Program-made: the position numbers and the translations under genes
In this document: piece by piece, positions 1 through 64,000 of the stretch
Layout: each line of letters opens with the position of its first letter
Numbering within the stretch: the stretch's first letter is position 1
Notes under the pieces: generated by a model
The model's input: only the letters and a program-made list of their open reading frames with translations
Database searches by the model: none
What the model was told of the DNA's origin: nothing
NCBI RefSeq assembly: GCF_947077775.1
Contig: NZ_CAMTTE010000001.1
Coordinates: 3,190,501 to 3,254,500 of the forward strand
From: Salinibacter pepae
Lineage (GTDB): Bacteria; Bacteroidota; Rhodothermia; Rhodothermales; Salinibacteraceae
Length of the DNA stretch: 64,000 nucleotides
Direction: 5' to 3'

Positions 1-684
1 GAGGCCGCCGCCACCGGCGAACTGGTCTACGAAATCATCGACGGCCTCGCGCCGGACCTGATCGACGAGGGAATTGCCACGGCCCTCTACACGGCCATCA
101 TGACGGACACCGGCTCCTTCCGCTACAGCAGCGTGACGCCGGCGCTGCACCGGAGCGTGGCGGACATTCTGGAGCGGGGGGGCATCGGCCCCGCGCCGAT
201 CCACGAAACCATCTACGACCGAAAATCGATGCCGGGCCTTCGCCTGCTCGGGCGCATGCTGAACCGCATCCGCCTCCGCTACAACGGCCAGCTTGGCTAC
301 TCGGTAGTCACGCAGCGAATGGTCGAGGACACGGGGGCGAGCTGGGACGACAAGCAGGGCTTCGTCAACTACGTCCTGTCGATCGAGGACGTGAAAACCG
401 CACTGCTCTTCTCGGAAACGGACGATGGGGCCAAGATTAGCTTCCGATCGGAAGCCGACGTGCGCGTCGACCAGTGGGCCCGTCACTTCGGCGGGGGCGG
501 GCACCGCAATGCGGCCGGGGCGTACGTCAAACGCCCGACCTTCGAGAAAACCATTGAGACCGTCATCGACGCGGCGTCGGACTACATTGCCTTCGACGCC
601 CGCTATGCCCCAGACGACGACCTCTCCCCGGAGGACCAGTCCTATCTGGAAACCCTCCTGGACGACCCCTCCGACGCGACGTGA
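1..684 (+). CDS. NrnA-type DHH/DHHA1 phosphoesterase, 3' part
   Basis: The frame is open from base 1 without a start, so the gene is cut by the window edge and 227 C-terminal residues are seen. They show the TDTGSFRY segment typical of the DHH domain of bifunctional oligoribonuclease/pAp phosphatases and, at visible residues 164-173, the DHHA1 glycine motif GGGGHRNAAG that binds the nucleic-acid phosphates. Family members hydrolyse nanoRNA and 3'-phosphoadenosine 5'-phosphate in the cytoplasm using Mn2+. The C-terminus is acidic and slightly longer than usual, as expected in a halophile. The N-terminal DHH metal motifs lie outside the window, so a RecJ-like relative is not formally excluded, but the short DHHA1 architecture favours NrnA. 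Confidence 0.9.
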   Translation, partial: EAAATGELVYEIIDGLAPDLIDEGIATALYTAIMTDTGSFRYSSVTPALHRSVADILERGGIGPAPIHETIYDRKSMPGLRLLGRMLNRIRLRYNGQLGYSVVTQRMVEDTGASWDDKQGFVNYVLSIEDVKTALLFSETDDGAKISFRSEADVRVDQWARHFGGGGHRNAAGAYVKRPTFEKTIETVIDAASDYIAFDARYAPDDDLSPEDQSYLETLLDDPSDAT

Positions 685-895
685 CGCGTCGGGGCCGTTG
701 GCGCTGTGAATCGCACCGAAACCCTGTGCCCCGACGGGTGACGTTGGCCGTGCGTGGCGATTAACGTATTGGCGGACGGCCGCCGCATGGCCCGGCGCCC
801 GTCGACGAAGACCGAGACCGCGGGCCCCCCGCTCCGGCTCGGCCTCCGCTCGCTGCTGTCTTCAACGTGTCCTTTCGAACCGACCCGACGCCCCG

Positions 896-1966
896 ATGCA
901 CATTCAGCGCCCCACCTTTCAACGCCCCGAACCGCCGGCGCCGAACGGCGCCCCCACGCGCCTCGCCATCACCCTGGGCGACCCGAACGGAATCGGGCCC
1001 GAGGTGGTGCTGAAGAGCCTGCACGACCCCAGCCTGATGCCGTCCATGACCCCGGTCCTGATTGGGTCGGCGCACGTGCTGCGGGTGCACGCCGACGTGC
1101 TCGGCTTCTCGGACCTCGACATTCACATCGTGGACGAGGTGCCGGAGGCGGTGCCCCACGGAGACGTGGCGGTGCTCGACGTGGCCGAGGACCCGGAGCC
1201 CCCCGTCATGTTCGGCTCCAGCACGGCAGAGGGGGGGCGCCTGGCGATGCGGGCGGTAGAACGGGCCGTGGAGGCCTGCCAGGCCGGCACCGTCGACGCG
1301 ATGGTGACCGCGCCCATTTCCAAGGACGCAGTGCGACAGGGCGGGTACGACGTGCCGGGCCACACCGAGTTTTTGGCGGCCAGGACGAACAGCCCGCAGC
1401 CGACGATGATGATGGTGGCCGGGGGGCTGCGGGTGGGGCTCGTAACGAGTCACACTGCCCTGTCGGAGGTGCCGTCGGCCGTCACCGAGGGGGCCATCCT
1501 CGAAAAGCTGCGTGTCATCGACGCGTCCCTGCGCGACGACTTTGCGATCGAGCAGCCCAAGATTGCGGTCTTCGGGCTGAATCCGCACGCGGGAGAGGCC
1601 GGCGCCTTCGGCCAAGAAGAGGAAGAGGTCATCGCCCCCGCCCTGCGGGCCGCGCGGCAGGAAGGGTTTCGGGTCGAGGGGCCCATGGCGGCGGATGGGT
1701 TCTTTGGGACGCAGCTCGACGCCGACCACGACGCGGCGCTGGCGATGTACCACGACCAGGGCCTCGTGCCCTTCAAGGCCCTTGCGTTCGATCACGGCGT
1801 CAACTACACGGCGGGGCTGCCCATCGTGCGAACCTCCCCGGATCACGGAACGGCCTACGGCATCGCGGGCAAGGGAATGGCCCTGCCGGGCAGCATGCGA
1901 AACGCCATGGAGCTGGCCGTGGCCATTGCCCGTCATCGTCACCAGCAGGCCACGCCCACGACGTAG
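896..1966 (+). CDS. pdxA: 4-hydroxythreonine-4-phosphate dehydrogenase PdxA
   Basis: This 356-residue protein is close to the usual family length. It carries the N-terminal GDPNGIGPE signature (about residues 27-35), the PGHTEF segment and the YHDQGLVPFK segment, whose histidines are metal ligands in characterised PdxA enzymes. The enzyme oxidises 4-phosphohydroxy-L-threonine with NAD(P)+ in the DXP-dependent pathway of pyridoxal 5'-phosphate synthesis. The ATG at 896 leaves about 20 residues before the conserved core, slightly longer than E. coli. It stands alone: 211 bases after the phosphoesterase and 150 before the next gene, with no partner pyridoxine gene in view. Confidence 0.96.
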   Translation: MHIQRPTFQRPEPPAPNGAPTRLAITLGDPNGIGPEVVLKSLHDPSLMPSMTPVLIGSAHVLRVHADVLGFSDLDIHIVDEVPEAVPHGDVAVLDVAEDPEPPVMFGSSTAEGGRLAMRAVERAVEACQAGTVDAMVTAPISKDAVRQGGYDVPGHTEFLAARTNSPQPTMMMVAGGLRVGLVTSHTALSEVPSAVTEGAILEKLRVIDASLRDDFAIEQPKIAVFGLNPHAGEAGAFGQEEEEVIAPALRAARQEGFRVEGPMAADGFFGTQLDADHDAALAMYHDQGLVPFKALAFDHGVNYTAGLPIVRTSPDHGTAYGIAGKGMALPGSMRNAMELAVAIARHRHQQATPTT

Positions 1967-1985
1967 CCCCAGGCCTGTGGGGGCT
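1965..1985 (+). terminator. Short GC hairpin at the pdxA stop
   Basis: AGCCCC (1965-1970) can pair with GGGGCT (1980-1985) around a 9-base loop, overlapping the end of pdxA. No T-run follows, so this may be a weak or Rho-assisted terminator or chance. Confidence 0.3.
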
Positions 1986-2116
1986 CCCTTGCGGTGGTGC
2001 ACCGAGGGCCCTGTCCGTCGGGGGCGTCTCCGCCTGACAGGAAAGGAAGGGGGTTGACCCTTCCCGCCTGGACCCCGATCCTGTAGGCTCCTCTGCCCGG
2101 CCTGATTTTCCTGTCC

Positions 2117-2800
2117 GTGATTGACTTCCGCGACGTATCCATCTCGTTCTCCCTCCCGAACGGTGATCAACGTTCGGTTCTAGACGAGGTCTCCTTCCAC
2201 ATCGATCAGTCGCAGAAGACCTACCTGGTGGGCCCCACGGGCAGCGGCAAGAGCACAATTCTGCGCCTGCTTTATATGGACCTGTTTCCCGATTCCGGGG
2301 TGGTCCAGATCGGGGACCACCGGTCCGACCAGATTGAGCGGGACGCCATTCCGTACCTCCGGCGCTCGCTCGGGGTGGTCTTTCAGGACTTCCAACTCCT
2401 CCCGGACCGGACGGCGTACGAGAACGTCGCCTTTGCCCTCCACGCCACCGGCACGTCCGCCTCAGAGGTGCAGAGCCGGGTAACGAAGGTGCTGGGGCGG
2501 GTGGGCCTCAGTCACAAGCACCGCAGCTATCCCCACGAGCTGTCCGGGGGCGAGCAGCAGCGCGTCGTCATCGCGCGGGCGATCGCCAACGACCCCTGGG
2601 TCCTTCTGGCCGACGAGCCCACGGGGAACCTGGACCCGTCCGTGGCCGACGAGATTCACGAGCTGTTGCTGGACCTCCACAAGCAGGGAATGACCCTCTT
2701 CGTGGCCACCCACGACCACCGGCTCGTGAAGTCGTACTCGGCCCGAACCCTCGCGATGATGAACCGCCAGGTGGTGGAGATTGACCCAGAGACGCTCTAG
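2117..2800 (+). CDS. ftsE: FtsE-type ABC transporter ATP-binding protein
   Basis: A 227-residue ATPase begins with GTG at 2117; no upstream in-frame ATG gives a better N-terminus. Walker [10 protein letters not shown] is at residues 39-47, followed by a Q-loop (VFQDFQLLP), the signature LSGGEQQR, Walker [13 protein letters not shown] and the switch histidine in ATHDH. The length and the GNLD Walker B are typical of FtsE/LolD-class ATPases. FtsE works with the membrane protein FtsX at the division septum to activate peptidoglycan hydrolases. The gene downstream is not a recognisable FtsX, so the partner is either elsewhere or this is another member of the MacB/LolD/FtsE family. Sure of ABC ATPase, moderately sure of FtsE. 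Confidence 0.82.
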
Positions 2801-2944
2801 CTCGTCCCGGGCACGGACCTGAGCGTCAGAACGACGAACAGGCAGTGGCGTTGCAGTACCCATCTGCGCCGCACAACTCCCGATCCGGCGTGCGCATGGT
2901 GTATCCACCCCGATGCTCCCCCTTACGGTGTCGCGTGCGTTCCC

Positions 2945-3934
2945 ATGAGTGTCGTCTCTGCACTTCTTCGCTTCAACAGCCGTGTCTTTGACGCTTTCGA
3001 GGGGTGGTGGGAGGGCGAAGGGGCCCGCCGCGTGGTGGCCCAGGTGCTCGTCGGGGGGTTTTTGATCGCCCTCGTGGCGATTGAGCTGAGCCGGATGGGC
3101 CTGTTGCCCGACTCGGTGGGGCGTGCGGTGTCTACCAATCACTTCAGGGCCATCGACGTCGCGTTCACCCTTTTCCTCGTGGTGGAGCTCGTCGGGCTCG
3201 TTGTCGGCCTCGCCACAAGCGTGGCCGACACGGCGGGGAAGCAGTTTGAGGTGTTTTCGCTCATTCTGCTCCGCCGCTCCTTCAAGGAGCTTGTGAAGTT
3301 CGAGCAGGAGCCCATTCGGTGGAGCATGGAGGCGGGGCGGGAGGCGGTGCAGTACCTCGTCGTGGACGCCACGGCGGCCCTGGCCATCTTCGTCATCCTC
3401 GGCGTCTTCTACAAGGTGCAGGTGCACCAGCCGATTACCGAGTCGGAGGGGGAGCAGGAATTCTTCGTCCGACAGAAGAAGCTGGTGGCGAATGGACTGC
3501 TCCTCATCCTGGCCGGCCTCTCGGTGTACGCTGTGACGGCCCCGCTCCTCGGTGGAGCGGCCATTCCCTTCTTCAACACCTTCTACACGGTGCTTATCTT
3601 CAGCGACATCCTCATTGTCCTGATGTCGCTGCGCCACAGCGTGACGTACCACGTGGTGTTTCGCAATTCCGGATTCGCCGCGGCGACGGTCATGATTCGC
3701 CTCGCCCTGTCGGGGCCCCGCTACCTGGGGGCGGCACTGGGCGTGGGCGCGGCCCTCTTCAACCTGGGGGTCGCGGCGGCCTACTACTACGTGACCCCGG
3801 CGGCGCAGGCCTCGGCCCAACGCAACCAGGAGCAGACGTCCGTCGACGACACGTCGCCGACGGGTCCGGCCGACCCCGAGGACCAGCCCGTTGCGGCGGA
3901 CCCCGCCGAGCCCGAATCCACGCCGGGCGTGTAG
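2945..3934 (+). CDS. Multi-pass membrane protein, unknown function
   Basis: I do not recognise this 329-residue protein. An amphipathic start of about 30 residues is followed by hydrophobic stretches near residues 32-50, 76-98, 138-156, 178-200, 205-222 and 252-285, suggesting about six or seven membrane segments. A charged stretch near 100-130 (RRSFKELVKFEQEP) would be a cytoplasmic loop. The last about 45 residues are a disordered, Pro/Asp/Glu-rich tail, a common halophile feature. It lies 144 bases after the FtsE-type ATPase on the same strand, but it does not show the four-helix FtsX layout with a large extracellular loop, so a functional link is speculative. Confidence 0.75.
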   Translation: MSVVSALLRFNSRVFDAFEGWWEGEGARRVVAQVLVGGFLIALVAIELSRMGLLPDSVGRAVSTNHFRAIDVAFTLFLVVELVGLVVGLATSVADTAGKQFEVFSLILLRRSFKELVKFEQEPIRWSMEAGREAVQYLVVDATAALAIFVILGVFYKVQVHQPITESEGEQEFFVRQKKLVANGLLLILAGLSVYAVTAPLLGGAAIPFFNTFYTVLIFSDILIVLMSLRHSVTYHVVFRNSGFAAATVMIRLALSGPRYLGAALGVGAALFNLGVAAAYYYVTPAAQASAQRNQEQTSVDDTSPTGPADPEDQPVAADPAEPESTPGV

Positions 3935-3995
3935 GGGGCCGTCGTGCCACTCGCCCAGGGGACCAAGGCCTTCACCGCACGGGGGGCGACGTCCG

Positions 3996-4475
3996 CTAAT
4001 TGGCACCTAGCATCCATTGCCGAAGCCCTTCGGGCCCCAGCTCGTTGTACATCGTCTGGATCCGGGCCACGCCGTCGTCTGTGATGTGGGCACGGAGAAT
4101 TTTCTCGATCATTGTGGCCAGTGCAGGCGGCATCTTCTGCTCAACATCAACCTCGAGGGTCCGCTCTCCTTGGTTCAGGGTGCGAAAGGCGAGCGGGGCC
4201 GCGGCCGCCGTGGCGGTCTCGGAGGGCAGGTGATCGGATAAAATCTCCTGGACCACTGTCGCCGGGGAGCGGGCGTTCTGGTCCTGTGCCGTCCCCATCA
4301 ATGCCTCCAATTCCGCTCGCACCTCCTCCGACAGCTGAAGGTCGTGAAGCCCATTCGTTTTCAGGTGGGTGTGAAGGCGTTGCGCCAGGCGTTCCGCCTC
4401 CTTTTCGTTCGGGATGTGGGTGAGTGTCCAACCGCGCAGCCAGTCCTGCGCCGTCGGCGTCCTGGAGGATTCCAT
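3996..4475 (-). CDS. Hypothetical acidic protein
   Basis: A 159-residue protein is proposed from ATG at 4475; the frame stays open to 4607, but the extra 44 residues (rich in Arg, Pro and Cys) look untranslated. The protein is mostly helical by composition, with a predicted helix containing AERLAQRLHTHLK and a C-terminal segment ending GLRQWMLGAN. There is no signal peptide, membrane segment or motif that I recognise. It is convergent with the membrane protein gene to its left (61 bases between stops). The start is uncertain because no ribosome-binding site is visible. Confidence 0.6.
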   Translation of the reverse strand: MESSRTPTAQDWLRGWTLTHIPNEKEAERLAQRLHTHLKTNGLHDLQLSEEVRAELEALMGTAQDQNARSPATVVQEILSDHLPSETATAAAAPLAFRTLNQGERTLEVDVEQKMPPALATMIEKILRAHITDDGVARIQTMYNELGPEGLRQWMLGAN

Positions 4476-5127
4476 GTCGGTGCGTGTCGGGTCGGTTCGT
4501 TGGAAGAACGCGCGGCGTTCGGGAGCCCCCATCCACGCGCCCCCTCTCGGCTCGGGACGGGCGTGCGACGCGCAGGTTGTCGTCTGAACCCAGCAAAAGA
4601 CGAACAACAGATGCGCCGAGAACCTCAGTTTCCGTTTAGAATGTGGTCAAATCCCTAACAAGGACCATTCCACCAGGGGGATGACTCGGCGAGGGCCGCC
4701 AAAGCGCACTGCGGTGGGCTTTGAGACAACAGGCCAGGGGGAGGTGGGGTGGGCTACTCTGATGTGTAAGAGGCGAGTGCACATGCGGAAGGCGGTACGA
4801 GGCCCCCACCAGGCGGACGGGTCCAAAAACGGGCGGATCTTTGTTAACAAAATATTAAATTAAGGAGAAGTGTTGACAAACACGCACTCACCTCCAATTT
4901 TAGAACATGCTAAGATCATTCAACGGGGGCCGTAAGAAAGGCGATGCCCTCAAAACGGGGAGTAGGAGGGGCTTGGGGGCACCGCAGCGCAGTCCAACGG
5001 CTGTGGGGGCCCTCGTCTCAATCTGTCGGGGGCAGACGCGTATCGTCCCCGATCCGGAGGGCGCAGTGTCCCATGATCCGCCTGTCCGCGCCCCCTGCGT
5101 TGGCCATCGAATCGGTAGAGCAGAGAC
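4476..5127. other. 650-base gene-poor region with an AT-rich patch
   Basis: I find no convincing gene here. Short open frames lack typical codon use. The notable element is an AT-rich patch at about 4843-4912 in otherwise GC-rich DNA, containing runs such as AACAAAATATTAAATTAA and a TTGACA hexamer at 4873-4878. This is the likely control region of the prodomain/protease pair that starts at 5128, about 220 bases downstream, implying a long leader if the promoter is real. Confidence 0.5.
4873..4903 (+). promoter_or_regulatory. Possible promoter of the prodomain/protease operon
   Basis: TTGACA at 4873-4878 matches a -35 consensus exactly, and an AT-rich ATTTTA/TTTTAG stretch sits 18-19 bases downstream. 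The -10 match is poor and the Bacteroidota-type TAnnTTTG element is not present, so this rests mainly on the -35 match and the local AT richness. Confidence 0.3.
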
Positions 5128-5505
5128 ATGTCCGATCGCGTGGTTGCCCAGGTGAGTCTCCAGTCCGCCGAGGGGTCGTCTGTGTTGGACGCCGACGAGC
5201 CCATTACGTCGGACACTGTAGACGACTACCGGGCCGGAACGAATGCGATTGAGGGCGCGAAGGAGGCGCTCCGCGGCCTCGGGTTTGACGTTGTTCAGGC
5301 CAGTGAGGTGGGGCTTTCCATCTCGGGGGACAAGGACCGATTCGAAGAGGTGTTTGACACCACGCTGAAGGCGCGCTCCGAATCTGCCGACGCGGAGCCG
5401 GGCGATCGCCAAGCGTACGAGGCAGCGGAGCCGGTTCAGGTGCCGGACGCGCTTGCGGCCTTCGTGGACGAGATCACCTTCCCCGTTCCCCCTGAGTTTC
5501 ATTAG
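5128..5505 (+). CDS. Stand-alone protease prodomain-like protein
   Basis: This 125-residue acidic protein has no signal peptide. It is visibly related to the first about 130 residues of the subtilase encoded 63 bases downstream: both begin MSD, share an EP[IV]T...VD[DE]Y segment, an LGF-[IV] turn, an IS[VI]-G segment followed by a [QR]F[EQ][ED]VF helix, and both end in PPEFH. In the free protein PPEFH is the very C-terminus; in the protease it marks the prodomain/catalytic boundary. The pattern resembles the ferredoxin-like activation domains of sedolisins and subtilases. I infer an in-trans inhibitor or folding chaperone for the neighbouring protease. The family relation is seen in the sequence; the function is inference. 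Confidence 0.82.
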   Translation: MSDRVVAQVSLQSAEGSSVLDADEPITSDTVDDYRAGTNAIEGAKEALRGLGFDVVQASEVGLSISGDKDRFEEVFDTTLKARSESADAEPGDRQAYEAAEPVQVPDALAAFVDEITFPVPPEFH

Positions 5506-5568
5506 CTCGCTCGATGCACACCCGACGTTCACCCTCAATGACCTTGTTCATCACACACCAGAACGATC

Positions 5569-7125
5569 ATGTCTGACGCCGAAGCAGATCAGGAAATCGT
5601 CACCATCATCTCAACCACATCCAAGGGAGGACGCTCCCTTTTCGAAACCGAAGAGCCCGTCACAGGAGCGAATGTTGACGAGTACAACTCGGACCCGGAC
5701 GTTACGGAGGAGGCCGAGCGTGAACTCCGAGAATTGGGATTTCGCATTTTGGACGTGGGCCCAGCAACCATCTCGGTCGGGGGCTCGGCCGAGCAGTTCC
5801 AGGATGTTTTTGGGGTGGCCCTTGAGGGCAAGAAAAAGGAAGTGTTCGACGGCGAAGAAGCGGAGTACGTTGATGTCGAAGAGGAGGGCGAAGAAATGGC
5901 CGGGGCGCTGGGCGACTGGGCGGAGGGCGTCACCCCGGTCGTTCCCCCCGAGTTCCACACGGAGAGTCCCCTCTCGCCCATCGCGGAACCGCACTCGGAC
6001 GCGTACCACTACTTCACGGTGCCCGACGAGGTTGCCACGATCCTCCGCGCCACGCGGGTACACCGCAACGGCATCACCGGGTCGAAGGTCGAGGTGGCAA
6101 TGCCGGACACCGGATTCTACGAGCACGAATTTTACGAGCGGCGGGGCTACCGCACGCGCTCAACGATACTCGGGCCCGGGGCCAGTAACCCGTCGCAGGA
6201 CAACTACGGGCACGGCACCGGGGAGGCGGCCAACATTTTTGCGGCCGCCCCAGACGCCCAGCTCATCCCGGTAAAGATGGGGAACGACGCGGTCGGGGCG
6301 TTCAACAAGGCCTGCAATCAGAGTCCAGACATCATCACAAACAGCTGGGGCTGGTCCGTTGACAGGCCGGGCACGTCGTGGAGCGACATCCGAAGCCGCA
6401 GCCGCTCCCTGTACAACACGCTGAAGGCGATGGAGGCCGCGATCGCCAACGCCGTAAACAACGGCATTGTCGTGTGCTTCTCCGCGGGAAATGGTCCAAA
6501 CGGGTACGGTTTTCCGGCGAGCCACCCCGACGTCATTGCCGTGGGGGGCGTCCACGTAAACTATCCGGACCTGGACCTTGAGGCCTCCAGCTACGCGGCC
6601 AGCTTCGACAGCAGTTTGTACGCGGGGCGGCAGGTGCCGGACCTCTGCGGGATGGTCGGGGACGACGTATCGTCCCTGCCCGCTCCGCTCCTCATGCTGC
6701 CCGTGCCGCCGGGAAGCCGGCTCGACACCTCGTCGACCGGGGCCGCAGACGACAGCTGGGGCCTCTTCAGCGGAACGTCGGCCGCAGCCCCGCAGGTGGC
6801 GGGGGTGGTGGCCCTGATGCTGGAAAAGAACAGCTCCCTCAGCCCCTCCGAGGTGAAGAAGAAACTCGTCAACCAGGCCGCCAAGGACGTGACCAAGGGC
6901 CAGAGTGCAATGGGCGACTCGGCGGGGCCGGGCGACGACGCGGCAACCGGCGCGGGCATGGTCGACGCCAAGTGGGCCTGGGTCGTGTCCATGGGCGACA
7001 CGATGGCCCGCTTCTTCGAGGCGACCCCAGAGAGGCGCGAACGGCTCATCGAGGAAGACGCCGTTCCGGAAATTGACGGGGAGTTTGTGGAGGACATGAT
7101 GCAGACCCTCCGTTCGCGGTCGTAG
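5569..7125 (+). CDS. S8 subtilisin-like serine protease with N-terminal prodomain
   Basis: This is a 518-residue protein. Residues 1 to about 130 form an acidic prodomain related to the preceding gene product and ending in PPEFH. The catalytic domain follows with Asp180 (PDTGF), His215 (GHGTG), oxyanion Asn308 (SAGN) and Ser404 (SGTSAAAP), an intact S8 triad. After about residue 460 a charged tail is present. No signal peptide or lipobox is seen, so it appears cytoplasmic or exported by an unrecognised route, unlike most subtilases. The prodomain looks more like a pro-kumamolisin (S53) activation domain than the usual I9 propeptide, although the triad is S8. The substrate is unknown. It is probably co-transcribed with the prodomain gene. 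Confidence 0.93.
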   Translation: MSDAEADQEIVTIISTTSKGGRSLFETEEPVTGANVDEYNSDPDVTEEAERELRELGFRILDVGPATISVGGSAEQFQDVFGVALEGKKKEVFDGEEAEYVDVEEEGEEMAGALGDWAEGVTPVVPPEFHTESPLSPIAEPHSDAYHYFTVPDEVATILRATRVHRNGITGSKVEVAMPDTGFYEHEFYERRGYRTRSTILGPGASNPSQDNYGHGTGEAANIFAAAPDAQLIPVKMGNDAVGAFNKACNQSPDIITNSWGWSVDRPGTSWSDIRSRSRSLYNTLKAMEAAIANAVNNGIVVCFSAGNGPNGYGFPASHPDVIAVGGVHVNYPDLDLEASSYAASFDSSLYAGRQVPDLCGMVGDDVSSLPAPLLMLPVPPGSRLDTSSTGAADDSWGLFSGTSAAAPQVAGVVALMLEKNSSLSPSEVKKKLVNQAAKDVTKGQSAMGDSAGPGDDAATGAGMVDAKWAWVVSMGDTMARFFEATPERRERLIEEDAVPEIDGEFVEDMMQTLRSRS

Positions 7126-7463
7126 CGGTCCGCCGCCGCTCGACACCGGCACTGTCGAGTGTGGGGGCCGACCCCGTGCCTCCGCTTCTCGCAGTGAATC
7201 TGTACCGGCCGAGGGGGCCCGTGCCGCACACCGGGCAGCCAACCGACGAACGTAGGAACCAGAACGGTCGGTTGGCGGCGTCGCCTGTGTGGGCACGGGC
7301 CTCTCCGGCGTGTCTGAGTCCCGTTCCCCGCGCTTCTAGGCTCGTTTCCCGACTCGCTGACGGCGTCTCGGCACGCCGGAGGGGGGAAGGAATCCACGTC
7401 CGCGGAGAGATTGGGGGCCGCTCTTCCGTACGAGTGCGGTAGATTCGTCTCGAACAGCGCTCC
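7126..7463. other. Convergent intergenic region, 338 bases
   Basis: This lies between the convergent protease and HhH-GPD genes. I see no coding potential. It contains the imperfect inverted repeat at 7216-7301 described separately. Confidence 0.6.
7216..7301. repeat. Long imperfect inverted repeat between convergent genes
   Basis: The outer arms GGCCCGTGCC (7216-7225) and GGCACGGGCC (7292-7301) are complementary, as are the inner arms GCCAACCGAC (7238-7247) and GTCGGTTGGC (7267-7276). The middle of the stem pairs partly and the loop is 19 bases. The structure could fold as an 86-base hairpin. No T-run flanks it, so it is not a classical intrinsic terminator; it could be a bidirectional transcription block, a structured RNA or a remnant of a mobile hairpin element. 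Confidence 0.65.
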
Positions 7464-7988
7464 CTACGCCTCGTCTGAGAAGTCGCGGTGGCCGAAGTAG
7501 TGCAGGACGTACTTAATTTTGGACGCCTTCGCCGGGCCAAAGCCGGGCAGGTCCTGCAGGCGCTTCTCGACGCGAGAGAGGTCGGCACCGTCGTTCCACA
7601 GGTTTGCGGCGTTGCCGTCGTACTCGTCCGCGACCTGGGCGGCCACCTTCTGGGTGTTCTCCGCCATCTTGTTGACGAAGCGGTGGACGGCGGGCGACTC
7701 AGAGAAGTGCTCCTGGAACGGCTCGAAGTCCATCTCGGCGATCGCCTCCATGTCGAGGTGGCCAAGGCGGTCTTTGAGGCGGAGCGGGCCGGTAAAGGCC
7801 GACTCGGCGCGGACGCGCTGGTCGTAGAGCAGGCCGAGGAGGGCGGCGTTCGGGTCGTCGCGCAGACGGTCGTCGTCTTCGATCTCGCCGGTGAGGGTGC
7901 CTTCCTCCTTGAACCGGTCCATCATGCGGACGAGGCCGCCGGAGAGGTCGCTGTAGTCGATGTGGGTAATCTCAACTGCCATTTCCAA
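7464..7988 (-). CDS. HhH-GPD-type base-excision repair family protein
   Basis: A 174-residue protein matching what I recall of an uncharacterised HhH-GPD protein family (TIGR03252-like). It has a helical N-terminal half and a C-terminal helix-hairpin-helix, LQDLPGFGPAKASKIKYVL, the element that contacts DNA backbone in glycosylases such as endonuclease III and AlkA. I do not see the catalytic Lys and iron-sulfur cysteines of EndoIII, so enzymatic activity is uncertain. ATG at 7988 or the second Met at 7982 could start it. It precedes no obvious repair partner; hemB ends on the same strand 88 bases upstream. Confidence 0.8.
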   Translation of the reverse strand: MEMAVEITHIDYSDLSGGLVRMMDRFKEEGTLTGEIEDDDRLRDDPNAALLGLLYDQRVRAESAFTGPLRLKDRLGHLDMEAIAEMDFEPFQEHFSESPAVHRFVNKMAENTQKVAAQVADEYDGNAANLWNDGADLSRVEKRLQDLPGFGPAKASKIKYVLHYFGHRDFSDEA

Positions 7989-8076
7989 GGTGTGGGGGTC
8001 GAGGATGGAGGGATGAGGGTGTGGGGGGAACGTACACAGGGGGACAGCGAATTTGAAGCGTGCCCCCTGAAATTCG

Positions 8077-9102
8077 TCATTCTTCCAGCCAGCGGGCCAC
8101 CTCCTCCGCGAAGTAGGTCAGAATGACGTCGGCCCCGGCGCGGCGGATGCCGGTGAGGGCCTCTAGTGCGCACTTCTTTTCGTCGAGCCAGCCGTTCTGG
8201 GCGGCGGCCTTGATCATGGCGTACTCGCCGCTCACGTTGTACGCGGCGACCGGCACGTCGCTGTGCTGATGTACGCGGTGGATGACATCGAGATAGGGAA
8301 GCGCGGGCTTCACCATCACCATGTCGGCCCCTTCGTCGAGGTCGAGCATGAGCTCGCGGACGGCCTCCTCGCCGTTGGCCGGGTCCATCTGGTAGGTGTC
8401 CTTGTTCTCAGGAATGTCCGTGCTCGGGGCCTCCGCCCTGTCCTCCGGCGCCGAGTCGAGGGCGTCGCGGAACGGGCCGTAGTAGTTCGACGAGTACTTG
8501 GCGGTGTAGGACAGGATCGCGGCGTCGGCGTGGCCGGCGTCGTCGAGGGCGGCGCGGAGGGCGCCCACGCGCCCGTCCATCATGTCGGAGGGGGCGATGA
8601 TGTCGGCCCCGGCCTCGGCGTGGAGCACCGCCATTTCACGCATCACCTGAATGGTCGCGTCGTTGTCGATGTGGCCGTCGCGCACGATCCCGTCGTGCCC
8701 GTCGCTGTTGTAGGGATCGAGGGCCGTGTCGGTGATGACCATCAGGTCCGGCACGGCGTCCTTGAGGGCCCGGATCGCGTTTGGGTAGAGGTGATCGGGG
8801 TCGAGGGCGTGCTCCGCGTCCGGCGTCTTCAGATGATCGGGGAGGGCCGGGAACAGGGCCACCGCCGGAATGCCGAGGGCATGCAGCGTCTCTGCGTGGT
8901 CGACGAGCCGGTCGATCGTGTGACGGTACGTGTCCGGCATCGACGGGACTTCTTCCCGCTGATTGTCCCCCGCCATCACAAATAGGGGCGCAATGAGGTC
9001 GTCCGTCGACAGCCGCGTCTCCCGCGCCATGCGGCGGATGTTTTTCGTCGATCGGAGTCGCCTCGGTCGGATGGGGATCTCGTAGTCGGAAGAAGAACTC
9101 AT
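8077..9102 (-). CDS. hemB: Delta-aminolevulinic acid dehydratase (porphobilinogen synthase)
   Basis: This 341-residue enzyme condenses two 5-aminolevulinate molecules to porphobilinogen in tetrapyrrole synthesis. The two active-site lysines are visible in the YTAKYSSNYYGPF and MVMVKPALPYLD segments. The metal-site segment reads TDTALDPYNSDGHDG, with Asp/Ala in place of the three cysteines of zinc enzymes, so it belongs to the Mg2+-type HemB group. No other heme gene adjoins it. The start at 9102 gives MSSSSDYEIPIRPRRLR, a normal N-terminus. Confidence 0.97.
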   Translation of the reverse strand: MSSSSDYEIPIRPRRLRSTKNIRRMARETRLSTDDLIAPLFVMAGDNQREEVPSMPDTYRHTIDRLVDHAETLHALGIPAVALFPALPDHLKTPDAEHALDPDHLYPNAIRALKDAVPDLMVITDTALDPYNSDGHDGIVRDGHIDNDATIQVMREMAVLHAEAGADIIAPSDMMDGRVGALRAALDDAGHADAAILSYTAKYSSNYYGPFRDALDSAPEDRAEAPSTDIPENKDTYQMDPANGEEAVRELMLDLDEGADMVMVKPALPYLDVIHRVHQHSDVPVAAYNVSGEYAMIKAAAQNGWLDEKKCALEALTGIRRAGADVILTYFAEEVARWLEE

Positions 9103-9214
9103 GGCCGCAGGAGTGGTGCGTGAATCGTGCGACGTGATGCGGGACGCGTGAGGGGCGACGGGGAGTGAAATCTCTTTCCCGCCTCACGGGTCACGTTGTA
9201 TTCGTCCCCGTTCC

Positions 9215-10759
9215 TCATTCCAGCTCTACCGTTCGGCGCCATTCCGTGCCCTCTGGGCGGTCCATGACCTCGATGCCCAGCGCCTCCAGCGTGTCGCGGA
9301 TGGCGTCGGCGCGGGCGTATTCCCCGTCGGCGCGTGCGGCCTCCCGGTCCTCCAGAAGGGTATCGATGGAGTCGGAGAGGTGAGCGGGGGCCAACCCGTT
9401 TTCGGAGCCCGCGTCGGTGTGCTGGTCCGCCTCGGGCTCGACGACGCCGAGGAGCGCATTCGTGCGGTCGAGCCAATTGCGGGCGCTTTGGGCCGTCGCC
9501 CCATTGAGGCGATCCGTCTGCTCGATGGCCTTCACGCCCTCCAGGGCGGCGGCCGTGGCGGCGGGGGTGTTGAGGTCGTCGCACATCGCCTTAAGGGTGC
9601 GGTCGTAGATGGGGCCGAGCCGGCCGCCCAATTCGTCAGGGCCGTCGGCGTCCGCCGCCAGGGCCGCGTCGACGCGGTCCGCTGCGTCCTGGTACCGGCG
9701 AACGTGGCGGGCCGCCGTGTGGAGGGTATCGAGGGTAAAGTTGAACGGCTTGCGGTATTGGCCCTGCATTAGGGCGTAGCGGAGGGCCAGTGGATCGACG
9801 CCCCCCTGCTCCCGAACCGAGTCCGGAACGTGGTCGTCGTCCGGGCCGGGGGCGATGAGGTCGCGGACGGTGTAGAAATTGCCCTTCGACTTCGACATCT
9901 TCTCGCCCTCCACCTGCAGGAAGCGGGTGTGCACCCAGTAGTTGACAACCTGGTGCCCGGCGAGGGATTGGTTCTGGGCAATCTCACACTCGTGGTGTGG
10001 AAAGATCAGGTCCTCGCCGCCGGTGTGGAGGTCGAAGCGGTCGCCGAGGTACTGCATGCCCATTACCGAGCACTCGATGTGCCAGCCGGGGTAGCCCCAG
10101 CCCCAGGGGCTGTGCCAGTGCATGAGGTGCTGCGGGTCGTGCTTCCACAGGGCAAAGTCGCGCGGGTCGCGCTTGTCAGGGTCCTCCACCACGTCGCGCT
10201 CGGTGGCCTGTAGCTGTTGGGCCTCCGTGTTGCCGCTGAGGTGCCCGTAGTCCTCGACGCTCTCGACGGAAAAGTAGACGCCCTGATCGGTCGTGTAGGC
10301 GTGCTCCTTCTCGACGAGCTCGATGACGGCCTCCAGCTGGTCCGTGACGTGCTCGGTGGCGCGGGGGCGCACCTCCGGCTCGCGCAGGTTCAGCGCGCCC
10401 CAGTCCTCCAGAAACGCCTCCGTGTAGTGGCGCGCCAGGTCGTAGATGTTGGCGAAGCGCTCGCCTTCCCGCTCCAGGGCCCGTTGCATCTTGTCCTCGC
10501 CCCCCGGGTCCACGAGATCGTCCTGCGTGAGGTGCCCGACGTCCGTGATGTTGCTCACGTTGGTCACGTCCCACCCGATTGCCTCGGCGGTGCGCCGGAT
10601 GAGGTCGGCCGTCAGAAACGACCGGAAGTTGCCGATGTGGGCGTACATGTACACCGTGGGCCCACAACTGTAGAAGCGGAGGTGCTCCTCCTCGATTGGC
10701 TCGACCGGCTCGGTCTCGTGCGTCAGCGTGTTGTAGAGGCGGAACGTGGGCGACGGCAT
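9215..10759 (-). CDS. cysS: Cysteinyl-tRNA synthetase
   Basis: A 514-residue class I synthetase starting at ATG 10759 ([18 protein letters not shown]); the frame is open to 10918 but the added residues have no family counterpart. The zinc-site cysteine in YSCGPTVY, the HIGH-class motif AHIGNFRS and the KMSKS loop [10 protein letters not shown] are all present, as is the GWHIECS segment. It charges tRNA-Cys in the cytoplasm. An insert of about 15 residues near the KMSKS loop (rich in Asp and Pro, before the [13 protein letters not shown] segment) and the acidic C-terminal domain fit a halophile. It is downstream of the membrane protein/regulator pair, 159 bases away. Confidence 0.97.
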
Positions 10760-10918
10760 GTGCGAGTGGACGGGCGGCGGGGTGAGAGGAGGTTGTGACT
10801 GGGCAGACCGTTCGGCTGTACCTCGTGCCTCGTGGATTGTGCCGTGACTTCCCCGTGGACCGAAGACGAGCCGGACGGGAACGTGTGGGAGTGGGACGAG
10901 GGGACAGGGTCGTTCCAA

Positions 10919-11275
10919 TCATTCCGTGGCGTCCATATCGTCGGCGCCCCACCGATCGGCCGCGTCGCGGAGCGCCTGCAGGTCGTCCCAGTAGTGGGCG
11001 ATCGTGCGACGGCCATTCTCGCTCAGCGACACGGTCGTCACGGGCGTCTTGTCCGCAAACGACTTGTCCACGTCCACCAGGCCCGCCTCTTCGAGCCGCG
11101 ACAGGTGGCTTGAGAGGTTGCCCCGCGTGAGGCCCGTCAGGCGCTGTAGGAACGTGAAGTCGGCCTGCCCGCACGACGACAGGGCCGTGAGGATTGACAG
11201 CCGCGCGGGCTCGTGGATGAGCTTGTCCAGTTCGGCGAGACGCTCAAACGGCACGTCGGAGCCCGAATCACGCAT
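10919..11275 (-). CDS. Winged-helix transcriptional regulator
   Basis: A 118-residue protein with a compact winged-helix domain: helix 1 (HEPARLSILTALSS), the helix-turn-helix around FLQRLTGLTRGNLSSHLSRLEEAGLV, and a beta-wing (KTPVTTVSLSENG). This is the HTH_34/ArsR-like layout seen in small regulators that control an adjacent membrane protein. Its ATG overlaps the stop of the upstream membrane-protein gene by 8 bases (ATGCGTGA), implying translational coupling. No metal-binding cysteine pair of the ArsR type is present, so the signal is unknown. Palindromic sites upstream of the operon (11974-12053) are likely its operators. Confidence 0.88.
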   Translation of the reverse strand: MRDSGSDVPFERLAELDKLIHEPARLSILTALSSCGQADFTFLQRLTGLTRGNLSSHLSRLEEAGLVDVDKSFADKTPVTTVSLSENGRRTIAHYWDDLQALRDAADRWGADDMDATE

Positions 11276-11939
11276 CGGCGCTCACCTCCGGGTCGTCCAT
11301 CGGGCCGAGGGTGCCGACGAGAAGGCGATGGTTGTAGAGCCCGACCCCGAGGATGACGGCCCCGAGGAGCCCGCAGTTCACGGCCTGCACCAGGACCATA
11401 TTGGGCGTCATCAGAGGGAGGAGAGTGACCAGGAAGAGGAGAACGCCCGTTGCCGCGTACGTCCAGCGGAGACGAGGGGGCGGTGCCGGTAGGCTCGCAA
11501 CAATTAGCACCCACCCTGGGAAAAACACGAGGAAATGGTTGTCGCCGAGGGGGGTGTGCAGGGGAATGGAAAACGTGACGAGTGCAATCCAGCAGAGGGC
11601 TCCCGTCAAGAGGGGGATGAAAGTCCATGCCGACCACACATCCCCAAGGGAACTCCCGTGTCCCCCTCGGCCTCGGACCCGCCCATACGCACTCTCGTAG
11701 CGTCGGTGCATGTACCACATCCATGGGGACGTGAGAACGAGGAGGGCAGGCGCTCCGAGGGGCGCTCCATCAATCAGGATCTGGGGACGCACCAGCAGAC
11801 CCCCGAGCACGCCGAGAAGAAGCAGTCCCCCTGCAGGCGCGTAGCAGAGCCCCTTCAATTGATGATAGAACTGAGTAAAGAACCGGACCGAGTCGGGAGA
11901 GCGAGGCGGGCCCGACGCGCGTGCTCCTGCGGAAGACAT
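11268..11939 (-). CDS. Integral membrane protein paired with the regulator
   Basis: A 223-residue protein is proposed from ATG 11939; the frame is open much farther upstream, but only this start places the operator-like palindromes outside the gene and gives a sensible N-terminus. There are about five or six hydrophobic segments, roughly at residues 35-55, 60-75, 100-120, 130-150, 160-180 and 185-205. No transport or enzyme motif is recognised. It forms an overlapping operon with the winged-helix regulator, a common arrangement in which the regulator represses the pair. Function unknown. Confidence 0.72.
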   Translation of the reverse strand: MSSAGARASGPPRSPDSVRFFTQFYHQLKGLCYAPAGGLLLLGVLGGLLVRPQILIDGAPLGAPALLVLTSPWMWYMHRRYESAYGRVRGRGGHGSSLGDVWSAWTFIPLLTGALCWIALVTFSIPLHTPLGDNHFLVFFPGWVLIVASLPAPPPRLRWTYAATGVLLFLVTLLPLMTPNMVLVQAVNCGLLGAVILGVGLYNHRLLVGTLGPMDDPEVSADA

Positions 11940-11973
11940 CGGACGAGGAGAGGCCTGTTGGGGAAGCCGACTC

Positions 11974-11988
11974 GTTTGCACGGCAAAC
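11974..11988. promoter_or_regulatory. Operator-like palindrome, copy 1
   Basis: GTTTGC-N3-GCAAAC, a perfect 6-base inverted repeat with a 3-base spacer, 35 bases upstream of the membrane-protein start. It is probably bound by the winged-helix dimer encoded in this operon. Confidence 0.68.
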
Positions 11989-12003
11989 AACCGCTGGAGA
12001 AGA

Positions 12004-12036
12004 GTTTGCTCGGAGTGGTTGATGTTCCGGGCAAAC
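12004..12036. promoter_or_regulatory. Operator half-sites
   Basis: A GTTTGC half-site at 12004-12009 and a GCAAAC half-site at 12031-12036 lie between the two complete palindromes and repeat their arms exactly. They could serve as weaker or cooperative binding sites. Confidence 0.45.
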
Positions 12037-12038
12037 CT

Positions 12039-12053
12039 GTTTGCATCGCAAAC
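12039..12053. promoter_or_regulatory. Operator-like palindrome, copy 2
   Basis: The second GTTTGC-N3-GCAAAC palindrome, 65 bases (about six helical turns) from the first, located between yidD and the membrane-protein gene. Two identical arm sequences in one short intergenic region are unlikely by chance. Confidence 0.68.
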
Positions 12054-12103
12054 CCAGCACGGTCGCCGTGGGGCCGACCGGATGGGAAAAAATGCAAGCA
12101 GCC

Positions 12104-12427
12104 TCATTGCCGCTCTTCTGTGGCCTTCGGTCGGCCGTCCGCGGCCGGATGCTCCTCTCCGAACCACCGCGGGGGGTCGTAGCCGTGTCCGCCCCACGGG
12201 TGGCAGCGAAGAAGCCGGTGGATGGCGAGCACGAGGCCCTTCAGCGCGCCGTACTCCCGAAACGCCTGGATCGCATAGGCCGAGCACGTCGGGTGAAAGC
12301 GGCAGGTGCGCCCCAGGTGCGGGGAGAGCACGAGCTGGTACAGGCGCACCAGCCCAATCAAGAGCAGGCGCGGGAGGCGGGCCAGGAGGGAAAGGGCGCG
12401 GCGCATTGAGGAAGAAAGGTTGTTCAT
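12104..12427 (-). CDS. yidD: Membrane protein insertion efficiency factor YidD
   Basis: A 107-residue protein from ATG 12427. It has the family hallmarks: an N-terminal amphipathic/hydrophobic helix ([19 protein letters not shown]), the [11 protein letters not shown] core with two cysteines, a third cysteine in [15 protein letters not shown], and a short acidic tail. YidD assists YidC/Sec insertion of inner-membrane proteins. It normally sits between rnpA and yidC; here neither is adjacent, so the usual rnpA-yidD-yidC cluster is broken. It is divergent from hisI with 86 bases between starts. Confidence 0.95.
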
Positions 12428-12513
12428 GCCACGGGTAAAACAGCAGGCCTGGAGACAGGTTCGAACGATCAACCTCATACTTCTTTCCTGCCTCGAACCT
12501 GCCGTCTCCCGCA

Positions 12514-12897
12514 ATGAGCGACCCGCTTCTCGACGCTGCCGACTTCACCGACGACGGCCTGATCCCCGCGATCGTGCAGGACGCCGAGACCGACCAGGTG
12601 CTCATGATGGCGTACATGACGGCCGACACCCTTCAGGAAACCCTCGACACCGGCCGGATGGTGTACTGGAGCCGCTCGCGACAAGAGCGATGGGTGAAGG
12701 GGCAGACGAGTGGCCACACCCAGACGGTCGAAGAGGCCCGCCTCGACTGCGACGGCGACACGTTGCTCTTTCGGGTACACCAGGAGGGCGGGGCCTGTCA
12801 CACCGGCTTCCAGTCGTGCTTTCACCGCCGCGCCGCCGCCGACGGGTGGACGACCGATGGCGAGAAGGTGTTCGATCCGGACGCGGTGTACGAGTAG
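12514..12897 (+). CDS. hisI: Phosphoribosyl-AMP cyclohydrolase
   Basis: A 127-residue single-domain enzyme without a fused HisE pyrophosphohydrolase. It shows the [12 protein letters not shown] and SGHTQ segments, the metal-binding DCDGD motif and the zinc cysteines in [15 protein letters not shown]. It hydrolyses the purine ring of PR-AMP, the third step of histidine synthesis. No other his genes are nearby. Its stop is only 2 bases from the stop of the convergent symporter gene. Confidence 0.96.
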
Positions 12898-12899
12898 GC

Positions 12900-14336
12900 C
12901 TACGACGACGAAGCCGTTACGGGCGACGAGGGGGCGGTGGCGTAGCTCGCGCCCAGCAAGGCCGTCAGGGTGATGGGCCACACCAGGATGGGAAACGTGG
13001 CGGGCGAGAGGTACAGGTTGCCGATGGCGCTCCCCAGGCCCGCGGCCACGGCCGCGAACACGCCGGCCCCCGTCGTGCGCGGCCACAAGACCAGAAAGGC
13101 GAGGGGCAGCCCGAGCGTCGCCCCGAGGCCCACGAAGGCGAACTCAATAATGTCGAAGATCGTCCCGGGCCGCCAGTAGGCCAGGCCGACCCCGAGCAGG
13201 GCCATCACGCCCACGATTCCACGTCCGAGGCGGATCATGCGGGCCGGGAGCACGCGGTCGGCGAGTTGCGTCTCGTAGAGGCGGGTCAGGTCCGCCGCGG
13301 TGACGAGCATCATCGAGTCGGAGGTGGACAGGACGGCCCCGATGATGCCGGCCAGCAGCAAGCCCGCGAACCAGTCGGGGAAGAGTTGCACCATCATCTC
13401 CATCGCCGCCGACTCGGGGTCGTTCATTGAGCCGTAGAGCACCCGGCCCGCCATCCCGATGAAGAGCGGGACCGTGAGGCGGAGGGCCTGAAAGGCCAGC
13501 GCGATGACCGAGGCACGGCTCAGCAGGCGCTCGGACCGGATGGCCTGGAACCGCATGAGTCCGTGCGGCTGGCCGAGGGCGCCGAGGGCGAACGCCAGCC
13601 AGGAGCCAACCGAGAGCGCGAGGGCGGTGCCGGTCTGCCCCGCCGTCATCGACAGGAGCGTCGGGTCCGCGGCCCGCACCGCCGTCACGAACGCGCCCCA
13701 GCCCCCAATTTCCGCGATGGCGACGAGCGGGAGCGCGAGGGCCGCCAGAATCACGAGCAGCCCCTGCACGAAGTCGGTCCAGACCGACGCGTCGAAGCCG
13801 CCGAGCGCCGTGTAGAGGGCGACGGCCAGGCCCCCAGCCCCCACCGACACTGAATAGTTGAGGCCGAGGCCCGTCTCCATGGCCTCCCCCACCGCGATGA
13901 TCTGCGCGCCGATGTACGACGCCATGAACACCACCACCGCGAGCGTGGCCGTCCACCGGATCCACGGGCCCCACGGGGAGTCGCGGAAGACGAGCGCCAG
14001 GTGGTCGACCACCGTCTGGCTGTCGAGCGCCTCCGACTGTCGCCGAAAGGTCGGGGCCACGTAGCGGTACAAGAAGAGAACGACCACGAGCATCGCCATC
14101 GAGAACCAGAGCCCGTGGAGGCCTGTGGTGAACCCGACCCCGACCCACGCGAAAAACGTCCAGCCGCTCGCCACCGAGGCCACCTCCGAGAGGGCCAGGG
14201 GCCAGGTGCCCACGTCACGGCCCGCGAGCATGTAGTCGGTGAGGCGCCGGGTTTCGGTGCGGAGGAAGAAGTAGATCCCGATCCCTACGAGGACGAGGAG
14301 GTAGAGCCCGAACGTCAGTGAGAGGCCGATTGACAT
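12900..14336 (-). CDS. Sodium:solute symporter (SSS family)
   Basis: A 478-residue polytopic protein with about 13 hydrophobic segments. It has the family's early GRDVGTWPLALSEVASVASGWTF stretch (core sodium-site helix 1), a GGFDASVWTDFVQG segment resembling the SSS signature region, and SDSMMLVTAADLTR in helix 8, which contains the sodium-2-site serines. It resembles PutP/PanF-like transporters; the substrate cannot be told. A 49-residue membrane peptide is encoded 6 bases upstream and is probably translationally coupled. Confidence 0.92.
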   Translation of the reverse strand: MSIGLSLTFGLYLLVLVGIGIYFFLRTETRRLTDYMLAGRDVGTWPLALSEVASVASGWTFFAWVGVGFTTGLHGLWFSMAMLVVVLFLYRYVAPTFRRQSEALDSQTVVDHLALVFRDSPWGPWIRWTATLAVVVFMASYIGAQIIAVGEAMETGLGLNYSVSVGAGGLAVALYTALGGFDASVWTDFVQGLLVILAALALPLVAIAEIGGWGAFVTAVRAADPTLLSMTAGQTGTALALSVGSWLAFALGALGQPHGLMRFQAIRSERLLSRASVIALAFQALRLTVPLFIGMAGRVLYGSMNDPESAAMEMMVQLFPDWFAGLLLAGIIGAVLSTSDSMMLVTAADLTRLYETQLADRVLPARMIRLGRGIVGVMALLGVGLAYWRPGTIFDIIEFAFVGLGATLGLPLAFLVLWPRTTGAGVFAAVAAGLGSAIGNLYLSPATFPILVWPITLTALLGASYATAPSSPVTASSS

Positions 14337-14342
14337 GGGACG

Positions 14343-14492
14343 CTAGGACGCTGAGGAGCGATGACCAAGGATCGTCACGTATCCATCCCCCCGCTTTGCA
14401 TCGACGCGGCACAGGGCGTAGGCGAGAAGGGGAAGGGTCCCAACGAACGCGAGGGCCGCGGCTGTGCCCAGTGGAAGGCCGAACAGGGTCAT
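14343..14492 (-). CDS. Small single-pass membrane peptide upstream of symporter
   Basis: A 49-residue frame runs from ATG (14492-14490) to TAG (14345-14343). It begins MTLFGLPLGTAAALAFVG and continues as one hydrophobic helix of about 22 residues, followed by a short charged cytoplasmic-type tail ending GHRSSAS. Its stop is 6 bases before the symporter ATG. Small subunits ahead of SSS transporters are known in other groups, and the tight spacing argues that this is a real gene, perhaps a transporter accessory peptide. It does not resemble DUF485/DUF4212 proteins as I recall them. Confidence 0.6.
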   Translation of the reverse strand: MTLFGLPLGTAAALAFVGTLPLLAYALCRVDAKRGDGYVTILGHRSSAS

Positions 14493-14548
14493 GCGACGAG
14501 CGGTCTACAGGGGCGTGAGTGAGAGGGGCCGTGCAGGGCCGAGAGGGA

Positions 14549-15169
14549 CTACTCGTCCAGGTCTCCGGGGATCTCGTCCGGAATGGTCCAGCGGTACACG
14601 GTATCCCCGTCCAGGTCGACCGTCCGGTCCGGGGCCCACCGTCCCATGTCGAAGTCGTGGGACACCACCGGCGTGCCGGGGGACAGCTGCTCAAACAGGA
14701 TGGGGCGAAGCTTCTGGTTGACCGAGGGGAGCAGGTACAGCGTTACCACCGTCGCCTCGCTGATGTCGGCCTCGAAGAGGTCCCCCTGCCGGAACTCGAC
14801 GAGATCGGCCACGCCGGCCTCCTCGGCGTTCTTGCGGGCCTTCTTCACGAGGTCGGGGTCGATCTCAATGCCGACGCCCCGCGCCCCATGCGTCTGCGCC
14901 GCACGGATCACGATGCGCCCGTCTCCGCTTCCGAGGTCGTAGATGACATCCGTCTCGTCCACGTCGGCCAGCTCCAGCATACGGTCGACGACCGGCTTGG
15001 GGGTCGGTACGTAGGGCACGTCCGACTCCTGTTCGGGCGGCATCTTCAGGCCCGGAATTGTCGTCTCTGCGGTGGTGTCCGTCTGCTGGGCGTATCCGGG
15101 CCGAGGCCCGTGGCCCAGCAGGAGGCCGAGGGCGAGCAAAGCGACCGGGAGGAATTGGAGGCGGGACAT
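14549..15169 (-). CDS. Exported class I SAM methyltransferase-like protein
   Basis: A 206-residue protein. Residues 1-27 are a signal peptide (hydrophobic LLALGLLLG core, cleavage around GYAQ-Q). The rest is a Rossmann methyltransferase: motif I DLGSGDGRI near residues 80-88, then the acidic GIEIDPD end of strand 2, and the RQGDLFEAD motif. Similar proteins are annotated as class I methyltransferases without known substrate. A signal peptide on a SAM-dependent enzyme is odd, because SAM is not expected outside the cytoplasm; it may instead be inner-membrane anchored. Confidence 0.85.
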   Translation of the reverse strand: MSRLQFLPVALLALGLLLGHGPRPGYAQQTDTTAETTIPGLKMPPEQESDVPYVPTPKPVVDRMLELADVDETDVIYDLGSGDGRIVIRAAQTHGARGVGIEIDPDLVKKARKNAEEAGVADLVEFRQGDLFEADISEATVVTLYLLPSVNQKLRPILFEQLSPGTPVVSHDFDMGRWAPDRTVDLDGDTVYRWTIPDEIPGDLDE

Positions 15170-15220
15170 GGGGCGTTGAGTGTGAATGGGGAGGAGGACG
15201 CGAGCGAGAGTGGAGGGGGC

Positions 15221-16564
15221 TCAGGAGGAGGCCTCCTGAGAGCGGGCCGTCCGCAGGGCCAGCAGGGGAATGCCGGCCAGCAGCACCCCGACGCCCAGCA
15301 GGGCGCCGGTGCCGGCGTAGGCCACGCTGGACCAAAGCATGTACAGACAGGCCGCGCAGAAGAGCAGCGGAACGGCCGGGTACAGCGGCACCCGGAAGGG
15401 CCGATCCGTCTCGGGCTCGATCCGGCGGAGAACGAAGAGGGCCGCGCCGGCCAGCCCGAAAAACAGCCAGAACACCGGCGCCGTGTAGTCTACCATCGCC
15501 TCGAACCCCTGCCGAGTCCAGGCGCCCACGCCCACCAGCCCGAGCGCGACGGCCCCCTGGACGAAGAGGGCGTTGGCGGGGGTCTCGGTGTCGGCGTCCC
15601 AGCGGCCCAGGAAGCGAAAAAAGCGAACGTCCCGGCCGAGTGCGAAGCTGGTTCGGGCCCCGGTGAAGATGGTCGCATTTGTGGAGCTGAGGGCCGCCGC
15701 CACGACCAGCAGGCTGATGAGCTTCGCCCCCGGCTCGCCGAGGGCCGCGCGCATCAGGTCCGCCGCGACGACCTCCGAGCCCGCCATGCCGGCGAGGCCG
15801 AGCCCCTGCAGGTAGGCCCAGTTCACCAGCAGGTAGAGTCCCGTAATCAGGCCGAGGCTCCCGAGCAGCCCCCGCGTCATGTCGTGGCGAAGGTCGCGGA
15901 CCTCGGCGGAGAGGTAGGCCGCCTCGTTCCACCCGCCGTACGTGAGGAGCACAAAGACCATGGCCATGCCGAAGCTCCCGCCCCCGCCTTCCGAGGCCCC
16001 CGTGGCGGCCGCCTGCCCGGCCGACTCGGGCACGAGAAAGAGGCCCGCCCCGATGAGGACGAGCAGGCCCACGATCGTGGCGACGGTAAGGCCCCGCTGT
16101 ACGTGTTTTCCCTGCCGCACCCCAAGCGCGTTGATCAGCGTGAGCCCGGCGACGGCCAGGGCGGCGTAAATGGACGGCGAGTACGCCCCGATCGGCCACA
16201 GCTCGGTGGCGTAGTCGCCAAACACAAACGCCAGCAGGGCGATGGAGCCGGTCTGGATCACCACGAGGCGGGCCCATGCGAAGAGGAACGCCAGCCAGTC
16301 CCCGAAGGCGCGCCGAAAGTAAAAATAGTCCCCGCCCGCGTGGGGATAGGCCGTGGTTAGTTCCGCGTAGCAGAGCGCCCCCACAATCGACACGCCGCCG
16401 CCCAACGTCCAGGCAAGCAGGGCGGCCCAGCCGCTGCCGGTATTTCCGGCCACGAGAGCGGGGGTCTCGAAGACGCTGGCCCCAATGACCACCCCGACGG
16501 TCAGGGCCACGACGTCCACAGTCGAGAGGCTAGAAGCCAGTCGCGCCTGAGAGGGGTCGTTCAT
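15221..16564 (-). CDS. Amino acid permease (APC superfamily)
   Basis: A 447-residue transporter starting at ATG 16564 (MNDPSQARLASSLSTVD); the open frame reaches 16678 but the extra residues are not family-like. It has 12 hydrophobic segments and the APC helix-1 motif GVVIGASVFETPALVAG, plus the YAELTTAYPHAGGDYFYFRRAFG segment of helix 3 typical of L-type (LAT) and related amino acid antiporters/permeases. Substrate unknown. It lies 51 bases upstream of the exported methyltransferase on the same strand. Confidence 0.92.
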   Translation of the reverse strand: MNDPSQARLASSLSTVDVVALTVGVVIGASVFETPALVAGNTGSGWAALLAWTLGGGVSIVGALCYAELTTAYPHAGGDYFYFRRAFGDWLAFLFAWARLVVIQTGSIALLAFVFGDYATELWPIGAYSPSIYAALAVAGLTLINALGVRQGKHVQRGLTVATIVGLLVLIGAGLFLVPESAGQAAATGASEGGGGSFGMAMVFVLLTYGGWNEAAYLSAEVRDLRHDMTRGLLGSLGLITGLYLLVNWAYLQGLGLAGMAGSEVVAADLMRAALGEPGAKLISLLVVAAALSSTNATIFTGARTSFALGRDVRFFRFLGRWDADTETPANALFVQGAVALGLVGVGAWTRQGFEAMVDYTAPVFWLFFGLAGAALFVLRRIEPETDRPFRVPLYPAVPLLFCAACLYMLWSSVAYAGTGALLGVGVLLAGIPLLALRTARSQEASS

Positions 16565-16828
16565 GTGGAAAGGCCCGAATGGGAATTGAGAGAACCGCTG
16601 TGCCCTGGGGCAACGTATGAAGGGTGGCGGAGCCCGGTCGGGAGCGACGGTTGTGAGGCCTGAGGAGCCTCGGGGCAAAATTCGCGATCTCTACACGGAT
16701 ACGGCCAGGGGACGTTCGCCGTGAGGAGCGTCTCGGTTTGGGAGGGGCCAAACGGATGGCCGGTAGTGAAAACGTCGGTGGGGGCTTGCCTTGCGCACCA
16801 GCAGTCTCTTGTCTTGTCCAGCCGAACG

Positions 16829-17323
16829 ATGTCTTACGACTGGCGCCGCGTACTTGCACTTTCGGGAAAGGCCCTCGGGGCGATTCTGTTCTGTGAGGCG
16901 GTCGGGCTGTTGGCCGCGTGGGTCACCCAGACCTCCGTCACGACCTGGTACCCGACCCTCGCCAAGCCGGGCTTTACCCCGCCCAACTGGGTGTTTGCCC
17001 CGGCCTGGACGACGCTCTACGCCCTCATGGGCGTCGCCGCGTTCCTGGTGTGGCGTTGCGGCCCGGATCGGGCCCGGGTCCGGACGGCCCTCACGGCGTT
17101 CGGGCTTCAGCTTGCCGCCAACGCCGGGTGGTCGTTCGCCTTCTTCGGGGCCCGGTCGCCCGCCCTCGGGCTCGTCGTGATTCTGGGGCTGTGGGGACTG
17201 CTGGCCTGGACGATGGACCGCTTTTTCCGCGTCCGTCCGGTGGCGGGGTGGCTGCTCGTGCCGTACCTCGCGTGGGTGACGTACGCCCTTGCGCTCAACG
17301 CGGCCATCTGGGGCCTGAACTGA
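16829..17323 (+). CDS. tspO: TspO/MBR family protein
   Basis: A 164-residue protein with five predicted membrane helices, starting at ATG 16829 (MSYDWRRVLALS). Family motifs are clear: WYPTLAKPGFTPPNW before helix 2, the WTTLYALMGVAAFLVW helix, the LQLAANAGWSFAFFG helix and PYLAWVTYALALNAAIW at the end. Bacterial TspO proteins bind porphyrins and are linked to tetrapyrrole or stress regulation. It is about 7.7 kb from hemB, not in an operon with it. The divergent permease gene starts 264 bases away. Confidence 0.95.
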   Translation: MSYDWRRVLALSGKALGAILFCEAVGLLAAWVTQTSVTTWYPTLAKPGFTPPNWVFAPAWTTLYALMGVAAFLVWRCGPDRARVRTALTAFGLQLAANAGWSFAFFGARSPALGLVVILGLWGLLAWTMDRFFRVRPVAGWLLVPYLAWVTYALALNAAIWGLN

Positions 17324-17343
17324 CGGGGGCGGGGCGAGGGCGT

Positions 17344-18873
17344 CTATGCAGAAGTGGGCACACTCCGTGCCGTCGAGGCCTGGGGCGAATCGTCCCCGTC
17401 GGCGGTGCGCTCCTCGGCCCAGTCGGCCAGGGCGCGGAGCTGGCCGGCAAACAGGGGGCCGTGTACCCAGCGGGCGAGGGACCAGTACAGCGTCCCGGTC
17501 AGCCCCTTGGGTTCGAAGAAGAGGGTCTGCGTAATGCGGCTGCGGGCGTTGGCGTCCTCGTGGGGGGAGACCTTGAACTGCAGCCAGGCACGGCCCGGGA
17601 GCCGCATCTCCGCCCGCAGGCGGAGCAGCTGATTGTCCTCGCGCGTCTCGACCCGCCAAAAGTCGACCGTGTCGCCGACGCGGAGGGCATCGGGGTCTCG
17701 CCGTCCGTAGCGGAAGCCGACCCCGCCGACGAGTTGATCGATCCAGCCACGCAGGCGCCAGAGGGCGTCCCCGTACAGCCATCCGGTGTCGCCGCCCAGT
17801 TGTTCGATGGTGTCAAAGACGAGGGCGGGCGGGGCGTCCACGTCCACGGCGCGTTCCTCGCGGTACAGGCCCTCGCTGAGTTCCAGGCGGGTCGAGGGCG
17901 CCTCGTCGGGCACCGAGGAGACGGCGCTGTTCCAGACGGTCGGGATGGTCCCCGTTTCCGCCCGCCGCAGGGCAAGCCGCAACGCCGCCTCGAACGAGAT
18001 GGGCTCGACGTCCGGGAAGAGGGAGTGCGCCTTTTCGGGGTCCTCCACGACCACCTCGTTGTCGAGGCCTTCGATGAGCGGACGGGCAATGCTGTTCGAG
18101 ACCGGGGTAACGAGCCCGATCCAGTGTGAAGAGAGCCGAGGGGTCAAGAACGGCACGTTGACGACCCACCGGTTGAGGCCGCGCACCTCGGCGTAGATCT
18201 GGAACATCTCGGCGTAGGTAAACACGTCGGAGCCCCCAATCTCGACGATCTCCCCCGCACTGTCCGGCTGCTGAAGCGCCGCCACCAGATACTGCAACAC
18301 GTTCCGGATGGCGATGGGCTGGGTCGGGGTGTGCACCCACCGGGGGCAGATCATGAGGGGCACCCGTTCGGTCAGGTACCGCACCAGCTCAAACGACAGG
18401 CTTCCCGACCCGACAATCTGGGCGGCGCGGAACTCCGTGACGGGCACCGCCCCGTCCCGCAGCACCTTGCCCGTCTCGATGCGGCTCTGGAGGTGCTTCG
18501 ACTGTCGCTCCCCTTTCGGACGCATGCCGCCGAGGTAGACGATCCGTTGCACGCCGGCCGCCGCGGCGGCACGCCGGATGTTGGTCGCGGCGCGTCGGTC
18601 CTTGTCTTCGAACGCATCCTCACCGGCCCCAAGCGAGTGGATGAGGTAGTACACGGCGTCCACGTCCTCCATGGCGGGCGGCACGGTATCGGCCTCTAGG
18701 GCGTCGCCCACCGCCACCTCCACGTCGTCGCTCCAGGGCTGGGCCTGGAGCCGTTCGGCACTTCGCACGAAGCACCGCACCGCGTATCCTTCACGGAGCA
18801 GGCAGGGAACGAGGCGGCCGCCCACGTATCCGGTGGCGCCGGTCACAAGTACGGTCGAGGAGGAGGGGGACAT
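17344..18873 (-). CDS. SDR NAD(P)-binding protein fused to DUF2867
   Basis: A 509-residue two-domain protein from ATG 18873 (an earlier Met at 18903 is possible). The N-terminal half is an atypical/extended SDR with the dinucleotide motif VTGATGYVGG and a YYLIHSLG segment in place of the classic YxxxK site, as in NmrA-like and complex-I-assembly-like SDRs. The C-terminal about 170 residues correspond to DUF2867, a START-like fold (YREERAVDVDAPPALVF to WSLARWVHGPLFAGQL). Such fusions are widespread in bacteria and actinobacteria; their substrate is unknown. It converges with tspO, 20 bases between stops. Confidence 0.88.
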   Translation of the reverse strand: MSPSSSTVLVTGATGYVGGRLVPCLLREGYAVRCFVRSAERLQAQPWSDDVEVAVGDALEADTVPPAMEDVDAVYYLIHSLGAGEDAFEDKDRRAATNIRRAAAAAGVQRIVYLGGMRPKGERQSKHLQSRIETGKVLRDGAVPVTEFRAAQIVGSGSLSFELVRYLTERVPLMICPRWVHTPTQPIAIRNVLQYLVAALQQPDSAGEIVEIGGSDVFTYAEMFQIYAEVRGLNRWVVNVPFLTPRLSSHWIGLVTPVSNSIARPLIEGLDNEVVVEDPEKAHSLFPDVEPISFEAALRLALRRAETGTIPTVWNSAVSSVPDEAPSTRLELSEGLYREERAVDVDAPPALVFDTIEQLGGDTGWLYGDALWRLRGWIDQLVGGVGFRYGRRDPDALRVGDTVDFWRVETREDNQLLRLRAEMRLPGRAWLQFKVSPHEDANARSRITQTLFFEPKGLTGTLYWSLARWVHGPLFAGQLRALADWAEERTADGDDSPQASTARSVPTSA

Positions 18874-19110
18874 GGAGGAAGCAAAGTATGGGGTCCGTGG
18901 CACGGCTCCTTACACGGACGAGGAGGAAAATAGGTTACGAATGCGTGCGAAGCCGGATTGTCACAACGGATGTCCCATTACGAGAATGTTTCACCTCGAG
19001 ACGGAAACCAGAGATCCCTTGTGGACTTCCATGTGGGTGAACCTCGAACAGGTGCGAGCCCCGAGGTCAGTTTCTCCTATACACATCCAAAAACGAACCC
19101 GCACGCAGTT

Positions 19111-19314
19111 ATGGCTGAAGTAGATGACACCAAAACATGGCCGGAGCTCGCCATCGGTCTGTACGACAAGCTCACGGGTCGAGGCGCCCAGATCACCTAC
19201 GAGTTTGAGGACTTCGACCTTCAGGTGCCCAGCAAGGTTGGTGGCGACGCCCGGCATGCTCACTGGAATATGGACGGGACCCTAAAGATTCGGACGAAAG
19301 ACAACGAATCGTAA
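19111..19314 (+). CDS. Small acidic conserved-looking protein
   Basis: A 67-residue protein starting at ATG 19111; the frame upstream is open but not protein-like. It is soluble, without signal or membrane segments: MAEVDDTKTWPELAIGLYDKL, then a beta-rich stretch (GAQITYEFEDFDLQVPS) and a GTLKIRTKDNE end. The compact alternating pattern suggests a small alpha/beta domain. I do not recognise the family. The 237 bases upstream back to the SDR gene contain no other gene. Confidence 0.7.
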   Translation: MAEVDDTKTWPELAIGLYDKLTGRGAQITYEFEDFDLQVPSKVGGDARHAHWNMDGTLKIRTKDNES

Positions 19315-19625
19315 ACCAGTTTCCAACGCGCTTCCACTTCCGTGTCGGCGCGGCGGGGGCGTGCATGCGCCTCTGCCGATGTCACCAGCCCCCGCCGGTG
19401 CCGACCTTTGCACGTCGACGCCCTGGCATCTTTGAGGTCGTTCCAAAAGACGCGGCGGGCCCCGACGTCCGACGGGCCCGGACCGCCGGGGGCACGCTGA
19501 ACCGTAGTACCCCCCTCCCTCCCCCCCGAAAAGCGCCCTCCACTTTTTCATCTCCAGCCTGTGTCCCACCCGGTAGTTGACCCGGTCCCTGGAGAGCAGG
19601 TGCTGACAACCCCCCCGCAACCGAC
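19315..19625. other. 311-base intergenic region, pyrimidine-rich
   Basis: No gene is seen. It holds GC-rich inverted sequences (around 19456-19480, GGGCCCCGACGTCCGACGGG) and a C-rich tract at about 19508-19527, followed by a TTGACC hexamer at 19575-19580 that might belong to the promoter of the next gene. None of these is strong alone. Confidence 0.4.
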
Positions 19626-20051
19626 ATGGCCCTTCCCCTCGAAGTTCTCGCTGATCTCCAGTTGGCCGTTGACGGAGAGGACATCGACATTCGGGGGACG
19701 GGAGACCGAATTGTCGTGGACCTCTCGAGCCTTCGGGCCGGGCGCCGTCTTCTCGCCTCGGGGCCGTTTGCGTCGCCCCAACGAGCGCGGACGACCGGCC
19801 GCGTCCACGAAGCCCTCGACATTGCGGGGCTCACCGTGGAGGTGCGGCTTCGAGGCGACCCCGTGGCCCGCCTTGGGGCTGAGGCGCGGCCCGGTGCGAT
19901 CGGGCGCCTACTGAACCTCGACGGCATTGAGGTGCGCCCCACGCAGCCCTTGCGGGCAGTTCTGCGCCGCCGGCCCGTTCTTACGGCGGCCGTCGTGATT
20001 GGCCTGCTCGCCGGGCTGGGATGGTGGCTGTTCCGGCGTGGGGACACGTAA
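19626..20051 (+). CDS. Small tail-anchored hypothetical protein
   Basis: A 141-residue protein. The first about 115 residues are soluble and beta-rich (DIDIRGTGDRIVVDLSSL, LTVEVRLRGDPVARLG), followed by a single C-terminal membrane helix (VLTAAVVIGLLAGLGWWLF) and a four-residue RRGDT tail, giving a tail-anchored topology with the domain in the cytoplasm. No family is recognised. It is followed at 69 bases by a lipoprotein gene on the same strand. Confidence 0.7.
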   Translation: MALPLEVLADLQLAVDGEDIDIRGTGDRIVVDLSSLRAGRRLLASGPFASPQRARTTGRVHEALDIAGLTVEVRLRGDPVARLGAEARPGAIGRLLNLDGIEVRPTQPLRAVLRRRPVLTAAVVIGLLAGLGWWLFRRGDT

Positions 20052-20120
20052 CGAAGGCCCCGGGGCGCCGACGAAAGGCAACACCACCCGCCGTGATCGT
20101 CCACCGACCCGTCCCAACTC

Positions 20121-21050
20121 ATGTGGCCCCGTGCCCTCGCGCTCTGTTCAGTGGGCTCCCTTCTTCTCTTCGGGTTCGCCCTCGGGTGCAGTCGCGCTCC
20201 CACCTCGTCGGAGCCCGACGCAGACCCGATCACGGACAGCCAGTACCTCACGGCGGAGGTCTGGAACGACGGCCAGGCGGAGGTGGCGTTCTATCGGGTC
20301 GAGCGGACCCGCGACCAGTACGGCCGGGCGGAGGAGCAGGCGTTCATCATGGGGACGTACCTCGTGAAGCACCGGTTCAGCCCGGCCGACATGACGAAAG
20401 TGACGGACGGCACGGGCGTCTCGTCGTTCAAGTACGCCGCATTCTACGAGCTTGAGAGCGGCTCGTACCAGTACAAGCGCAACTGGGTCGTCAACGCACG
20501 GCAGAACGACCTCCGGCCCTTCAAGCAATCGTTTACCAGCTTCGACTGGTGTTCGAACCGCTACCGCGAAGTGGCCTTTCCGCCGGACGGGCCGGTGGAG
20601 GTGCGGACGCGGAGCGACGACTACGGCAACCGCCGCGCCTCTTTTGCCCACCGCCCGAAGGCGTACCCGCCCGCTCAGCTTCCTTTGTTGATTCGGGCGT
20701 TGGACTTCGGGGCGGCCGACACGCTTTCCTTTTCTGTTCCCGTCGCGGACAGCAGTGCGTACGTCCCGGCCCGGGCGGTTCGTGCGGGAACGGAGACGGT
20801 GGAGACCGAGGCGGGCACCCACGACACGGAGCGCATTGTTGTGCACTACGAGACGCCAGTGCCCTCCCCGATCGGGGAGACCAGCGATACGACCGAGACC
20901 TACTGGCGCGGCACCGGGCTGGAGCGGCGTCTCGTTCGCATGAAGGCGGAGGGCGGCCGATACCAGGTGACACTCGTCGAGCACCTCCGAACCCCATATT
21001 GGCGGGAGAACCTGTGGCCGAAGCTGGACCGCATCGACGACCGTCCCTGA
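20121..21050 (+). CDS. Lipoprotein of a Bacteroidota-type family
   Basis: A 309-residue protein with a lipoprotein signal: hydrophobic SVGSLLLFGFALG followed by Cys23. The mature part has the segments WNDGQAEVAFYRVERTRDQYG and the later SFDWCSNRYREV, which resemble a family of flavobacterial lipoproteins often mislabelled in databases as 'septum formation inhibitor Maf' (my recollection). It is not related to true Maf nucleotide pyrophosphatases: the Maf SxSPRR motif is absent. It is probably an outer-membrane- or periplasm-facing lipoprotein of unknown role. Confidence 0.8.
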   Translation: MWPRALALCSVGSLLLFGFALGCSRAPTSSEPDADPITDSQYLTAEVWNDGQAEVAFYRVERTRDQYGRAEEQAFIMGTYLVKHRFSPADMTKVTDGTGVSSFKYAAFYELESGSYQYKRNWVVNARQNDLRPFKQSFTSFDWCSNRYREVAFPPDGPVEVRTRSDDYGNRRASFAHRPKAYPPAQLPLLIRALDFGAADTLSFSVPVADSSAYVPARAVRAGTETVETEAGTHDTERIVVHYETPVPSPIGETSDTTETYWRGTGLERRLVRMKAEGGRYQVTLVEHLRTPYWRENLWPKLDRIDDRP

Positions 21051-21233
21051 GGCGTCGGCCGTTCGTTTGAGCCGTGCGGGAGGCCGTTGGGGGGCGGTCT
21101 TCATCCCCGGTCCCGTGTCTGATGGGCCGAACGGGGGCGGGCACCCCTCGTCAGCGGTCGAGTCCGGGGGAACCATGGCCCAGCGCGTCGCCGTTGGCAC
21201 AGGCCGAACTCAAGGAGCAATTCACACAGGTGC

Positions 21234-22409
21234 ATGAAGCGTTCACTCCGTGTCGGGTCCGTAGCGGGGATTGGGATTTTCCTGCACTGGACCTTCCTGC
21301 TGCTCGTTGCGGCCATCTTCGCCTACTATTACGTCCAGAGCCAGAGCCTGGGCGCGGCCCTCTCGGGAATGGGGCTCATCCTTGGGGTGTTCGTGTGTGT
21401 AATTCTTCACGAGCTCGGCCATGCCCTAACCGCTCGTCGCTTCGGGGTGCCCACGCGGAGCATCACGCTCTATCCGATCGGGGGACTGGCGCGGCTGGAG
21501 CGCATCCCGTCCGAGCCGATGAAGGAGTTCTGGATCGCCATCGGCGGGCCGGCGGTGAACGTGGTGATTGCCTTCGCGCTCGCCCTCGTGCTGCTGGTAA
21601 CCGGGGGCACCCTTGCCCCGGCGGCGCTGGAGGCGCCGGGCAGCCACGCCCTGGCGTCCCTGATGTGGATTAACGCCGTGCTGGCGGTCTTCAACATGCT
21701 GCCCGCCTTTCCGATGGACGGGGGGCGCGTGCTGCGGGCGCTTCTGGCGCTCCGTTGGGACTACGCCCAGGCCACCCAGACGGCCGCCAACGTGGGGCAG
21801 GGCATGGCGGTCCTGTTCGGGCTGTTCGGGATCATGACGTGGAATCCAGTGCTCCTGTTTATCGCCCTGTTCGTGTACGTCGGGGCCCAGCAGGAGTCGA
21901 AGCAGGCCATGTACCGCGCCTTCACCGAGGGGACGCCGGTGCGGGAGGCGATGGTGACGCGGTTCGCGACCCTGACGGTCGACGACACCCTCGACGACGC
22001 CGTGGATGCGCTTCTGGCCGGCACCGACCACGACTTTCCGGTCCTGGAGAAGGGCACCGTCGTGGGCCTGCTGCGGCGCAAGCAGCTCATCCAGGCCCTG
22101 TCCGAGCACGGCCGCGACACCCCGGTCGCGGAGGTGGCCGACGCGGACTGCTTCACCACGGCCCCGAGCGCCCCCCTCGACGAGGTCTTCCAGCAGATGA
22201 ACGCGCGGAGCTGTTCGACCGTGCCGGTCGTGGACGGGGGGCAGCTCGTCGGCCTCCTCACCCTCGAGAACGTGGGGGAGCTCATCATGGTGTCGAGTGC
22301 CCTGGAGACGCGGTCGCACTCGCGAGTCCCGCGCGACCAGCTCTCCGAGGCGCCACTGCGGGAGCGCCCGGACGGGGCGGCCTCCTCCGGGGCGCCACCC
22401 GTCCCGTGA
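21234..22409 (+). CDS. Site-2 protease family zinc metalloprotease with CBS pair
   Basis: A 391-residue membrane protease. The zinc motif HELGH is at residues 59-63 in a membrane helix, and the third ligand lies in NMLPAFPMDGGR about 100 residues on, the LDG-type motif of S2P family group III. About six membrane segments end near residue 220, followed by two CBS domains (TRFATLTVDDTLDDAV and a second around FTTAPSAPLDEVFQQM) that usually sense adenine nucleotides. Such proteins cleave membrane-bound substrates, for example anti-sigma factors or sporulation regulators. Stand-alone gene. Confidence 0.94.
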   Translation: MKRSLRVGSVAGIGIFLHWTFLLLVAAIFAYYYVQSQSLGAALSGMGLILGVFVCVILHELGHALTARRFGVPTRSITLYPIGGLARLERIPSEPMKEFWIAIGGPAVNVVIAFALALVLLVTGGTLAPAALEAPGSHALASLMWINAVLAVFNMLPAFPMDGGRVLRALLALRWDYAQATQTAANVGQGMAVLFGLFGIMTWNPVLLFIALFVYVGAQQESKQAMYRAFTEGTPVREAMVTRFATLTVDDTLDDAVDALLAGTDHDFPVLEKGTVVGLLRRKQLIQALSEHGRDTPVAEVADADCFTTAPSAPLDEVFQQMNARSCSTVPVVDGGQLVGLLTLENVGELIMVSSALETRSHSRVPRDQLSEAPLRERPDGAASSGAPPVP

Positions 22410-22554
22410 AGACTTCTGGGGAAATCCGGCGGACGCGGCTCTCGTCGTGCATTTCCACGTGGGCTCTTCTAGATTTGGGGCGGCTTGCGCCGCGGCGCAC
22501 CTCGAAGCGCAGGCCCCTCCCTGCGCGTACTGTCTCCCCACCCGCTTCGAAAGC

Positions 22555-23985
22555 ATGGACCGCCGAACAAAAATCGTTTGCACGCTGGGCCCGGCCACGA
22601 CGGACCCGGAAACACTCCGTCGCCTGCTCGCGGCCGGAATGGACGTTGCCCGAATGAACTTCTCCCACGGCACCCACGAGGAGCACCGGGAACGCGTGGA
22701 AACCGTTCGGGAGGTGGCCGAGGCGGAAGGAAAGGGAATAACGGTGTTGCAGGACCTGCAGGGCCCCAAGATTCGAGTGGGGACGGTCCAGAACGACTCG
22801 GTCATGCTGGCGGAGGGGGACGACGTGAGGGTGAGCACCGCCACCCCGCGGGAGAGCACGAACGAGCACATCTTCATCGACTACGAGGCCCTCGCCCGGG
22901 ACGCCCGAGAGGGGGAGCGCATTCTGATCGACGACGGCCTGCTCGAACTCCGGGTCACCGAGACGAACGGCTCGCAGCTCCGGGCGACGGTTGTGGAAGG
23001 GGGGCCGCTGCGGTCTCGAAAGGGGGTAAACCTGCCCGACCTGCAGGCCTCCACGCCCCCGATGACGGAGAAGGACCTGAAGGACCTCGAGCTCGGGCTC
23101 GAATTGGAGGTGGACGTCGTGGCCCTTTCGTTCGTGCAGGAACGGTCCGACGTGGAGGCGCTGGTCCACCGCATCGAGGAGACCGGGAAGAAGACCAGTG
23201 TCGTGGCCAAGATCGAGAAGCCGCAGGCCGTCCACAACATCGACGAGATTCTGGAGGTCGTGGACGGCATCATGGTGGCGCGGGGCGACCTTGGCATCGA
23301 GATGCCGATGGAAGAGGTGCCCGGCACCCAGAAGCGACTCATCCGCAAGAGCATGGAGGCGGCCAAGCCCGTCATCACGGCCACGCAGATGCTCGAGAGC
23401 ATGGTGGAGGACCCGCGCCCGACCCGCGCCGAGGCGAGTGACGTGGCCAACGCGGTCCTCGACGGCAGCGACGCGGTGATGCTTTCCGCCGAGACGGCGG
23501 TTGGGGATCATCCGGTTCGGGTCGTGGAGGCGATGAACCAGATCATCCGTCAGGCCGAGTCCTACTGGCACGAGGAACGACGGGCCCTTACCATGACGCC
23601 CGATCACTTTGAGCAAGGGGCGAACGTAACGAACAGTGTTAGCTTCACGGCCTGTCGCCTCGCCGAGCAGGTGGGGGCGGAGGCCATCTGCTGCCTGACC
23701 AACTCGGGGTCGACCGCTCGCTCGATCGCCCGACACCGGCCCAGCATGCCCATCTACGCCTTCACCGACAACAAACGGGTGGTGGCCCAGCTTGGAAGCC
23801 TCTGGGGCACCGAGGCCTTCTACATCCCCTTCCAGCAAGACACCGACCAGGGCATTGCGCGTGTGCACAGCGTCCTGCACGACTACGACCTGGTGAGGTC
23901 GGGCGGCCACGTGGTGCTGACCGTCGGAATGCCGCTGCCGGCCCGCGGGCGCACCAACACCGTCCACGTCAGCACCGTGCAGTAG
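22555..23985 (+). CDS. pyk: Pyruvate kinase
   Basis: A 476-residue enzyme beginning at ATG 22555 (MDRRTKIVCTLGP); upstream open frame does not resemble the family. It has the substrate-binding ARMNFSHG segment, the catalytic VVAKIEKPQAV lysine/glutamate region, the GIMVARGDLGIE loop and a complete C-terminal allosteric-type domain with SGSTARSIARHRPSMPIYAFT. It makes ATP and pyruvate from phosphoenolpyruvate, last step of glycolysis. It stands alone between the protease gene (145 bases) and the TPR lipoprotein gene (125 bases). Confidence 0.97.
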   Translation: MDRRTKIVCTLGPATTDPETLRRLLAAGMDVARMNFSHGTHEEHRERVETVREVAEAEGKGITVLQDLQGPKIRVGTVQNDSVMLAEGDDVRVSTATPRESTNEHIFIDYEALARDAREGERILIDDGLLELRVTETNGSQLRATVVEGGPLRSRKGVNLPDLQASTPPMTEKDLKDLELGLELEVDVVALSFVQERSDVEALVHRIEETGKKTSVVAKIEKPQAVHNIDEILEVVDGIMVARGDLGIEMPMEEVPGTQKRLIRKSMEAAKPVITATQMLESMVEDPRPTRAEASDVANAVLDGSDAVMLSAETAVGDHPVRVVEAMNQIIRQAESYWHEERRALTMTPDHFEQGANVTNSVSFTACRLAEQVGAEAICCLTNSGSTARSIARHRPSMPIYAFTDNKRVVAQLGSLWGTEAFYIPFQQDTDQGIARVHSVLHDYDLVRSGGHVVLTVGMPLPARGRTNTVHVSTVQ

Positions 23986-24110
23986 GAAGGATTCGCAGCA
24001 GGAGGGGGGCGGGGCGTGGAGCCGTTCCAGACGGATCCCGTGGCGGCGCGCTTCCATTGTAGAACTTGCGAGTGGTTTCTCTTCTTTCCCGACGCGACTG
24101 GCGTGTCGAC

Positions 24111-27089
24111 ATGGGTCGCTTTTCTCCTCGGGGACGGACACAGGTCCGTACGGTGTGCGGCCTCCTCTTTCTCCTCGTCGGGGCCGGACTGCTGATGAGC
24201 TGTGGGCGGGGCTCGTTCATCGGTCGCCAGTACGACGACCTCACGGCCTATTACAATACCTTCCACAACGCCACGCAAGCCTTCGAGTCCGGACTCGAAT
24301 CGGTGAACGAGTCGGGGGGAGACATCGACCGGACTCGTTACCTCTCGGTATTTCCGCCGCCCCAGGGAGGGGCCGGCCAGTCGTCCTTTGAGGAAGCGAT
24401 TCAGAAGAGCGCAGCCGTGTTGCGCGAGCACCCCAACTCGGAGTGGGTCGACGATGCGCTGCTCCTCATCGGACGGTCCCGGTACTACCAGCAGAACTAC
24501 GTGGGGGCGGTCCAGAAATTTTGGGAGGCGATTGCCCTCGAACCGGAGCGGGAAGGAGAGGCCCGCTTCCGGCTTGCCCAGACGCTGGTGGTGGCCGGCC
24601 GGTACCGGGAGGCCGCAGAAGCCCTCCGGACGGGACTGGACTCGGGGGAGGAGTACGGCAGCTGGGCGGCCCGAATGCGAGTGGTACAGGGGGAGCTCCT
24701 CGTGCGGCAGGAGAACTGGGCGGCGGCCGAACAGGCCCTGGCCCAGGGCCTGAACGACAACCTGCCGGACGAGACGGGCGCCCGGGCTGCCTTTCTGTTG
24801 GGGCAGGTGCGCGAAACGCTCGACGATCCCGAGGGGGCCCGGGCGGCCTACCGACAGGTATCGGGGTACGACCCGCCGTACCCGTTGGCGTTCGCCGCCA
24901 AGCTGGCGGCCGTCGAACTGGGCGGGGAGACCGGCCCCCCTGGACGGGCCCTAGAGCGGCTGGCAGAGCTGGAGCGGGACGACAACACCCGTGAGATGCG
25001 GGCGGAGATTGCCCGGGTTCGTGCCCGGCTGCATCGCGCGCAGGGACGGCCCGACCGGGCCCGGCAGGTGCTCACGGCCGTTCTGCGGGGCGACCAGGCG
25101 CCACGAGGGAGCGGGAAGGGGCGAACTCACTACGAGCTGGCGACGCTGTACCGGGATGCGTACGAGGACTTCACCCGGGCCGCGGCGCATTTCGACACGG
25201 CCTCGGCGACCCTCTCGCCCGGCCCAGATGGAGGAACGGGGGCGGGGGCGGCGGAGGCGGCCCAGGTCCTTCCGCGGGCGCCATCGGACGCGAGGGCCCA
25301 GGCGGACCGCTTCCGAAAACTGGCGGATCGCTCCCAGGCCGTCGCCCGGATGGATTCCCTTCTGCGCCTCGGCCGCATGGCCCCTACGGAGTTCCGGGCC
25401 GTCGTGGAGAAGATTCGCCAGCGGCGACTGGAAGAGCAGGAGGCGCGGGCCCAGCGCACACGCCGACAGCCGCGGTTCCGGGGCGGGAGGCGTCCGGCGG
25501 CGGGAGACGCCTCCCCCCCCTCGGCCGGACAGCCCGCCGTCCAGACGCAGGGGGCCGACGCCGGCTTCCTGTTTCATCGCGATCCGACCCTCGTGCAGCA
25601 GGGACGCCGCCAGTTCGAGCAGACGTGGGGCGACCGGCCCCTCATGGACGACTGGCGCCGTGCAGAGGCGATCCGCGGGCGTCCGGACGCCCGCCCGCGT
25701 GCCGACCAGACCGAAGACCGGGTCCGCCCGCAGTCGTCCGCGGGCTCGTCCACAGCGGCCGGTGTCGTGGACGTGTCGGCCGTGCCGCGAGACTCGATCA
25801 GTCGGGCGGAGATGAAAGACCAGCGGGCCGTTGCGCAGTACGAGTTGGCCAACGCGCTCTTCCGGGCGGCAGGCCGTCCCGACTCGGCGCAGACCTGGTT
25901 TCGTCGGGTGCTCGACGAGACGCCGGATCACCCGGTGGCGCCCCAGGCCCTCTACGGGTTGGCCCAGGCGCACCGGGCACAGGGCGATACGGCCGCCGGG
26001 GACGACGTGTACCGGCGCCTCATCAGCGAGCACCCCGACACGCCCATTGCGAGGCGGGCCCGTGAACAGCTGGGATTGGCGACGACCGACGAAGCCCCGG
26101 GGCGGGCGGTGAGCCGGGCGGATTCGGCGTACGCCAGGGCCTACGAGGCGTGGCGAAGTGGTCGCCACGATGCGGCCCTCAGGGCGTTCTTAACGGTGGC
26201 CGACGCGTATCGCGAAACGAGCGTGGCGCCGCGCGCGCTGCTGGCCGCCGGGGTCGTGTACCATCGAACCGCCCGCCACGATTCGAGTGGGCAGGGGCGG
26301 GCCCGTTTTACGCGCTACGCGGATTCACTGGCGCGGGCCGACGCCCCTGATCCCGGCCCCGACCCGACAGGCAGCCCGTCCCCGGACGCGACGGCCCCCG
26401 AGCCCCCCTCATCGGACGCCGCGACCCCGGCGCGGCCCGCCCCCGCCGACACGACGGACGCCAGTGTCCCCGAAGGGCCGCCGCGCCGGATGATTGACTC
26501 AACGGCCGTAGCGAACCAGGGGGCGTCGGGCACGCCGTCGGACAGTGCGGTGGCGTCGCCTTCCGTCGTCCGGGACACAACAACGGGCCCCTCGGGGCGA
26601 TCCGGGCCACCGGATGCGCCCACGTCCGCCGTAGCGAGGGAGACGGCGCGGTCGGATTCCACGAGTGCTGCCCCCCAATCGCGGAGAAAGCCGGCCGATC
26701 CGTTTGAGCTTCTCCTGGCCCACCTTGTGGCCCGCTATCCCGAAACGGCCGAGGCGGAGCGAGCACAGGCCCTTCTCGACCAGCTGCGCGAGCGGCGCAC
26801 CGCACAAAGGGGCACCACGGGGGATTCGACCGGTGCGGGAGCGCCGGGCGGCCCCGGAGCGAACCGGGAATCGGGGACCGTTGCTCCGGAGGCAGACACC
26901 ACCAAGGACCGCCCGCGGCCGCCCGACGAGGCAGCAGGCCCTGCTGCCCGTCGTCGGCCCGCGCTCACGACCCCGTCCCAATCTGGACGAGAGAGGGCCA
27001 CGCCCTTCCAGCGTCGTGATTCGTCCGCAACGCCGACCCGGAGTGCTTCTTCCCTGCAGGCGAACGCGTCGTGCCGCCCCCCGACCTGA
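24111..27089 (+). CDS. SprE/PorW-like TPR lipoprotein
   Basis: A 992-residue lipoprotein from ATG 24111: lipobox LLMSC with Cys31. The segment after it (YDDLTAYYNTFHNATQAFESG, then TRYLSVFPPP) resembles the conserved start of the Bacteroidota gliding/type IX secretion protein SprE/PorW. Tetratricopeptide-like repeats occupy about residues 105-350 and again 575-740. Between and after them are low-complexity, Pro/Ser/Thr/Asp-rich linkers (about 470-520 and 745-860), and the C-terminus is Arg/Pro/Thr rich. SprE/PorW tethers type IX machinery parts; no other T9SS gene is seen here, so that role is inferred from sequence resemblance only. The disordered spacers are unusually long. Confidence 0.78.
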   Translation: MGRFSPRGRTQVRTVCGLLFLLVGAGLLMSCGRGSFIGRQYDDLTAYYNTFHNATQAFESGLESVNESGGDIDRTRYLSVFPPPQGGAGQSSFEEAIQKSAAVLREHPNSEWVDDALLLIGRSRYYQQNYVGAVQKFWEAIALEPEREGEARFRLAQTLVVAGRYREAAEALRTGLDSGEEYGSWAARMRVVQGELLVRQENWAAAEQALAQGLNDNLPDETGARAAFLLGQVRETLDDPEGARAAYRQVSGYDPPYPLAFAAKLAAVELGGETGPPGRALERLAELERDDNTREMRAEIARVRARLHRAQGRPDRARQVLTAVLRGDQAPRGSGKGRTHYELATLYRDAYEDFTRAAAHFDTASATLSPGPDGGTGAGAAEAAQVLPRAPSDARAQADRFRKLADRSQAVARMDSLLRLGRMAPTEFRAVVEKIRQRRLEEQEARAQRTRRQPRFRGGRRPAAGDASPPSAGQPAVQTQGADAGFLFHRDPTLVQQGRRQFEQTWGDRPLMDDWRRAEAIRGRPDARPRADQTEDRVRPQSSAGSSTAAGVVDVSAVPRDSISRAEMKDQRAVAQYELANALFRAAGRPDSAQTWFRRVLDETPDHPVAPQALYGLAQAHRAQGDTAAGDDVYRRLISEHPDTPIARRAREQLGLATTDEAPGRAVSRADSAYARAYEAWRSGRHDAALRAFLTVADAYRETSVAPRALLAAGVVYHRTARHDSSGQGRARFTRYADSLARADAPDPGPDPTGSPSPDATAPEPPSSDAATPARPAPADTTDASVPEGPPRRMIDSTAVANQGASGTPSDSAVASPSVVRDTTTGPSGRSGPPDAPTSAVARETARSDSTSAAPQSRRKPADPFELLLAHLVARYPETAEAERAQALLDQLRERRTAQRGTTGDSTGAGAPGGPGANRESGTVAPEADTTKDRPRPPDEAAGPAARRRPALTTPSQSGRERATPFQRRDSSATPTRSASSLQANASCRPPT

Positions 27090-27158
27090 GCCAGGGACAA
27101 TCCGAACGACCCCTCTCGCCTAGGTTTGTGTTTCTGCATCGTGTCGTCGCCCGAGGCC

Positions 27159-29192
27159 ATGCCCTCCAATGCTGATTCCCCGTTGAGCGGCCCCGGCCTG
27201 CAGCCGGTGTGGACGACCATGCACTCCCCATATGTGTTCTGGATCGGGGGCGCCATCCTCCTGGCTCTTCTCGTTCATCTCGGGATCAAGTGGCAGCAGG
27301 CGAGCGCCCCCGTGCGTGTCGAGTACAGCACGTTTCTCGAGCACGTGGAGTCGGGATACGTCGAGCGGGTCGAGATCGTCAACGGCAAGCGCATTAACGG
27401 GACCTACACGGCCACGGCGGTACAGAACGATCGGGTCGAGACCCGCCCGCCCCCGCCCGCCCCGATGGGGGCCGTCGTCGACCGCTCGCGGCGTGCCTTT
27501 GCCACCCACAAGCCCACCGCCCACGAGTTGACGGCGTTCTTGCAACGCCACAACGAGGCCGCGAGGGGGAGGGGCACGACCCCGGTCACGTTTGCGGCCA
27601 CGCAGGAAAGCGACTGGGTCGGGACCCTTCTTTTGTGGGGGCTGCCCCTGGGGCTTATCGTGGGCCTCTGGTTCTTCTTCATGCGGCGCATGGCCACAGG
27701 GACAGGGGGGCGCGGAGAGCAGCTTGGCGGCGACGCGGCCGCGCTTTTCGAAGGGACGGGCGGGCGGCGCGTGACCTTCGACGACGTGGCCGGACTCGCC
27801 GAGCCGAAGGAGGAGGTGGCGGAGGTCGTCGAGTTCCTACGACGCCCCCAGAAGTTTACGCGGTTGGGGGGCGCCCTCCCCACCGGCGTTCTACTGGTGG
27901 GGCCGCCCGGCACCGGAAAGACCCTCCTGGCGAAGGCCGTGGCCGGCGAGGCGGGGGTGCCTTTCGCATCCATTTCCGGGTCGGACTTCATGGAGATGTT
28001 CGTGGGCGTAGGGGCGAGTCGGGTGCGGGACCTCTTCGACCAGGCGAAAGAGCGGGCCCCCTGCATCATCTTCATCGACGAGGTGGACGCCATCGGGCGG
28101 GCGCGGGGCGGCCCGGGAGGCGCCGGCACCGGGGAGCGGGACAACACCCTGAATCAGCTGCTCGTCGAGATGGACGGGTTCGACTCCGACGAGGGGGTGG
28201 TCATCATGGCGGCCACCAACCGGCCCGACGTGCTCGACTCTGCCCTCCTGCGCCCGGGGCGGTTCGACCGACAGATTTCCATCCACAAGCCCGATCGACT
28301 TGAGCGGGCCGACATCTTTCGGGTCCACGTCGCGGACCTTCGCCTGGACGCGTCGGTCGATCCCGAGGCACTGGCGCGTCAGACGCCCGGCTTCGCCGGT
28401 GCCGAAATTGCGAACGTCTGCAACGAGGCGGCCCTCCTGGCGGCGCGGCGGGGCAGAAACGCGGTGCAGATGGACGACTTCGACCAGGCCCTCGACCGTG
28501 TCATGGCGGGACTGGAGCGAAGCAACAAGCTGATTTCACCGGAGGAGCGGCGCGTCATCGCCCACCACGAGTCGGGACACGCCATCGTCGGGTGGTTCCT
28601 CGAACACACCGACCCGGTCGTGAAGGTCTCGGTCGTGCCTCGGGGCCTGGCCGCGCTCGGGCACGCGCAGCACCTCCCCAAGGAACGAGACCTCTATTCG
28701 AGGGAGGCGCTGATGGACCGGATGACGATGGCCCTCGGGGGACGGGGGGCCGAAGAGATCGTCTTTGGGCGGGCGACGACCGGGGCAAAAGACGACCTCG
28801 AACGGGTCACGGAGACGGCCTACGCGATGGTCGTGGAGTACGGGATGAGCGACCGCATCGGGCCCCTCAGCTACAACCGGGCCGAGCGCCGTGCCGACGG
28901 CTCCCTGTTCGAGAAGCCCTACTCGGATGCCATGGCCGCGGCCATTGACGAGGAGGTGGCCGACATTGTCGGGGAGGCGCGGGCCCGGGCGAACGACCTT
29001 CTCCAAGAAAAGCGCCCGCTGCTGGACGAGATGGCCGAGAGGCTTCTTCGGGAAGAGGTGCTCGGGGTCGAGGCGCTCGTGGCGCTCCTCGGCCCCCCTC
29101 CGCATGGGGAGTACGCATGGCTCAAAGAGGGCGAGGGGACCTCTCGGAACTCCGCCGCCGCAGAGGGGGCGTCTCCCTCGTCACAGGAATAA
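27159..29192 (+). CDS. ftsH: ATP-dependent zinc metalloprotease FtsH
   Basis: A 677-residue AAA+ protease starting at ATG 27159. It has a first membrane helix near residues 25-45, a periplasmic domain to about 150, a second helix ([18 protein letters not shown]), Walker A GPPGTGKT at 248-255, Walker [12 protein letters not shown], a second-region-of-homology arginine segment RPGRFDRQI, and the zinc motif HESGH at 470-474. It degrades misassembled membrane proteins and regulatory proteins. It is the last gene before the str ribosomal cluster, from which it is separated by a terminator-like hairpin. Salt-loving genomes often carry more than one ftsH; this copy has a Pro-rich periplasmic insert (RPPPPAP). 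Confidence 0.97.
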
Positions 29193-29311
29193 GATGGAAG
29201 TTCGTCTGAATCCGACGAAGTGTCGTGGCGCGCGGAAACCCCGTCGATCATCGTCTCGTAGACCCCTTCTGCAAAGAAGAAACCCGGCTTGGGCACGCCT
29301 AGAAACAGTTG

Positions 29312-29339
29312 GGCAAGCGCAATTGCGGCTTGCCTTTTT
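29312..29339 (+). terminator. Intrinsic terminator after ftsH
   Basis: GGCAAGC and GCTTGCC form a 7-base-pair stem around the palindromic CGCAATTGCG core, immediately followed by TTTTT. It separates ftsH from the str-S10-spc-alpha cluster. Confidence 0.75.
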
Positions 29340-29364
29340 CTTAGCCCTCGGTTCGCAGAAAAGA

Positions 29365-29392
29365 TTGGTCAACCGATACAGAGCGGTATACC
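29365..29392 (+). promoter_or_regulatory. Possible promoter of the ribosomal supercluster
   Basis: TTGGTC (29365-29370) and TATACC (29387-29392) are 16 bases apart, directly downstream of the ftsH terminator and about 190 bases before rpsL. The remaining leader (about 29393-29584) is non-coding and could host a regulatory structure. The hexamers match only partly. Confidence 0.35.
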
Positions 29393-29584
29393 AAAATAGG
29401 CGAGCTTTCGGGCCCCGTGCTGGCGGCCGGGGCCGGAAGAGTTGTTTTCATTTCTTCTTTGCCCCGCATTTAGGACCCTGACTGCCAGACGGACGGTAGT
29501 TAGAAAGTGTGCATACTTGAGAACAGCCAAGTACGCACCCGTGACGTCCCTCCGACATCGTCCCGACAAACGACCAACACCGAC

Positions 29585-29959
29585 GTGCCGACGACGCAGC
29601 AGTTGATTCGAAAAGGGCGAAAGACCGAAGAGGAAACGAGCGACGCCCCCGCGCTGGAAGGCAGCCCGCAGCGACGCGGGGTGTGCACGCGGGTCTACAC
29701 GACTACGCCGAAGAAGCCGAACTCGGCGCTCCGGAAGGTGGCGCGTGTGCGGCTGACCAACGGCAACGAGGTTACCGCGTACATCCCGGGCGAGGGGCAC
29801 AACTTGCAGGAGCACTCCATCGTGCTCGTTCGCGGTGGGCGCGTGAAGGACCTGCCGGGCGTGAAGTACCACATCGTGCGGGGCGCCCTCGATACCGCCG
29901 GCGTGGAGGAGCGTCGGCAGGGCCGCTCGAAGTACGGCACGAAGAAGCCGCGTGAGTAG
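29585..29959 (+). CDS. rpsL: 30S ribosomal protein S12
   Basis: A 124-residue protein beginning at GTG 29585 (read as [13 protein letters not shown]), exactly the usual length; an upstream ATG at 29507 would add 26 residues without family counterpart. The decoding-centre segments [12 protein letters not shown] (Lys43/Lys44) and [13 protein letters not shown] (Lys88/Asp89, the aspartate methylthiolated by RimO in many bacteria) are wild-type, so no streptomycin-resistance substitution is evident. First gene of the str cluster. Confidence 0.98.
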
Positions 29960-30006
29960 CACGCCGCTCCACTGAACCCTGTTCTTGACGACAGCCAGCT
30001 TTCCCT

Positions 30007-30480
30007 ATGTCACGAAACGAGGCCCCTGAGCAGCGCACCACCCAGCCGGATCCCGTCTACCGGGACGACATGGTCGCCCGGTTCGTCAACGCCATCATGC
30101 GGGACGGCAAGAAGAGCCTCGCCCGGCGCATCGTGTACGACACGTTCGACGTGATTGAGGAGCGCACGGGAGAGGAGGAAGGGCTGGAGGTCTTCAAGAA
30201 GGCCGTGAACAACGCCGCTCCTCTCGTAGAGGTGCGGAGCCGCCGCGTGGGCGGGGCCACCTATCAGGTGCCCACGGAGGTGCGTCCCGAACGGCGCATT
30301 ACACTGGCCTTCCGCTGGATCATTCAGTACGCCCGGGCCCGGAATGAGAAAAGCATGGTGAATCGCCTTGCGAGTGAGCTGGTCGATGCCGCTCGCGGCG
30401 AAGGCGGTGCCGTAAAGAAGAAGGACGACACGCACCGCATGGCCGAGTCCAACAAGGCCTTCGCTCACTTCCAGTTCTAG
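30007..30480 (+). CDS. rpsG: 30S ribosomal protein S7
   Basis: A 157-residue primary 16S rRNA-binding protein of the 30S head. The N-terminal segment is about three residues longer than usual and Glu/Gln-rich; then the conserved KSLARRIVYD, EVRSRRVGGATYQVP and the C-terminal KSMVNRLASELVDAA and GGAVKKKDDTHRMAESNKAFAHF segments follow. In E. coli S7 represses its own str operon mRNA. Here it lies 47 bases after rpsL. Confidence 0.98.
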   Translation: MSRNEAPEQRTTQPDPVYRDDMVARFVNAIMRDGKKSLARRIVYDTFDVIEERTGEEEGLEVFKKAVNNAAPLVEVRSRRVGGATYQVPTEVRPERRITLAFRWIIQYARARNEKSMVNRLASELVDAARGEGGAVKKKDDTHRMAESNKAFAHFQF

Positions 30481-30553
30481 ATTTGCTGGACGGATCGGGC
30501 CGCCACCCGGTCTGTGCTGAGCGTTCAAGTACCCAACTTTGAGCTTTATACCC

Positions 30554-32674
<2,121 letters not shown>

Positions 32675-32761
32675 CCCGCTGGCGCCACGGGACACGGGTC
32701 TCGTGTCTGCCTCCTTTTAGCCTTATTCGAATCCACACGCACACACCCACCACACATCACC

Positions 32762-33952
32762 ATGGCCAAGGAAGAGTTTGCGCGGGAGAAGCCGCATGTG
32801 AACGTAGGAACGATCGGTCACGTCGACCACGGGAAGACGACCTTAACGGCGGCGATCACGAAGGTACTGGCCGAGCGTGTCGGCGGGGCGGCGGAGCAGA
32901 CCTTTGAGGCGATCGACAACGCGCCGGAGGAGCGGGAGCGCGGCATTACGATTGCGACGTCCCACGTCGAGTACGAGACGGAGAACCGGCACTACGCCCA
33001 CGTCGACTGCCCGGGGCACGCGGACTACGTGAAGAACATGGTGACGGGGGCGGCGCAGATGGACGGGGCGATTCTTGTGGTGGGGTCCGACGACGGCCCG
33101 ATGCCGCAGACCCGGGAGCACATTTTGCTTGCGCGACAGGTGGGGGTGCCCTACCTGGTGGTGTTCATGAACAAGACCGACCTGGTCGACGACGCGGAGC
33201 TGCTGGAGCTGGTGGAGATGGAGGTCCGGGAGCTTTTGACCGAGTACGAGTTTCCTGGCGATGAGGTGCCGGTGGTGCGGGGGTCGGCGCTGCAGGCCCT
33301 CGAGTCCAGCGAGGAGCATGAGGAGAAGATCATGGAGCTGATGGCGGCGGTTGACGAGTACATTCCGACGCCGGAGCGGGACGTGGAGAAGCCGTTTTTG
33401 ATGCCGGTGGAGGATATTTTTTCGATCACGGGCCGGGGGACGGTGGTGACCGGCCGGATTGAGCGGGGGAAGGTTGAGTTGCAGGATGAGATTGAGATTG
33501 TCGGGATGCAGGAGGAGAAGATGGACTCGGTGGTCACCGGCATTGAGATGTTCAACAAGACGCTGGAGGAGGGGGAGGCGGGGGACAACGCGGGGATTTT
33601 GCTCCGTGGGATTGAGAAGGAGGAGATCAAGCGGGGGATGGTGCTGGCGGAGCCGGGGACGGTGACGCCGCACAAGGAGTTTGAGTGTGAGGTGTACGTG
33701 CTCAGCAAGGAGGAGGGGGGTCGTCACACGCCGTTTTTCGACGGGTACCAGCCGCAGTTTTACTTTCGGACGACCGATGTGACCGGGTCGATTGAGCTGC
33801 CGGAGGGGGTAGAGATGGTGATGCCGGGGGACAACGCGACGTTTGAGGGGAGTTTGATTGAGCCGGTGGCGCTGGAGGAGGGGTTGAGGTTTGCGATTCG
33901 GGAGGGGGGGCACACGGTCGGCGCCGGGGTGGTGACCGACATCCTGGACTAG
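32762..33952 (+). CDS. tuf: Translation elongation factor Tu
   Basis: A 396-residue GTPase that delivers aminoacyl-tRNA to the ribosome. G1 GHVDHGKTT, the RGITI switch I, G3 DCPGHADY and G4 NKTD (rather than the common NKCD) are present, as is the domain II-III junction. The 40-base leader is A/C-rich (repeated CAC) with no Shine-Dalgarno, typical of highly expressed Bacteroidota genes. Codon choice shifts from about 33360: many GTG, GGG, GAG, TTT and GAT codons replace the C-ending codons of the first half. Confidence 0.98.
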
Positions 33953-33966
33953 GACTTTTGCGGCTT

Positions 33967-33996
33967 CAGGAGGCGGGCAAAGACAGCCGCCTCCTG
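33967..33996 (+). terminator. Hairpin between tuf and rpsJ
   Basis: CAGGAGGCGG (33967-33976) is the exact reverse complement of CCGCCTCCTG (33987-33996), a 10-base-pair stem with a 10-base loop. No T-run follows, so it is probably an attenuator or processing/mRNA-stability hairpin separating str from S10 rather than a full terminator. Confidence 0.5.
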
Positions 33997-34034
33997 TTCG
34001 CCAACACTCTGCATTCGAAACCCGATACGGATAC

Positions 34035-34346
34035 ATGGCTGCGCAGCAGGACATACGGATCAAGCTCAAGTCGTACGACCACACGCTGATCGACAAGAGT
34101 GCGGAGAAAATCATCCGCACGGTCAAGTCGACCGGTGCGGTTGTGAGTGGCCCAGTGCCGCTGCCAACCGAAAAGAAGATCTACACCGTGCTGCGAGGCC
34201 CGCACGTGGACAAGAAGAGCCGCGAGCAGTTTGAGCGGCGCCACCACAAGCGCCTCATCGACATCCTTTCGTCGAGCAGCGACACGGTCGACTCGCTCAT
34301 GCAGCTTGAGCTGCCCAGCGGCGTGGACGTAGAAATCAAGGTGTGA
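34035..34346 (+). CDS. rpsJ: 30S ribosomal protein S10
   Basis: A 103-residue protein with the conserved [16 protein letters not shown] start, the [37 protein letters not shown] central loop, and [12 protein letters not shown]-type end (here [12 protein letters not shown]). It is also the NusE antitermination factor. First gene of the S10 cluster; its TGA overlaps the GTG start of an inserted lipoprotein gene. Confidence 0.98.
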
Positions 34347-34846
34347 CGCCAGTGAACCTCTCTCCCCCAGTGTTTCTGGGAGTGGTCGGAGCGCTGCTCT
34401 GCGCCGGAGGGGTTCTACTCGTCGGCTGTGACGGGGCGGGCTCACAGCAAGCCTCGCTCTACCAGCGGCTTTCCGATGAAGGCGACGGGCCCTGGCGAAT
34501 TAGACAGCTGAACGGATCGCTCACCCCGGAGCTTGGGGACCGAAAGGTACAGATTGCATTCCAGCAGGAAAATGGACGACGGTACCGGATCACAGAGCGA
34601 GTGTCGGGGGATTCGACGGTCGTACTTGCGTCCGGCGCCGTGGTGCTGCCTCGAGGAGACGACTTGCAGATGGCGACTGGGTTCGGGCGGCTCGGCCCAG
34701 TGACCTGGACGTATAGCTTTCAAGCCAGCCGGGCGGTGTTTACGCTTCGGGCAGGCTCGCGCCCTTTTCTGCAGGCGCTTTTCCCGGACACGGCCTGGAG
34801 TGAAGGACTGAACGTGGAAATGATCCTTGCGCCGATGGCGGAGTAG
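34343..34846 (+). CDS. Lipoprotein inserted in the S10 cluster
   Basis: A 167-residue protein starting at GTG 34343, which overlaps the rpsJ stop (GTGA), so it is translationally coupled. Its signal peptide ([19 protein letters not shown]) ends with a lipobox, Cys29. The mature domain is about 140 residues, beta-rich ([45 protein letters not shown]), reminiscent of lipocalin-like small lipoproteins but without a recognised motif. Sitting between rpsJ and rplC it would be expressed at ribosomal-protein level unless separately controlled. Function unknown. Confidence 0.88.
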
Positions 34847-34899
34847 CCCCGGCCAGGACTTCCCAACGATGGACATACCATTGCACGGAGATCACATTT

Positions 34900-35526
34900 A
34901 TGAGTAGCGGACTGATTGGAAAGAAAGTCGGAATGACCAGCGTCTTCGACGACGAGGGCAACAACGTGGCCTGCACGGTCGTGGAGGCGGGGCCCAACGT
35001 CGTGACGCAGGTGAAGTCGGAGGGCCGTGACGGCTACCGCGCGGTGCAGCTTGGCTTCGACAACGTGAAGGAGAAAAATGTGACACAGGCCATGCTGGGC
35101 CACTTTGAGAAGGCCGGGTGCCCGCCCAAGCGCATGCTCTCCGAATTCCGCGACTTCGGCGACGACGTAGACCTCGGCGATGTCGTGCGCGTTGAGGACC
35201 TCTTCCAGGAGGACGAGCGAATCGACGTGGTCGGCGTGTCGAAGGGAAAAGGCTTTCAGGGCGTGGTAAAGCGCCACGGCTTCAGTGGCGTCGGCATGAT
35301 GACCCACGGCCAGTCCGATCGCCAGCGGCACCCCGGATCGATTGGCGCGTCGGCGGACCCGTCGCGCGTCTTCAAGGGCGTCCGCATGGCGGGCCAGACC
35401 GGCGGCGAGCGCACCAAGATTCAGAACCTCCGCGTGGTCCGAATACTTGCGGATCAGAACGCCATTCTTATCCACGGCTCCGTGCCGGGGCCGAAGAGCG
35501 AATACGTAGAGCTGCACAAGAAATAG
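34900..35526 (+). CDS. rplC: 50S ribosomal protein L3
   Basis: A 208-residue protein with the conserved [15 protein letters not shown] start, the [15 protein letters not shown] loop and the HRQ-type peptidyl-transferase-facing segment [12 protein letters not shown], then [13 protein letters not shown]. The GATC-type glutamine methylated by PrmB in other bacteria would be in the [12 protein letters not shown] stretch. An upstream GGAG (about 10 bases before ATG) is one of few SD-like sequences in the cluster. Follows the lipoprotein by 53 bases. Confidence 0.98.
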
Positions 35527-35599
35527 AGGAGCCGCGAAAGCCTGGGCGTCCGCCCAGCTTCCGCATCGATGCACTGCAAACTGTTGAGGCCACGAACCC

Positions 35600-36247
35600 A
35601 TGGACGTTGACATCTACCAAGACGACGGGGTAGAGTCGGGGGAAACCGCCGAGCTCGACCCGACGGTCTTCGACATTGAGCCGAATGACCACATCATTTG
35701 GCTGGACGTGAAGCGCATTCAGGCCCATCAGCGACAGGGCACGAGCAAGACCAAAGAGCGCGGCGAAGTGCGGGGGTCTGGCCGGAAGCTCTATCGCCAG
35801 AAGGGAACCGGAAACGCCCGGGTCGGCGACGCCCAGTCGCCCATCCGTCGGGGCGGAGGACGGGCCCATGGGGCGCGGCCTCGCGACTACGCCCACGACC
35901 TAAACCAGAAGGAGAAGCGCCTGGCCCGGCGGTCCGCCCTTTCGTACAAGGCCGCGAACGACAACATCCAGGTGATCGAGAACTTCTCGCTGGACCGGCC
36001 CGACACCCGAGGGCTTACGGACCTCTTCGACCTGCTGGGCGTGGAGGGGCAGGACATTCTGCTCGCAACCGCCGAGGTGGAACGTGAGGTCTACTTGAGC
36101 TCGCAGAACCTTCCGGACGTGAACGTGCAGGAGGTCCAAAGCATCAACACGGTCGACATCCTGGACGCCGACGTCGTTCTGCTCCAGGAGGGCGCGCTCG
36201 ACTGGCTCACGGACGTCCTTTCAACCGACGAGGCCGTGCCGGCGTAG
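35600..36247 (+). CDS. rplD: 50S ribosomal protein L4
   Basis: A 215-residue protein. The core is the extended loop that lines the exit tunnel (QRQGTSKTKERGEVRGSGRK and QKGTGNARVGDAQSPIRRGGGRAHG). The N-terminal about 20 residues and the C-terminus are acidic. L4 is also an autogenous repressor of the S10 operon in enterobacteria; whether this holds here is unknown. Confidence 0.97.
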   Translation: MDVDIYQDDGVESGETAELDPTVFDIEPNDHIIWLDVKRIQAHQRQGTSKTKERGEVRGSGRKLYRQKGTGNARVGDAQSPIRRGGGRAHGARPRDYAHDLNQKEKRLARRSALSYKAANDNIQVIENFSLDRPDTRGLTDLFDLLGVEGQDILLATAEVEREVYLSSQNLPDVNVQEVQSINTVDILDADVVLLQEGALDWLTDVLSTDEAVPA

Positions 36248-36303
36248 CGCCCGTCCCCGGTTCCGATCTGCCTGTTGCACTCCCCAACGAGCACCGTTGA
36301 CCC

Positions 36304-36603
36304 ATGAGCAAACGCGTACTGATTCGCCCCTACGTGACCGAAAAGACCACTCAGCAGATGCAGGAGGGCAAGTATTCCTTCATGTGCGGGCTCGACGCCA
36401 CGAAGACCGAAATTCGGAGGGCGGTGGAACACCGCTACGACGGCGTTGAGGTCGAGGACGTCCGGACCCAGGTCGTCCCGGGGAAGCGTCGTCGCCAGTT
36501 CCGTGACGGAAACATGATTGAGGGCCGGACCTCCGGCTTCAAGAAGGCCATCGTGGACCTGGACCCGGACGGGGAACAGATTGACTTCTTCGAGGGCATT
36601 TAG
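36304..36603 (+). CDS. rplW: 50S ribosomal protein L23
   Basis: A 99-residue protein with the IRPYVTEKTTQQM start and the VDVEDVRT-type (here VEVEDVRTQVVPGKRRR) core. It sits at the tunnel exit and binds trigger factor and SRP. The conserved glutamate of trigger-factor binding is likely within the EVEDV stretch. Spacing to rplB is 52 bases. Confidence 0.97.
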   Translation: MSKRVLIRPYVTEKTTQQMQEGKYSFMCGLDATKTEIRRAVEHRYDGVEVEDVRTQVVPGKRRRQFRDGNMIEGRTSGFKKAIVDLDPDGEQIDFFEGI

Positions 36604-36655
36604 GTGCCCTTGCCTAAGCCTGTACGACCCTTTGAACCGCTGACAACCCAGCGCC

Positions 36656-37507
36656 ATGTCGATTAAAAAGCGAAAGCCGACCATAAACAGCCAGCGCCAG
36701 TACTCGGTGGACGACAAGGAGGACATCACCACCACCGATCCGGAGCGCAGTCTGCTGGAGCCCCTCCCGAACAGTGGGGGCCGCAACAACCAGGGCCGCA
36801 TGACGATGCGCTACCGGGGGGGCGGCCATAAGCGCCGCTACCGCAAGATTGACTTCAAGCGGCGCAACAAAGACGGCATCCCGGCCACGGTGAAGACGAT
36901 TGAGTACGACCCGAACCGCTCGGCCCGCATTTCGCTGCTCGCCTACGCCGACGGGGAGAAGCGGTACATCATTACGCCCGACGGGCTGGAGGTGGGGGAT
37001 ACGGTCATGAACGGCCCGCAGGCACAGGCTGAGGTGGGCAACTGCCTTCCGCTGACCAGCATTCCGCTGGGAACGAAGGTTCACTGCGTCGAGATGACGC
37101 CGGAGAAGGGGGCTCAGATGGTTCGTGCCGCGGGCACGCACGCCCAACTTACCGCCCGCGAAGGCGACTACGCGACGCTTGAACTTCCGAGCGGGGAGAC
37201 GCGCCTCGTGCCCTCGAAGTGCCGGGCGACCGTCGGCACGACCAGCAACGTCGAGCACGAGAACGTGGTGCTCGGCAAGGCCGGTCGGAAGCGATGGCTC
37301 GGTCGTCGGCCCCGCACCCGCGGCGTGGCGATGAACCCGATCGACCACCCCATGGGCGGCGGTGAGGGCCTGAAGTCCGGCGGCCATCCCCGGTCCCGAG
37401 AGGGCGTGCCGGCGAAGGGGTACAAGACCCGCAAGCGCAACAAGGAATCAAACAAGTACATCATCCGGCGCCGCACGGAGTCGAAACAAGGAGCCGGGGG
37501 CCAGTAA
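36656..37507 (+). CDS. rplB: 50S ribosomal protein L2
   Basis: A 283-residue protein, slightly longer than the 273-280 usual because of an N-terminal insert. It has [15 protein letters not shown], the [21 protein letters not shown] stretch, and the C-terminal peptidyl-transferase-associated segment [17 protein letters not shown] with the essential histidine (NPIDHP, His229-equivalent). Normal S10-cluster position. Confidence 0.98.
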
Positions 37508-37582
37508 TCGTCCCGATCAGCCGGGGCCCTCGACCCCACCCGCGAGCCGCCTACACTTTCGGATTCAAACTTCCCCGACGAC

Positions 37583-37876
37583 ATGCCTCGCTCTCTACGC
37601 AAAGGCCCGTACGTATACTACAAGCTGCAGCGCAAGGTCGACGCGCTCAACGAGTCCGACGAAAAGAAGGTCATCAAGACCTGGAGCCGCGATTCGATTA
37701 TTACGCCGGACTTCGTCGGCCACACGTTTGCCGTTCACAACGGACACCAGTTTATCCCGGTGTACGTGACGGAGAACATGGTGGGGCACAAGCTCGGCGA
37801 GTTCGCCCCGACGCGTACATTCACGGAGCACTCGCAGGCAAAGGTGGACCAACGGATCCGCAAGCCGGGACAGTAG
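37583..37876 (+). CDS. rpsS: 30S ribosomal protein S19
   Basis: A 97-residue protein of the 30S head: [11 protein letters not shown] start, the [22 protein letters not shown] core and the [13 protein letters not shown] end. The C-terminal tail ends at IRKPGQ. Standard order rplB-rpsS-rplV. Confidence 0.97.
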
Positions 37877-37964
37877 TGCCCGGTTGACGGCGCCGGCTGG
37901 ACCCCAGTGAGCGCCCATCCCTGCTCCGCGACCCTGATTTTCCCCGCAAACCGCACGACGAGAC

Positions 37965-38330
37965 ATGCAAGCACGAGCCGTCCGCAGGCACATTCGGAGC
38001 TCTCCCCTCAAGATGCGTCGCGTCATCAACCTGGTGCGCGATCGGAGTGTGCCCGAGGCCGTTGCGATTCTGGACTACATGCCGCAGAAGGTGACCGGCG
38101 TCGTGGAGAAGACGATCCGTTCCGCCGTCTACAACCTGATGGACCAGCACGACGAGCGCTTCGACGAAGGGGCCTTGAAGCTCAAGGAGATTCGGGCCGA
38201 CGAGGGCCCGACGTTCCAGCGCCACCAGGCGCGCGCCCGAGGCCGTGCGGCGCCCATTCGCAAGCGCACGACCCACCTGAAGGTGGTCGTGGCGGTCGAG
38301 GAGGAGGACCCCGAAGAGGCGGCCGCGTAG
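37965..38330 (+). CDS. rplV: 50S ribosomal protein L22
   Basis: A 121-residue protein starting with ATG 37965 (MQARAVRRHIRSSPLKMR). The tunnel-lining beta-hairpin (GPTFQRHQARARGRAAPIRKRTTHLKVVV) is present, without the MKR deletion linked to macrolide resistance discernible at this level. The C-terminus is an acidic EEEDPEEAAA extension, a halophile feature. Confidence 0.97.
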   Translation: MQARAVRRHIRSSPLKMRRVINLVRDRSVPEAVAILDYMPQKVTGVVEKTIRSAVYNLMDQHDERFDEGALKLKEIRADEGPTFQRHQARARGRAAPIRKRTTHLKVVVAVEEEDPEEAAA

Positions 38331-38391
38331 CCTGCATGCCGTTTTCGACATCACACGTTGCTCTCTGAACTAATACACGAGGTACACACCC

Positions 38392-39102
38392 GTGGGCCAG
38401 AAAACACACCCCATAGGCTTTCGCCTCGGCGCCATCCGGGGTTGGGACTCCAACTGGTACTCCGAGACCAACTTCCAGGACAAACTCGTCGAGGACGAGG
38501 AACTGCGCCGCTACCTGCACACGCGCCTCAAGCGCGCCGGCCTGAGCCGGGCCGTGATTGAGCGCACGCCGGAACGGGTCATCCTGACCCTCCACACGAG
38601 CCGTCCGGGCGTCGTGATTGGCCGGGGCGGGTCCGAGGTTGAGAAGCTGAAGGGAGAGCTCGAGACCCTTACGGGCAAGGACATTCAGATTAACATCAGC
38701 GAGATCAAGCGTCCGGAGCTCGACGCTACGCTCGTGGCGAAAAACATCGTGCAGCAGCTGGAGGGGCGAATCTCCTTCCGGCGGGCCATGAAGCAGGCCA
38801 TGCAGGCCGCCATGCGCATGGGGGCCGAAGGGGTGCGCATCCGTGCCGCCGGGCGTCTGGGCGGGGCCGAGATGGGGCGCACCGAGGAGTACATGGAGGG
38901 CCGGGTGCCGCTCCACACGATTCGTGCAGACATTGACTTCGCCCAGGAGACCGCTCTTACAATCTACGGCACAATCGGCGTCAAGGTCTGGATTCACCGC
39001 GGCGAGATCCTCGGCAAGCCGGACCTGAGCCCGAACGTGCAGGCGCAACAGCGCAAGATGAAAGAGTCGCCCCAGCAGCGTCGCCAGCGCCGCGGGGGGT
39101 GA
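38392..39102 (+). CDS. rpsC: 30S ribosomal protein S3
   Basis: A 236-residue protein starting at GTG 38392 ([20 protein letters not shown]). It contains the KH domain ([18 protein letters not shown]) and the C-terminal domain with the [15 protein letters not shown] and [27 protein letters not shown] segments, part of the mRNA entry helicase. The tail is short and ends QRRRQRRGG-like (RRQRRGG). Confidence 0.97.
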
Positions 39103-39162
39103 CCTCCTGCGTCGGCGGCCCACCCTCTTTAAACCGATCACACGCACCTGCCTTTACGACCC

Positions 39163-39600
39163 ATGCTAGAGCCCAAAGACACAAAGCACCGCAAGGTCCA
39201 GCGCAACCAGGGCCTGAAGCGGAACAAGTACGCCGTGAAAGGCACCCGTCTCAGCTTTGGCGACTACGGCCTGAAGTCCCTCGAGGAGGGCGAGGTCAAC
39301 AGCCGCCAACTTGAGGCGGCCCGGGTGGCGATCAACCGCTACCTGAAGCGGGACGGAAAGGTGTGGATCCGCGTGTTTCCGGACAAGCCCAAGACGAAGA
39401 CCCCGGCGGAGACGCGGATGGGGAAGGGCAAGGGGGAGCCCGAGCACTTCGTCGCGCCGGTGCAGCCGGGCAACGTCATCTTTGAGGTGGGCGGCGGTGC
39501 CGACGAAGAATCGGCACGAGAGGCCCTGCGCCTGGGCAAGCACAAGCTGCCGCTCAAAACAAAATTTGTGGTCCGTCCGGGCTCACGGGCCGAGGAGTAG
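39163..39600 (+). CDS. rplP: 50S ribosomal protein L16
   Basis: A 145-residue protein with the [14 protein letters not shown] start, the [29 protein letters not shown] core and the [18 protein letters not shown] loop near the A/P sites. It is the bacterial homologue of eukaryotic uL16 and has the usual 136-145 residue range. 60 bases after rpsC. Confidence 0.98.
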
Positions 39601-39647
39601 GTTCGTGTGTGCGTGTTCGGGCCCGTTCACCCAAGCCATTTAGACTG

Positions 39648-39857
39648 ATGGATGCCGACCAGATTCGAGACCTCAGCATCGCGGAAATTGAGACGCGGAT
39701 TGACGAGGAGGAGGAAGAGCTGGAAGAGCTTCAATTCCAGCACGCCATCCGGGGACGCCTAGAGAACCCGATGCTCCTTCGGACCAAGCGCCGTCTCATC
39801 GCCCGCCTGAAAACGATTCGCAACGAAAAGCAGGCCGTTGAGGAGGAGCCCGCATAG
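39648..39857 (+). CDS. rpmC: 50S ribosomal protein L29
   Basis: A 69-residue helical protein from ATG 39648; an in-frame ATG at 39609 would add 13 basic residues that do not fit the family. It has the RDLSIAEIETRI helix and the RLENPMLLRTKRRLIARLKTI core next to the tunnel exit. The central loop is Glu-rich (DEEEEELEELQ). Confidence 0.95.
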   Translation: MDADQIRDLSIAEIETRIDEEEEELEELQFQHAIRGRLENPMLLRTKRRLIARLKTIRNEKQAVEEEPA

Positions 39858-39917
39858 CCGTTTCCGCCGCGCCCGCCGATGCACCCACTCAGACGATCAC
39901 ATTGCCGATAGGGTATT

Positions 39918-40226
39918 ATGGAGCAGACTGAAGAGCATACCGACACGCACACGGACGAGCAGGACGAAGCCGTCGACCGAAACGACCGCAAGGAGCGCAT
40001 TGGGGTCGTCGAGTCGGCCAAGATGGACAAGACCATCACCGTGTCCGTCCGTCGCCAGATGAAGCATCCGATGTACGGGAAGTACCTGGAACGGTCCTCC
40101 ACGTTCATGGCCCACGACGAAGACGACGCGGCCAACGAAGGGGACACGGTCCGGATTATGGAGACGCGTCCCATTAGCAAGAACAAGCGATGGCGACTTG
40201 TTGAGATCATTGAGCGGGCCAAGTAA
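39918..40226 (+). CDS. rpsQ: 30S ribosomal protein S17 with acidic N-terminal extension
   Basis: A 102-residue protein. The first about 25 residues (rich in Glu, Asp, Thr and His) precede the normal S17 OB-fold, which starts at [17 protein letters not shown] and includes [23 protein letters not shown] and [18 protein letters not shown]. The typical S17 is 80-90 residues, so the extension is specific to this lineage and probably a salt adaptation. Confidence 0.96.
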
Positions 40227-40310
40227 CGGACGCATCCTTCAGCGGCGGCCCGGACCCCTCCGGCCCCCATGTGGCCTTTTTACTTCGAACACTGAACCTG
40301 GACGACACCC

Positions 40311-40679
40311 ATGATTCAACAAGAGACGCGACTCAACGTGGCCGACAACAGCGGGGCCAAGGAAGCACAGTGCATCCGTGTGCTCGGCAGTAGTGGACGC
40401 CGCTACGCCGGCATCGGGGATCAGATTGTGGTTTCCGTCAAGTCGGCCATTCCGAGCGGAGAGATCAACAAGGGCGACGTGAGCCGGGCCGTCGTGGTAC
40501 GGACCGCCAAGGAGACGCGCCGCGAAGACGGCACCTACATCCGCTTCGACGAGAACGCGGCCGTGCTCATTAACCAGGAGGAGGAGCCGGTCGGGACGCG
40601 CGTCTTTGGGCCTGTGGCGCGGGAGGTCCGCGAGAAGCAGTTCATGCGCATCGTATCCCTTGCTCCCGAGGTGCTGTAG
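40311..40679 (+). CDS. rplN: 50S ribosomal protein L14
   Basis: A 122-residue protein: [18 protein letters not shown] start, [27 protein letters not shown] core, and [28 protein letters not shown] end. It contacts the 30S at bridges and is the binding site of the silencing factor RsfS. First gene of the spc cluster, 84 bases after rpsQ. Confidence 0.98.
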
Positions 40680-40732
40680 CTCCGTCGGGTCATCCCGGTT
40701 GCACTAGCGAACCAACATCTACCGCGAAGCCC

Positions 40733-41104
40733 ATGGCTCAGAACAAGTTACACGTTAAGCAGGGCGATATGGTCATGCTTAACAAGACCATCACGTCCGC
40801 CAAATCCGCCGGCGAGGACCGAGAAGCCGGGTATGTGGGAAAGGTTCTGAAGGTGTTTCCCGACGAGCAGCGCGTGATTGTGGAGGGCGTCAACGTGCGC
40901 GTCTTCCACGAGAAGCCGAGCCGCTCCAACCGAGAGGGGGGACGAACTGAGCGGGAGGCGCCCATTCACGTTTCCAACGTCAACCCGATTGACAGCAACG
41001 GCGAGGCCACGCGGATTGGCCGAAAGAAGGTGGAGGATCCGGACACCGGCCGGTCCCGCTGGGTGCGGTACGCCAAGACGACTGGGGAGGAACTCGACGA
41101 CTAG
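40733..41104 (+). CDS. rplX: 50S ribosomal protein L24
   Basis: A 123-residue protein, longer than the usual 100-110, with a KOW motif ([14 protein letters not shown] to [23 protein letters not shown]) and the HVSNVNPID segment. The C-terminal part ([23 protein letters not shown]) is an acidic extension. It is an early assembly initiator near the tunnel exit. A 133-base gap to rplE is wider than most in this cluster and shows no gene. Confidence 0.96.
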
Positions 41105-41237
41105 TTTGGGGCGACGCGCGGCATGAATCGCCCGTGCAACAGGAACCCCGCTCGTGCATCATCGATTTTCAACGTCTGCGGCCGCCGAGTTATTCTGGAG
41201 GCCGCGGCGCAACTTCCGAGCTTTGACCCTTTGAGCT

Positions 41238-41813
41238 ATGGCCGACGTTCCGCGACTTCAGAAGCAATACCAGGACGAGGTTCGTCCCTCGCTGACGGAC
41301 CAGTTTGGGTACGAGAACCCGATGGAGGTGCCCCGCCTCGAGAAAATCTGCGTCAACCGAGGGGTCGGGGAGGTTTCGGAGAACCAGAAGGCCCTTGACC
41401 AGGCCGTGGAGGAGATGCGGAAGATCACGGGCCAGCACCCGACCATTCGGCGCGCGAAGCGAAGCATCGCGAGCTTCGACGTGCGGGAGGGAATGCCTGT
41501 CGGCGTGAAGGTGACCCTCCGGGAGGCTCGGATGTACGAGTTTTTCGACCGGCTCGTCACGCTCGCCCTGCCCAACATTCGAGACTTTGGGGGCGTGCCC
41601 GACCGCAGTTTCGACGGCCATGGCAACTACACACTTGGCATCGACGAGCAGATCATCTTCCCCGAGATCGACGTGGACAACGTCGACCGCATTGACGGCA
41701 TGGACATCACGTTTGTGACCGACGCGGAAACCGACGAGGAGTCCTACGCCCTCCTCAAGGGGCTGGGCATGCCGTTCGTCCGGCGTGGAGACGAAGAGCC
41801 AGCCGAGGCGTAG
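41238..41813 (+). CDS. rplE: 50S ribosomal protein L5
   Basis: A 191-residue 5S rRNA-binding protein: [15 protein letters not shown] start, then [50 protein letters not shown], and the [12 protein letters not shown] and [20 protein letters not shown] segments. The C-terminal tail is slightly longer and acidic. The ATG at 41238 follows a leader without SD. Confidence 0.98.
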
Positions 41814-41887
41814 TGACGACTGGCGTTCTGGCGACGCCTCCCGTGCGCGCTTAGATCTACACAGGACAGATTCTACACACCGACGAT

Positions 41888-42157
41888 ATGGCCAAGAAAA
41901 GCTGGATTGCCCGTGAAGAGAAGCGGGAACGACTCTACGAGAAACACAAGGAGGAGCGGCGGCGGCTCAAAGAGGAGGAAAAGTGGGTCGAGCTGCAGAA
42001 GCTTCCCCGAGACTCCAGTCCCGTTCGCCAGAACAACCGGTGCAAGCTATGCGGCCGGCAGCGCGGGTATCTCCGCAAGTTTGGCGTCTGCCGAATCTGC
42101 TTCCGCGAGCTTGCCCTCGAAGGCAAGATTCCGGGCATCCGGAAATCGAGCTGGTAG
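41888..42157 (+). CDS. rpsN: 30S ribosomal protein S14 with zinc-ribbon cysteines
   Basis: An 89-residue protein, the length of the long C-minus form, but with Cys52, Cys55, Cys68 and Cys71 in the C-x2-C-x12-C-x2-C arrangement of the short zinc-binding C-plus form. It is highly basic with an unusual Glu/Lys/Arg-rich N-terminal half ([24 protein letters not shown]), and ends GIRKSSW as usual. S14 is placed in the 30S head. The combination of long length and intact zinc motif is uncommon and is noted separately. Confidence 0.97.
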
Positions 42158-42250
42158 CCGCTGCGCCCCGGCGGTTGCGAGCACAGCCAGAGCGGCCCCC
42201 TCCCTCTTGGCCCCCGAGTCCCCTTCCGAACCGACGATTCGACGCCCGAA

Positions 42251-42652
42251 ATGAGTGGTATTTCCGACCCCGTCTCGAACTACATGGCTCAACTCCGCAA
42301 TGCGCAGGAGGCGGAGCAGACCTATGTGGACATCCCCGCCTCCAAGCTGAAGCGGGCCATGACCCAGATTCTCCTCGAAAAGGGGTACATTAAGAACTTC
42401 GTCAACATCGACGATGAGAAGCAGGGCCTCCTCCGGGTCTACCTGAAGTATGACGAGTACGACCAGCCGGCCATCCGGATGCTGGAGCGGGTCTCGCGTC
42501 CGGGACGCCGCGAATATGCGGACTCGGACAACCTGCCGGAAGTGAAAAACGGCCTCGGCATCGTCATTTTGTCGACGTCCCGGGGCGTGATGAGCGACAA
42601 GGAAGCCCGCCGGTTTGGGGTGGGCGGCGAAGTGCTGGCCAAGGTCTTTTAA
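42251..42652 (+). CDS. rpsH: 30S ribosomal protein S8
   Basis: A 133-residue protein that binds the 16S central domain. It has the SDPVSNYMAQLRNA start, KLKRAMTQILLEKGYI, and the C-terminal NGLGIVILSTSRGVMSDKEARRFGVGGEVLAKVF. In E. coli it represses the spc operon. The middle is acidic. 93 bases after rpsN. Confidence 0.98.
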   Translation: MSGISDPVSNYMAQLRNAQEAEQTYVDIPASKLKRAMTQILLEKGYIKNFVNIDDEKQGLLRVYLKYDEYDQPAIRMLERVSRPGRREYADSDNLPEVKNGLGIVILSTSRGVMSDKEARRFGVGGEVLAKVF

Positions 42653-42719
42653 CCACGCCCCTGCACTCACGGGCGTGCCTGCCCGCCAACTCCGTTGCAC
42701 GAGACGAACGATTGAATCC

Positions 42720-43274
42720 ATGGCTCGAATAGGAGACAACCCGATCCCGTTCGGTGACGACGTCACCGTGTCGGTCGACGATCACAACGTAGTGACGATC
42801 GAAGGGCCGAAGGGGACCCTCACGGAGCAGATTGACCCGGAGATGACCCTAGAAGTTGCCGACGACCACGTGGTCGTCCGGCGCCCGACCAACCAGAAGC
42901 GGCACCGCTCGCTGCATGGCCTCAGTCGGTCCCTCATCGTAAACATGGTCGAGGGGGTTACGGAGGGCTACAAGAAAGAGCTGAAGATCATTGGGGTGGG
43001 CTACCGGGCCCAGATGTCCGACGAGACCCTTGAGATCGCCCTCGGCTATTCGCACCCGATCTACTTCCTGCCGCCGAGTGATGTCGCGGTGTCGGTGGAT
43101 GCGGACCGGGGCCAGGACGACATCATCATCGTGGAGGGCATCGACAAGGAATTGGTGGGACAGGTTGCGGCGAAAATTCGCAGCCTCCGTCCCCCGGAGC
43201 CGTACAAAGGAAAAGGGGTGCGGTACGTGGACGAGCACGTGCCCCTCAAGGCCGGCAAGACGGCGGCTCGCTAG
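42720..43274 (+). CDS. rplF: 50S ribosomal protein L6
   Basis: A 184-residue protein from ATG 42720 (MARIGDNPIPFGDDV); the longer open frame upstream is not family-like. Two related alpha/beta domains are seen: GPKGTLTEQIDPEM to RHRSLHGLSRSLIVNMVEGVTEGYKKELKIIGVGYRAQ, and GYSHPIYF to IEGIDKELVGQVAAKIRSLRPPEPYKGKGVRY. It sits near the GTPase-associated centre. Confidence 0.97.
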   Translation: MARIGDNPIPFGDDVTVSVDDHNVVTIEGPKGTLTEQIDPEMTLEVADDHVVVRRPTNQKRHRSLHGLSRSLIVNMVEGVTEGYKKELKIIGVGYRAQMSDETLEIALGYSHPIYFLPPSDVAVSVDADRGQDDIIIVEGIDKELVGQVAAKIRSLRPPEPYKGKGVRYVDEHVPLKAGKTAAR

Positions 43275-43349
43275 TCCCTTCTCTTCGGTCGTGCCCCGCA
43301 TTGCGGGGCCGGCTTGCTTCCATCGAACGACCACGACGACACAGCGGTT

Positions 43350-43709
43350 ATGCCAAAGGGTAAAAAAGAAAAGGTCGAACGCCGACAGCGAATTCACGAC
43401 AGCATTCGGGAGTCCATGTTTGGGACCTCGGTGCGTCCCCGCCTGTCGGTCTACCGGTCCAACGAGCACATCTACGCCCAGCTGGTTGACGACATGGAGG
43501 GGCATACGCTCACCTCCGCGTCGAGCCTGGCGGACGACGTAGGGGGGGAGACCCCGACGGAGGAAAGCCGGTCGGTGGGCGAACTGCTCGCCGAGCGGGC
43601 CGAAGAGGCAGGCATCGACAAGGCGGTCTTCGACCGAGGGGGGTACAAGTATCAGGGACGCGTTCGGGCCTTGGCGGAGGGCGCCCGTGACGGCGGCCTT
43701 CAGCTGTAG
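43350..43709 (+). CDS. rplR: 50S ribosomal protein L18
   Basis: A 119-residue 5S rRNA-binding protein from ATG 43350 ([20 protein letters not shown]). Conserved features are [24 protein letters not shown] and the C-terminal [29 protein letters not shown]. The central insert ([31 protein letters not shown]) is acidic. Confidence 0.96.
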
Positions 43710-43759
43710 TCCCCCGACGATCGTAGCAACTATCCTCGCACGGAGCACCACGTACAGAC

Positions 43760-44287
43760 ATGGCGGATCGAAAAGAACAGAAGCGCGTCAACGCCGAGAA
43801 GCGGCAGGAAAACTGGGTGGATCGACTTGTGTCGGTCAACCGGGTCTCGAAGGTCGTGAAGGGCGGGCGTCGATTTTCCTTTAACACCGTCGTGGTCGTC
43901 GGAAACGAGGACGGCCTCGTCGGCACGGGCCTGGGCAAGGCCAACGAGGTCTCGAGTGCCATTTCGAAGGGAGCGGACGACGCGAAGAAAAACGTCATCC
44001 GCGTCCCGATGCGCGACGGCACGATTCCCCATAAGGTGGTGGGGAAGCAGGACGCCGGAAAGGTTCTCCTGAAGCCGGCCTCGCCGGGAACCGGAGTAAT
44101 TGCGGGCGGAGGCGTCCGGGCCGTGCTTGAGTGTGCCGGGTACCGAAACGTGCTTACGAAATCGCTCGGCACGTCCAACCCGCACAACCAGGTCAAGGCG
44201 ACGATCAACGCCCTCGCGGAGACCGAGGATGCCCTGGAGGTGGCCCGGCGACGGGACATCCCCCTCGAAAAGGTGTTCAACGGGTAG
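43760..44287 (+). CDS. rpsE: 30S ribosomal protein S5
   Basis: A 175-residue protein. The double-stranded RNA-binding-like N-domain ([28 protein letters not shown]) and the fidelity region [28 protein letters not shown] are present, with [16 protein letters not shown] after it. Basic Gly/Arg loop at KGGRRF corresponds to the spectinomycin site region. 50 bases after rplR. Confidence 0.98.
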
Positions 44288-44426
44288 TGGGTGGGGCCCG
44301 ACGCAACCCTCGGGGGGCGACCGGTCTCAACTTGCACCCCGGTGGGCCCGGCGCCCGGAGATAAGCACCGCACGCGCACGTCACTGCGCACGTCATTTGA
44401 GTTACCACAAGGACGGACGGATCGAC
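44288..44426. other. Gap where rpmD (L30) is expected
   Basis: 139 bases separate rpsE and rplO, where rpmD (about 60 codons) usually lies. I find no L30-like reading frame on either strand; the sequence is GC-rich with short inverted runs (GGGCCCG near 44295 and 44343-44352). The gene appears lost from this site. Confidence 0.7.
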
Positions 44427-44897
44427 ATGGATTTGAGTAATCTGAAGCCGGCAGAAGGGGCGACCCAAGCGGGACAGCGCCTCGGACGAGGCGAGGGCTC
44501 CGGGCGGGGCGGCCACAGCTCGACCCGCGGAACCAAGGGGCAGAGCAGCCGATCGGGGGCAGGGACGCGCCCGATCTGGTTTGAGGGGGGACAGACGCCG
44601 CTCTTTCAGCGGGTCCCGAAGCACGGGTTCAACAACGCCCCTTTTCGCACCGACTACGCCATTGCGAACGTCAAGCGCCTGCAACGGCTGTTGGACGAAG
44701 AGGTCCTGGACGGGGACGATCCCGTCACGCCGGAGGTGCTCGCGGACCTTGGAGTGGTCCGAACCGCCAACCGGGTCAAGATTCTGGGCGACGGCGACCT
44801 GTTCGATGCGCTTGAGGTCAAGGCGCACGCCTTCAGTGAATCGGCCCGACAAAAGATCAAGCAGGCGGGCGGTTCAGTAACGGTTGTCGACCAGTGA
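44427..44897 (+). CDS. rplO: 50S ribosomal protein L15
   Basis: A 156-residue protein from ATG 44427: MDLSNLKPAEGATQAGQRLGRGEGSGRGGHSSTRGTKGQ-type start with the Gly/Arg-rich extended tail, then the PLFQRVPKHGFNN core and the globular C-domain with GDGDLFDALEVKAHAFSESARQKI. Late-assembly protein, typical position before secY. Confidence 0.98.
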   Translation: MDLSNLKPAEGATQAGQRLGRGEGSGRGGHSSTRGTKGQSSRSGAGTRPIWFEGGQTPLFQRVPKHGFNNAPFRTDYAIANVKRLQRLLDEEVLDGDDPVTPEVLADLGVVRTANRVKILGDGDLFDALEVKAHAFSESARQKIKQAGGSVTVVDQ

Positions 44898-44953
44898 GCT
44901 GGTTGGCGTCGGGCCCCTCTTCCCCGTGGCTTACGCATCAACGAGGCTGACTC

Positions 44954-46285
44954 ATGGCTGGCTTTGCCGAAAGCATCCGCAACATCTGGAGTGTGCAGGA
45001 GCTCCGGGAGCGCATTCTGTACACGCTCGGCATCCTCCTCATCTACCGGCTGGGCACGCATGTGACCCTCCCCGGGGTGGATGCGGCCGCCCTCGCGCAG
45101 GTGCGGGCCCAAGAAGGAGGCGGGGGCCTCTTCGGCTTCCTCGACATGTTCGTCGGGGGCGCGTTCAAGCAGGCTGGCATTTTCGCATTGGGCATCATGC
45201 CCTACATCACGGCGTCCATCATCATTCAGCTGATGGGGGCCGTCGTCCCGTACTTCCAAAAGCTACAGCGGGAGGGCGAAGAGGGGCGACGACGGATTAC
45301 GCAGCTCACCCGATACGGGACGATCGGCATCACGGCCTTGCAGTCGATTGGGTACTCGATCAACCTCTTGGCGGGGGCCACCGGGCGGGCCGTCGTGATC
45401 AACTCGACCCTGTTCACCATCACGACGGTCGTGGTGTTGACCAGTGGGACGGCGTTTGTGATGTGGCTCGGGGAGCGCATCAGCGAAGACGGCATCGGGA
45501 ACGGCATCTCGCTGATCATCACGATTGGCATCATCGCGTTCCTGCCCCAGGCTCTCTACAACGAAATCGGCCTAATTGGCGACAACTTCTTCATCCTGCT
45601 CGTTGAGATCGGGGTCTGGGTGCTCGTGGCGGGGGCGGTGGTCCTGGTGTCTCAGGGCATGCGCCGGATACCGGTGCAGTACGCCAAGCGCGTGGTGGGG
45701 AAGAAGGTGCAGGGCGGAACGACCCAGTACCTTCCCCTTCGGGTGAACGCGGCGGGCGTGATGCCGATCATCTTCGCACAGTCGATCATGTTCATCCCGT
45801 CAACGATCGCGTCGTTCTTCCCGAACAATGCGACGATGCAGCGGGTCGGCGGCTGGTTCTCGGACATTAGCAGCATGAGCTACTCGGCGGTTTTCTTCGT
45901 GGTGGTCGTGTTCTTCACGTACTTCTACACCGCGATCACGGTGAACCCGCAGGAGATGGCCGACACCATGAAGCGGCAGGGCGGGTTTATTCCGGGCATC
46001 CGGCCCGGCAAGCAGACCAGTGAGTTTATCGACACTGTTCTGACGCGGATCACGCTCCCGGGCTCTATATTCCTTGGCCTCGTGGCCATCTTCCCGGCTT
46101 TTGCGATGCAGGCGGGGGTATCGCAAGGATTCGCGATGTTTTACGGGGGGACGAGTTTGCTCATTCTCGTGCAGGTGACCCTTGATACCCTGCAACAGAT
46201 CGAAAGCCACCTGCTCATGCGCCACTACGACGGCTTTATGAAAAGTGGCAAGATGCGCAGCCCCCGGCAGGGCGGGGGCCTCTAG
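44954..46285 (+). CDS. secY: Preprotein translocase subunit SecY
   Basis: A 443-residue channel protein with ten membrane helices. Helix 1 begins LRERILYTLGILLIYRLGTHVTLPG; a plug-like stretch follows at GGLFGFLDMFVGGAFKQAGIFALGIMPYITASIIIQL; the cytoplasmic loops with QSQGMRRIPVQYAKRV (here SQGMRRIPVQYAKRVVGKK) bind SecA and ribosome. It forms SecYEG for export and insertion. Located 56 bases after rplO in the spc cluster, as usual. Confidence 0.98.
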   Translation: MAGFAESIRNIWSVQELRERILYTLGILLIYRLGTHVTLPGVDAAALAQVRAQEGGGGLFGFLDMFVGGAFKQAGIFALGIMPYITASIIIQLMGAVVPYFQKLQREGEEGRRRITQLTRYGTIGITALQSIGYSINLLAGATGRAVVINSTLFTITTVVVLTSGTAFVMWLGERISEDGIGNGISLIITIGIIAFLPQALYNEIGLIGDNFFILLVEIGVWVLVAGAVVLVSQGMRRIPVQYAKRVVGKKVQGGTTQYLPLRVNAAGVMPIIFAQSIMFIPSTIASFFPNNATMQRVGGWFSDISSMSYSAVFFVVVVFFTYFYTAITVNPQEMADTMKRQGGFIPGIRPGKQTSEFIDTVLTRITLPGSIFLGLVAIFPAFAMQAGVSQGFAMFYGGTSLLILVQVTLDTLQQIESHLLMRHYDGFMKSGKMRSPRQGGGL

Positions 46286-46357
46286 GCCCTTTGCGACTGA
46301 ACGAGCTTTTTCATGCGGTGGTTGTCCCGCCTCTGGAACCGAACCTTCGGAGCTTCT

Positions 46358-47182
46358 ATGGTGCATCTGAAAAGCCAACGCGAAATTGACTGCCTGCGCG
46401 AGAGTGCCAATCTCGTCGGGCAGACGCTCGCCGAGGTGGCCCGCCACATTGAGGTGGGCGCGACGCTGCGGGAGCTTGACGCCGTCGCGGAGGAGTACAT
46501 CCGAACACAGGGAGGGGAGCCCGCATTCAAGGGCTATCAGGTGGGGGACAACGTTTTTCCCAACACGCTGTGCACGTCCGTCAACGATGCGGTCGTACAC
46601 GGCATTCCGGACGATTATGCGCTTCAGGATGGCGACCTCCTGTCCATCGACTGTGGGGCAAAATTGAACGGCTATTACGGCGACTGGGCGTATACGTTTG
46701 CCATCGGGGACATTGCCGAAGAGGACGCCGCGCTCTGCCGCGCAACCCACCGGGCTCTTCTGGGGGGGATTGAACAGGCGGTTGCCGGCCAACGGGTGGG
46801 CGACATCAGCCACGCCGTGCAGTCGCATTGCGAGTCCCAGGGGTTTAGCGTGGTGCGCGACCTTGTGGGGCACGGCGTCGGTCAGGATCTGCACGAAGAT
46901 CCGCAGGTGCCAAACTTTGGGGACCCGGGGCGCGGCCGTTCGTTGAAGCCCGGCCTCTCAATTTGCATCGAACCGATGATTAACCGGGGCACGGCCCGGG
47001 TTGTGACCGACGACGACGGATGGACCGTGCGCGCCGCCGACGGACTTCCCTCCGCCCACTACGAGCATATGGTGGTCGTGCGGGACGGAGAGCCGGAGGT
47101 TCTCTCCGACTACGGATACATTGAAGACGTGATCGACCCCCCTTACGAAGCTGACGCTCTTACAGAAACCACCATTCGCTAA
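46358..47182 (+). CDS. map: Methionine aminopeptidase type I
   Basis: A 274-residue enzyme from ATG 46358 ([11 protein letters not shown]), chosen because GGAG lies about 8 bases upstream and the family begins here; ATG 46313 would add 15 residues. Metal ligands are visible in [20 protein letters not shown] (two Asp), [18 protein letters not shown] (His), and CIEPMI plus YEHMVVV (Glu). It removes N-terminal methionine co-translationally. map-infA adjacent to secY is typical of Bacteroidota and Firmicutes. Its TAA overlaps the next ATG (TAATG). Confidence 0.96.
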
Positions 47183-47403
47183 TGGCAAAAGAAGAGGCCA
47201 TCGAGAAAGACGGGGAAGTTATCGAAGCACTCCCCAACGCGCAGTTTCGCGTTCGACTGGAGAACGGCCACGAGATCCTCGGGCTCCTCTCCGGAAAGAT
47301 GCGGATGAACTATATCAAGATTTTGCCGGGGGATCGGGTCAAGGTCGAGATGTCCCCGTATGACCTTTCCAAGGGGCGGATTGTGTATCGCTACAAGAAC
47401 TAG
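47182..47403 (+). CDS. infA: Translation initiation factor IF-1
   Basis: A 73-residue OB-fold protein: [34 protein letters not shown] to [22 protein letters not shown]. It occupies the 30S A site during initiation. Translational coupling with map is through a TAATG overlap. The next 88 bases to rpsM lack the rpmJ (L36) gene usually found after infA. Confidence 0.97.
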
Positions 47404-47491
47404 CCTTCTCCCCGGAAGGCGGGAGAAGCTGCGGGGCGGGGAGCGTGCGTAGTGGCTGCTCGGACTCTAGAACGAACCCAACTGACAAGTC

Positions 47492-47875
47492 ATGCCGAGA
47501 ATTGAAGGAGTTGACGTGCCGGACGACAAGCGTGGAGAAATCGCGCTCACCGACATCTACGGGGTGGGCCAGTCGCGGGCCAGTGAGATCCTGGAGAAAG
47601 CAGAGGTCAGCGTAGACAAGCGCCCCCGTGAGTGGACCGAGAGCGAGACCAAGCGTGTGCGGCGCATTATTGAGGAAGACTACACCGTCGAAGGCCAGCT
47701 CCGCACTGAGGTGCAGATGAACATCAAACGGCTGAAAGAAATCGGGTGCTACCGCGGCAAGCGGCACCGCGAGGGGCTGCCCGTCAACGGCCAGCGCACG
47801 CGGACCAACGCCCGGACCCGGAAGGGCAAGCGGAAGACCGTGGCGGGCCGCAGCCAGTCGACCCAGAAGAAGTAG
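47492..47875 (+). CDS. rpsM: 30S ribosomal protein S13
   Basis: A 127-residue protein: [29 protein letters not shown] start with the helix-turn-helix, [20 protein letters not shown], and the C-terminal [36 protein letters not shown] tail that touches the P-site tRNA. Standard position in the alpha cluster. Confidence 0.98.
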
Positions 47876-47962
47876 GGCGGCCTCGGCACTTTGCATTTCC
47901 ATCCCGGCACGGGCCAACGCTGCACGCCGGGTTCTCTCCCAAGACAAACACCGAATAGTTTC

Positions 47963-48367
47963 ATGGCTGACGGAGACGATCGAGGGGGCAAGCGCACGCC
48001 CCGTAAGAAAAATGTTGTCGTTGAATCCAACGGTCGGGCGTACGTGAAGGCCACGTTCAACAACGTCATCGTGACGTTGACCGACCAGTACGGGAACACC
48101 ATCTCGTGGGCGAGTGCCGGCAAGATGGGCTTCAAGGGAAGCCGCAAAAACACGCCCTACGCCGCCCAGAAGGCCGGGGAGTCTGCGGCCAACGAAGCCT
48201 ACGAGCTGGGCCTTCGGCGCGTGGACGTGTACGTGAAAGGACCGGGGTCGGGGCGAGAGGGGGCCATCCGGGCCATGTCCGAGTCCGGGCTGGAAGTGGC
48301 GAGCATCCGCGACGTGACGCCGCTTCCCCACAACGGCTGCCGCCCCCCAAAGCGCCGCCGCGTCTGA
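47963..48367 (+). CDS. rpsK: 30S ribosomal protein S11
   Basis: A 134-residue protein from ATG 47963 ([16 protein letters not shown]); an in-frame ATG at 47891 would add 24 residues that look untranslated. The N-terminus is a charged extension, then [41 protein letters not shown] and [19 protein letters not shown] at the end. It forms the platform at the E-site mRNA. The asparagine-glycine HNGCRPPK site is intact, the place of the isoaspartate reported in E. coli S11. Confidence 0.97.
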
Positions 48368-48477
48368 ACCGATCCCGCGCGAAGCGGGCGGGCCCCGCGG
48401 GGCGACACGCCTCGAGGCCCCGCCCCGCACCCCTCGCCCTGTTTGTACACAACACCTGACACCCGACACCGAATATT

Positions 48478-49080
48478 ATGGCTCGCTACAGAGGTCCGAA
48501 GCAAAAAATCGCCCGACGCTTCAAGGAGCCCATCTTTGGGCCCTCCAAGGCGTTGGAGCGAAAGCCATACCCGCCCGGGCAGCACGGCCAGTCGCGCCGG
48601 CGACGGGAGAGCGAATACGCCGTGCAGCTGAAGGAGAAGCAGAAGACGAAGTACACCTACGGGCTGCTTGAGCGTCAATTCAAGAACCTGTTCGACAAGG
48701 CGTCCCGCATGCAGGGCGTGACGGGCGAAAAGCTTCTGATCCTGCTGGAGGCCCGCCTCGACAATGCGGTCTTCCGGATGGGCATTGCCCGGACGCGTCG
48801 CCAGGCCCGCCAGTTTGTGGCGCACCGCCACATCATGGTCAACGACGAGGTCGTGGACATCCCTTCTTACGAGATGTCTCCGGACGACGTCGTGTCTGTG
48901 AAGCCGAGCAGTCAGGACCTCGAGGTGATCCAGACGAACGTGGAGCATCGGCAACGGACCTTCTCCTGGCTGGAGATGGACCGTCAGGAGATGAAGGGAA
49001 AGTTCATCGACTATCCGAACCGGGAAGAGATTCCCGAAAACATCGACGAGCAGCTCATCGTCGAGCTGTACTCGAAGTAG
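48478..49080 (+). CDS. rpsD: 30S ribosomal protein S4
   Basis: A 200-residue protein. It starts MARYRGPKQKIARRF (bacterial form without zinc cysteines), contains an S4 RNA-binding domain (RLDNAVFRMGIARTRRQARQFVAHRHIMVN) and ends in the IPENIDEQLIVELYSK motif. It nucleates 30S assembly and in some bacteria represses the alpha operon. 110 bases after rpsK, with a GC-rich stretch (48375-48430) in between that could fold. Confidence 0.97.
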   Translation: MARYRGPKQKIARRFKEPIFGPSKALERKPYPPGQHGQSRRRRESEYAVQLKEKQKTKYTYGLLERQFKNLFDKASRMQGVTGEKLLILLEARLDNAVFRMGIARTRRQARQFVAHRHIMVNDEVVDIPSYEMSPDDVVSVKPSSQDLEVIQTNVEHRQRTFSWLEMDRQEMKGKFIDYPNREEIPENIDEQLIVELYSK

Positions 49081-49176
49081 AGTCGGGCGGCGTCCCGCGC
49101 CCACCGCGCCGAGCGCACCACGACGCGCTCGATCCAAACCACGACATTATTCCTTACAACTTGCTGATCCGAGCGT

Positions 49177-50163
49177 ATGAGTAACCACGGGCTTCAGATG
49201 CCGGAAGGCGTCCACGTCGAGGAGGTCTCCGATTCCGAAGGTCAATTCGTCATGGGGCCGCTCGAACGGGGCTACGGCGTGACCATCGGAAACGCCCTCC
49301 GTCGCGTGTTGCTGTCGTCCCTGCGCGGCCTCGCCATCACGGCCGTCAAGATCGACGGCGTCCAGCACGAGTTTTCGACCATTCCGGGCGTCACCGAAGA
49401 CGTGGCCGACCTGATCCTGAACCTGAAAGAAGTGCGGTTCAAGGCGGACGAGATGCAGGAGGGCCATCTCCACCTGAACCTCGAAGGGCCCGGCAATTGG
49501 ACGGCCGCCGACATCGACGAGGCCACCGCGGAGTATGACGTCTTGAATCCCGATCAGCACGTCGCAACCCTCGCCGAAGACGCCGTCGTCAACGTGGATC
49601 TCCGGGTCGGGTACGGCCGTGGATACGTTCCGTCCGAGGAGAACAAGCGGGAGGACGACCCGATCGGCGTCATTGCGATCGATTCGATCTTTACCCCGAT
49701 CAAGAACGTCAACTACGAGGTCAAGCCGACCCGTGTGGGGCAGAAGATCGACTACGAGGAGCTGCTCCTGGACGTGGAGACCGACGGGTCTCTTACGCCG
49801 GAGGAGGCGATCACACAGGGGGCCTCGATCCTCCGGGACCACGTAAGTTTCTTCATTCAGCTGGAGGAGGAGCCCGAGCCGGTCGTGGAGGAGCAGGAGG
49901 TCGACGAGGAGGTCAAGCGCATCCGCGAGCTGCTCGCGCAGCCGGTCGACGAGCTCGACCTGTCGGTGCGCTCGCACAACTGCCTCAAGGCAGCCAACAT
50001 CAAGACCATCGGGGACCTTGTGCGTCGCGAGGAGGACGAGATGCTCAAGTTCCGCAACTTCGGGCGCAAGTCCCTTCAGGAGCTCGTGGAGGTCCTCGAT
50101 GAGCGCGGGCTTCAGTTTGGCATGGACGTGGAGGAGTACCTCGAAGAGAAGAAAGCGTCCTAG
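49177..50163 (+). CDS. rpoA: RNA polymerase alpha subunit
   Basis: A 328-residue protein. The N-terminal domain has [26 protein letters not shown] (dimerisation helices), a middle linker that is acidic and Glu/Pro-rich ([23 protein letters not shown]), and the C-terminal domain [50 protein letters not shown] that contacts UP elements and activators. 96 bases after rpsD. Confidence 0.98.
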
Positions 50164-50247
50164 CGCCCGCCGAGAACGGCCTCGGGGCTTTACCTGGATG
50201 GTTCCGTCCGCACTGCATCGCGATTCGTCACCCGTTAGAGACTACCA

Positions 50248-50841
50248 ATGCGACACCGCAAGAAAGGAAAAAAGATCGGGCGCACGGCGTCCCACCGCAA
50301 GCGCACCCTGCAGTCCCTCTCCAATGCGCTGATCGAGAACAAGAGCATCACCACGACCGTGGCGAAGGCGAAGGCCCTGCGCCCGTTCGTGGAACCGCTG
50401 ATCACGCGGGCCAAGGAGGACACGCAGCACAACCGCCGAGAGGTCTTCCGGCACCTCCAGAGCAACGACGCGATTGACGAACTCTTCGGTGAGGTGTCCG
50501 AGCGCGTGGGCGACCGGCCCGGCGGGTACACGCGAATCATTAAGCTCGGGCAGCGCTCCGGCGACGGCGCCGAGCTCGCCCTGATTGAGCTCGTCGACTA
50601 CAACGACGTTCCCCCGACCGATACCGGACAGGGCGGATCCGGAGGAACGCGCCGGGGAAGTGGAAAGGGGCGTCGCACGTCAACCGAGGAAGAGCAGGCC
50701 GACGCTTCCTCGTCGGGCGATTCGTCCGATGAAGAATCGGAGTCCGTGGAGGCGGACGAGGCCACCGCGGGGAAGGCGTCCGCCGACGCCGAGCAGGATG
50801 AGGCAGGGGAAGAGGAGGAAGCCGAAGAGGACAACACCTAG
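50248..50841 (+). CDS. rplQ: 50S ribosomal protein L17 with long acidic tail
   Basis: A 197-residue protein. Residues 1 to about 115 are a normal L17 ([63 protein letters not shown]). The last about 80 residues are Gly/Arg, then almost entirely Glu/Asp/Ser/Ala, a strongly acidic disordered tail. L17 in most bacteria is 115-140 residues. The tail probably reflects high-salt adaptation. Last gene of the supercluster, followed by a terminator hairpin. Confidence 0.96.
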
Positions 50842-50877
50842 CTACTGGCCGGCTTCCCATTTTTCTGGACAACGCAG

Positions 50878-50906
50878 GGCGTCGTGAGCGGCTCACGGCG
50901 CCTTTT
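50878..50906 (+). terminator. Intrinsic terminator after rplQ
   Basis: GGCGTCGTGAGC and GCTCACGGCGCC form a 10-12 base-pair stem (one G-T wobble) with a tight loop, followed by TTTT. It ends the str-S10-spc-alpha cluster. Confidence 0.78.
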
Positions 50907-50914
50907 GCTATGTG

Positions 50915-50942
50915 GGGCGGGCGTTGGGGGGGGGGCGGGGGC
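50915..50942 (+). other. G-run tract
   Basis: Runs of G (GGGGCGGGCG, then ten G, then GGGGG) within about 30 bases just after the rplQ terminator. It meets the simple four-G-run pattern of a possible G-quadruplex, in the leader/promoter region of the RelA/SpoT gene. Confidence 0.45.
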
Positions 50943-51040
50943 ACCCGCGGCCCGACCGGGGCATGAGGGAAACCTACGGTCCCCCTGGAATTTAAAGACA
51001 GCATGAGCACGATCCTCAAGTTGTCCTCTCCACCCTGCCT

Positions 51041-53281
51041 ATGATTCAGGCGTCGGCCGTCCCGCAGAAGAGCGAGATCGAGATCGATCCGAAGTATGAG
51101 GAGCGTCTCGAGGAGCTGCTGTCGTGCTGCCGGACCCATCTTCCCACCGTCGACGAAAACATGATTCGCCGGGCCTTCCGGCTGAGCTACTGGGCCCACC
51201 GCAACGACTGGCGCGAGTCGGGGGAGAAGTACGTCAGCCATCCGCTTCGGGTGGCAACCATCGTGGCCCGGGACATTGGGCTCGACGATACGAGCGTGGC
51301 GGCCGCGCTGCTCCACGACGTGGTGGAGGACACCGAGCTCTCCCTGGACCTCATTCGGGACGAGTTTGGGGACACCATGGCGACCATCATCGACGGGCTC
51401 ACGAAGATCGAGGGCGTCTTCAGCAGCCAGAAGCTCGGCCAGGCCGAAAACGTCCGCAAGCTGATGCTCTCGATGGCGTCGGACCTCCGCGTCATTCTGG
51501 TCAAGTTTGCGGACCGGCTCCACAACATGCGCACCATCGAGGCGCTTCCGAAGAAGAAGCAGCTCCAAAAGGCCAGTGAGACGCAGGAGCTGTTCGCGCC
51601 CCTCGCCCACCGGTTCGGGCTGTTCAAGATCAAAAGCGAGCTGGAGGATCTCAGCTTTAAGGTTCTGGACCCCGAGGCGTACACCCACATCGTGGACCGG
51701 CTCGAAGAGATGGCCGAGCAGCGGGAGGCCTACATCGCCGGGTTTATTGAACCGCTCGCGGAGCACCTGGAGGAGGAAGGGTTTGAGTTCGACATCAAGG
51801 GGCGCGTCAAGAACGTCTACTCCATTCACCGCAAGATGGAGCGGAAGAATAAGCCGATCGATGAGATCTACGACATCTTCGCGATCCGGGTGATCCTGCA
51901 GAGCGGCGGCCGGACGGGAAAGGAGGACTGCTGGCGCGTCTACTCACTGGTGACCGACCTGTACAAGCCGCTTCCCGAGCGCTTCCGCGACTTCATCTCG
52001 GTGCCAAAGTCGAACGGGTACCAGAGCCTGCATACGACCGTCTTTGGGCCGGGGGGGCGCCGGGTGGAGGTCCAGGTTCGGACGCAGGAGATGCACGAGG
52101 TGGCCGAGCGGGGGGTGGCCGCGCACTGGAAGTACAAGGAGGGGACGGAAAACGTGGACGAGGAGATGGAGCGCTTCCTGGAGTGGGTGCGTGACCTTCT
52201 CGAGAACCCGGAGCCGGAAGAGGCCACGGAGTTCGTCAAGGAGTTTCGGCTCAACCTCTACGACGAGGAGATTTACGTCTTCACCCCGCAGGGCGACCTG
52301 CTTACGCTCCCGCAGGGGGCCACGCCGGTCGACTTTGCGTTCAAGGTGCACACGGAGGTGGGGATGCAGTGCCTCGGCGCGAAGGTGAACGGGAAGATGG
52401 TGCCGCTCTCGCAGGAGCTGGAGAGTGGGGACCAGGTCGAGGTGATCACGTCCGAGAAGCAGAACCCCAGCCCGGACTGGATCAACTTCGTCGTGACCCA
52501 CAAGGCACGGAGCCGCATTCGGAAGTGGACGAACGAGGAGCGGCGCAAGGCCGTGGAGCTGGGCAGGGAGATCTGGGGCAAGACGAAGGACCAGGCGGAC
52601 CTCGAGATCAGCGATCAGGACCTACAGGAGGTGGCCCACGAGCTCAAATTCCCCGACCTCCAGCAGTTGTTTTACGAGATTGGGAAGGGGCTTTACGACC
52701 CGGATGAGCTTGTCGATTACATAAAGGGCAACACCCAGCCGGAAGAGAAGACCGTCGAGGAGTTCGACGAAGAGTCGCTCCGGGAGCAGTACGAACAGTT
52801 TCTCGACGCGGCGCAGGAGACCGAGAAACAGGCCCTCGTCATCGACGGGGAGGTGCAAAAAGACCTGGCGGTCAACTACGCCTCCTGTTGCAACCCGATC
52901 CCCGGAGATGAGGTGTTCGGCTTCGTCAGCAAGACGGGCACGGTGAACATTCACCGCTCCAATTGCCGCAACGCGTCGGACCTGCTCGTTAACAAGGCCG
53001 ATCGCATTCTGGACGTCGACTGGAGCCACCAGAAGGACGTCCAGTTTGTCGCGGCGCTGCGCCTCATGGGCGAGGACCGGGTGGGGATGGTGAACGACAT
53101 TACGACGGTCATCTCCAAAAACCTGAAGACGAACATCCGGTCCATCACGATCGACACCGAGGACGGCATTTTCTCAGGAACGATCATGCTCCACGTCTCG
53201 GACCTGGAGCACCTGCAGCGCCTCACCGAGCGCCTCAAGCGCATCGACGGCATTCAAGGGGTGTACCGGTTCAAAGAATAG
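51041..53281 (+). CDS. Bifunctional (p)ppGpp synthetase/hydrolase RelA/SpoT
   Basis: A 746-residue Rel-type enzyme. The HD hydrolase domain has His53 (WAHRND), His67 (VSHPLRVA) and His92-Asp93 (LLHDVVEDTE), all apparently intact, so hydrolase activity is likely. The synthetase domain shows RDFISVPKSNGYQSLHTTVFGPGGRRVEVQVRT. TGS (YVFTPQGDLLTLPQGATPVDFAF), a conserved-cysteine (YASCCNPIPGDEVFG) zinc-finger region and a C-terminal ACT domain follow. It makes and breaks (p)ppGpp in response to starvation. It follows the ribosomal cluster at 200 bases. Confidence 0.96.
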   Translation: MIQASAVPQKSEIEIDPKYEERLEELLSCCRTHLPTVDENMIRRAFRLSYWAHRNDWRESGEKYVSHPLRVATIVARDIGLDDTSVAAALLHDVVEDTELSLDLIRDEFGDTMATIIDGLTKIEGVFSSQKLGQAENVRKLMLSMASDLRVILVKFADRLHNMRTIEALPKKKQLQKASETQELFAPLAHRFGLFKIKSELEDLSFKVLDPEAYTHIVDRLEEMAEQREAYIAGFIEPLAEHLEEEGFEFDIKGRVKNVYSIHRKMERKNKPIDEIYDIFAIRVILQSGGRTGKEDCWRVYSLVTDLYKPLPERFRDFISVPKSNGYQSLHTTVFGPGGRRVEVQVRTQEMHEVAERGVAAHWKYKEGTENVDEEMERFLEWVRDLLENPEPEEATEFVKEFRLNLYDEEIYVFTPQGDLLTLPQGATPVDFAFKVHTEVGMQCLGAKVNGKMVPLSQELESGDQVEVITSEKQNPSPDWINFVVTHKARSRIRKWTNEERRKAVELGREIWGKTKDQADLEISDQDLQEVAHELKFPDLQQLFYEIGKGLYDPDELVDYIKGNTQPEEKTVEEFDEESLREQYEQFLDAAQETEKQALVIDGEVQKDLAVNYASCCNPIPGDEVFGFVSKTGTVNIHRSNCRNASDLLVNKADRILDVDWSHQKDVQFVAALRLMGEDRVGMVNDITTVISKNLKTNIRSITIDTEDGIFSGTIMLHVSDLEHLQRLTERLKRIDGIQGVYRFKE

Positions 53282-53320
53282 CTGAGCCCCGCTTGCACTC
53301 TGACACACGTTCCTCCCTCG

Positions 53321-53701
53321 ATGGCAGACCAAGTCGATACGGCAACGAAGGAAGACGTGGCCCGCCGCGTCGCCAACATTCAGGAGTGTCCCCTCTACGA
53401 AGCCAAAGAGCAGGTACGGTCCGTCCTCACGGCCCTGGGCGATCTCATGATTGAGGCGGACCCGGAGCGGCGGATTGAGCTTCGCAACTTCGGGGTGTTT
53501 GAGGTGAAGAAGACGAAGGCCAAGCCGACGGCCCGCAACCCCAAGACCAACGAGCCGATGTTCGTGCCCAGCCGGCGCAAGACCCTGTTCCGGCCCGGCA
53601 AGCGGGTGGAGGAGGTGCTGAAAACGCCGCTCCGCGAGCTGGGCTACGAGGTGCCGGAGGGGAGCGCGGAACGAGACGACGGGGAGGCGAACGACGAGTA
53701 G
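53321..53701 (+). CDS. HU/IHF family DNA-binding protein
   Basis: A 126-residue protein, longer than the 90-95 of HU because of an acidic C-terminal tail (VPEGSAERDDGEANDE). It has the helical dimer part (TATKEDVARRVANIQECPLYEAKEQVRSVLTALGDLMIE), RNFGVFEVKKTKAKPTARNPKTNEPMFVPSRRKTLFRPGKRV with the beta-arm residues and NPKT arm-tip segment, and thus is a typical DNA-bending protein. HU versus IHF cannot be decided. It lies 39 bases after the RelA/SpoT gene. Confidence 0.94.
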   Translation: MADQVDTATKEDVARRVANIQECPLYEAKEQVRSVLTALGDLMIEADPERRIELRNFGVFEVKKTKAKPTARNPKTNEPMFVPSRRKTLFRPGKRVEEVLKTPLRELGYEVPEGSAERDDGEANDE

Positions 53702-53767
53702 CATCCGCCGAACGTCAGGTTCTCCACTACACCGTGCCCGCCAGTCCATTGTGAGCACCCGTCTATC

Positions 53768-54199
53768 GTGAGCACACTCTCATCGGAGGCCCGCGTCGTG
53801 GGGATCGACGTCGGCACGAAGCGCGTCGGCGTGGCCGTGGCCGATCCCCTGCGCCTCTTCGCCCAGCCCCACGGCACCTACGCGCCGGACGAGGCCCTCG
53901 ACGTGCTCCAGGCGCTGCGGGACGCGGACGGCATCGCCCGCATTGTCGTGGGCTGGCCGCTTACCGAAGAGGGCACCGCAGAGGAGGCCACGGAGATGGT
54001 GGAGGCGTACGTGGAGCGCATCCGCGAGGCCCTGGGGACCGTGGAGGTCGCCCGGGAAGACGAGCGCTACACCTCCGAGATTGCGAAAGATCTCCTCCGG
54101 GAGGCGGGGGTGAGCCAGCCGGGGCGGTACGACAAGGGCCGCGTCGACGCGGCCGCCGCGGCGGTCATTCTGCAGGGGTTCCTGAACCGCACGGGGTAG
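53768..54199 (+). CDS. ruvX: Putative pre-16S rRNA nuclease/Holliday junction resolvase-like RuvX (YqgF)
   Basis: A 143-residue protein from GTG 53768. RNase H-like fold motifs: the first-strand GIDVGTKRVGVAVAD with the catalytic Asp, VVGWPLTEEGT, EDERYTS with Glu, and DAAAAAVILQGFL with Asp near the end. YqgF processes the 5' end of 16S rRNA and has been proposed as a resolvase. The GTGAGCAC start sequence is almost repeated at 53750, so the exact start could be one of two close GTGs. Confidence 0.94.
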   Translation: MSTLSSEARVVGIDVGTKRVGVAVADPLRLFAQPHGTYAPDEALDVLQALRDADGIARIVVGWPLTEEGTAEEATEMVEAYVERIREALGTVEVAREDERYTSEIAKDLLREAGVSQPGRYDKGRVDAAAAAVILQGFLNRTG

Positions 54200-54217
54200 G
54201 AGGAGCAACCACCTGTT

Positions 54218-55258
54218 TTATTCGCGGCCCTCGACGTGGTCCAGGATGCGGTGCGCTACGGTCCGGTTGAGGTCGGGGGCGTTGCCCCAGGCCCGGTTGT
54301 TCGCGATCACGTTGAGCGTCGCGTTGTGGGCCTCGGCCCGGAACGCCAGCGCCGTTACGTCGAGGACCATGGTGTGGGCCTGCTCGGTCTCGCTAAGCTC
54401 GGCGACGGGCTCTTCGAAGGGATGGGCCGTCGCGTAGGCCTCCGCGTACTTCGTGTCGCGCGGGGTAAGCAGGCGGGTGACGACCTGCCCGTCGGCCGCG
54501 GTCAGCCGCTCGCCGCTCATTGACCACTGCCGGCGCAGGGGCGGCAGCCAGGTCCAGTGGCTGAAGACGTGCCCCAGCCCGCGCTCGGCGAGCCAGTCGA
54601 AGTAGGGGCCGCGCAGGAGGTGCTCCGAGCGCAGCTCGATGTGGGGCTGCGGGGCATCGGGGAGGGCCGCAAAGAAGTCGTCGAGCTGGCGGACGTTCTC
54701 GTCGGGGCGAGGACTGTCGGCCACGCGCTGGTATTCCTGCTGGAAAATGATGCCGTCCAGCCGATCGCCCAGGATGTCGAGGGCCGGCTCGTGGAAGGTG
54801 CTCACGTATCCCTCAGCGTCGAGAAAGCTGGGATTGTCGACGAACTGTCCGTCCCGGCGGAGGGTGCGGGCAAAGAATTTCTGGGGGGCCTTGACCAGGA
54901 ACGAGGCGTCGGCGGGGGCGTGCTCGGCGTAGTTGGAGAGGACGTGGTGGTTGGAGCCTCGCTCGTCGTTTTCCTCCAGCAGCGGACGGTAAAAGGTGAA
55001 GTCGAGCTCGAGCACCTCAAAGTGCTCGAAGTAGTCGCGCACCGACTCGATGGGCACGCGTCGTTCCGTAAAGGTCTCGCCGCCCATCTTGCGAGACCGG
55101 GTTGACACCTGATCGGCGTACCGCTCGGGGGGGTAGATCTGACCGATCCAGCCGCCGTATCGGTTGCTGGCCGTGCCGAAGCGGACGTGCGGGTGTATGC
55201 CCCGAAAGTCGTACGCGTCGACTGTGGTGCGGCGGTCGTCGATCGAAGCCGTGCTCAT
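54218..55258 (-). CDS. DUF72 family protein
   Basis: A 346-residue protein with the DUF72 TIM-barrel-like features: RFGTASNRYGGWIGQIYPPE at the start, EVLELDFTFYRPL, FLVKAPQKFFARTLR, FHEPALDILGDRLDGIIFQQEY, and a typical HIELRSEHLL segment. DUF72 proteins (YecE) are common and of unknown function. Convergent with ruvX (18 bases between stops) and near the HIT gene, whose start lies further right on the same strand. Confidence 0.88.
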   Translation of the reverse strand: MSTASIDDRRTTVDAYDFRGIHPHVRFGTASNRYGGWIGQIYPPERYADQVSTRSRKMGGETFTERRVPIESVRDYFEHFEVLELDFTFYRPLLEENDERGSNHHVLSNYAEHAPADASFLVKAPQKFFARTLRRDGQFVDNPSFLDAEGYVSTFHEPALDILGDRLDGIIFQQEYQRVADSPRPDENVRQLDDFFAALPDAPQPHIELRSEHLLRGPYFDWLAERGLGHVFSHWTWLPPLRRQWSMSGERLTAADGQVVTRLLTPRDTKYAEAYATAHPFEEPVAELSETEQAHTMVLDVTALAFRAEAHNATLNVIANNRAWGNAPDLNRTVAHRILDHVEGRE

Positions 55259-55283
55259 GGAGCAGGGTGGGGAAACGTGTGGG

Positions 55284-55823
55284 TCACTCGGAGGGCGTCT
55301 GTGCGGCGGGCTTCGTCGTGTCGCGGGCGTCGGGGGCCATGGCCGCGCGGAGCTTGCCGTAGGTGGTTTGCAGGTCTTCGGGGAGCACCTTCGTGTTCGC
55401 GGTCGTGGCCATAAAGTTGGTGTCTCCGTCCCAGCGGGGCACGACGTGGGCGTGGAGATGGTCCGGAATGCCGGCCCCGGCCGCGCGGCCCAGGTTCATT
55501 CCGACGTTGAAGCCGTCGGGGGAGACCGCCTCCCGGAGCCACCCCATGCACCGGTCCAGGGCGGCCGTCAGGGCCTGTTGCTCGGGGGCGCTGAGGGCGT
55601 CGTACTGTGTCACCTCGCGGTAGGGGAGAATGAGAAGGTGGCCGCTGTTGTAGGGATGCCGGTTCATGATGACGAACACGTGCTCCCCCCGCCAGAGGAT
55701 GAGGTTTTCCTCGTCCCGCTCCTCCCGCAGAAGGGCCGTGAAAATCGACTCGTCGTCGGCGGGCTCGCGGTCGTTGGCCTCCGACACGTAGGCCGAGCGC
55801 CAGGGGCTCCACATGCGATCCAT
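55284..55823 (-). CDS. HIT family hydrolase (Ap4A phosphorylase-like)
   Basis: A 179-residue protein with the histidine triad HLHAHVVPRW (the HxHxHxx motif) near residues 125-135 and the upstream NRHPYNSGHLLILPYREVTQY segment. It starts MDRMWSPWRSAYV, a start common to Ap4A-type HIT proteins. It hydrolyses or phosphorolyses dinucleoside polyphosphates or adenylated substrates. Only 25 bases separate it from the DUF72 gene downstream, so they may form an operon. Confidence 0.94.
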   Translation of the reverse strand: MDRMWSPWRSAYVSEANDREPADDESIFTALLREERDEENLILWRGEHVFVIMNRHPYNSGHLLILPYREVTQYDALSAPEQQALTAALDRCMGWLREAVSPDGFNVGMNLGRAAGAGIPDHLHAHVVPRWDGDTNFMATTANTKVLPEDLQTTYGKLRAAMAPDARDTTKPAAQTPSE

Positions 55824-55984
55824 CAGCCGCGGCAGGTGGGTGAAAAGCAGGACGAGATGCCATCGGTCTTACGAACCCGTCCGGACAGGTTCGGTTCGAT
55901 AGGCGCCGAAGAGTTGTCCGCTTTTTCCGGAGCAGCCCCCCGAACGGCCCCTTTCAGCGCTTGCAGCCGCCCCGCCCAACCCCG

Positions 55985-56818
55985 ATGCCCGACGTACCAG
56001 TCTATGCCGACCTCCACGCCCACACCCAGTGCTCCGATGGGCACCTCGCGCCGGAGGCACTCGTGGCGCGGGCGGCCGAGCAGGGCCTTCAGGCGTTCGC
56101 CGTGACGGACCACGATACTGTAGCGGGCCTTCCGGCGGCCCGTGAGGCGGCAGCGGCCCACGGCCTGCGGCTCGTGTCCGGCGTCGAGCTCAGCGCGGCG
56201 GTGGACGGTCGGGGGGTGCACCTGCTGGGCTATGGGTTTGATCCAGGGCATTCGGCCCTCACCGATTACCTGACGGCCTTCACCTCGCGCCGCCGAGAAC
56301 GTCTCCGGCAGATGGTTCGGCGGCTTGCGGACCACGGCGTCGATGTCTCCAGCGATACGGTCGAACAGCACGTCGGGACGAGCGCGGCGCCGGGCCGTCC
56401 CCATCTGGCCCGGGCCCTGGCGGCGGAGGGGCATGTTGAGAACTACCGCGAGGCGTTTGAGCAGTACCTCGCCACGGACCGACCGGCGTACGTGCCCGCG
56501 CCGACACGGCCGGCGGGGGAGGCCATCGATGCGGTGCACGCCGCGGGGGGCGTCGCGGTGCTGGCGCATCCCGGCCAGTGGACGCCGAGCCCTGTGCGCC
56601 GGACCCTTCGTGAACAGGGACTGGACGGCATCGAATGCCATGCCGCGAGCCACCCCGCGTACCTCGTCGACTATTACCGGAAGATCTGCCAGGCCCACGA
56701 CCTACTGATAACCGGGGGCTCCGACTACCACGGTGGGCCGGAGGCCGAGGGGGATGCCCCTGGCGATGTGGGCCTCACCCGGGGCCAGTGGGAACGATTC
56801 CGGGACGCCGCCCTGTAA
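55985..56818 (+). CDS. PHP domain phosphoesterase (RNase AM/YciV-like)
   Basis: A 277-residue protein from ATG 55985. PHP metal motifs are visible: [11 protein letters not shown] near residues 8-18, [12 protein letters not shown], and a C-terminal [10 protein letters not shown]. coli YciV (RnaAM) of this family removes nucleotides from 3',5'-bisphosphates and matures rRNA 5' ends. It starts 161 bases from the divergent HIT gene. The downstream neighbour is ribH on the same strand, 47 bases away. Confidence 0.93.
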
Positions 56819-56865
56819 CAGCGTCGCTCGAATCCATCCCCCTTTGTCTTTCACCCGCCTGCTCA

Positions 56866-57336
56866 ATGCCCACGCACCTCGAAGGCGATCTCGTCGTTGA
56901 CGGCCACCGGTTTGCCCTCGTCGTAGGGCGCTTCAACGAGCACGTCACCGAAGACCTGCTCGACGGCGCCCTGGACACACTGGAGCGCCACGGGGCCGAT
57001 CTGGACGACATCACGGTGGCCCACGTGCCGGGCTCGTGGGAGATTCCCGTCGCGGCCCAGAAGTGCGCCCGCACCGGCGAGTACGACGCGGTGATCTGCC
57101 TCGGCGCCGTCGTTCGGGGCGAGACGCCCCACTTCGACTATGTCTGCTCGGGGGCCACGAGCGGGACGATGCAGACGTCGCTCGATACGGAGGTGCCGGT
57201 GCTGTTTGGAATTCTGACGACCGACACTGTCGACCAGGCGATCGCCCGGGCGGGATCGAAGGCCGGCAACAAGGGGCGTGAGGCCGCCGAGGCCGCCATT
57301 GAAATGGCGACGCTCATGCCCAAGCTTGAAGGCTAA
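56866..57336 (+). CDS. ribH: 6,7-dimethyl-8-ribityllumazine synthase
   Basis: A 156-residue enzyme from ATG 56866 ([25 protein letters not shown]). The [22 protein letters not shown] helix region, [15 protein letters not shown], the [14 protein letters not shown] active-site stretch (with the general-base His) and [16 protein letters not shown] are conserved. It condenses ArP with 3,4-dihydroxy-2-butanone 4-phosphate in riboflavin synthesis. No other rib genes are adjacent. Confidence 0.97.
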
Positions 57337-57476
57337 CGGAGCGCGTCCCAGCGAGTCGGAAGGGGTCACGGAAAGTTCACGGCGGGACCGGGGGCCTGCC
57401 CGGCCTCGGACGAAACGTATCGGCGCAAATATGCGTCCCAAGGGACACAAAAACGGCGAGTCCCGCCGCTTAAAAT

Positions 57477-57554
57477 GGTGGGTGTAGCTCAGTCGGTTAG
57501 AGCGCTAGGTTGTGGTCCTAGAGGCCGTGGGTTCAAATCCCACCACTCACCCCA
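57477..57554 (+). tRNA. tRNA-His (anticodon GTG)
   Basis: The acceptor GTGGGTG pairs with CACTCAC; the extra 5' G (57477) opposite C73 is the tRNA-His identity element. The anticodon loop TTGTGGT is closed by CTAGG/CCTAG. The T-arm is GTGGG-TTCAAAT-CCCAC and CCA is encoded. Confidence 0.96.
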
Positions 57555-57590
57555 CCTTCGATTCTGAAACCTGGGGTCGTCACTGCTGAT

Positions 57591-57668
57591 GCCGCGTTCG
57601 TCTAGCCTGGTCTAGGACGCCGGCTTTTCACGCCGGTAACACGGGTTCAAATCCCGTACGCGGTACCA
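57591..57668 (+). tRNA. tRNA-Glu (anticodon TTC)
   Basis: The acceptor GCCGCGT pairs with ACGCGGT (one G-T pair). The anticodon stem CCGGC/GCCGG encloses TTTTCAC with anticodon TTC. The T-arm is ACGGG-TTCAAAT-CCCGT and CCA is encoded. 36 bases after tRNA-His, likely co-transcribed. Confidence 0.95.
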
Positions 57669-57684
57669 TTTTGTTTGTCTCAGG

Positions 57685-57713
57685 GCCCCGGAAGTCTTCT
57701 TCCGGGGCTTTTT
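57685..57713 (+). terminator. Intrinsic terminator after the tRNA pair
   Basis: GCCCCGGAA and TTCCGGGGC form a 9-base-pair stem with a 6-base loop, followed by TTTTT, 17 bases after tRNA-Glu. Read on the other strand it could also end the disrupted glycosyltransferase gene. Confidence 0.88.
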
Positions 57714-57731
57714 CTGTTTGGACACAGCGGC

Positions 57732-58882
57732 CTACGCCGGGGTGAGGGACTGCTCCACAACGGCTTCGAACAAATCGTCGTAGTCCGCCGCGTGGGCGCC
57801 CCAGTCGAGGGGGGCGGGCATCTGGCGCAGGGTGTCGGGCGGCAGGGGCCGCTCCTCCCGTTGCAGAATGGAGCGAAGCACTCCGAAAAGATGGTCCGCG
57901 TCGTCGTAGAGGACCGGGGCATGGAGGAGGGGGCGGTGGTGCGTCTCGGGGATCAGCTCCGGATAGCTGAGGCGATTGGGCAGCACCGGGTGGCAGCCGC
58001 AGTAGATGGCTTCCTGGATGGCCCCCCGAAGAACTCGTGCCGGGCCGTGGACACGACCACGTCCGCCCGGTGCAACAGCCGGCTGTACTGGTCGAAGTCC
58101 TCCGCATAGCCGTAGTGGAGGATTCAGCCAGCGTAGCGTTCGAAGGCCCGCTCAAACGCCTTCGGTTGCTCGTGGAAGTGTTTTCCCGCCAGGATGAGAC
58201 GAAACGGCACCTCGGCGTCGTCGAGCCGGTTCATCATCCGAAAAAAGCCCGACGGGTTCTTGTCGTACTCCCACCGCTGGTTCCAGAGCACGACGGGCGG
58301 GGCGGTGCCGCGCGGCGTCCGGCCCGTGTCCGCGCTTCGATACTCGTCGTGGGCCGCAAGGTCGATGCCCGGATGCAGCACCGTGCTCTTGTCGCGGATG
58401 TCGCGCACGGTGTGCATGTTGGTGAAGTCGGGGAAGTCGCGGAGGAGCTGGGGAAGCGCCTCGGTGAACTCGGCAAGGTGTGACTGGGTGTTGAAGACGA
58501 CCCGGTCGGCGGCCAGGGCCGAGAGGTAATTCGTGATGGCGTAGGCCCGCTCCTGCTCCTCGTCGGGCGGCACCGGATAGGTGAGTTGATTTTCGTGGAA
58601 GTACACGACGGCCGGCACGTCGTCGAGATGGGGGCGGGCCAGAGACAAGACGGCCGGCAGATTGACCATGTCCGTGGCGAAGAGCAGGTCGGGCCGGAAG
58701 CCGTCGTCCACGACCGATCGTGCTTTCTGGGCCAGGGTCACCCCACCGCCCTCCATCCGCCACTGCCAGAACCGCCCCGGCATGGTGACCGAGCGAACGT
58801 CATGGGTGCTGTGCTCGGCAAGCCCATTCAGAAAGCGGCGCCGAGACCCGCTGTGCCAGGGCTCCAGGGCAAGAACGTTCAT
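57732..58882 (-). pseudogene. Disrupted DUF3524/glycosyltransferase (queuosine-tRNA mannosyltransferase-like)
   Basis: The 252-residue first part (from ATG 58882) begins MNVLALEPWHSGSRR and has the YFHENQLTYP motif of DUF3524 glycosyltransferases, whose animal member (GTDC1/QTMAN) mannosylates queuosine in tRNA. It ends at an in-frame TGA (58126-58124). The frame continues ILHYGYAEDFDQYSRLLHRAD and VVVSTARHEFFGG, then a G6 run (C6 at 58022-58027 on the plus strand) shifts frame; after one added base the rest (CGCHPVLPNRLSYPEL) runs to the stop at 57732. Total 1151 bases, one short of 384 codons. So there are two lesions: one nonsense, one -1 frameshift. It is either a true pseudogene, sequencing error, or (least likely) recoding. 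Confidence 0.85.
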
Positions 58883-58926
58883 CGGGGAGGCGGGCGGTGA
58901 TACAAAAGACGAACGGCGGGGAGCGA

Positions 58927-59163
58927 CTACTGGGCGTCAAGGCGCTCACTCAGGGCCTCGTCCTCGGCAGGGGTCGCGGGACGAACGATTGCGATCGACC
59001 GCTCCTGAAGCGCCCGCCGAAGGGGGGAGCTCCGCCCCTCCTCCGGGGTGATAAACGCCTCTTCGTCGGGGGCGAGGCGAAGCTGGCGGGACGACAGAGA
59101 CACCTCCACGGCCCCGGACCCGTTGTTCTTAATCAGCATGCCGCGTCGAATCCGGTCGGACAT
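58927..59163 (-). CDS. Small hypothetical protein
   Basis: A 78-residue soluble protein from ATG 59163 (MSDRIRRGMLIKNN); upstream in-frame Met is possible. A beta-like stretch (VEVSLSSRQLRLAPDEEAFITPEE) is followed by a helix (SPLRRALQERSIAIVRPA) and an acidic end. No family is recognised. Its start faces the comF start and shares a promoter region containing an inverted repeat. Confidence 0.65.
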   Translation of the reverse strand: MSDRIRRGMLIKNNGSGAVEVSLSSRQLRLAPDEEAFITPEEGRSSPLRRALQERSIAIVRPATPAEDEALSERLDAQ

Positions 59164-59223
59164 TGGCCCCGATGCGTTCGTGAGGGATGGAGGCCCGTGC
59201 CTCTTCATGTTGACTCCACACCG

Positions 59224-59254
59224 TGCAACCTATACACTGCCGAGTAAGGTTGCA
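59224..59254. promoter_or_regulatory. Inverted repeat in a divergent promoter
   Basis: TGCAACCT (59224-59231) and AGGTTGCA (59247-59254) are perfect 8-base arms 15 bases apart, between the small hypothetical gene and comF. It is a candidate operator for one or both genes. Confidence 0.5.
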
Positions 59255-59327
59255 TCCCGACGACGGCATTTTATTGAAAATCAGTCCTGTCGGCCGGAGC
59301 GCTGGTCGGAGAGGGGGGAACCAAAGA

Positions 59328-60047
59328 GTGTCCGATCGACCGTCCGTTTCATCGAGCATCGTCCGGTTCGTGCGCGATTGTGCACGGGGCCTGCTCCACG
59401 TCGCCTACCCGCCGCGGTGTCTCGGGTGCGGCGGGCGGGCCGAGTCGCCACAGCTCCCGCTGTGCCCGACGTGTGTGCGGTCGCTGGAGCGGGCGCCCGA
59501 GGTGGAAGTGACCGCCCGGCTCGATCGGCTCCCGGTCGGGACGAGCATCTTCGACGAGGCACTGGCCCTGTGGGTCTTCGACAAGGGAGGGACCCTGCAG
59601 GCCGTCCAGCATGCGCTCAAGTACCAGAACCGCCCGCGGTACGGCGTGCCGCTGGGGCGGCTCATGGGCGAAGCCTTCGCGGAGCGGCATCCGGCCCCCG
59701 ACGGCGTAGTGCCGGTGCCGCTCCACCGGACGCGCCGGTTGGAGCGGGGGTACAACCAGAGCGCTGCGCTCGCGGAGGGCGTGGCGGAGGCGTTGAGCTG
59801 TCCCGGTCGCCCCGACCTCTTGGCGCGGCCGCACCCCACGCGTTCACAGACCGGGCTGTCCCGGGAGGAGCGCTGGCGCAATGTGCGCGACTCCTTCTCG
59901 GCCGATCCGGCGGCGGCCGACGGGCACTGGCTCCTGGTGGACGATGTGCTCACCACAGGGGCTACGGCCGTGGCCGCCGGGCAGACGCTGGCGGGGGCCG
60001 GCGCCGATTCCCTCGATCTCATGACCCTCGGCCTCGCCCGACAGTAA
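59328..60047 (+). CDS. comF: ComF family phosphoribosyltransferase
   Basis: A 239-residue protein from GTG 59328, preferred over the earlier GTG at 59223 because the latter would overlap the inverted repeat and add residues that do not resemble the family. A zinc-ribbon-like CLGC...CPTC segment lies near residues 23-42, and the phosphoribosyltransferase PRPP loop LLVDDVLTTGATAVAAG is near the C-terminus. ComF-like proteins act in DNA uptake/competence in Gram-positives; in Bacteroidota the role is less clear. Converges on msrA, 56 bases between stops. Confidence 0.93.
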   Translation: MSDRPSVSSSIVRFVRDCARGLLHVAYPPRCLGCGGRAESPQLPLCPTCVRSLERAPEVEVTARLDRLPVGTSIFDEALALWVFDKGGTLQAVQHALKYQNRPRYGVPLGRLMGEAFAERHPAPDGVVPVPLHRTRRLERGYNQSAALAEGVAEALSCPGRPDLLARPHPTRSQTGLSREERWRNVRDSFSADPAAADGHWLLVDDVLTTGATAVAAGQTLAGAGADSLDLMTLGLARQ

Positions 60048-60103
60048 TGCAGCGGCCAGGCCCGGGGGCATCGGCGAAGAGACACGAGTTCATCCCTGCG
60101 TCC

Positions 60104-60664
60104 TCAGGAGGTCGGACGGGTGCTCTTCCCCTGCAACTTGTCGGCATGCTTCTTCCGGAGTTTGGCGACCTTCGGAGAGATGACGGACTGGCAGTAGGGC
60201 TGGGACGGGTTGCGCTCGTAGTAGTCCTGGTGCTTGTCCGCGGCCTCGTAGAAGGTGTCCAGGGGCTCCACCTCGGTCACGATCGGGTCCCCGAAGACCC
60301 CGTTGGCCTCCAGACGCTCGATGAGGCCCTCGGCAATCTCCCGCTGCTCATCGTCGTGGTGGAGAATGATGGATCGGTACTGCGGGCCCACGTCGGCGCC
60401 CTCCTGGTCCTTGGTGGTCGGGTTGTGGATCGTGAAGAAAATCTCCAGCAGGTCGCGGTACGCGATCACGGACGGATCGTAGGTCAGCTGTACCACCTCG
60501 GCGTGGCCGGTGGTGCCGCTGCACACCTGCCGGTACGAAGGAGCTTGGACATGGCCGCCGGCGTAGCCGGAGACAATCTCCGTGACGCCGTCCACTTCTT
60601 CGTACACCGCTTCCAGGCACCAGAAGCAGCCGCCACCGAGGGTTGCGTGGTTGAGGGTCGACAC
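60104..60664 (-). CDS. msrA: Peptide methionine sulfoxide reductase MsrA
   Basis: A 186-residue protein from GTG 60664 (read as [16 protein letters not shown]); a longer open frame to 60790 seems untranslated. The catalytic [18 protein letters not shown] motif, [21 protein letters not shown], and the recycling-cysteine-containing [19 protein letters not shown] tail are present. It reduces methionine-S-sulfoxide with thioredoxin. The start codon is uncertain because no ribosome-binding site is clear. Confidence 0.93.
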
Positions 60665-60935
60665 GGGTCGAGTAGGGACTTGTGAGAAAAACAGCAAGTT
60701 TCCAATGCACGCGGGGACGCCCTGTTGCCCCGGAGACGAACAAAGCAATGTGGATGGCAGACTCGTTACGAGCGGGCTTTCGGGATTCACGGATGACTAA
60801 CACCAGGGAGACTGCAAAGAGACGTGCATCCTGTACCTTTGAAGTGCTGACGTGTGGGCCGCAACTTGTGTCAACGCCGCGAGCTCACAGTCGGGGCCCT
60901 TTCATCATCTCTCATTCTTCTCCTCTTCTGCAGCC

Positions 60936-61364
60936 ATGGCTACCGAACGCACCCTCGCCATTCTCAAGCCCGACTGTGTCCGAAAAGAAAAGGTCGGTGA
61001 GGTCCTTCGCCGCATTCAGGACGCCGGGTTTCAACTCCGCGCGATGAAAATGATTGCGATGTCGAAGGCCGAGGCTGAGGGCTTTTATGCGGTCCACGAG
61101 GACAAGCCGTTCTTCGACGACCTGACCGACTTCATGTCGAGCGGGCCGTGCGTGCCCGTCGTCCTGGAAAAAGAGAACGCCATCGCGGACTTCCGTGAGC
61201 TGATTGGGGCGACCGACCCCGACGAGGCGGCGGAGGGAACCATCCGGAGTGAGTTTGCCGGGTCCATCCAGGAAAACATCGTTCACGGCTCCGACTCCCC
61301 GTCGAACGGGCACAAGGAAGCCGGTTACTTCTTTCCCGAGCACGAAATCGTCGCCAACACGTGA
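60936..61364 (+). CDS. ndk: Nucleoside diphosphate kinase
   Basis: A 142-residue enzyme from ATG 60936 ([15 protein letters not shown]). It has [11 protein letters not shown], the [19 protein letters not shown] segment and the catalytic-His segment NIVHGSDSP. It transfers the gamma phosphate between nucleoside triphosphates and diphosphates. Its TGA overlaps the GTG start of the following NamZ-type gene (GTGA). Confidence 0.97.
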
Positions 61365-62680
61365 GTGTTCTTCCAGGCCTTTCTGGATTGTGGTGCAGGA
61401 CCTACTGCGGGCTGTTGCTGCTGGGAGTCATGGCCGCGGGGCTAGGGGGGTGTGCGCCGGACGAAGAAGAGTCCGCACCGGTGCGGGTGGGGGCCGAGGT
61501 GCTCGCCGAGAATGACTTTGCGTCCCTGTCCGGCCAGCGGGTCGGATTGATTGCCAATCACACGACGCGGGTGGACACCTCGCACCTGGCCGACCGCCTC
61601 GCCGCGGCCCCCACGGTGGAGCTCGGGGCCCTCTTTTCGCCGGAGCACGGCTTTCGGGGGACGGCCGGCGCGGGGGAGAAGGTGGGGAACGCCCGCGATC
61701 CCCGCACGGGGGCGCCGGTCTACAGCCTCTACGGGGACACGCGGCGGCCGACGCCGGAGATGCTCGAGGGGCTCGACGTCCTGGTGTTTGACGTGCAGGA
61801 TGTCGGCGCCCGGTTCTACACGTACATCACCACGATGGGCCTGTCGATGCAGGCCGCCGCCGAGGCCGACCTGCCGTTCGTGGTGCTCGACCGCCCAAAT
61901 CCACTGGGGGGGACGTACGCCGACGGCTTTGTCCTGGAGCCCCCCCACGCCTCGTTCGTGGGACGCTACCCGATCCCAATCACCCACGGCCTGACGATCG
62001 GGGAGCTGGCCCGCTACATTCAGTCCGAGCAGCTGCTCGCGGGCGTCGGGGCACTGGATCTGTCCGTGGTGGAATTGAAAAACTGGTCGCGCGGTACGCA
62101 GTGGCCGGACACAGGGCGCGGCTGGAGGCCGCCGAGCCCCAACCTGCCGACCTGGGAGACCGCGCTGTTGTACCCGGGAATGTGCTTCTTTGAGGGCGTC
62201 CGGGTGAGCGAGGGGCGGGGAACGGAGCGGCCGTTCCGTCAGGTCGGCGCGCCGTGGCCGCCGGCGGCGGCCCAGCGGGTGGTCGACACGCTCCGTGCCC
62301 GAGATCTGGCTGGCGTGGCCGTGGACACGGCGGCCTTCACGCCTCGCTCCATGCCGGGGGCCCCGGCGCCTCGGTTCGAAGGGGAACAGCTGTACGGTTT
62401 CGAGGTGCGGGTGACAGACCGCCGTGCCGTGGAGCCGGTCAGGGTTGGCCTTCACGCCCTGCACGCCATGCATGAGCGCGCGCAGGTGCGAGGGGATACG
62501 GCGTTTGTGAGTCGACCCGGGCACCTCACGCGACTGGCGGGCACCGATCGGCTTGTGGCGCAGCTCCGGGCCGGCGCGTCCCCGGAGGCCATCATCGCAT
62601 CCTGGACGAAGGGCGTGAAGGATTTCCGTGACCGCCGGGCCTCCGCTTTGCTCTACGAGGCCGAGACGGAACCCCGCTAG
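61361..62680 (+). CDS. DUF1343/NamZ-type lipoprotein
   Basis: A 439-residue protein from GTG 61361, overlapping the ndk stop (GTGA). A lipoprotein signal is present: hydrophobic [17 protein letters not shown], lipobox LGGC with Cys31. The domain shows [54 protein letters not shown], and [10 protein letters not shown], the hallmarks of DUF1343. A characterised member, NamZ, is an exo-beta-N-acetylmuramidase acting on peptidoglycan fragments. Here it is probably in the periplasm or on the outer membrane. Translational coupling to ndk is peculiar. Confidence 0.92.
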
Positions 62681-62926
62681 CTACTGCTCCTCCGACGCGG
62701 ACTGCTCATCGGGAGCCCACAGAAGCGCGTAGATGATCTCGGCGTATCCGCCAATGATGAGGACCGGGGAGACGTAGAGGGAAATGAAGCCCAGGTACTG
62801 CCCCTCAAGGTACATGGCCGTAAAGCCCACCACGATGAGCGCTACGCCGATCAGAAGAAGGACGTAGTTCCAGTTCGCGAAGACAAGCGTCCCGGATTGA
62901 TTCCGGCGCCGAGAGGACTGGGGCAT
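62681..62926 (-). CDS. Small two-helix membrane protein (DUF3098-like)
   Basis: An 81-residue protein from ATG 62926 (MPQSSRRRNQSG); the frame is open to 63037, but the extra residues look untranslated. Two membrane helices: YVLLLIGVALIVVGFTAMYL and LYVSPVLIIGGYAEIIYALLW. It resembles the DUF3098 family of Bacteroidota (FGxxNYxLMLIG-type start). The stop codon directly abuts the end of the convergent NamZ gene. Function unknown. Confidence 0.8.
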   Translation of the reverse strand: MPQSSRRRNQSGTLVFANWNYVLLLIGVALIVVGFTAMYLEGQYLGFISLYVSPVLIIGGYAEIIYALLWAPDEQSASEEQ

Positions 62927-63090
62927 GAAGCGAAAGGGCCTAGATGCAAGGCGACACGCCGAGGCGGTGACGAAAGCGGGAGTGTCCAGGGGATGGGGAG
63001 GAGTGCTTTTCGCCAGGTACAAGAAACCATGGATCACTGAGGAAGGTTCCAGCCGTCGTCCATTCTCACAGCCTTAAGTGCCTCTCTTCC

Positions 63091-64000
63091 ATGTACCGCC
63101 GGTGCGTTCTCGTCGCGGGAATCCTGCTCGCCGTGGTGGCCCTGCCGACAGAAGCCGTGGCGCAGCCCCTCCCGGCCCGCATCGATTCGCTGCTTCAGGA
63201 GCGCCGCGCCGCCCACGCGTTTTGGGGCGTCAGCATTTACGACCTCGAGGGCGACAGCCTCCTGTACGAGCGGAACGGGGAGCGCGGCTTTCTGCCGGCG
63301 TCCAACCAGAAGCTGTTCACCACGGCCGCGGCGCTCGATCTGCTCGGGCCGGAGCACCGGTACGAGACGACGCTTTCTTTTGACGGAACGACGCGGGACT
63401 CGGTGATGCGGGGCGATTTGCGGCTCGTCGGATCCGGGGACCCGACGTTCGGAAGCACCGCCCTGGAGCGCACGGACCCCCTCCGCAACTGGGCGGAGCG
63501 ATTGGCCGAGATGGGGGTCCGTCGGATTGAGGGGCGCCTCATTGGGGACGATCAGGCGTTCCTGAATGGGTTCTATCCGGACGGCTGGAGCGTGAGCTAC
63601 CTGACCCGGCAGAAGGGCCAGCAGATGGGCGTCCGCGCCGGGGGGCTCAGCTACCGGGACAACACGGTGCCCGTCACGGTTCGGGCGACGACGCCGGGAA
63701 CGCCGCCCGAGGTGCGCATTCAACCCGAGGGGGTGCTCTCGGTGAAAAACGAGGCCGTCACGAGCGAGCGGTGGCGGGGGAGCACGCTGCTCATCAACCG
63801 CACCTTTTCGACGAACAGGATCGTGCTGACCGGATCGGTGGCGCGGTCCTACGGTGGGGTGCGCAACGTGCCGGTCAGCGACCCGACGGCCTTTGCGCTC
63901 CGCATCTTCCGGGAGCGTCTTCGGGAGGCCGGCATCGAGACGGATCTGGAGCTCGTCAATGCGGAGGCGGTCGATGCCTCGTCCGGGGGGGGCAAGCCCC
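63091..64000 (+). CDS. dacB: D-alanyl-D-alanine carboxypeptidase/endopeptidase DacB, 5' part
   Basis: 303 N-terminal residues of a peptidase S13 (PBP4-type) protein, cut by the window edge. A signal peptide (VLVAGILLAVVALPTEAVA, cleavage near residue 24-25) is followed by WGVSIYDLEGDSLLYERNGERGFLPASNQKLFTTAAAL with the catalytic SxxK (Ser71, Lys74). RLVGSGDPTFG and GLSYRDNTVPV belong to the domains inserted in this family. It removes the terminal D-Ala and hydrolyses cross-links in the periplasm. The SxN and KTG motifs lie beyond the edge. Confidence 0.93.
   Translation, partial: MYRRCVLVAGILLAVVALPTEAVAQPLPARIDSLLQERRAAHAFWGVSIYDLEGDSLLYERNGERGFLPASNQKLFTTAAALDLLGPEHRYETTLSFDGTTRDSVMRGDLRLVGSGDPTFGSTALERTDPLRNWAERLAEMGVRRIEGRLIGDDQAFLNGFYPDGWSVSYLTRQKGQQMGVRAGGLSYRDNTVPVTVRATTPGTPPEVRIQPEGVLSVKNEAVTSERWRGSTLLINRTFSTNRIVLTGSVARSYGGVRNVPVSDPTAFALRIFRERLREAGIETDLELVNAEAVDASSGGGKP

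What the first reader, a model, noticed from the sequence alone, without database searches (positions are those of the whole stretch)
5128..7125. Free-standing protease prodomain next to a prodomain-bearing cytoplasmic subtilase
The 125-residue protein and the first about 130 residues of the following S8 protease share conserved segments and an identical PPEFH end. In the protease this is the prodomain boundary; in the small protein it is the C-terminus. The prodomain resembles the pro-kumamolisin (S53) activation type, yet the protease has an intact S8 Asp/His/Ser triad and no signal peptide. An internal propeptide plus a separate one suggests an inhibitor/chaperone pair with a trans-acting brake, possibly a toxin-immunity, stress-proteolysis or peptide-maturation system. 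The functional part is inference.
Basis: partly seen in the sequence, partly recalled or inferred. Interest (0 to 1): 0.85.

Follow-up and report, generated by a model that had tools for sequence, protein, structure and literature searches.

The report
Protease with a second, free-standing prodomain
Some salt-loving bacteria carry, next to the gene for an apparently internal protein-cutting enzyme, a small gene that is a free copy of that enzyme's own safety catch; similar pairs occur in two other bacterial phyla, so it is probably a separate brake (or folding helper) for the protease, although this has not been tested.

Summary
The 125-aa protein (5128-5505) is homologous to residues 10-130 of the S8 protease encoded 63 bp downstream (BLASTP E 1e-11; shuffle Z 22.7), and both end in PPEFH. 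The predicted fold of the small protein matches the prodomain of pro-kumamolisin (1T1E, Z 8.5 over 118 of 125 residues) better than subtilisin propeptides (Z 5-6). The catalytic domain is a normal S8 subtilisin, and neither protein has an obvious signal peptide. The small gene is under purifying selection (dN/dS 0.15-0.26). In Salinibacter the two genes occur together in 4 of 13 genomes and are both absent from the other 9. Three of those 9 show an empty site. Relatives of the protease in Calothrix (Cyanobacteria) and Nonomuraea (Actinomycetota) also have a free prodomain gene directly upstream; rhizobial relatives do not. Most likely the small protein binds the mature protease in trans, its C-terminus lying in the active site, as inhibitor and perhaps foldase. 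Stand-alone propeptide inhibitors beside their protease are known (Plasmodium SUB1-ProM, streptococcal Spi), so this is a new variant of a known kind: prokaryotic, probably cytoplasmic, with an S53-type prodomain on an S8 enzyme. Binding, inhibition and physiological role remain inference.

The parts
5128..5505 (+). Free-standing prodomain protein P0001, 125 aa, ends ...VPPEFH; predicted beta-alpha-beta-beta-alpha-beta fold like the pro-kumamolisin prodomain
5488..5502 (+). PPEFH C-terminus of the free prodomain (residues 121-125)
5569..7125 (+). S8 protease P0002, 518 aa, prodomain + catalytic domain + about 45-residue C-terminal tail
5569..5958 (+). Internal (cis) prodomain, residues 1-130, ending PPEFH (residues 126-130 at 5944-5958)
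6013..6984 (+). S8 catalytic domain, about residues 149-472; D180 (6106-6108), H215 (6211-6213), N308 (6490-6492), S404 (6778-6780); boundaries approximate
3996..4607 (-). Divergent neighbour g203, no known family; present with full-length similarity only in the same four Salinibacter genomes and inside the same inserted stretch. Possible third member, function unknown

Best explanation
The pair is a probably cytoplasmic S8 protease that carries its own S53-type prodomain in cis and has a second, free-standing copy of that prodomain encoded just upstream. The cis prodomain helps the protease fold and is cleaved off near PPEFH. The free prodomain then binds the same site on the mature enzyme in trans, with its C-terminal PPEFH lying in the substrate groove like the cleaved propeptide. 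It keeps the enzyme off inside the cell, and may also help it fold, until the free prodomain is degraded or diluted. Shown here: homology, adjacency, purifying selection, co-retention and recurrence in three phyla, and predicted fold. Inferred: cleavage site, binding, inhibition, cytoplasmic location, and what releases the brake.
For: Homology to the cis prodomain with the same C-terminal end. AF2 model (pLDDT 70) whose best PDB matches are the prodomains of pro-kumamolisin and TPP1 (Z 8.5, 7.9, 7.6), with subtilisin propeptides lower down among other proteins. dN/dS 0.15-0.26, so a maintained gene. Present in all four Salinibacter genomes that have the protease and absent from the nine that lack it. 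Free prodomain directly upstream of the relative's gene in Calothrix (profile E 1e-36; 244 bp from the protease gene) and Nonomuraea (E 7e-20; overlapping or abutting it). All free copies end 0-2 residues beyond the (P/S)(E/D)F(H/L) segment that aligns with the cis boundary. Precedents: SUB1-ProM is a stand-alone propeptide-like inhibitor encoded beside subtilase genes (PMC6993865); the CspB prodomain supplied in trans restores folding and its C-terminal residues block the active site (PMC3567191); Spi, a propeptide analogue, is encoded beside SpeB (PMC2873492).
Against: No binding or inhibition data. The joint single-chain model has pLDDT 55 and does not show docking. Rhizobial relatives with intact triads manage without a free copy. 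The free copy evolves faster than the cis prodomain (dN/dS 0.15-0.26 against 0.05-0.12), which could also mean a looser or different role. PPEFH as a cleavage site is unproven; the mature domain would begin about 18 residues later by homology to subtilisin.
Confidence: 0.62

Rival explanations
1. The free prodomain is mainly a foldase: it helps the protease reach its native state in trans and is then destroyed, with little steady-state inhibition.
For: Prodomains of S8 enzymes act as chaperones in trans (CspB, PMC3567191). The small gene comes first in the pair, 63 bp upstream.
Against: The protease already has a cis prodomain of the same fold, and rhizobial relatives do without the free copy.
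Confidence: 0.17
2. The free prodomain is a substrate, competitor or adaptor: it is cut by the protease or links it to another protein (for example the neighbour g203), and its loss or cleavage is the signal.
For: Faster evolution than the cis copy; g203 is inserted with the pair at the same site in four genomes.
Against: The C-terminal motif is held across all four Salinibacter copies (PEFH) and a similar end is seen in two other phyla, as expected for a part that sits in the active site. No g203 relative was found in plasmid records.
Confidence: 0.13
3. The small gene is a duplication relic without function.
For: It is a partial copy of the neighbouring gene, and such duplications can be neutral.
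Against: dN/dS 0.15-0.26, open frame and C-terminus kept in four genomes; a free copy also occurs beside relatives in two other phyla.
Confidence: 0.04

Closest known systems
Plasmodium SUB1-ProM / SUB1 (PMC6993865)
   Same: Stand-alone propeptide-like protein encoded beside subtilase genes; potent, selective inhibitor of the subtilase; also carries a C-terminal tail directed to the active site
   Different: Eukaryotic and thought to act in the parasitophorous vacuole; its modelled core is closest to the SUB1 propeptide, not an S53 type; inhibition was measured there and not here
Streptococcal SpeB-Spi
   Same: Bacterial protease gene juxtaposed and co-transcribed with a propeptide-analogue inhibitor (PMC2873492)
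   Different: Cysteine protease (C10), unrelated fold, secreted enzyme
Stand-alone I9 inhibitors (yeast proteinase B inhibitor, Pleurotus POIA1, Arabidopsis SPI-1)
   Same: Small free proteins with the propeptide fold that inhibit S8 enzymes (PMC6993865)
   Different: Eukaryotic and I9 type; P0001 has no I9 match by sequence
Pro-kumamolisin / TPP1 prodomain (S53)
   Same: Best fold match of P0001, 118 residues, Z 8.5 and 7.6-7.9
   Different: There it is a cis prodomain of an S53 enzyme; here it is free and beside an S8 enzyme; sequence match below Pfam cut-off
Bacterial intracellular subtilisins (ISP)
   Same: S8 enzyme without signal peptide whose activity must be held off inside the cell (PMC6220982)
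   Different: ISPs have a short LIPY/F pro-peptide instead of a prodomain; P0002 has a 130-residue prodomain and a free copy

Membership tests
S8 subtilase (P0002) | Asp/His/Ser triad with oxyanion Asn in the subtilisin fold | tested here: met
   Pfam Peptidase_S8 97.4 bits; D180, H215, N308, S404 invariant; model matches subtilisin BPN' Z 23.6 over 230 residues
S53 sedolisin (P0002) | Glu/Asp/Ser catalytic residues with an oxyanion Asp and no catalytic His (definition from own knowledge) | tested here: not met
   P0002 has His in GHGT and Asn in AGN
Pro-kumamolisin activation domain (PF09286) | Sequence score above Pfam's gathering cut-off | tested here: not met
   16.3 bits against 23.5; subthreshold in 4 of 6 free copies and in the Rhizobium cis prodomain; hhalign against three S53 prodomains not significant
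Pro-kumamolisin activation domain (PF09286) | S53-type prodomain fold | tested here: met
   1T1E top hit in Foldseek (E 9.5e-3, prob 1.00) and VIA (Z 8.5, 118 residues); TPP1 Z 7.6-7.9; viral subtilase-family proteases top in BFVD. Predicted model of moderate confidence (pLDDT 70), so a fold match, not proof of descent
Inhibitor I9 (PF05922) | Sequence match to the I9 family | tested here: not met
   No Pfam I9 hit; hhalign against 19 I9 domains not significant
Inhibitor I9 (PF05922) | I9 propeptide fold | tested here: inconclusive
   Subtilisin propeptides match at Z 4.9-5.8, as do unrelated ferredoxin-like folds
Stand-alone propeptide-like protease inhibitor | Separate small gene beside the protease, homologous to or folded like its propeptide | tested here: met
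Stand-alone propeptide-like protease inhibitor | Inhibits the neighbouring protease | not testable with these tools
   needs an enzyme assay
Intracellular subtilisin (ISP) | Short pro-peptide with LIPY/F motif | tested here: not met
   No LIPY/F motif near the N-terminus; a 130-residue prodomain instead (definition from PMC6220982)
Toxin-immunity pair / anti-phage system | Match to a known system or association with defence genes | tested here: inconclusive
   Only a generic PADLOC 'subtilase' model matches P0002, none matches P0001; immediate neighbours are pdxA-, hemB- and cysS-like genes (names from reading the translations)

The most novel reading that the evidence does not exclude
A mobile, so far unnamed intracellular protease-brake system in bacteria: an S8 protease paired with a free S53-type prodomain. 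The free copy either arose more than once from the cis prodomain or keeps co-evolving with it, and it acts like an antitoxin: a labile trans brake whose loss unleashes proteolysis.
Probability: 0.15. Interest if true: 0.75.

Novelty: new variant of a known kind. Interest (0 to 1): 0.5.

Why it matters
The stand-alone propeptide inhibitors of subtilases named in the paper read here are eukaryotic (fungi, plants, apicomplexa). A bacterial operon-like version that recurs in three phyla would show that separating a prodomain into a trans regulator is a general solution, and would offer a small, testable system for how an S8 protease is held off inside a cell. An S53-type prodomain on an S8 catalytic domain also bears on how the two halves of these proteases are exchanged in evolution.

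Tried and rejected
Viral contigs: no relatives of the family or of the free prodomain; generic S8 enzymes only. Phage records: none. Plasmid search with P0001 itself: none; the Calothrix copy was needed to find the Nonomuraea one. PDB sequence searches with the prodomain profiles gave only chance-level hits. hhalign against S53 and I9 domains was not significant (the first run, used wrong strands and is discarded). Single-chain model of both proteins, read through the stops: too poor for docking. Promoter/terminator scan, Rfam scan and repeat search at the pair: nothing useful. Considered and dropped: split-gene or frameshift artefact (both ORFs are complete with their own start and stop in four genomes); a larger fused partner in Nonomuraea (the long ORF is mostly an overlapping frame; the homologous part is about 83 aa).

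Full report
WHAT IS THERE. The window is from Salinibacter: the one genome-contig hit is S. altiplanensis, with the protease 92% identical, and the window's own genome is 3.6 Mb. Two ORFs lie 63 bp apart on the + strand: a 125-aa protein at 5128-5505 and a 518-aa S8 protease at 5569-7125. The small protein aligns to protease residues 10-130 at 29% identity, E 1e-11. The local score is 168, against 33 +/- 6 (maximum 64) in 2000 shuffles. Both end the shared part with PPEFH, which is the C-terminus of the small protein and residues 126-130 of the protease. In the whole genome these two places are the only clear copies of the domain.

THE PROTEASE. Pfam Peptidase_S8 matches at 97 bits. PDB relatives by sequence are subtilisins. 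D180, H215, N308 and S404 are invariant in eight relatives. In a low-confidence model (pLDDT 55) the catalytic part still matches subtilisin BPN' with Z 23.6 over 230 residues. It is therefore S8 and not S53. No signal peptide is evident by reading; both proteins are acidic (pI about 4-4.8), as expected in a halophile.

THE PRODOMAIN FOLD. With a four-row alignment the small protein gives a beta-alpha-beta-beta-alpha-beta model, pLDDT 70. The top PDB match is the prodomain part of pro-kumamolisin 1T1E (Foldseek E 9.5e-3, prob 1.00; Z 8.5 over 118 of 125 residues, chain 36-169), then TPP1 (Z 7.9, 7.6). Subtilisin propeptides reach only Z 4.9-5.8, alongside unrelated ferredoxin-like folds. Among viral predicted structures the two best matches are annotated as subtilase family serine proteases. 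By sequence the same family surfaces only below threshold (16.3 bits against 23.5; 4 of 6 free copies), and hhalign is not significant, so the claim is a shared fold, not Pfam membership. The cis prodomain shows the same order of elements in the joint model.

IT IS A REAL, KEPT GENE. Over four Salinibacter genomes dN/dS is 0.15-0.26 for the free prodomain, 0.05-0.12 for the cis prodomain and 0.03-0.06 for the catalytic part. Both genes are found in the same four of 13 Salinibacter genomes and neither in the other nine, three of which are under 90% complete. Nothing comparable is in 245 genomes of the class or 296 of the phylum. In three pair-less Salinibacter genomes the two flanking genes lie within about 25-90 bp of each other, whereas in the four carriers 3.5 kb sits between them, holding a divergent gene g203 (3996-4607), the free prodomain and the protease. 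This is most simply read as gain of a block.

THE PAIR RECURS. Protease relatives with the prodomain were found on plasmid-collection records of Calothrix sp. 336/3 (39% identity), Nonomuraea gerenzanensis (41%), Mesorhizobium, Aminobacter and Rhizobium (about 31%). In Calothrix a 121-aa ORF (annotated hypothetical, with a later start) lies directly upstream and is a free prodomain (profile E 1e-36); in Nonomuraea an ORF of about 83 aa, not in the record's gene table, abuts the protease gene (E 7e-20; E 4e-9 to the Calothrix copy). The Nonomuraea copy overlaps an opposite-strand ORF, but that ORF's strong third-position GC bias begins only further in, and codon positions on the + strand fit coding. 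Rhizobial neighbourhoods hold no free copy. The Paenibacillus relative lacks a prodomain and its C-terminus continues in another frame.

EVOLUTION. The Calothrix and Nonomuraea free copies are each other's closest (score 137), while the Salinibacter free copy is closest to its own cis prodomain (168, against 74 and 56 to the other free copies). The tree groups likewise but with weak support. Either the free copy arose at least twice, or free and cis copies co-evolve with their protease. The data do not decide.

MECHANISM. Best reading (0.62): a trans-acting prodomain that binds the mature enzyme, C-terminus in the groove, as inhibitor and perhaps foldase. Shown: homology, predicted fold, adjacency, selection, recurrence. 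Inferred: cleavage, binding, inhibition, location, release. Direct precedents are SUB1-ProM (PMC6993865), the CspB prodomain in trans (PMC3567191) and Spi (PMC2873492). Rivals: pure foldase (0.17), substrate/adaptor (0.13), relic (0.04). Nothing here supports a toxin-immunity or peptide-maturation role in particular.

NOVELTY. A new variant of a known kind. The idea of a free propeptide next to its protease is known; the S8 enzyme with an S53-type prodomain plus a free copy, probably cytoplasmic and in three bacterial phyla, was not found in the papers searched, a library that lacks most subscription journals.

Noticed in passing
window 3996-4607 (-): Gene g203 of unknown family evolves fast (66-70% identity between species) and is present with full-length similarity only in the four Salinibacter genomes that carry the protease pair, within the same inserted stretch; a weak relative (32%) exists in one other species.
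   Followed up: partly
L025 and L026 (Mesorhizobium MesoLjLa4, Rhizobium pCC283b_4): Relatives of the S8 protease sit inside plasmid clusters of purine-like and 7-deazapurine genes (PurB, PurH, FolE, QueC, QueE, beta-RFAP synthase), which look like an unusual nucleoside biosynthetic cluster with its own protease.
   Followed up: no
L027:5866-6989 (Paenibacillus pY5S7-1): A relative of the protease lacks the prodomain and its C-terminal part continues in another frame; integrase-like fragments lie upstream; probably a decayed copy.
   Followed up: partly
L023:5651-5899 (Nonomuraea gerenzanensis): Free prodomain ORF of about 83 aa whose stop overlaps the start region of the protease ORF, with an overlapping opposite-strand ORF; not annotated in the PLSDB gene table, which lists no features in this stretch.
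   Followed up: yes
window about 34900-50841: A run of ribosomal protein, SecY, methionine aminopeptidase and RNA polymerase alpha genes (recognised by reading the translations): ordinary.
   Followed up: no
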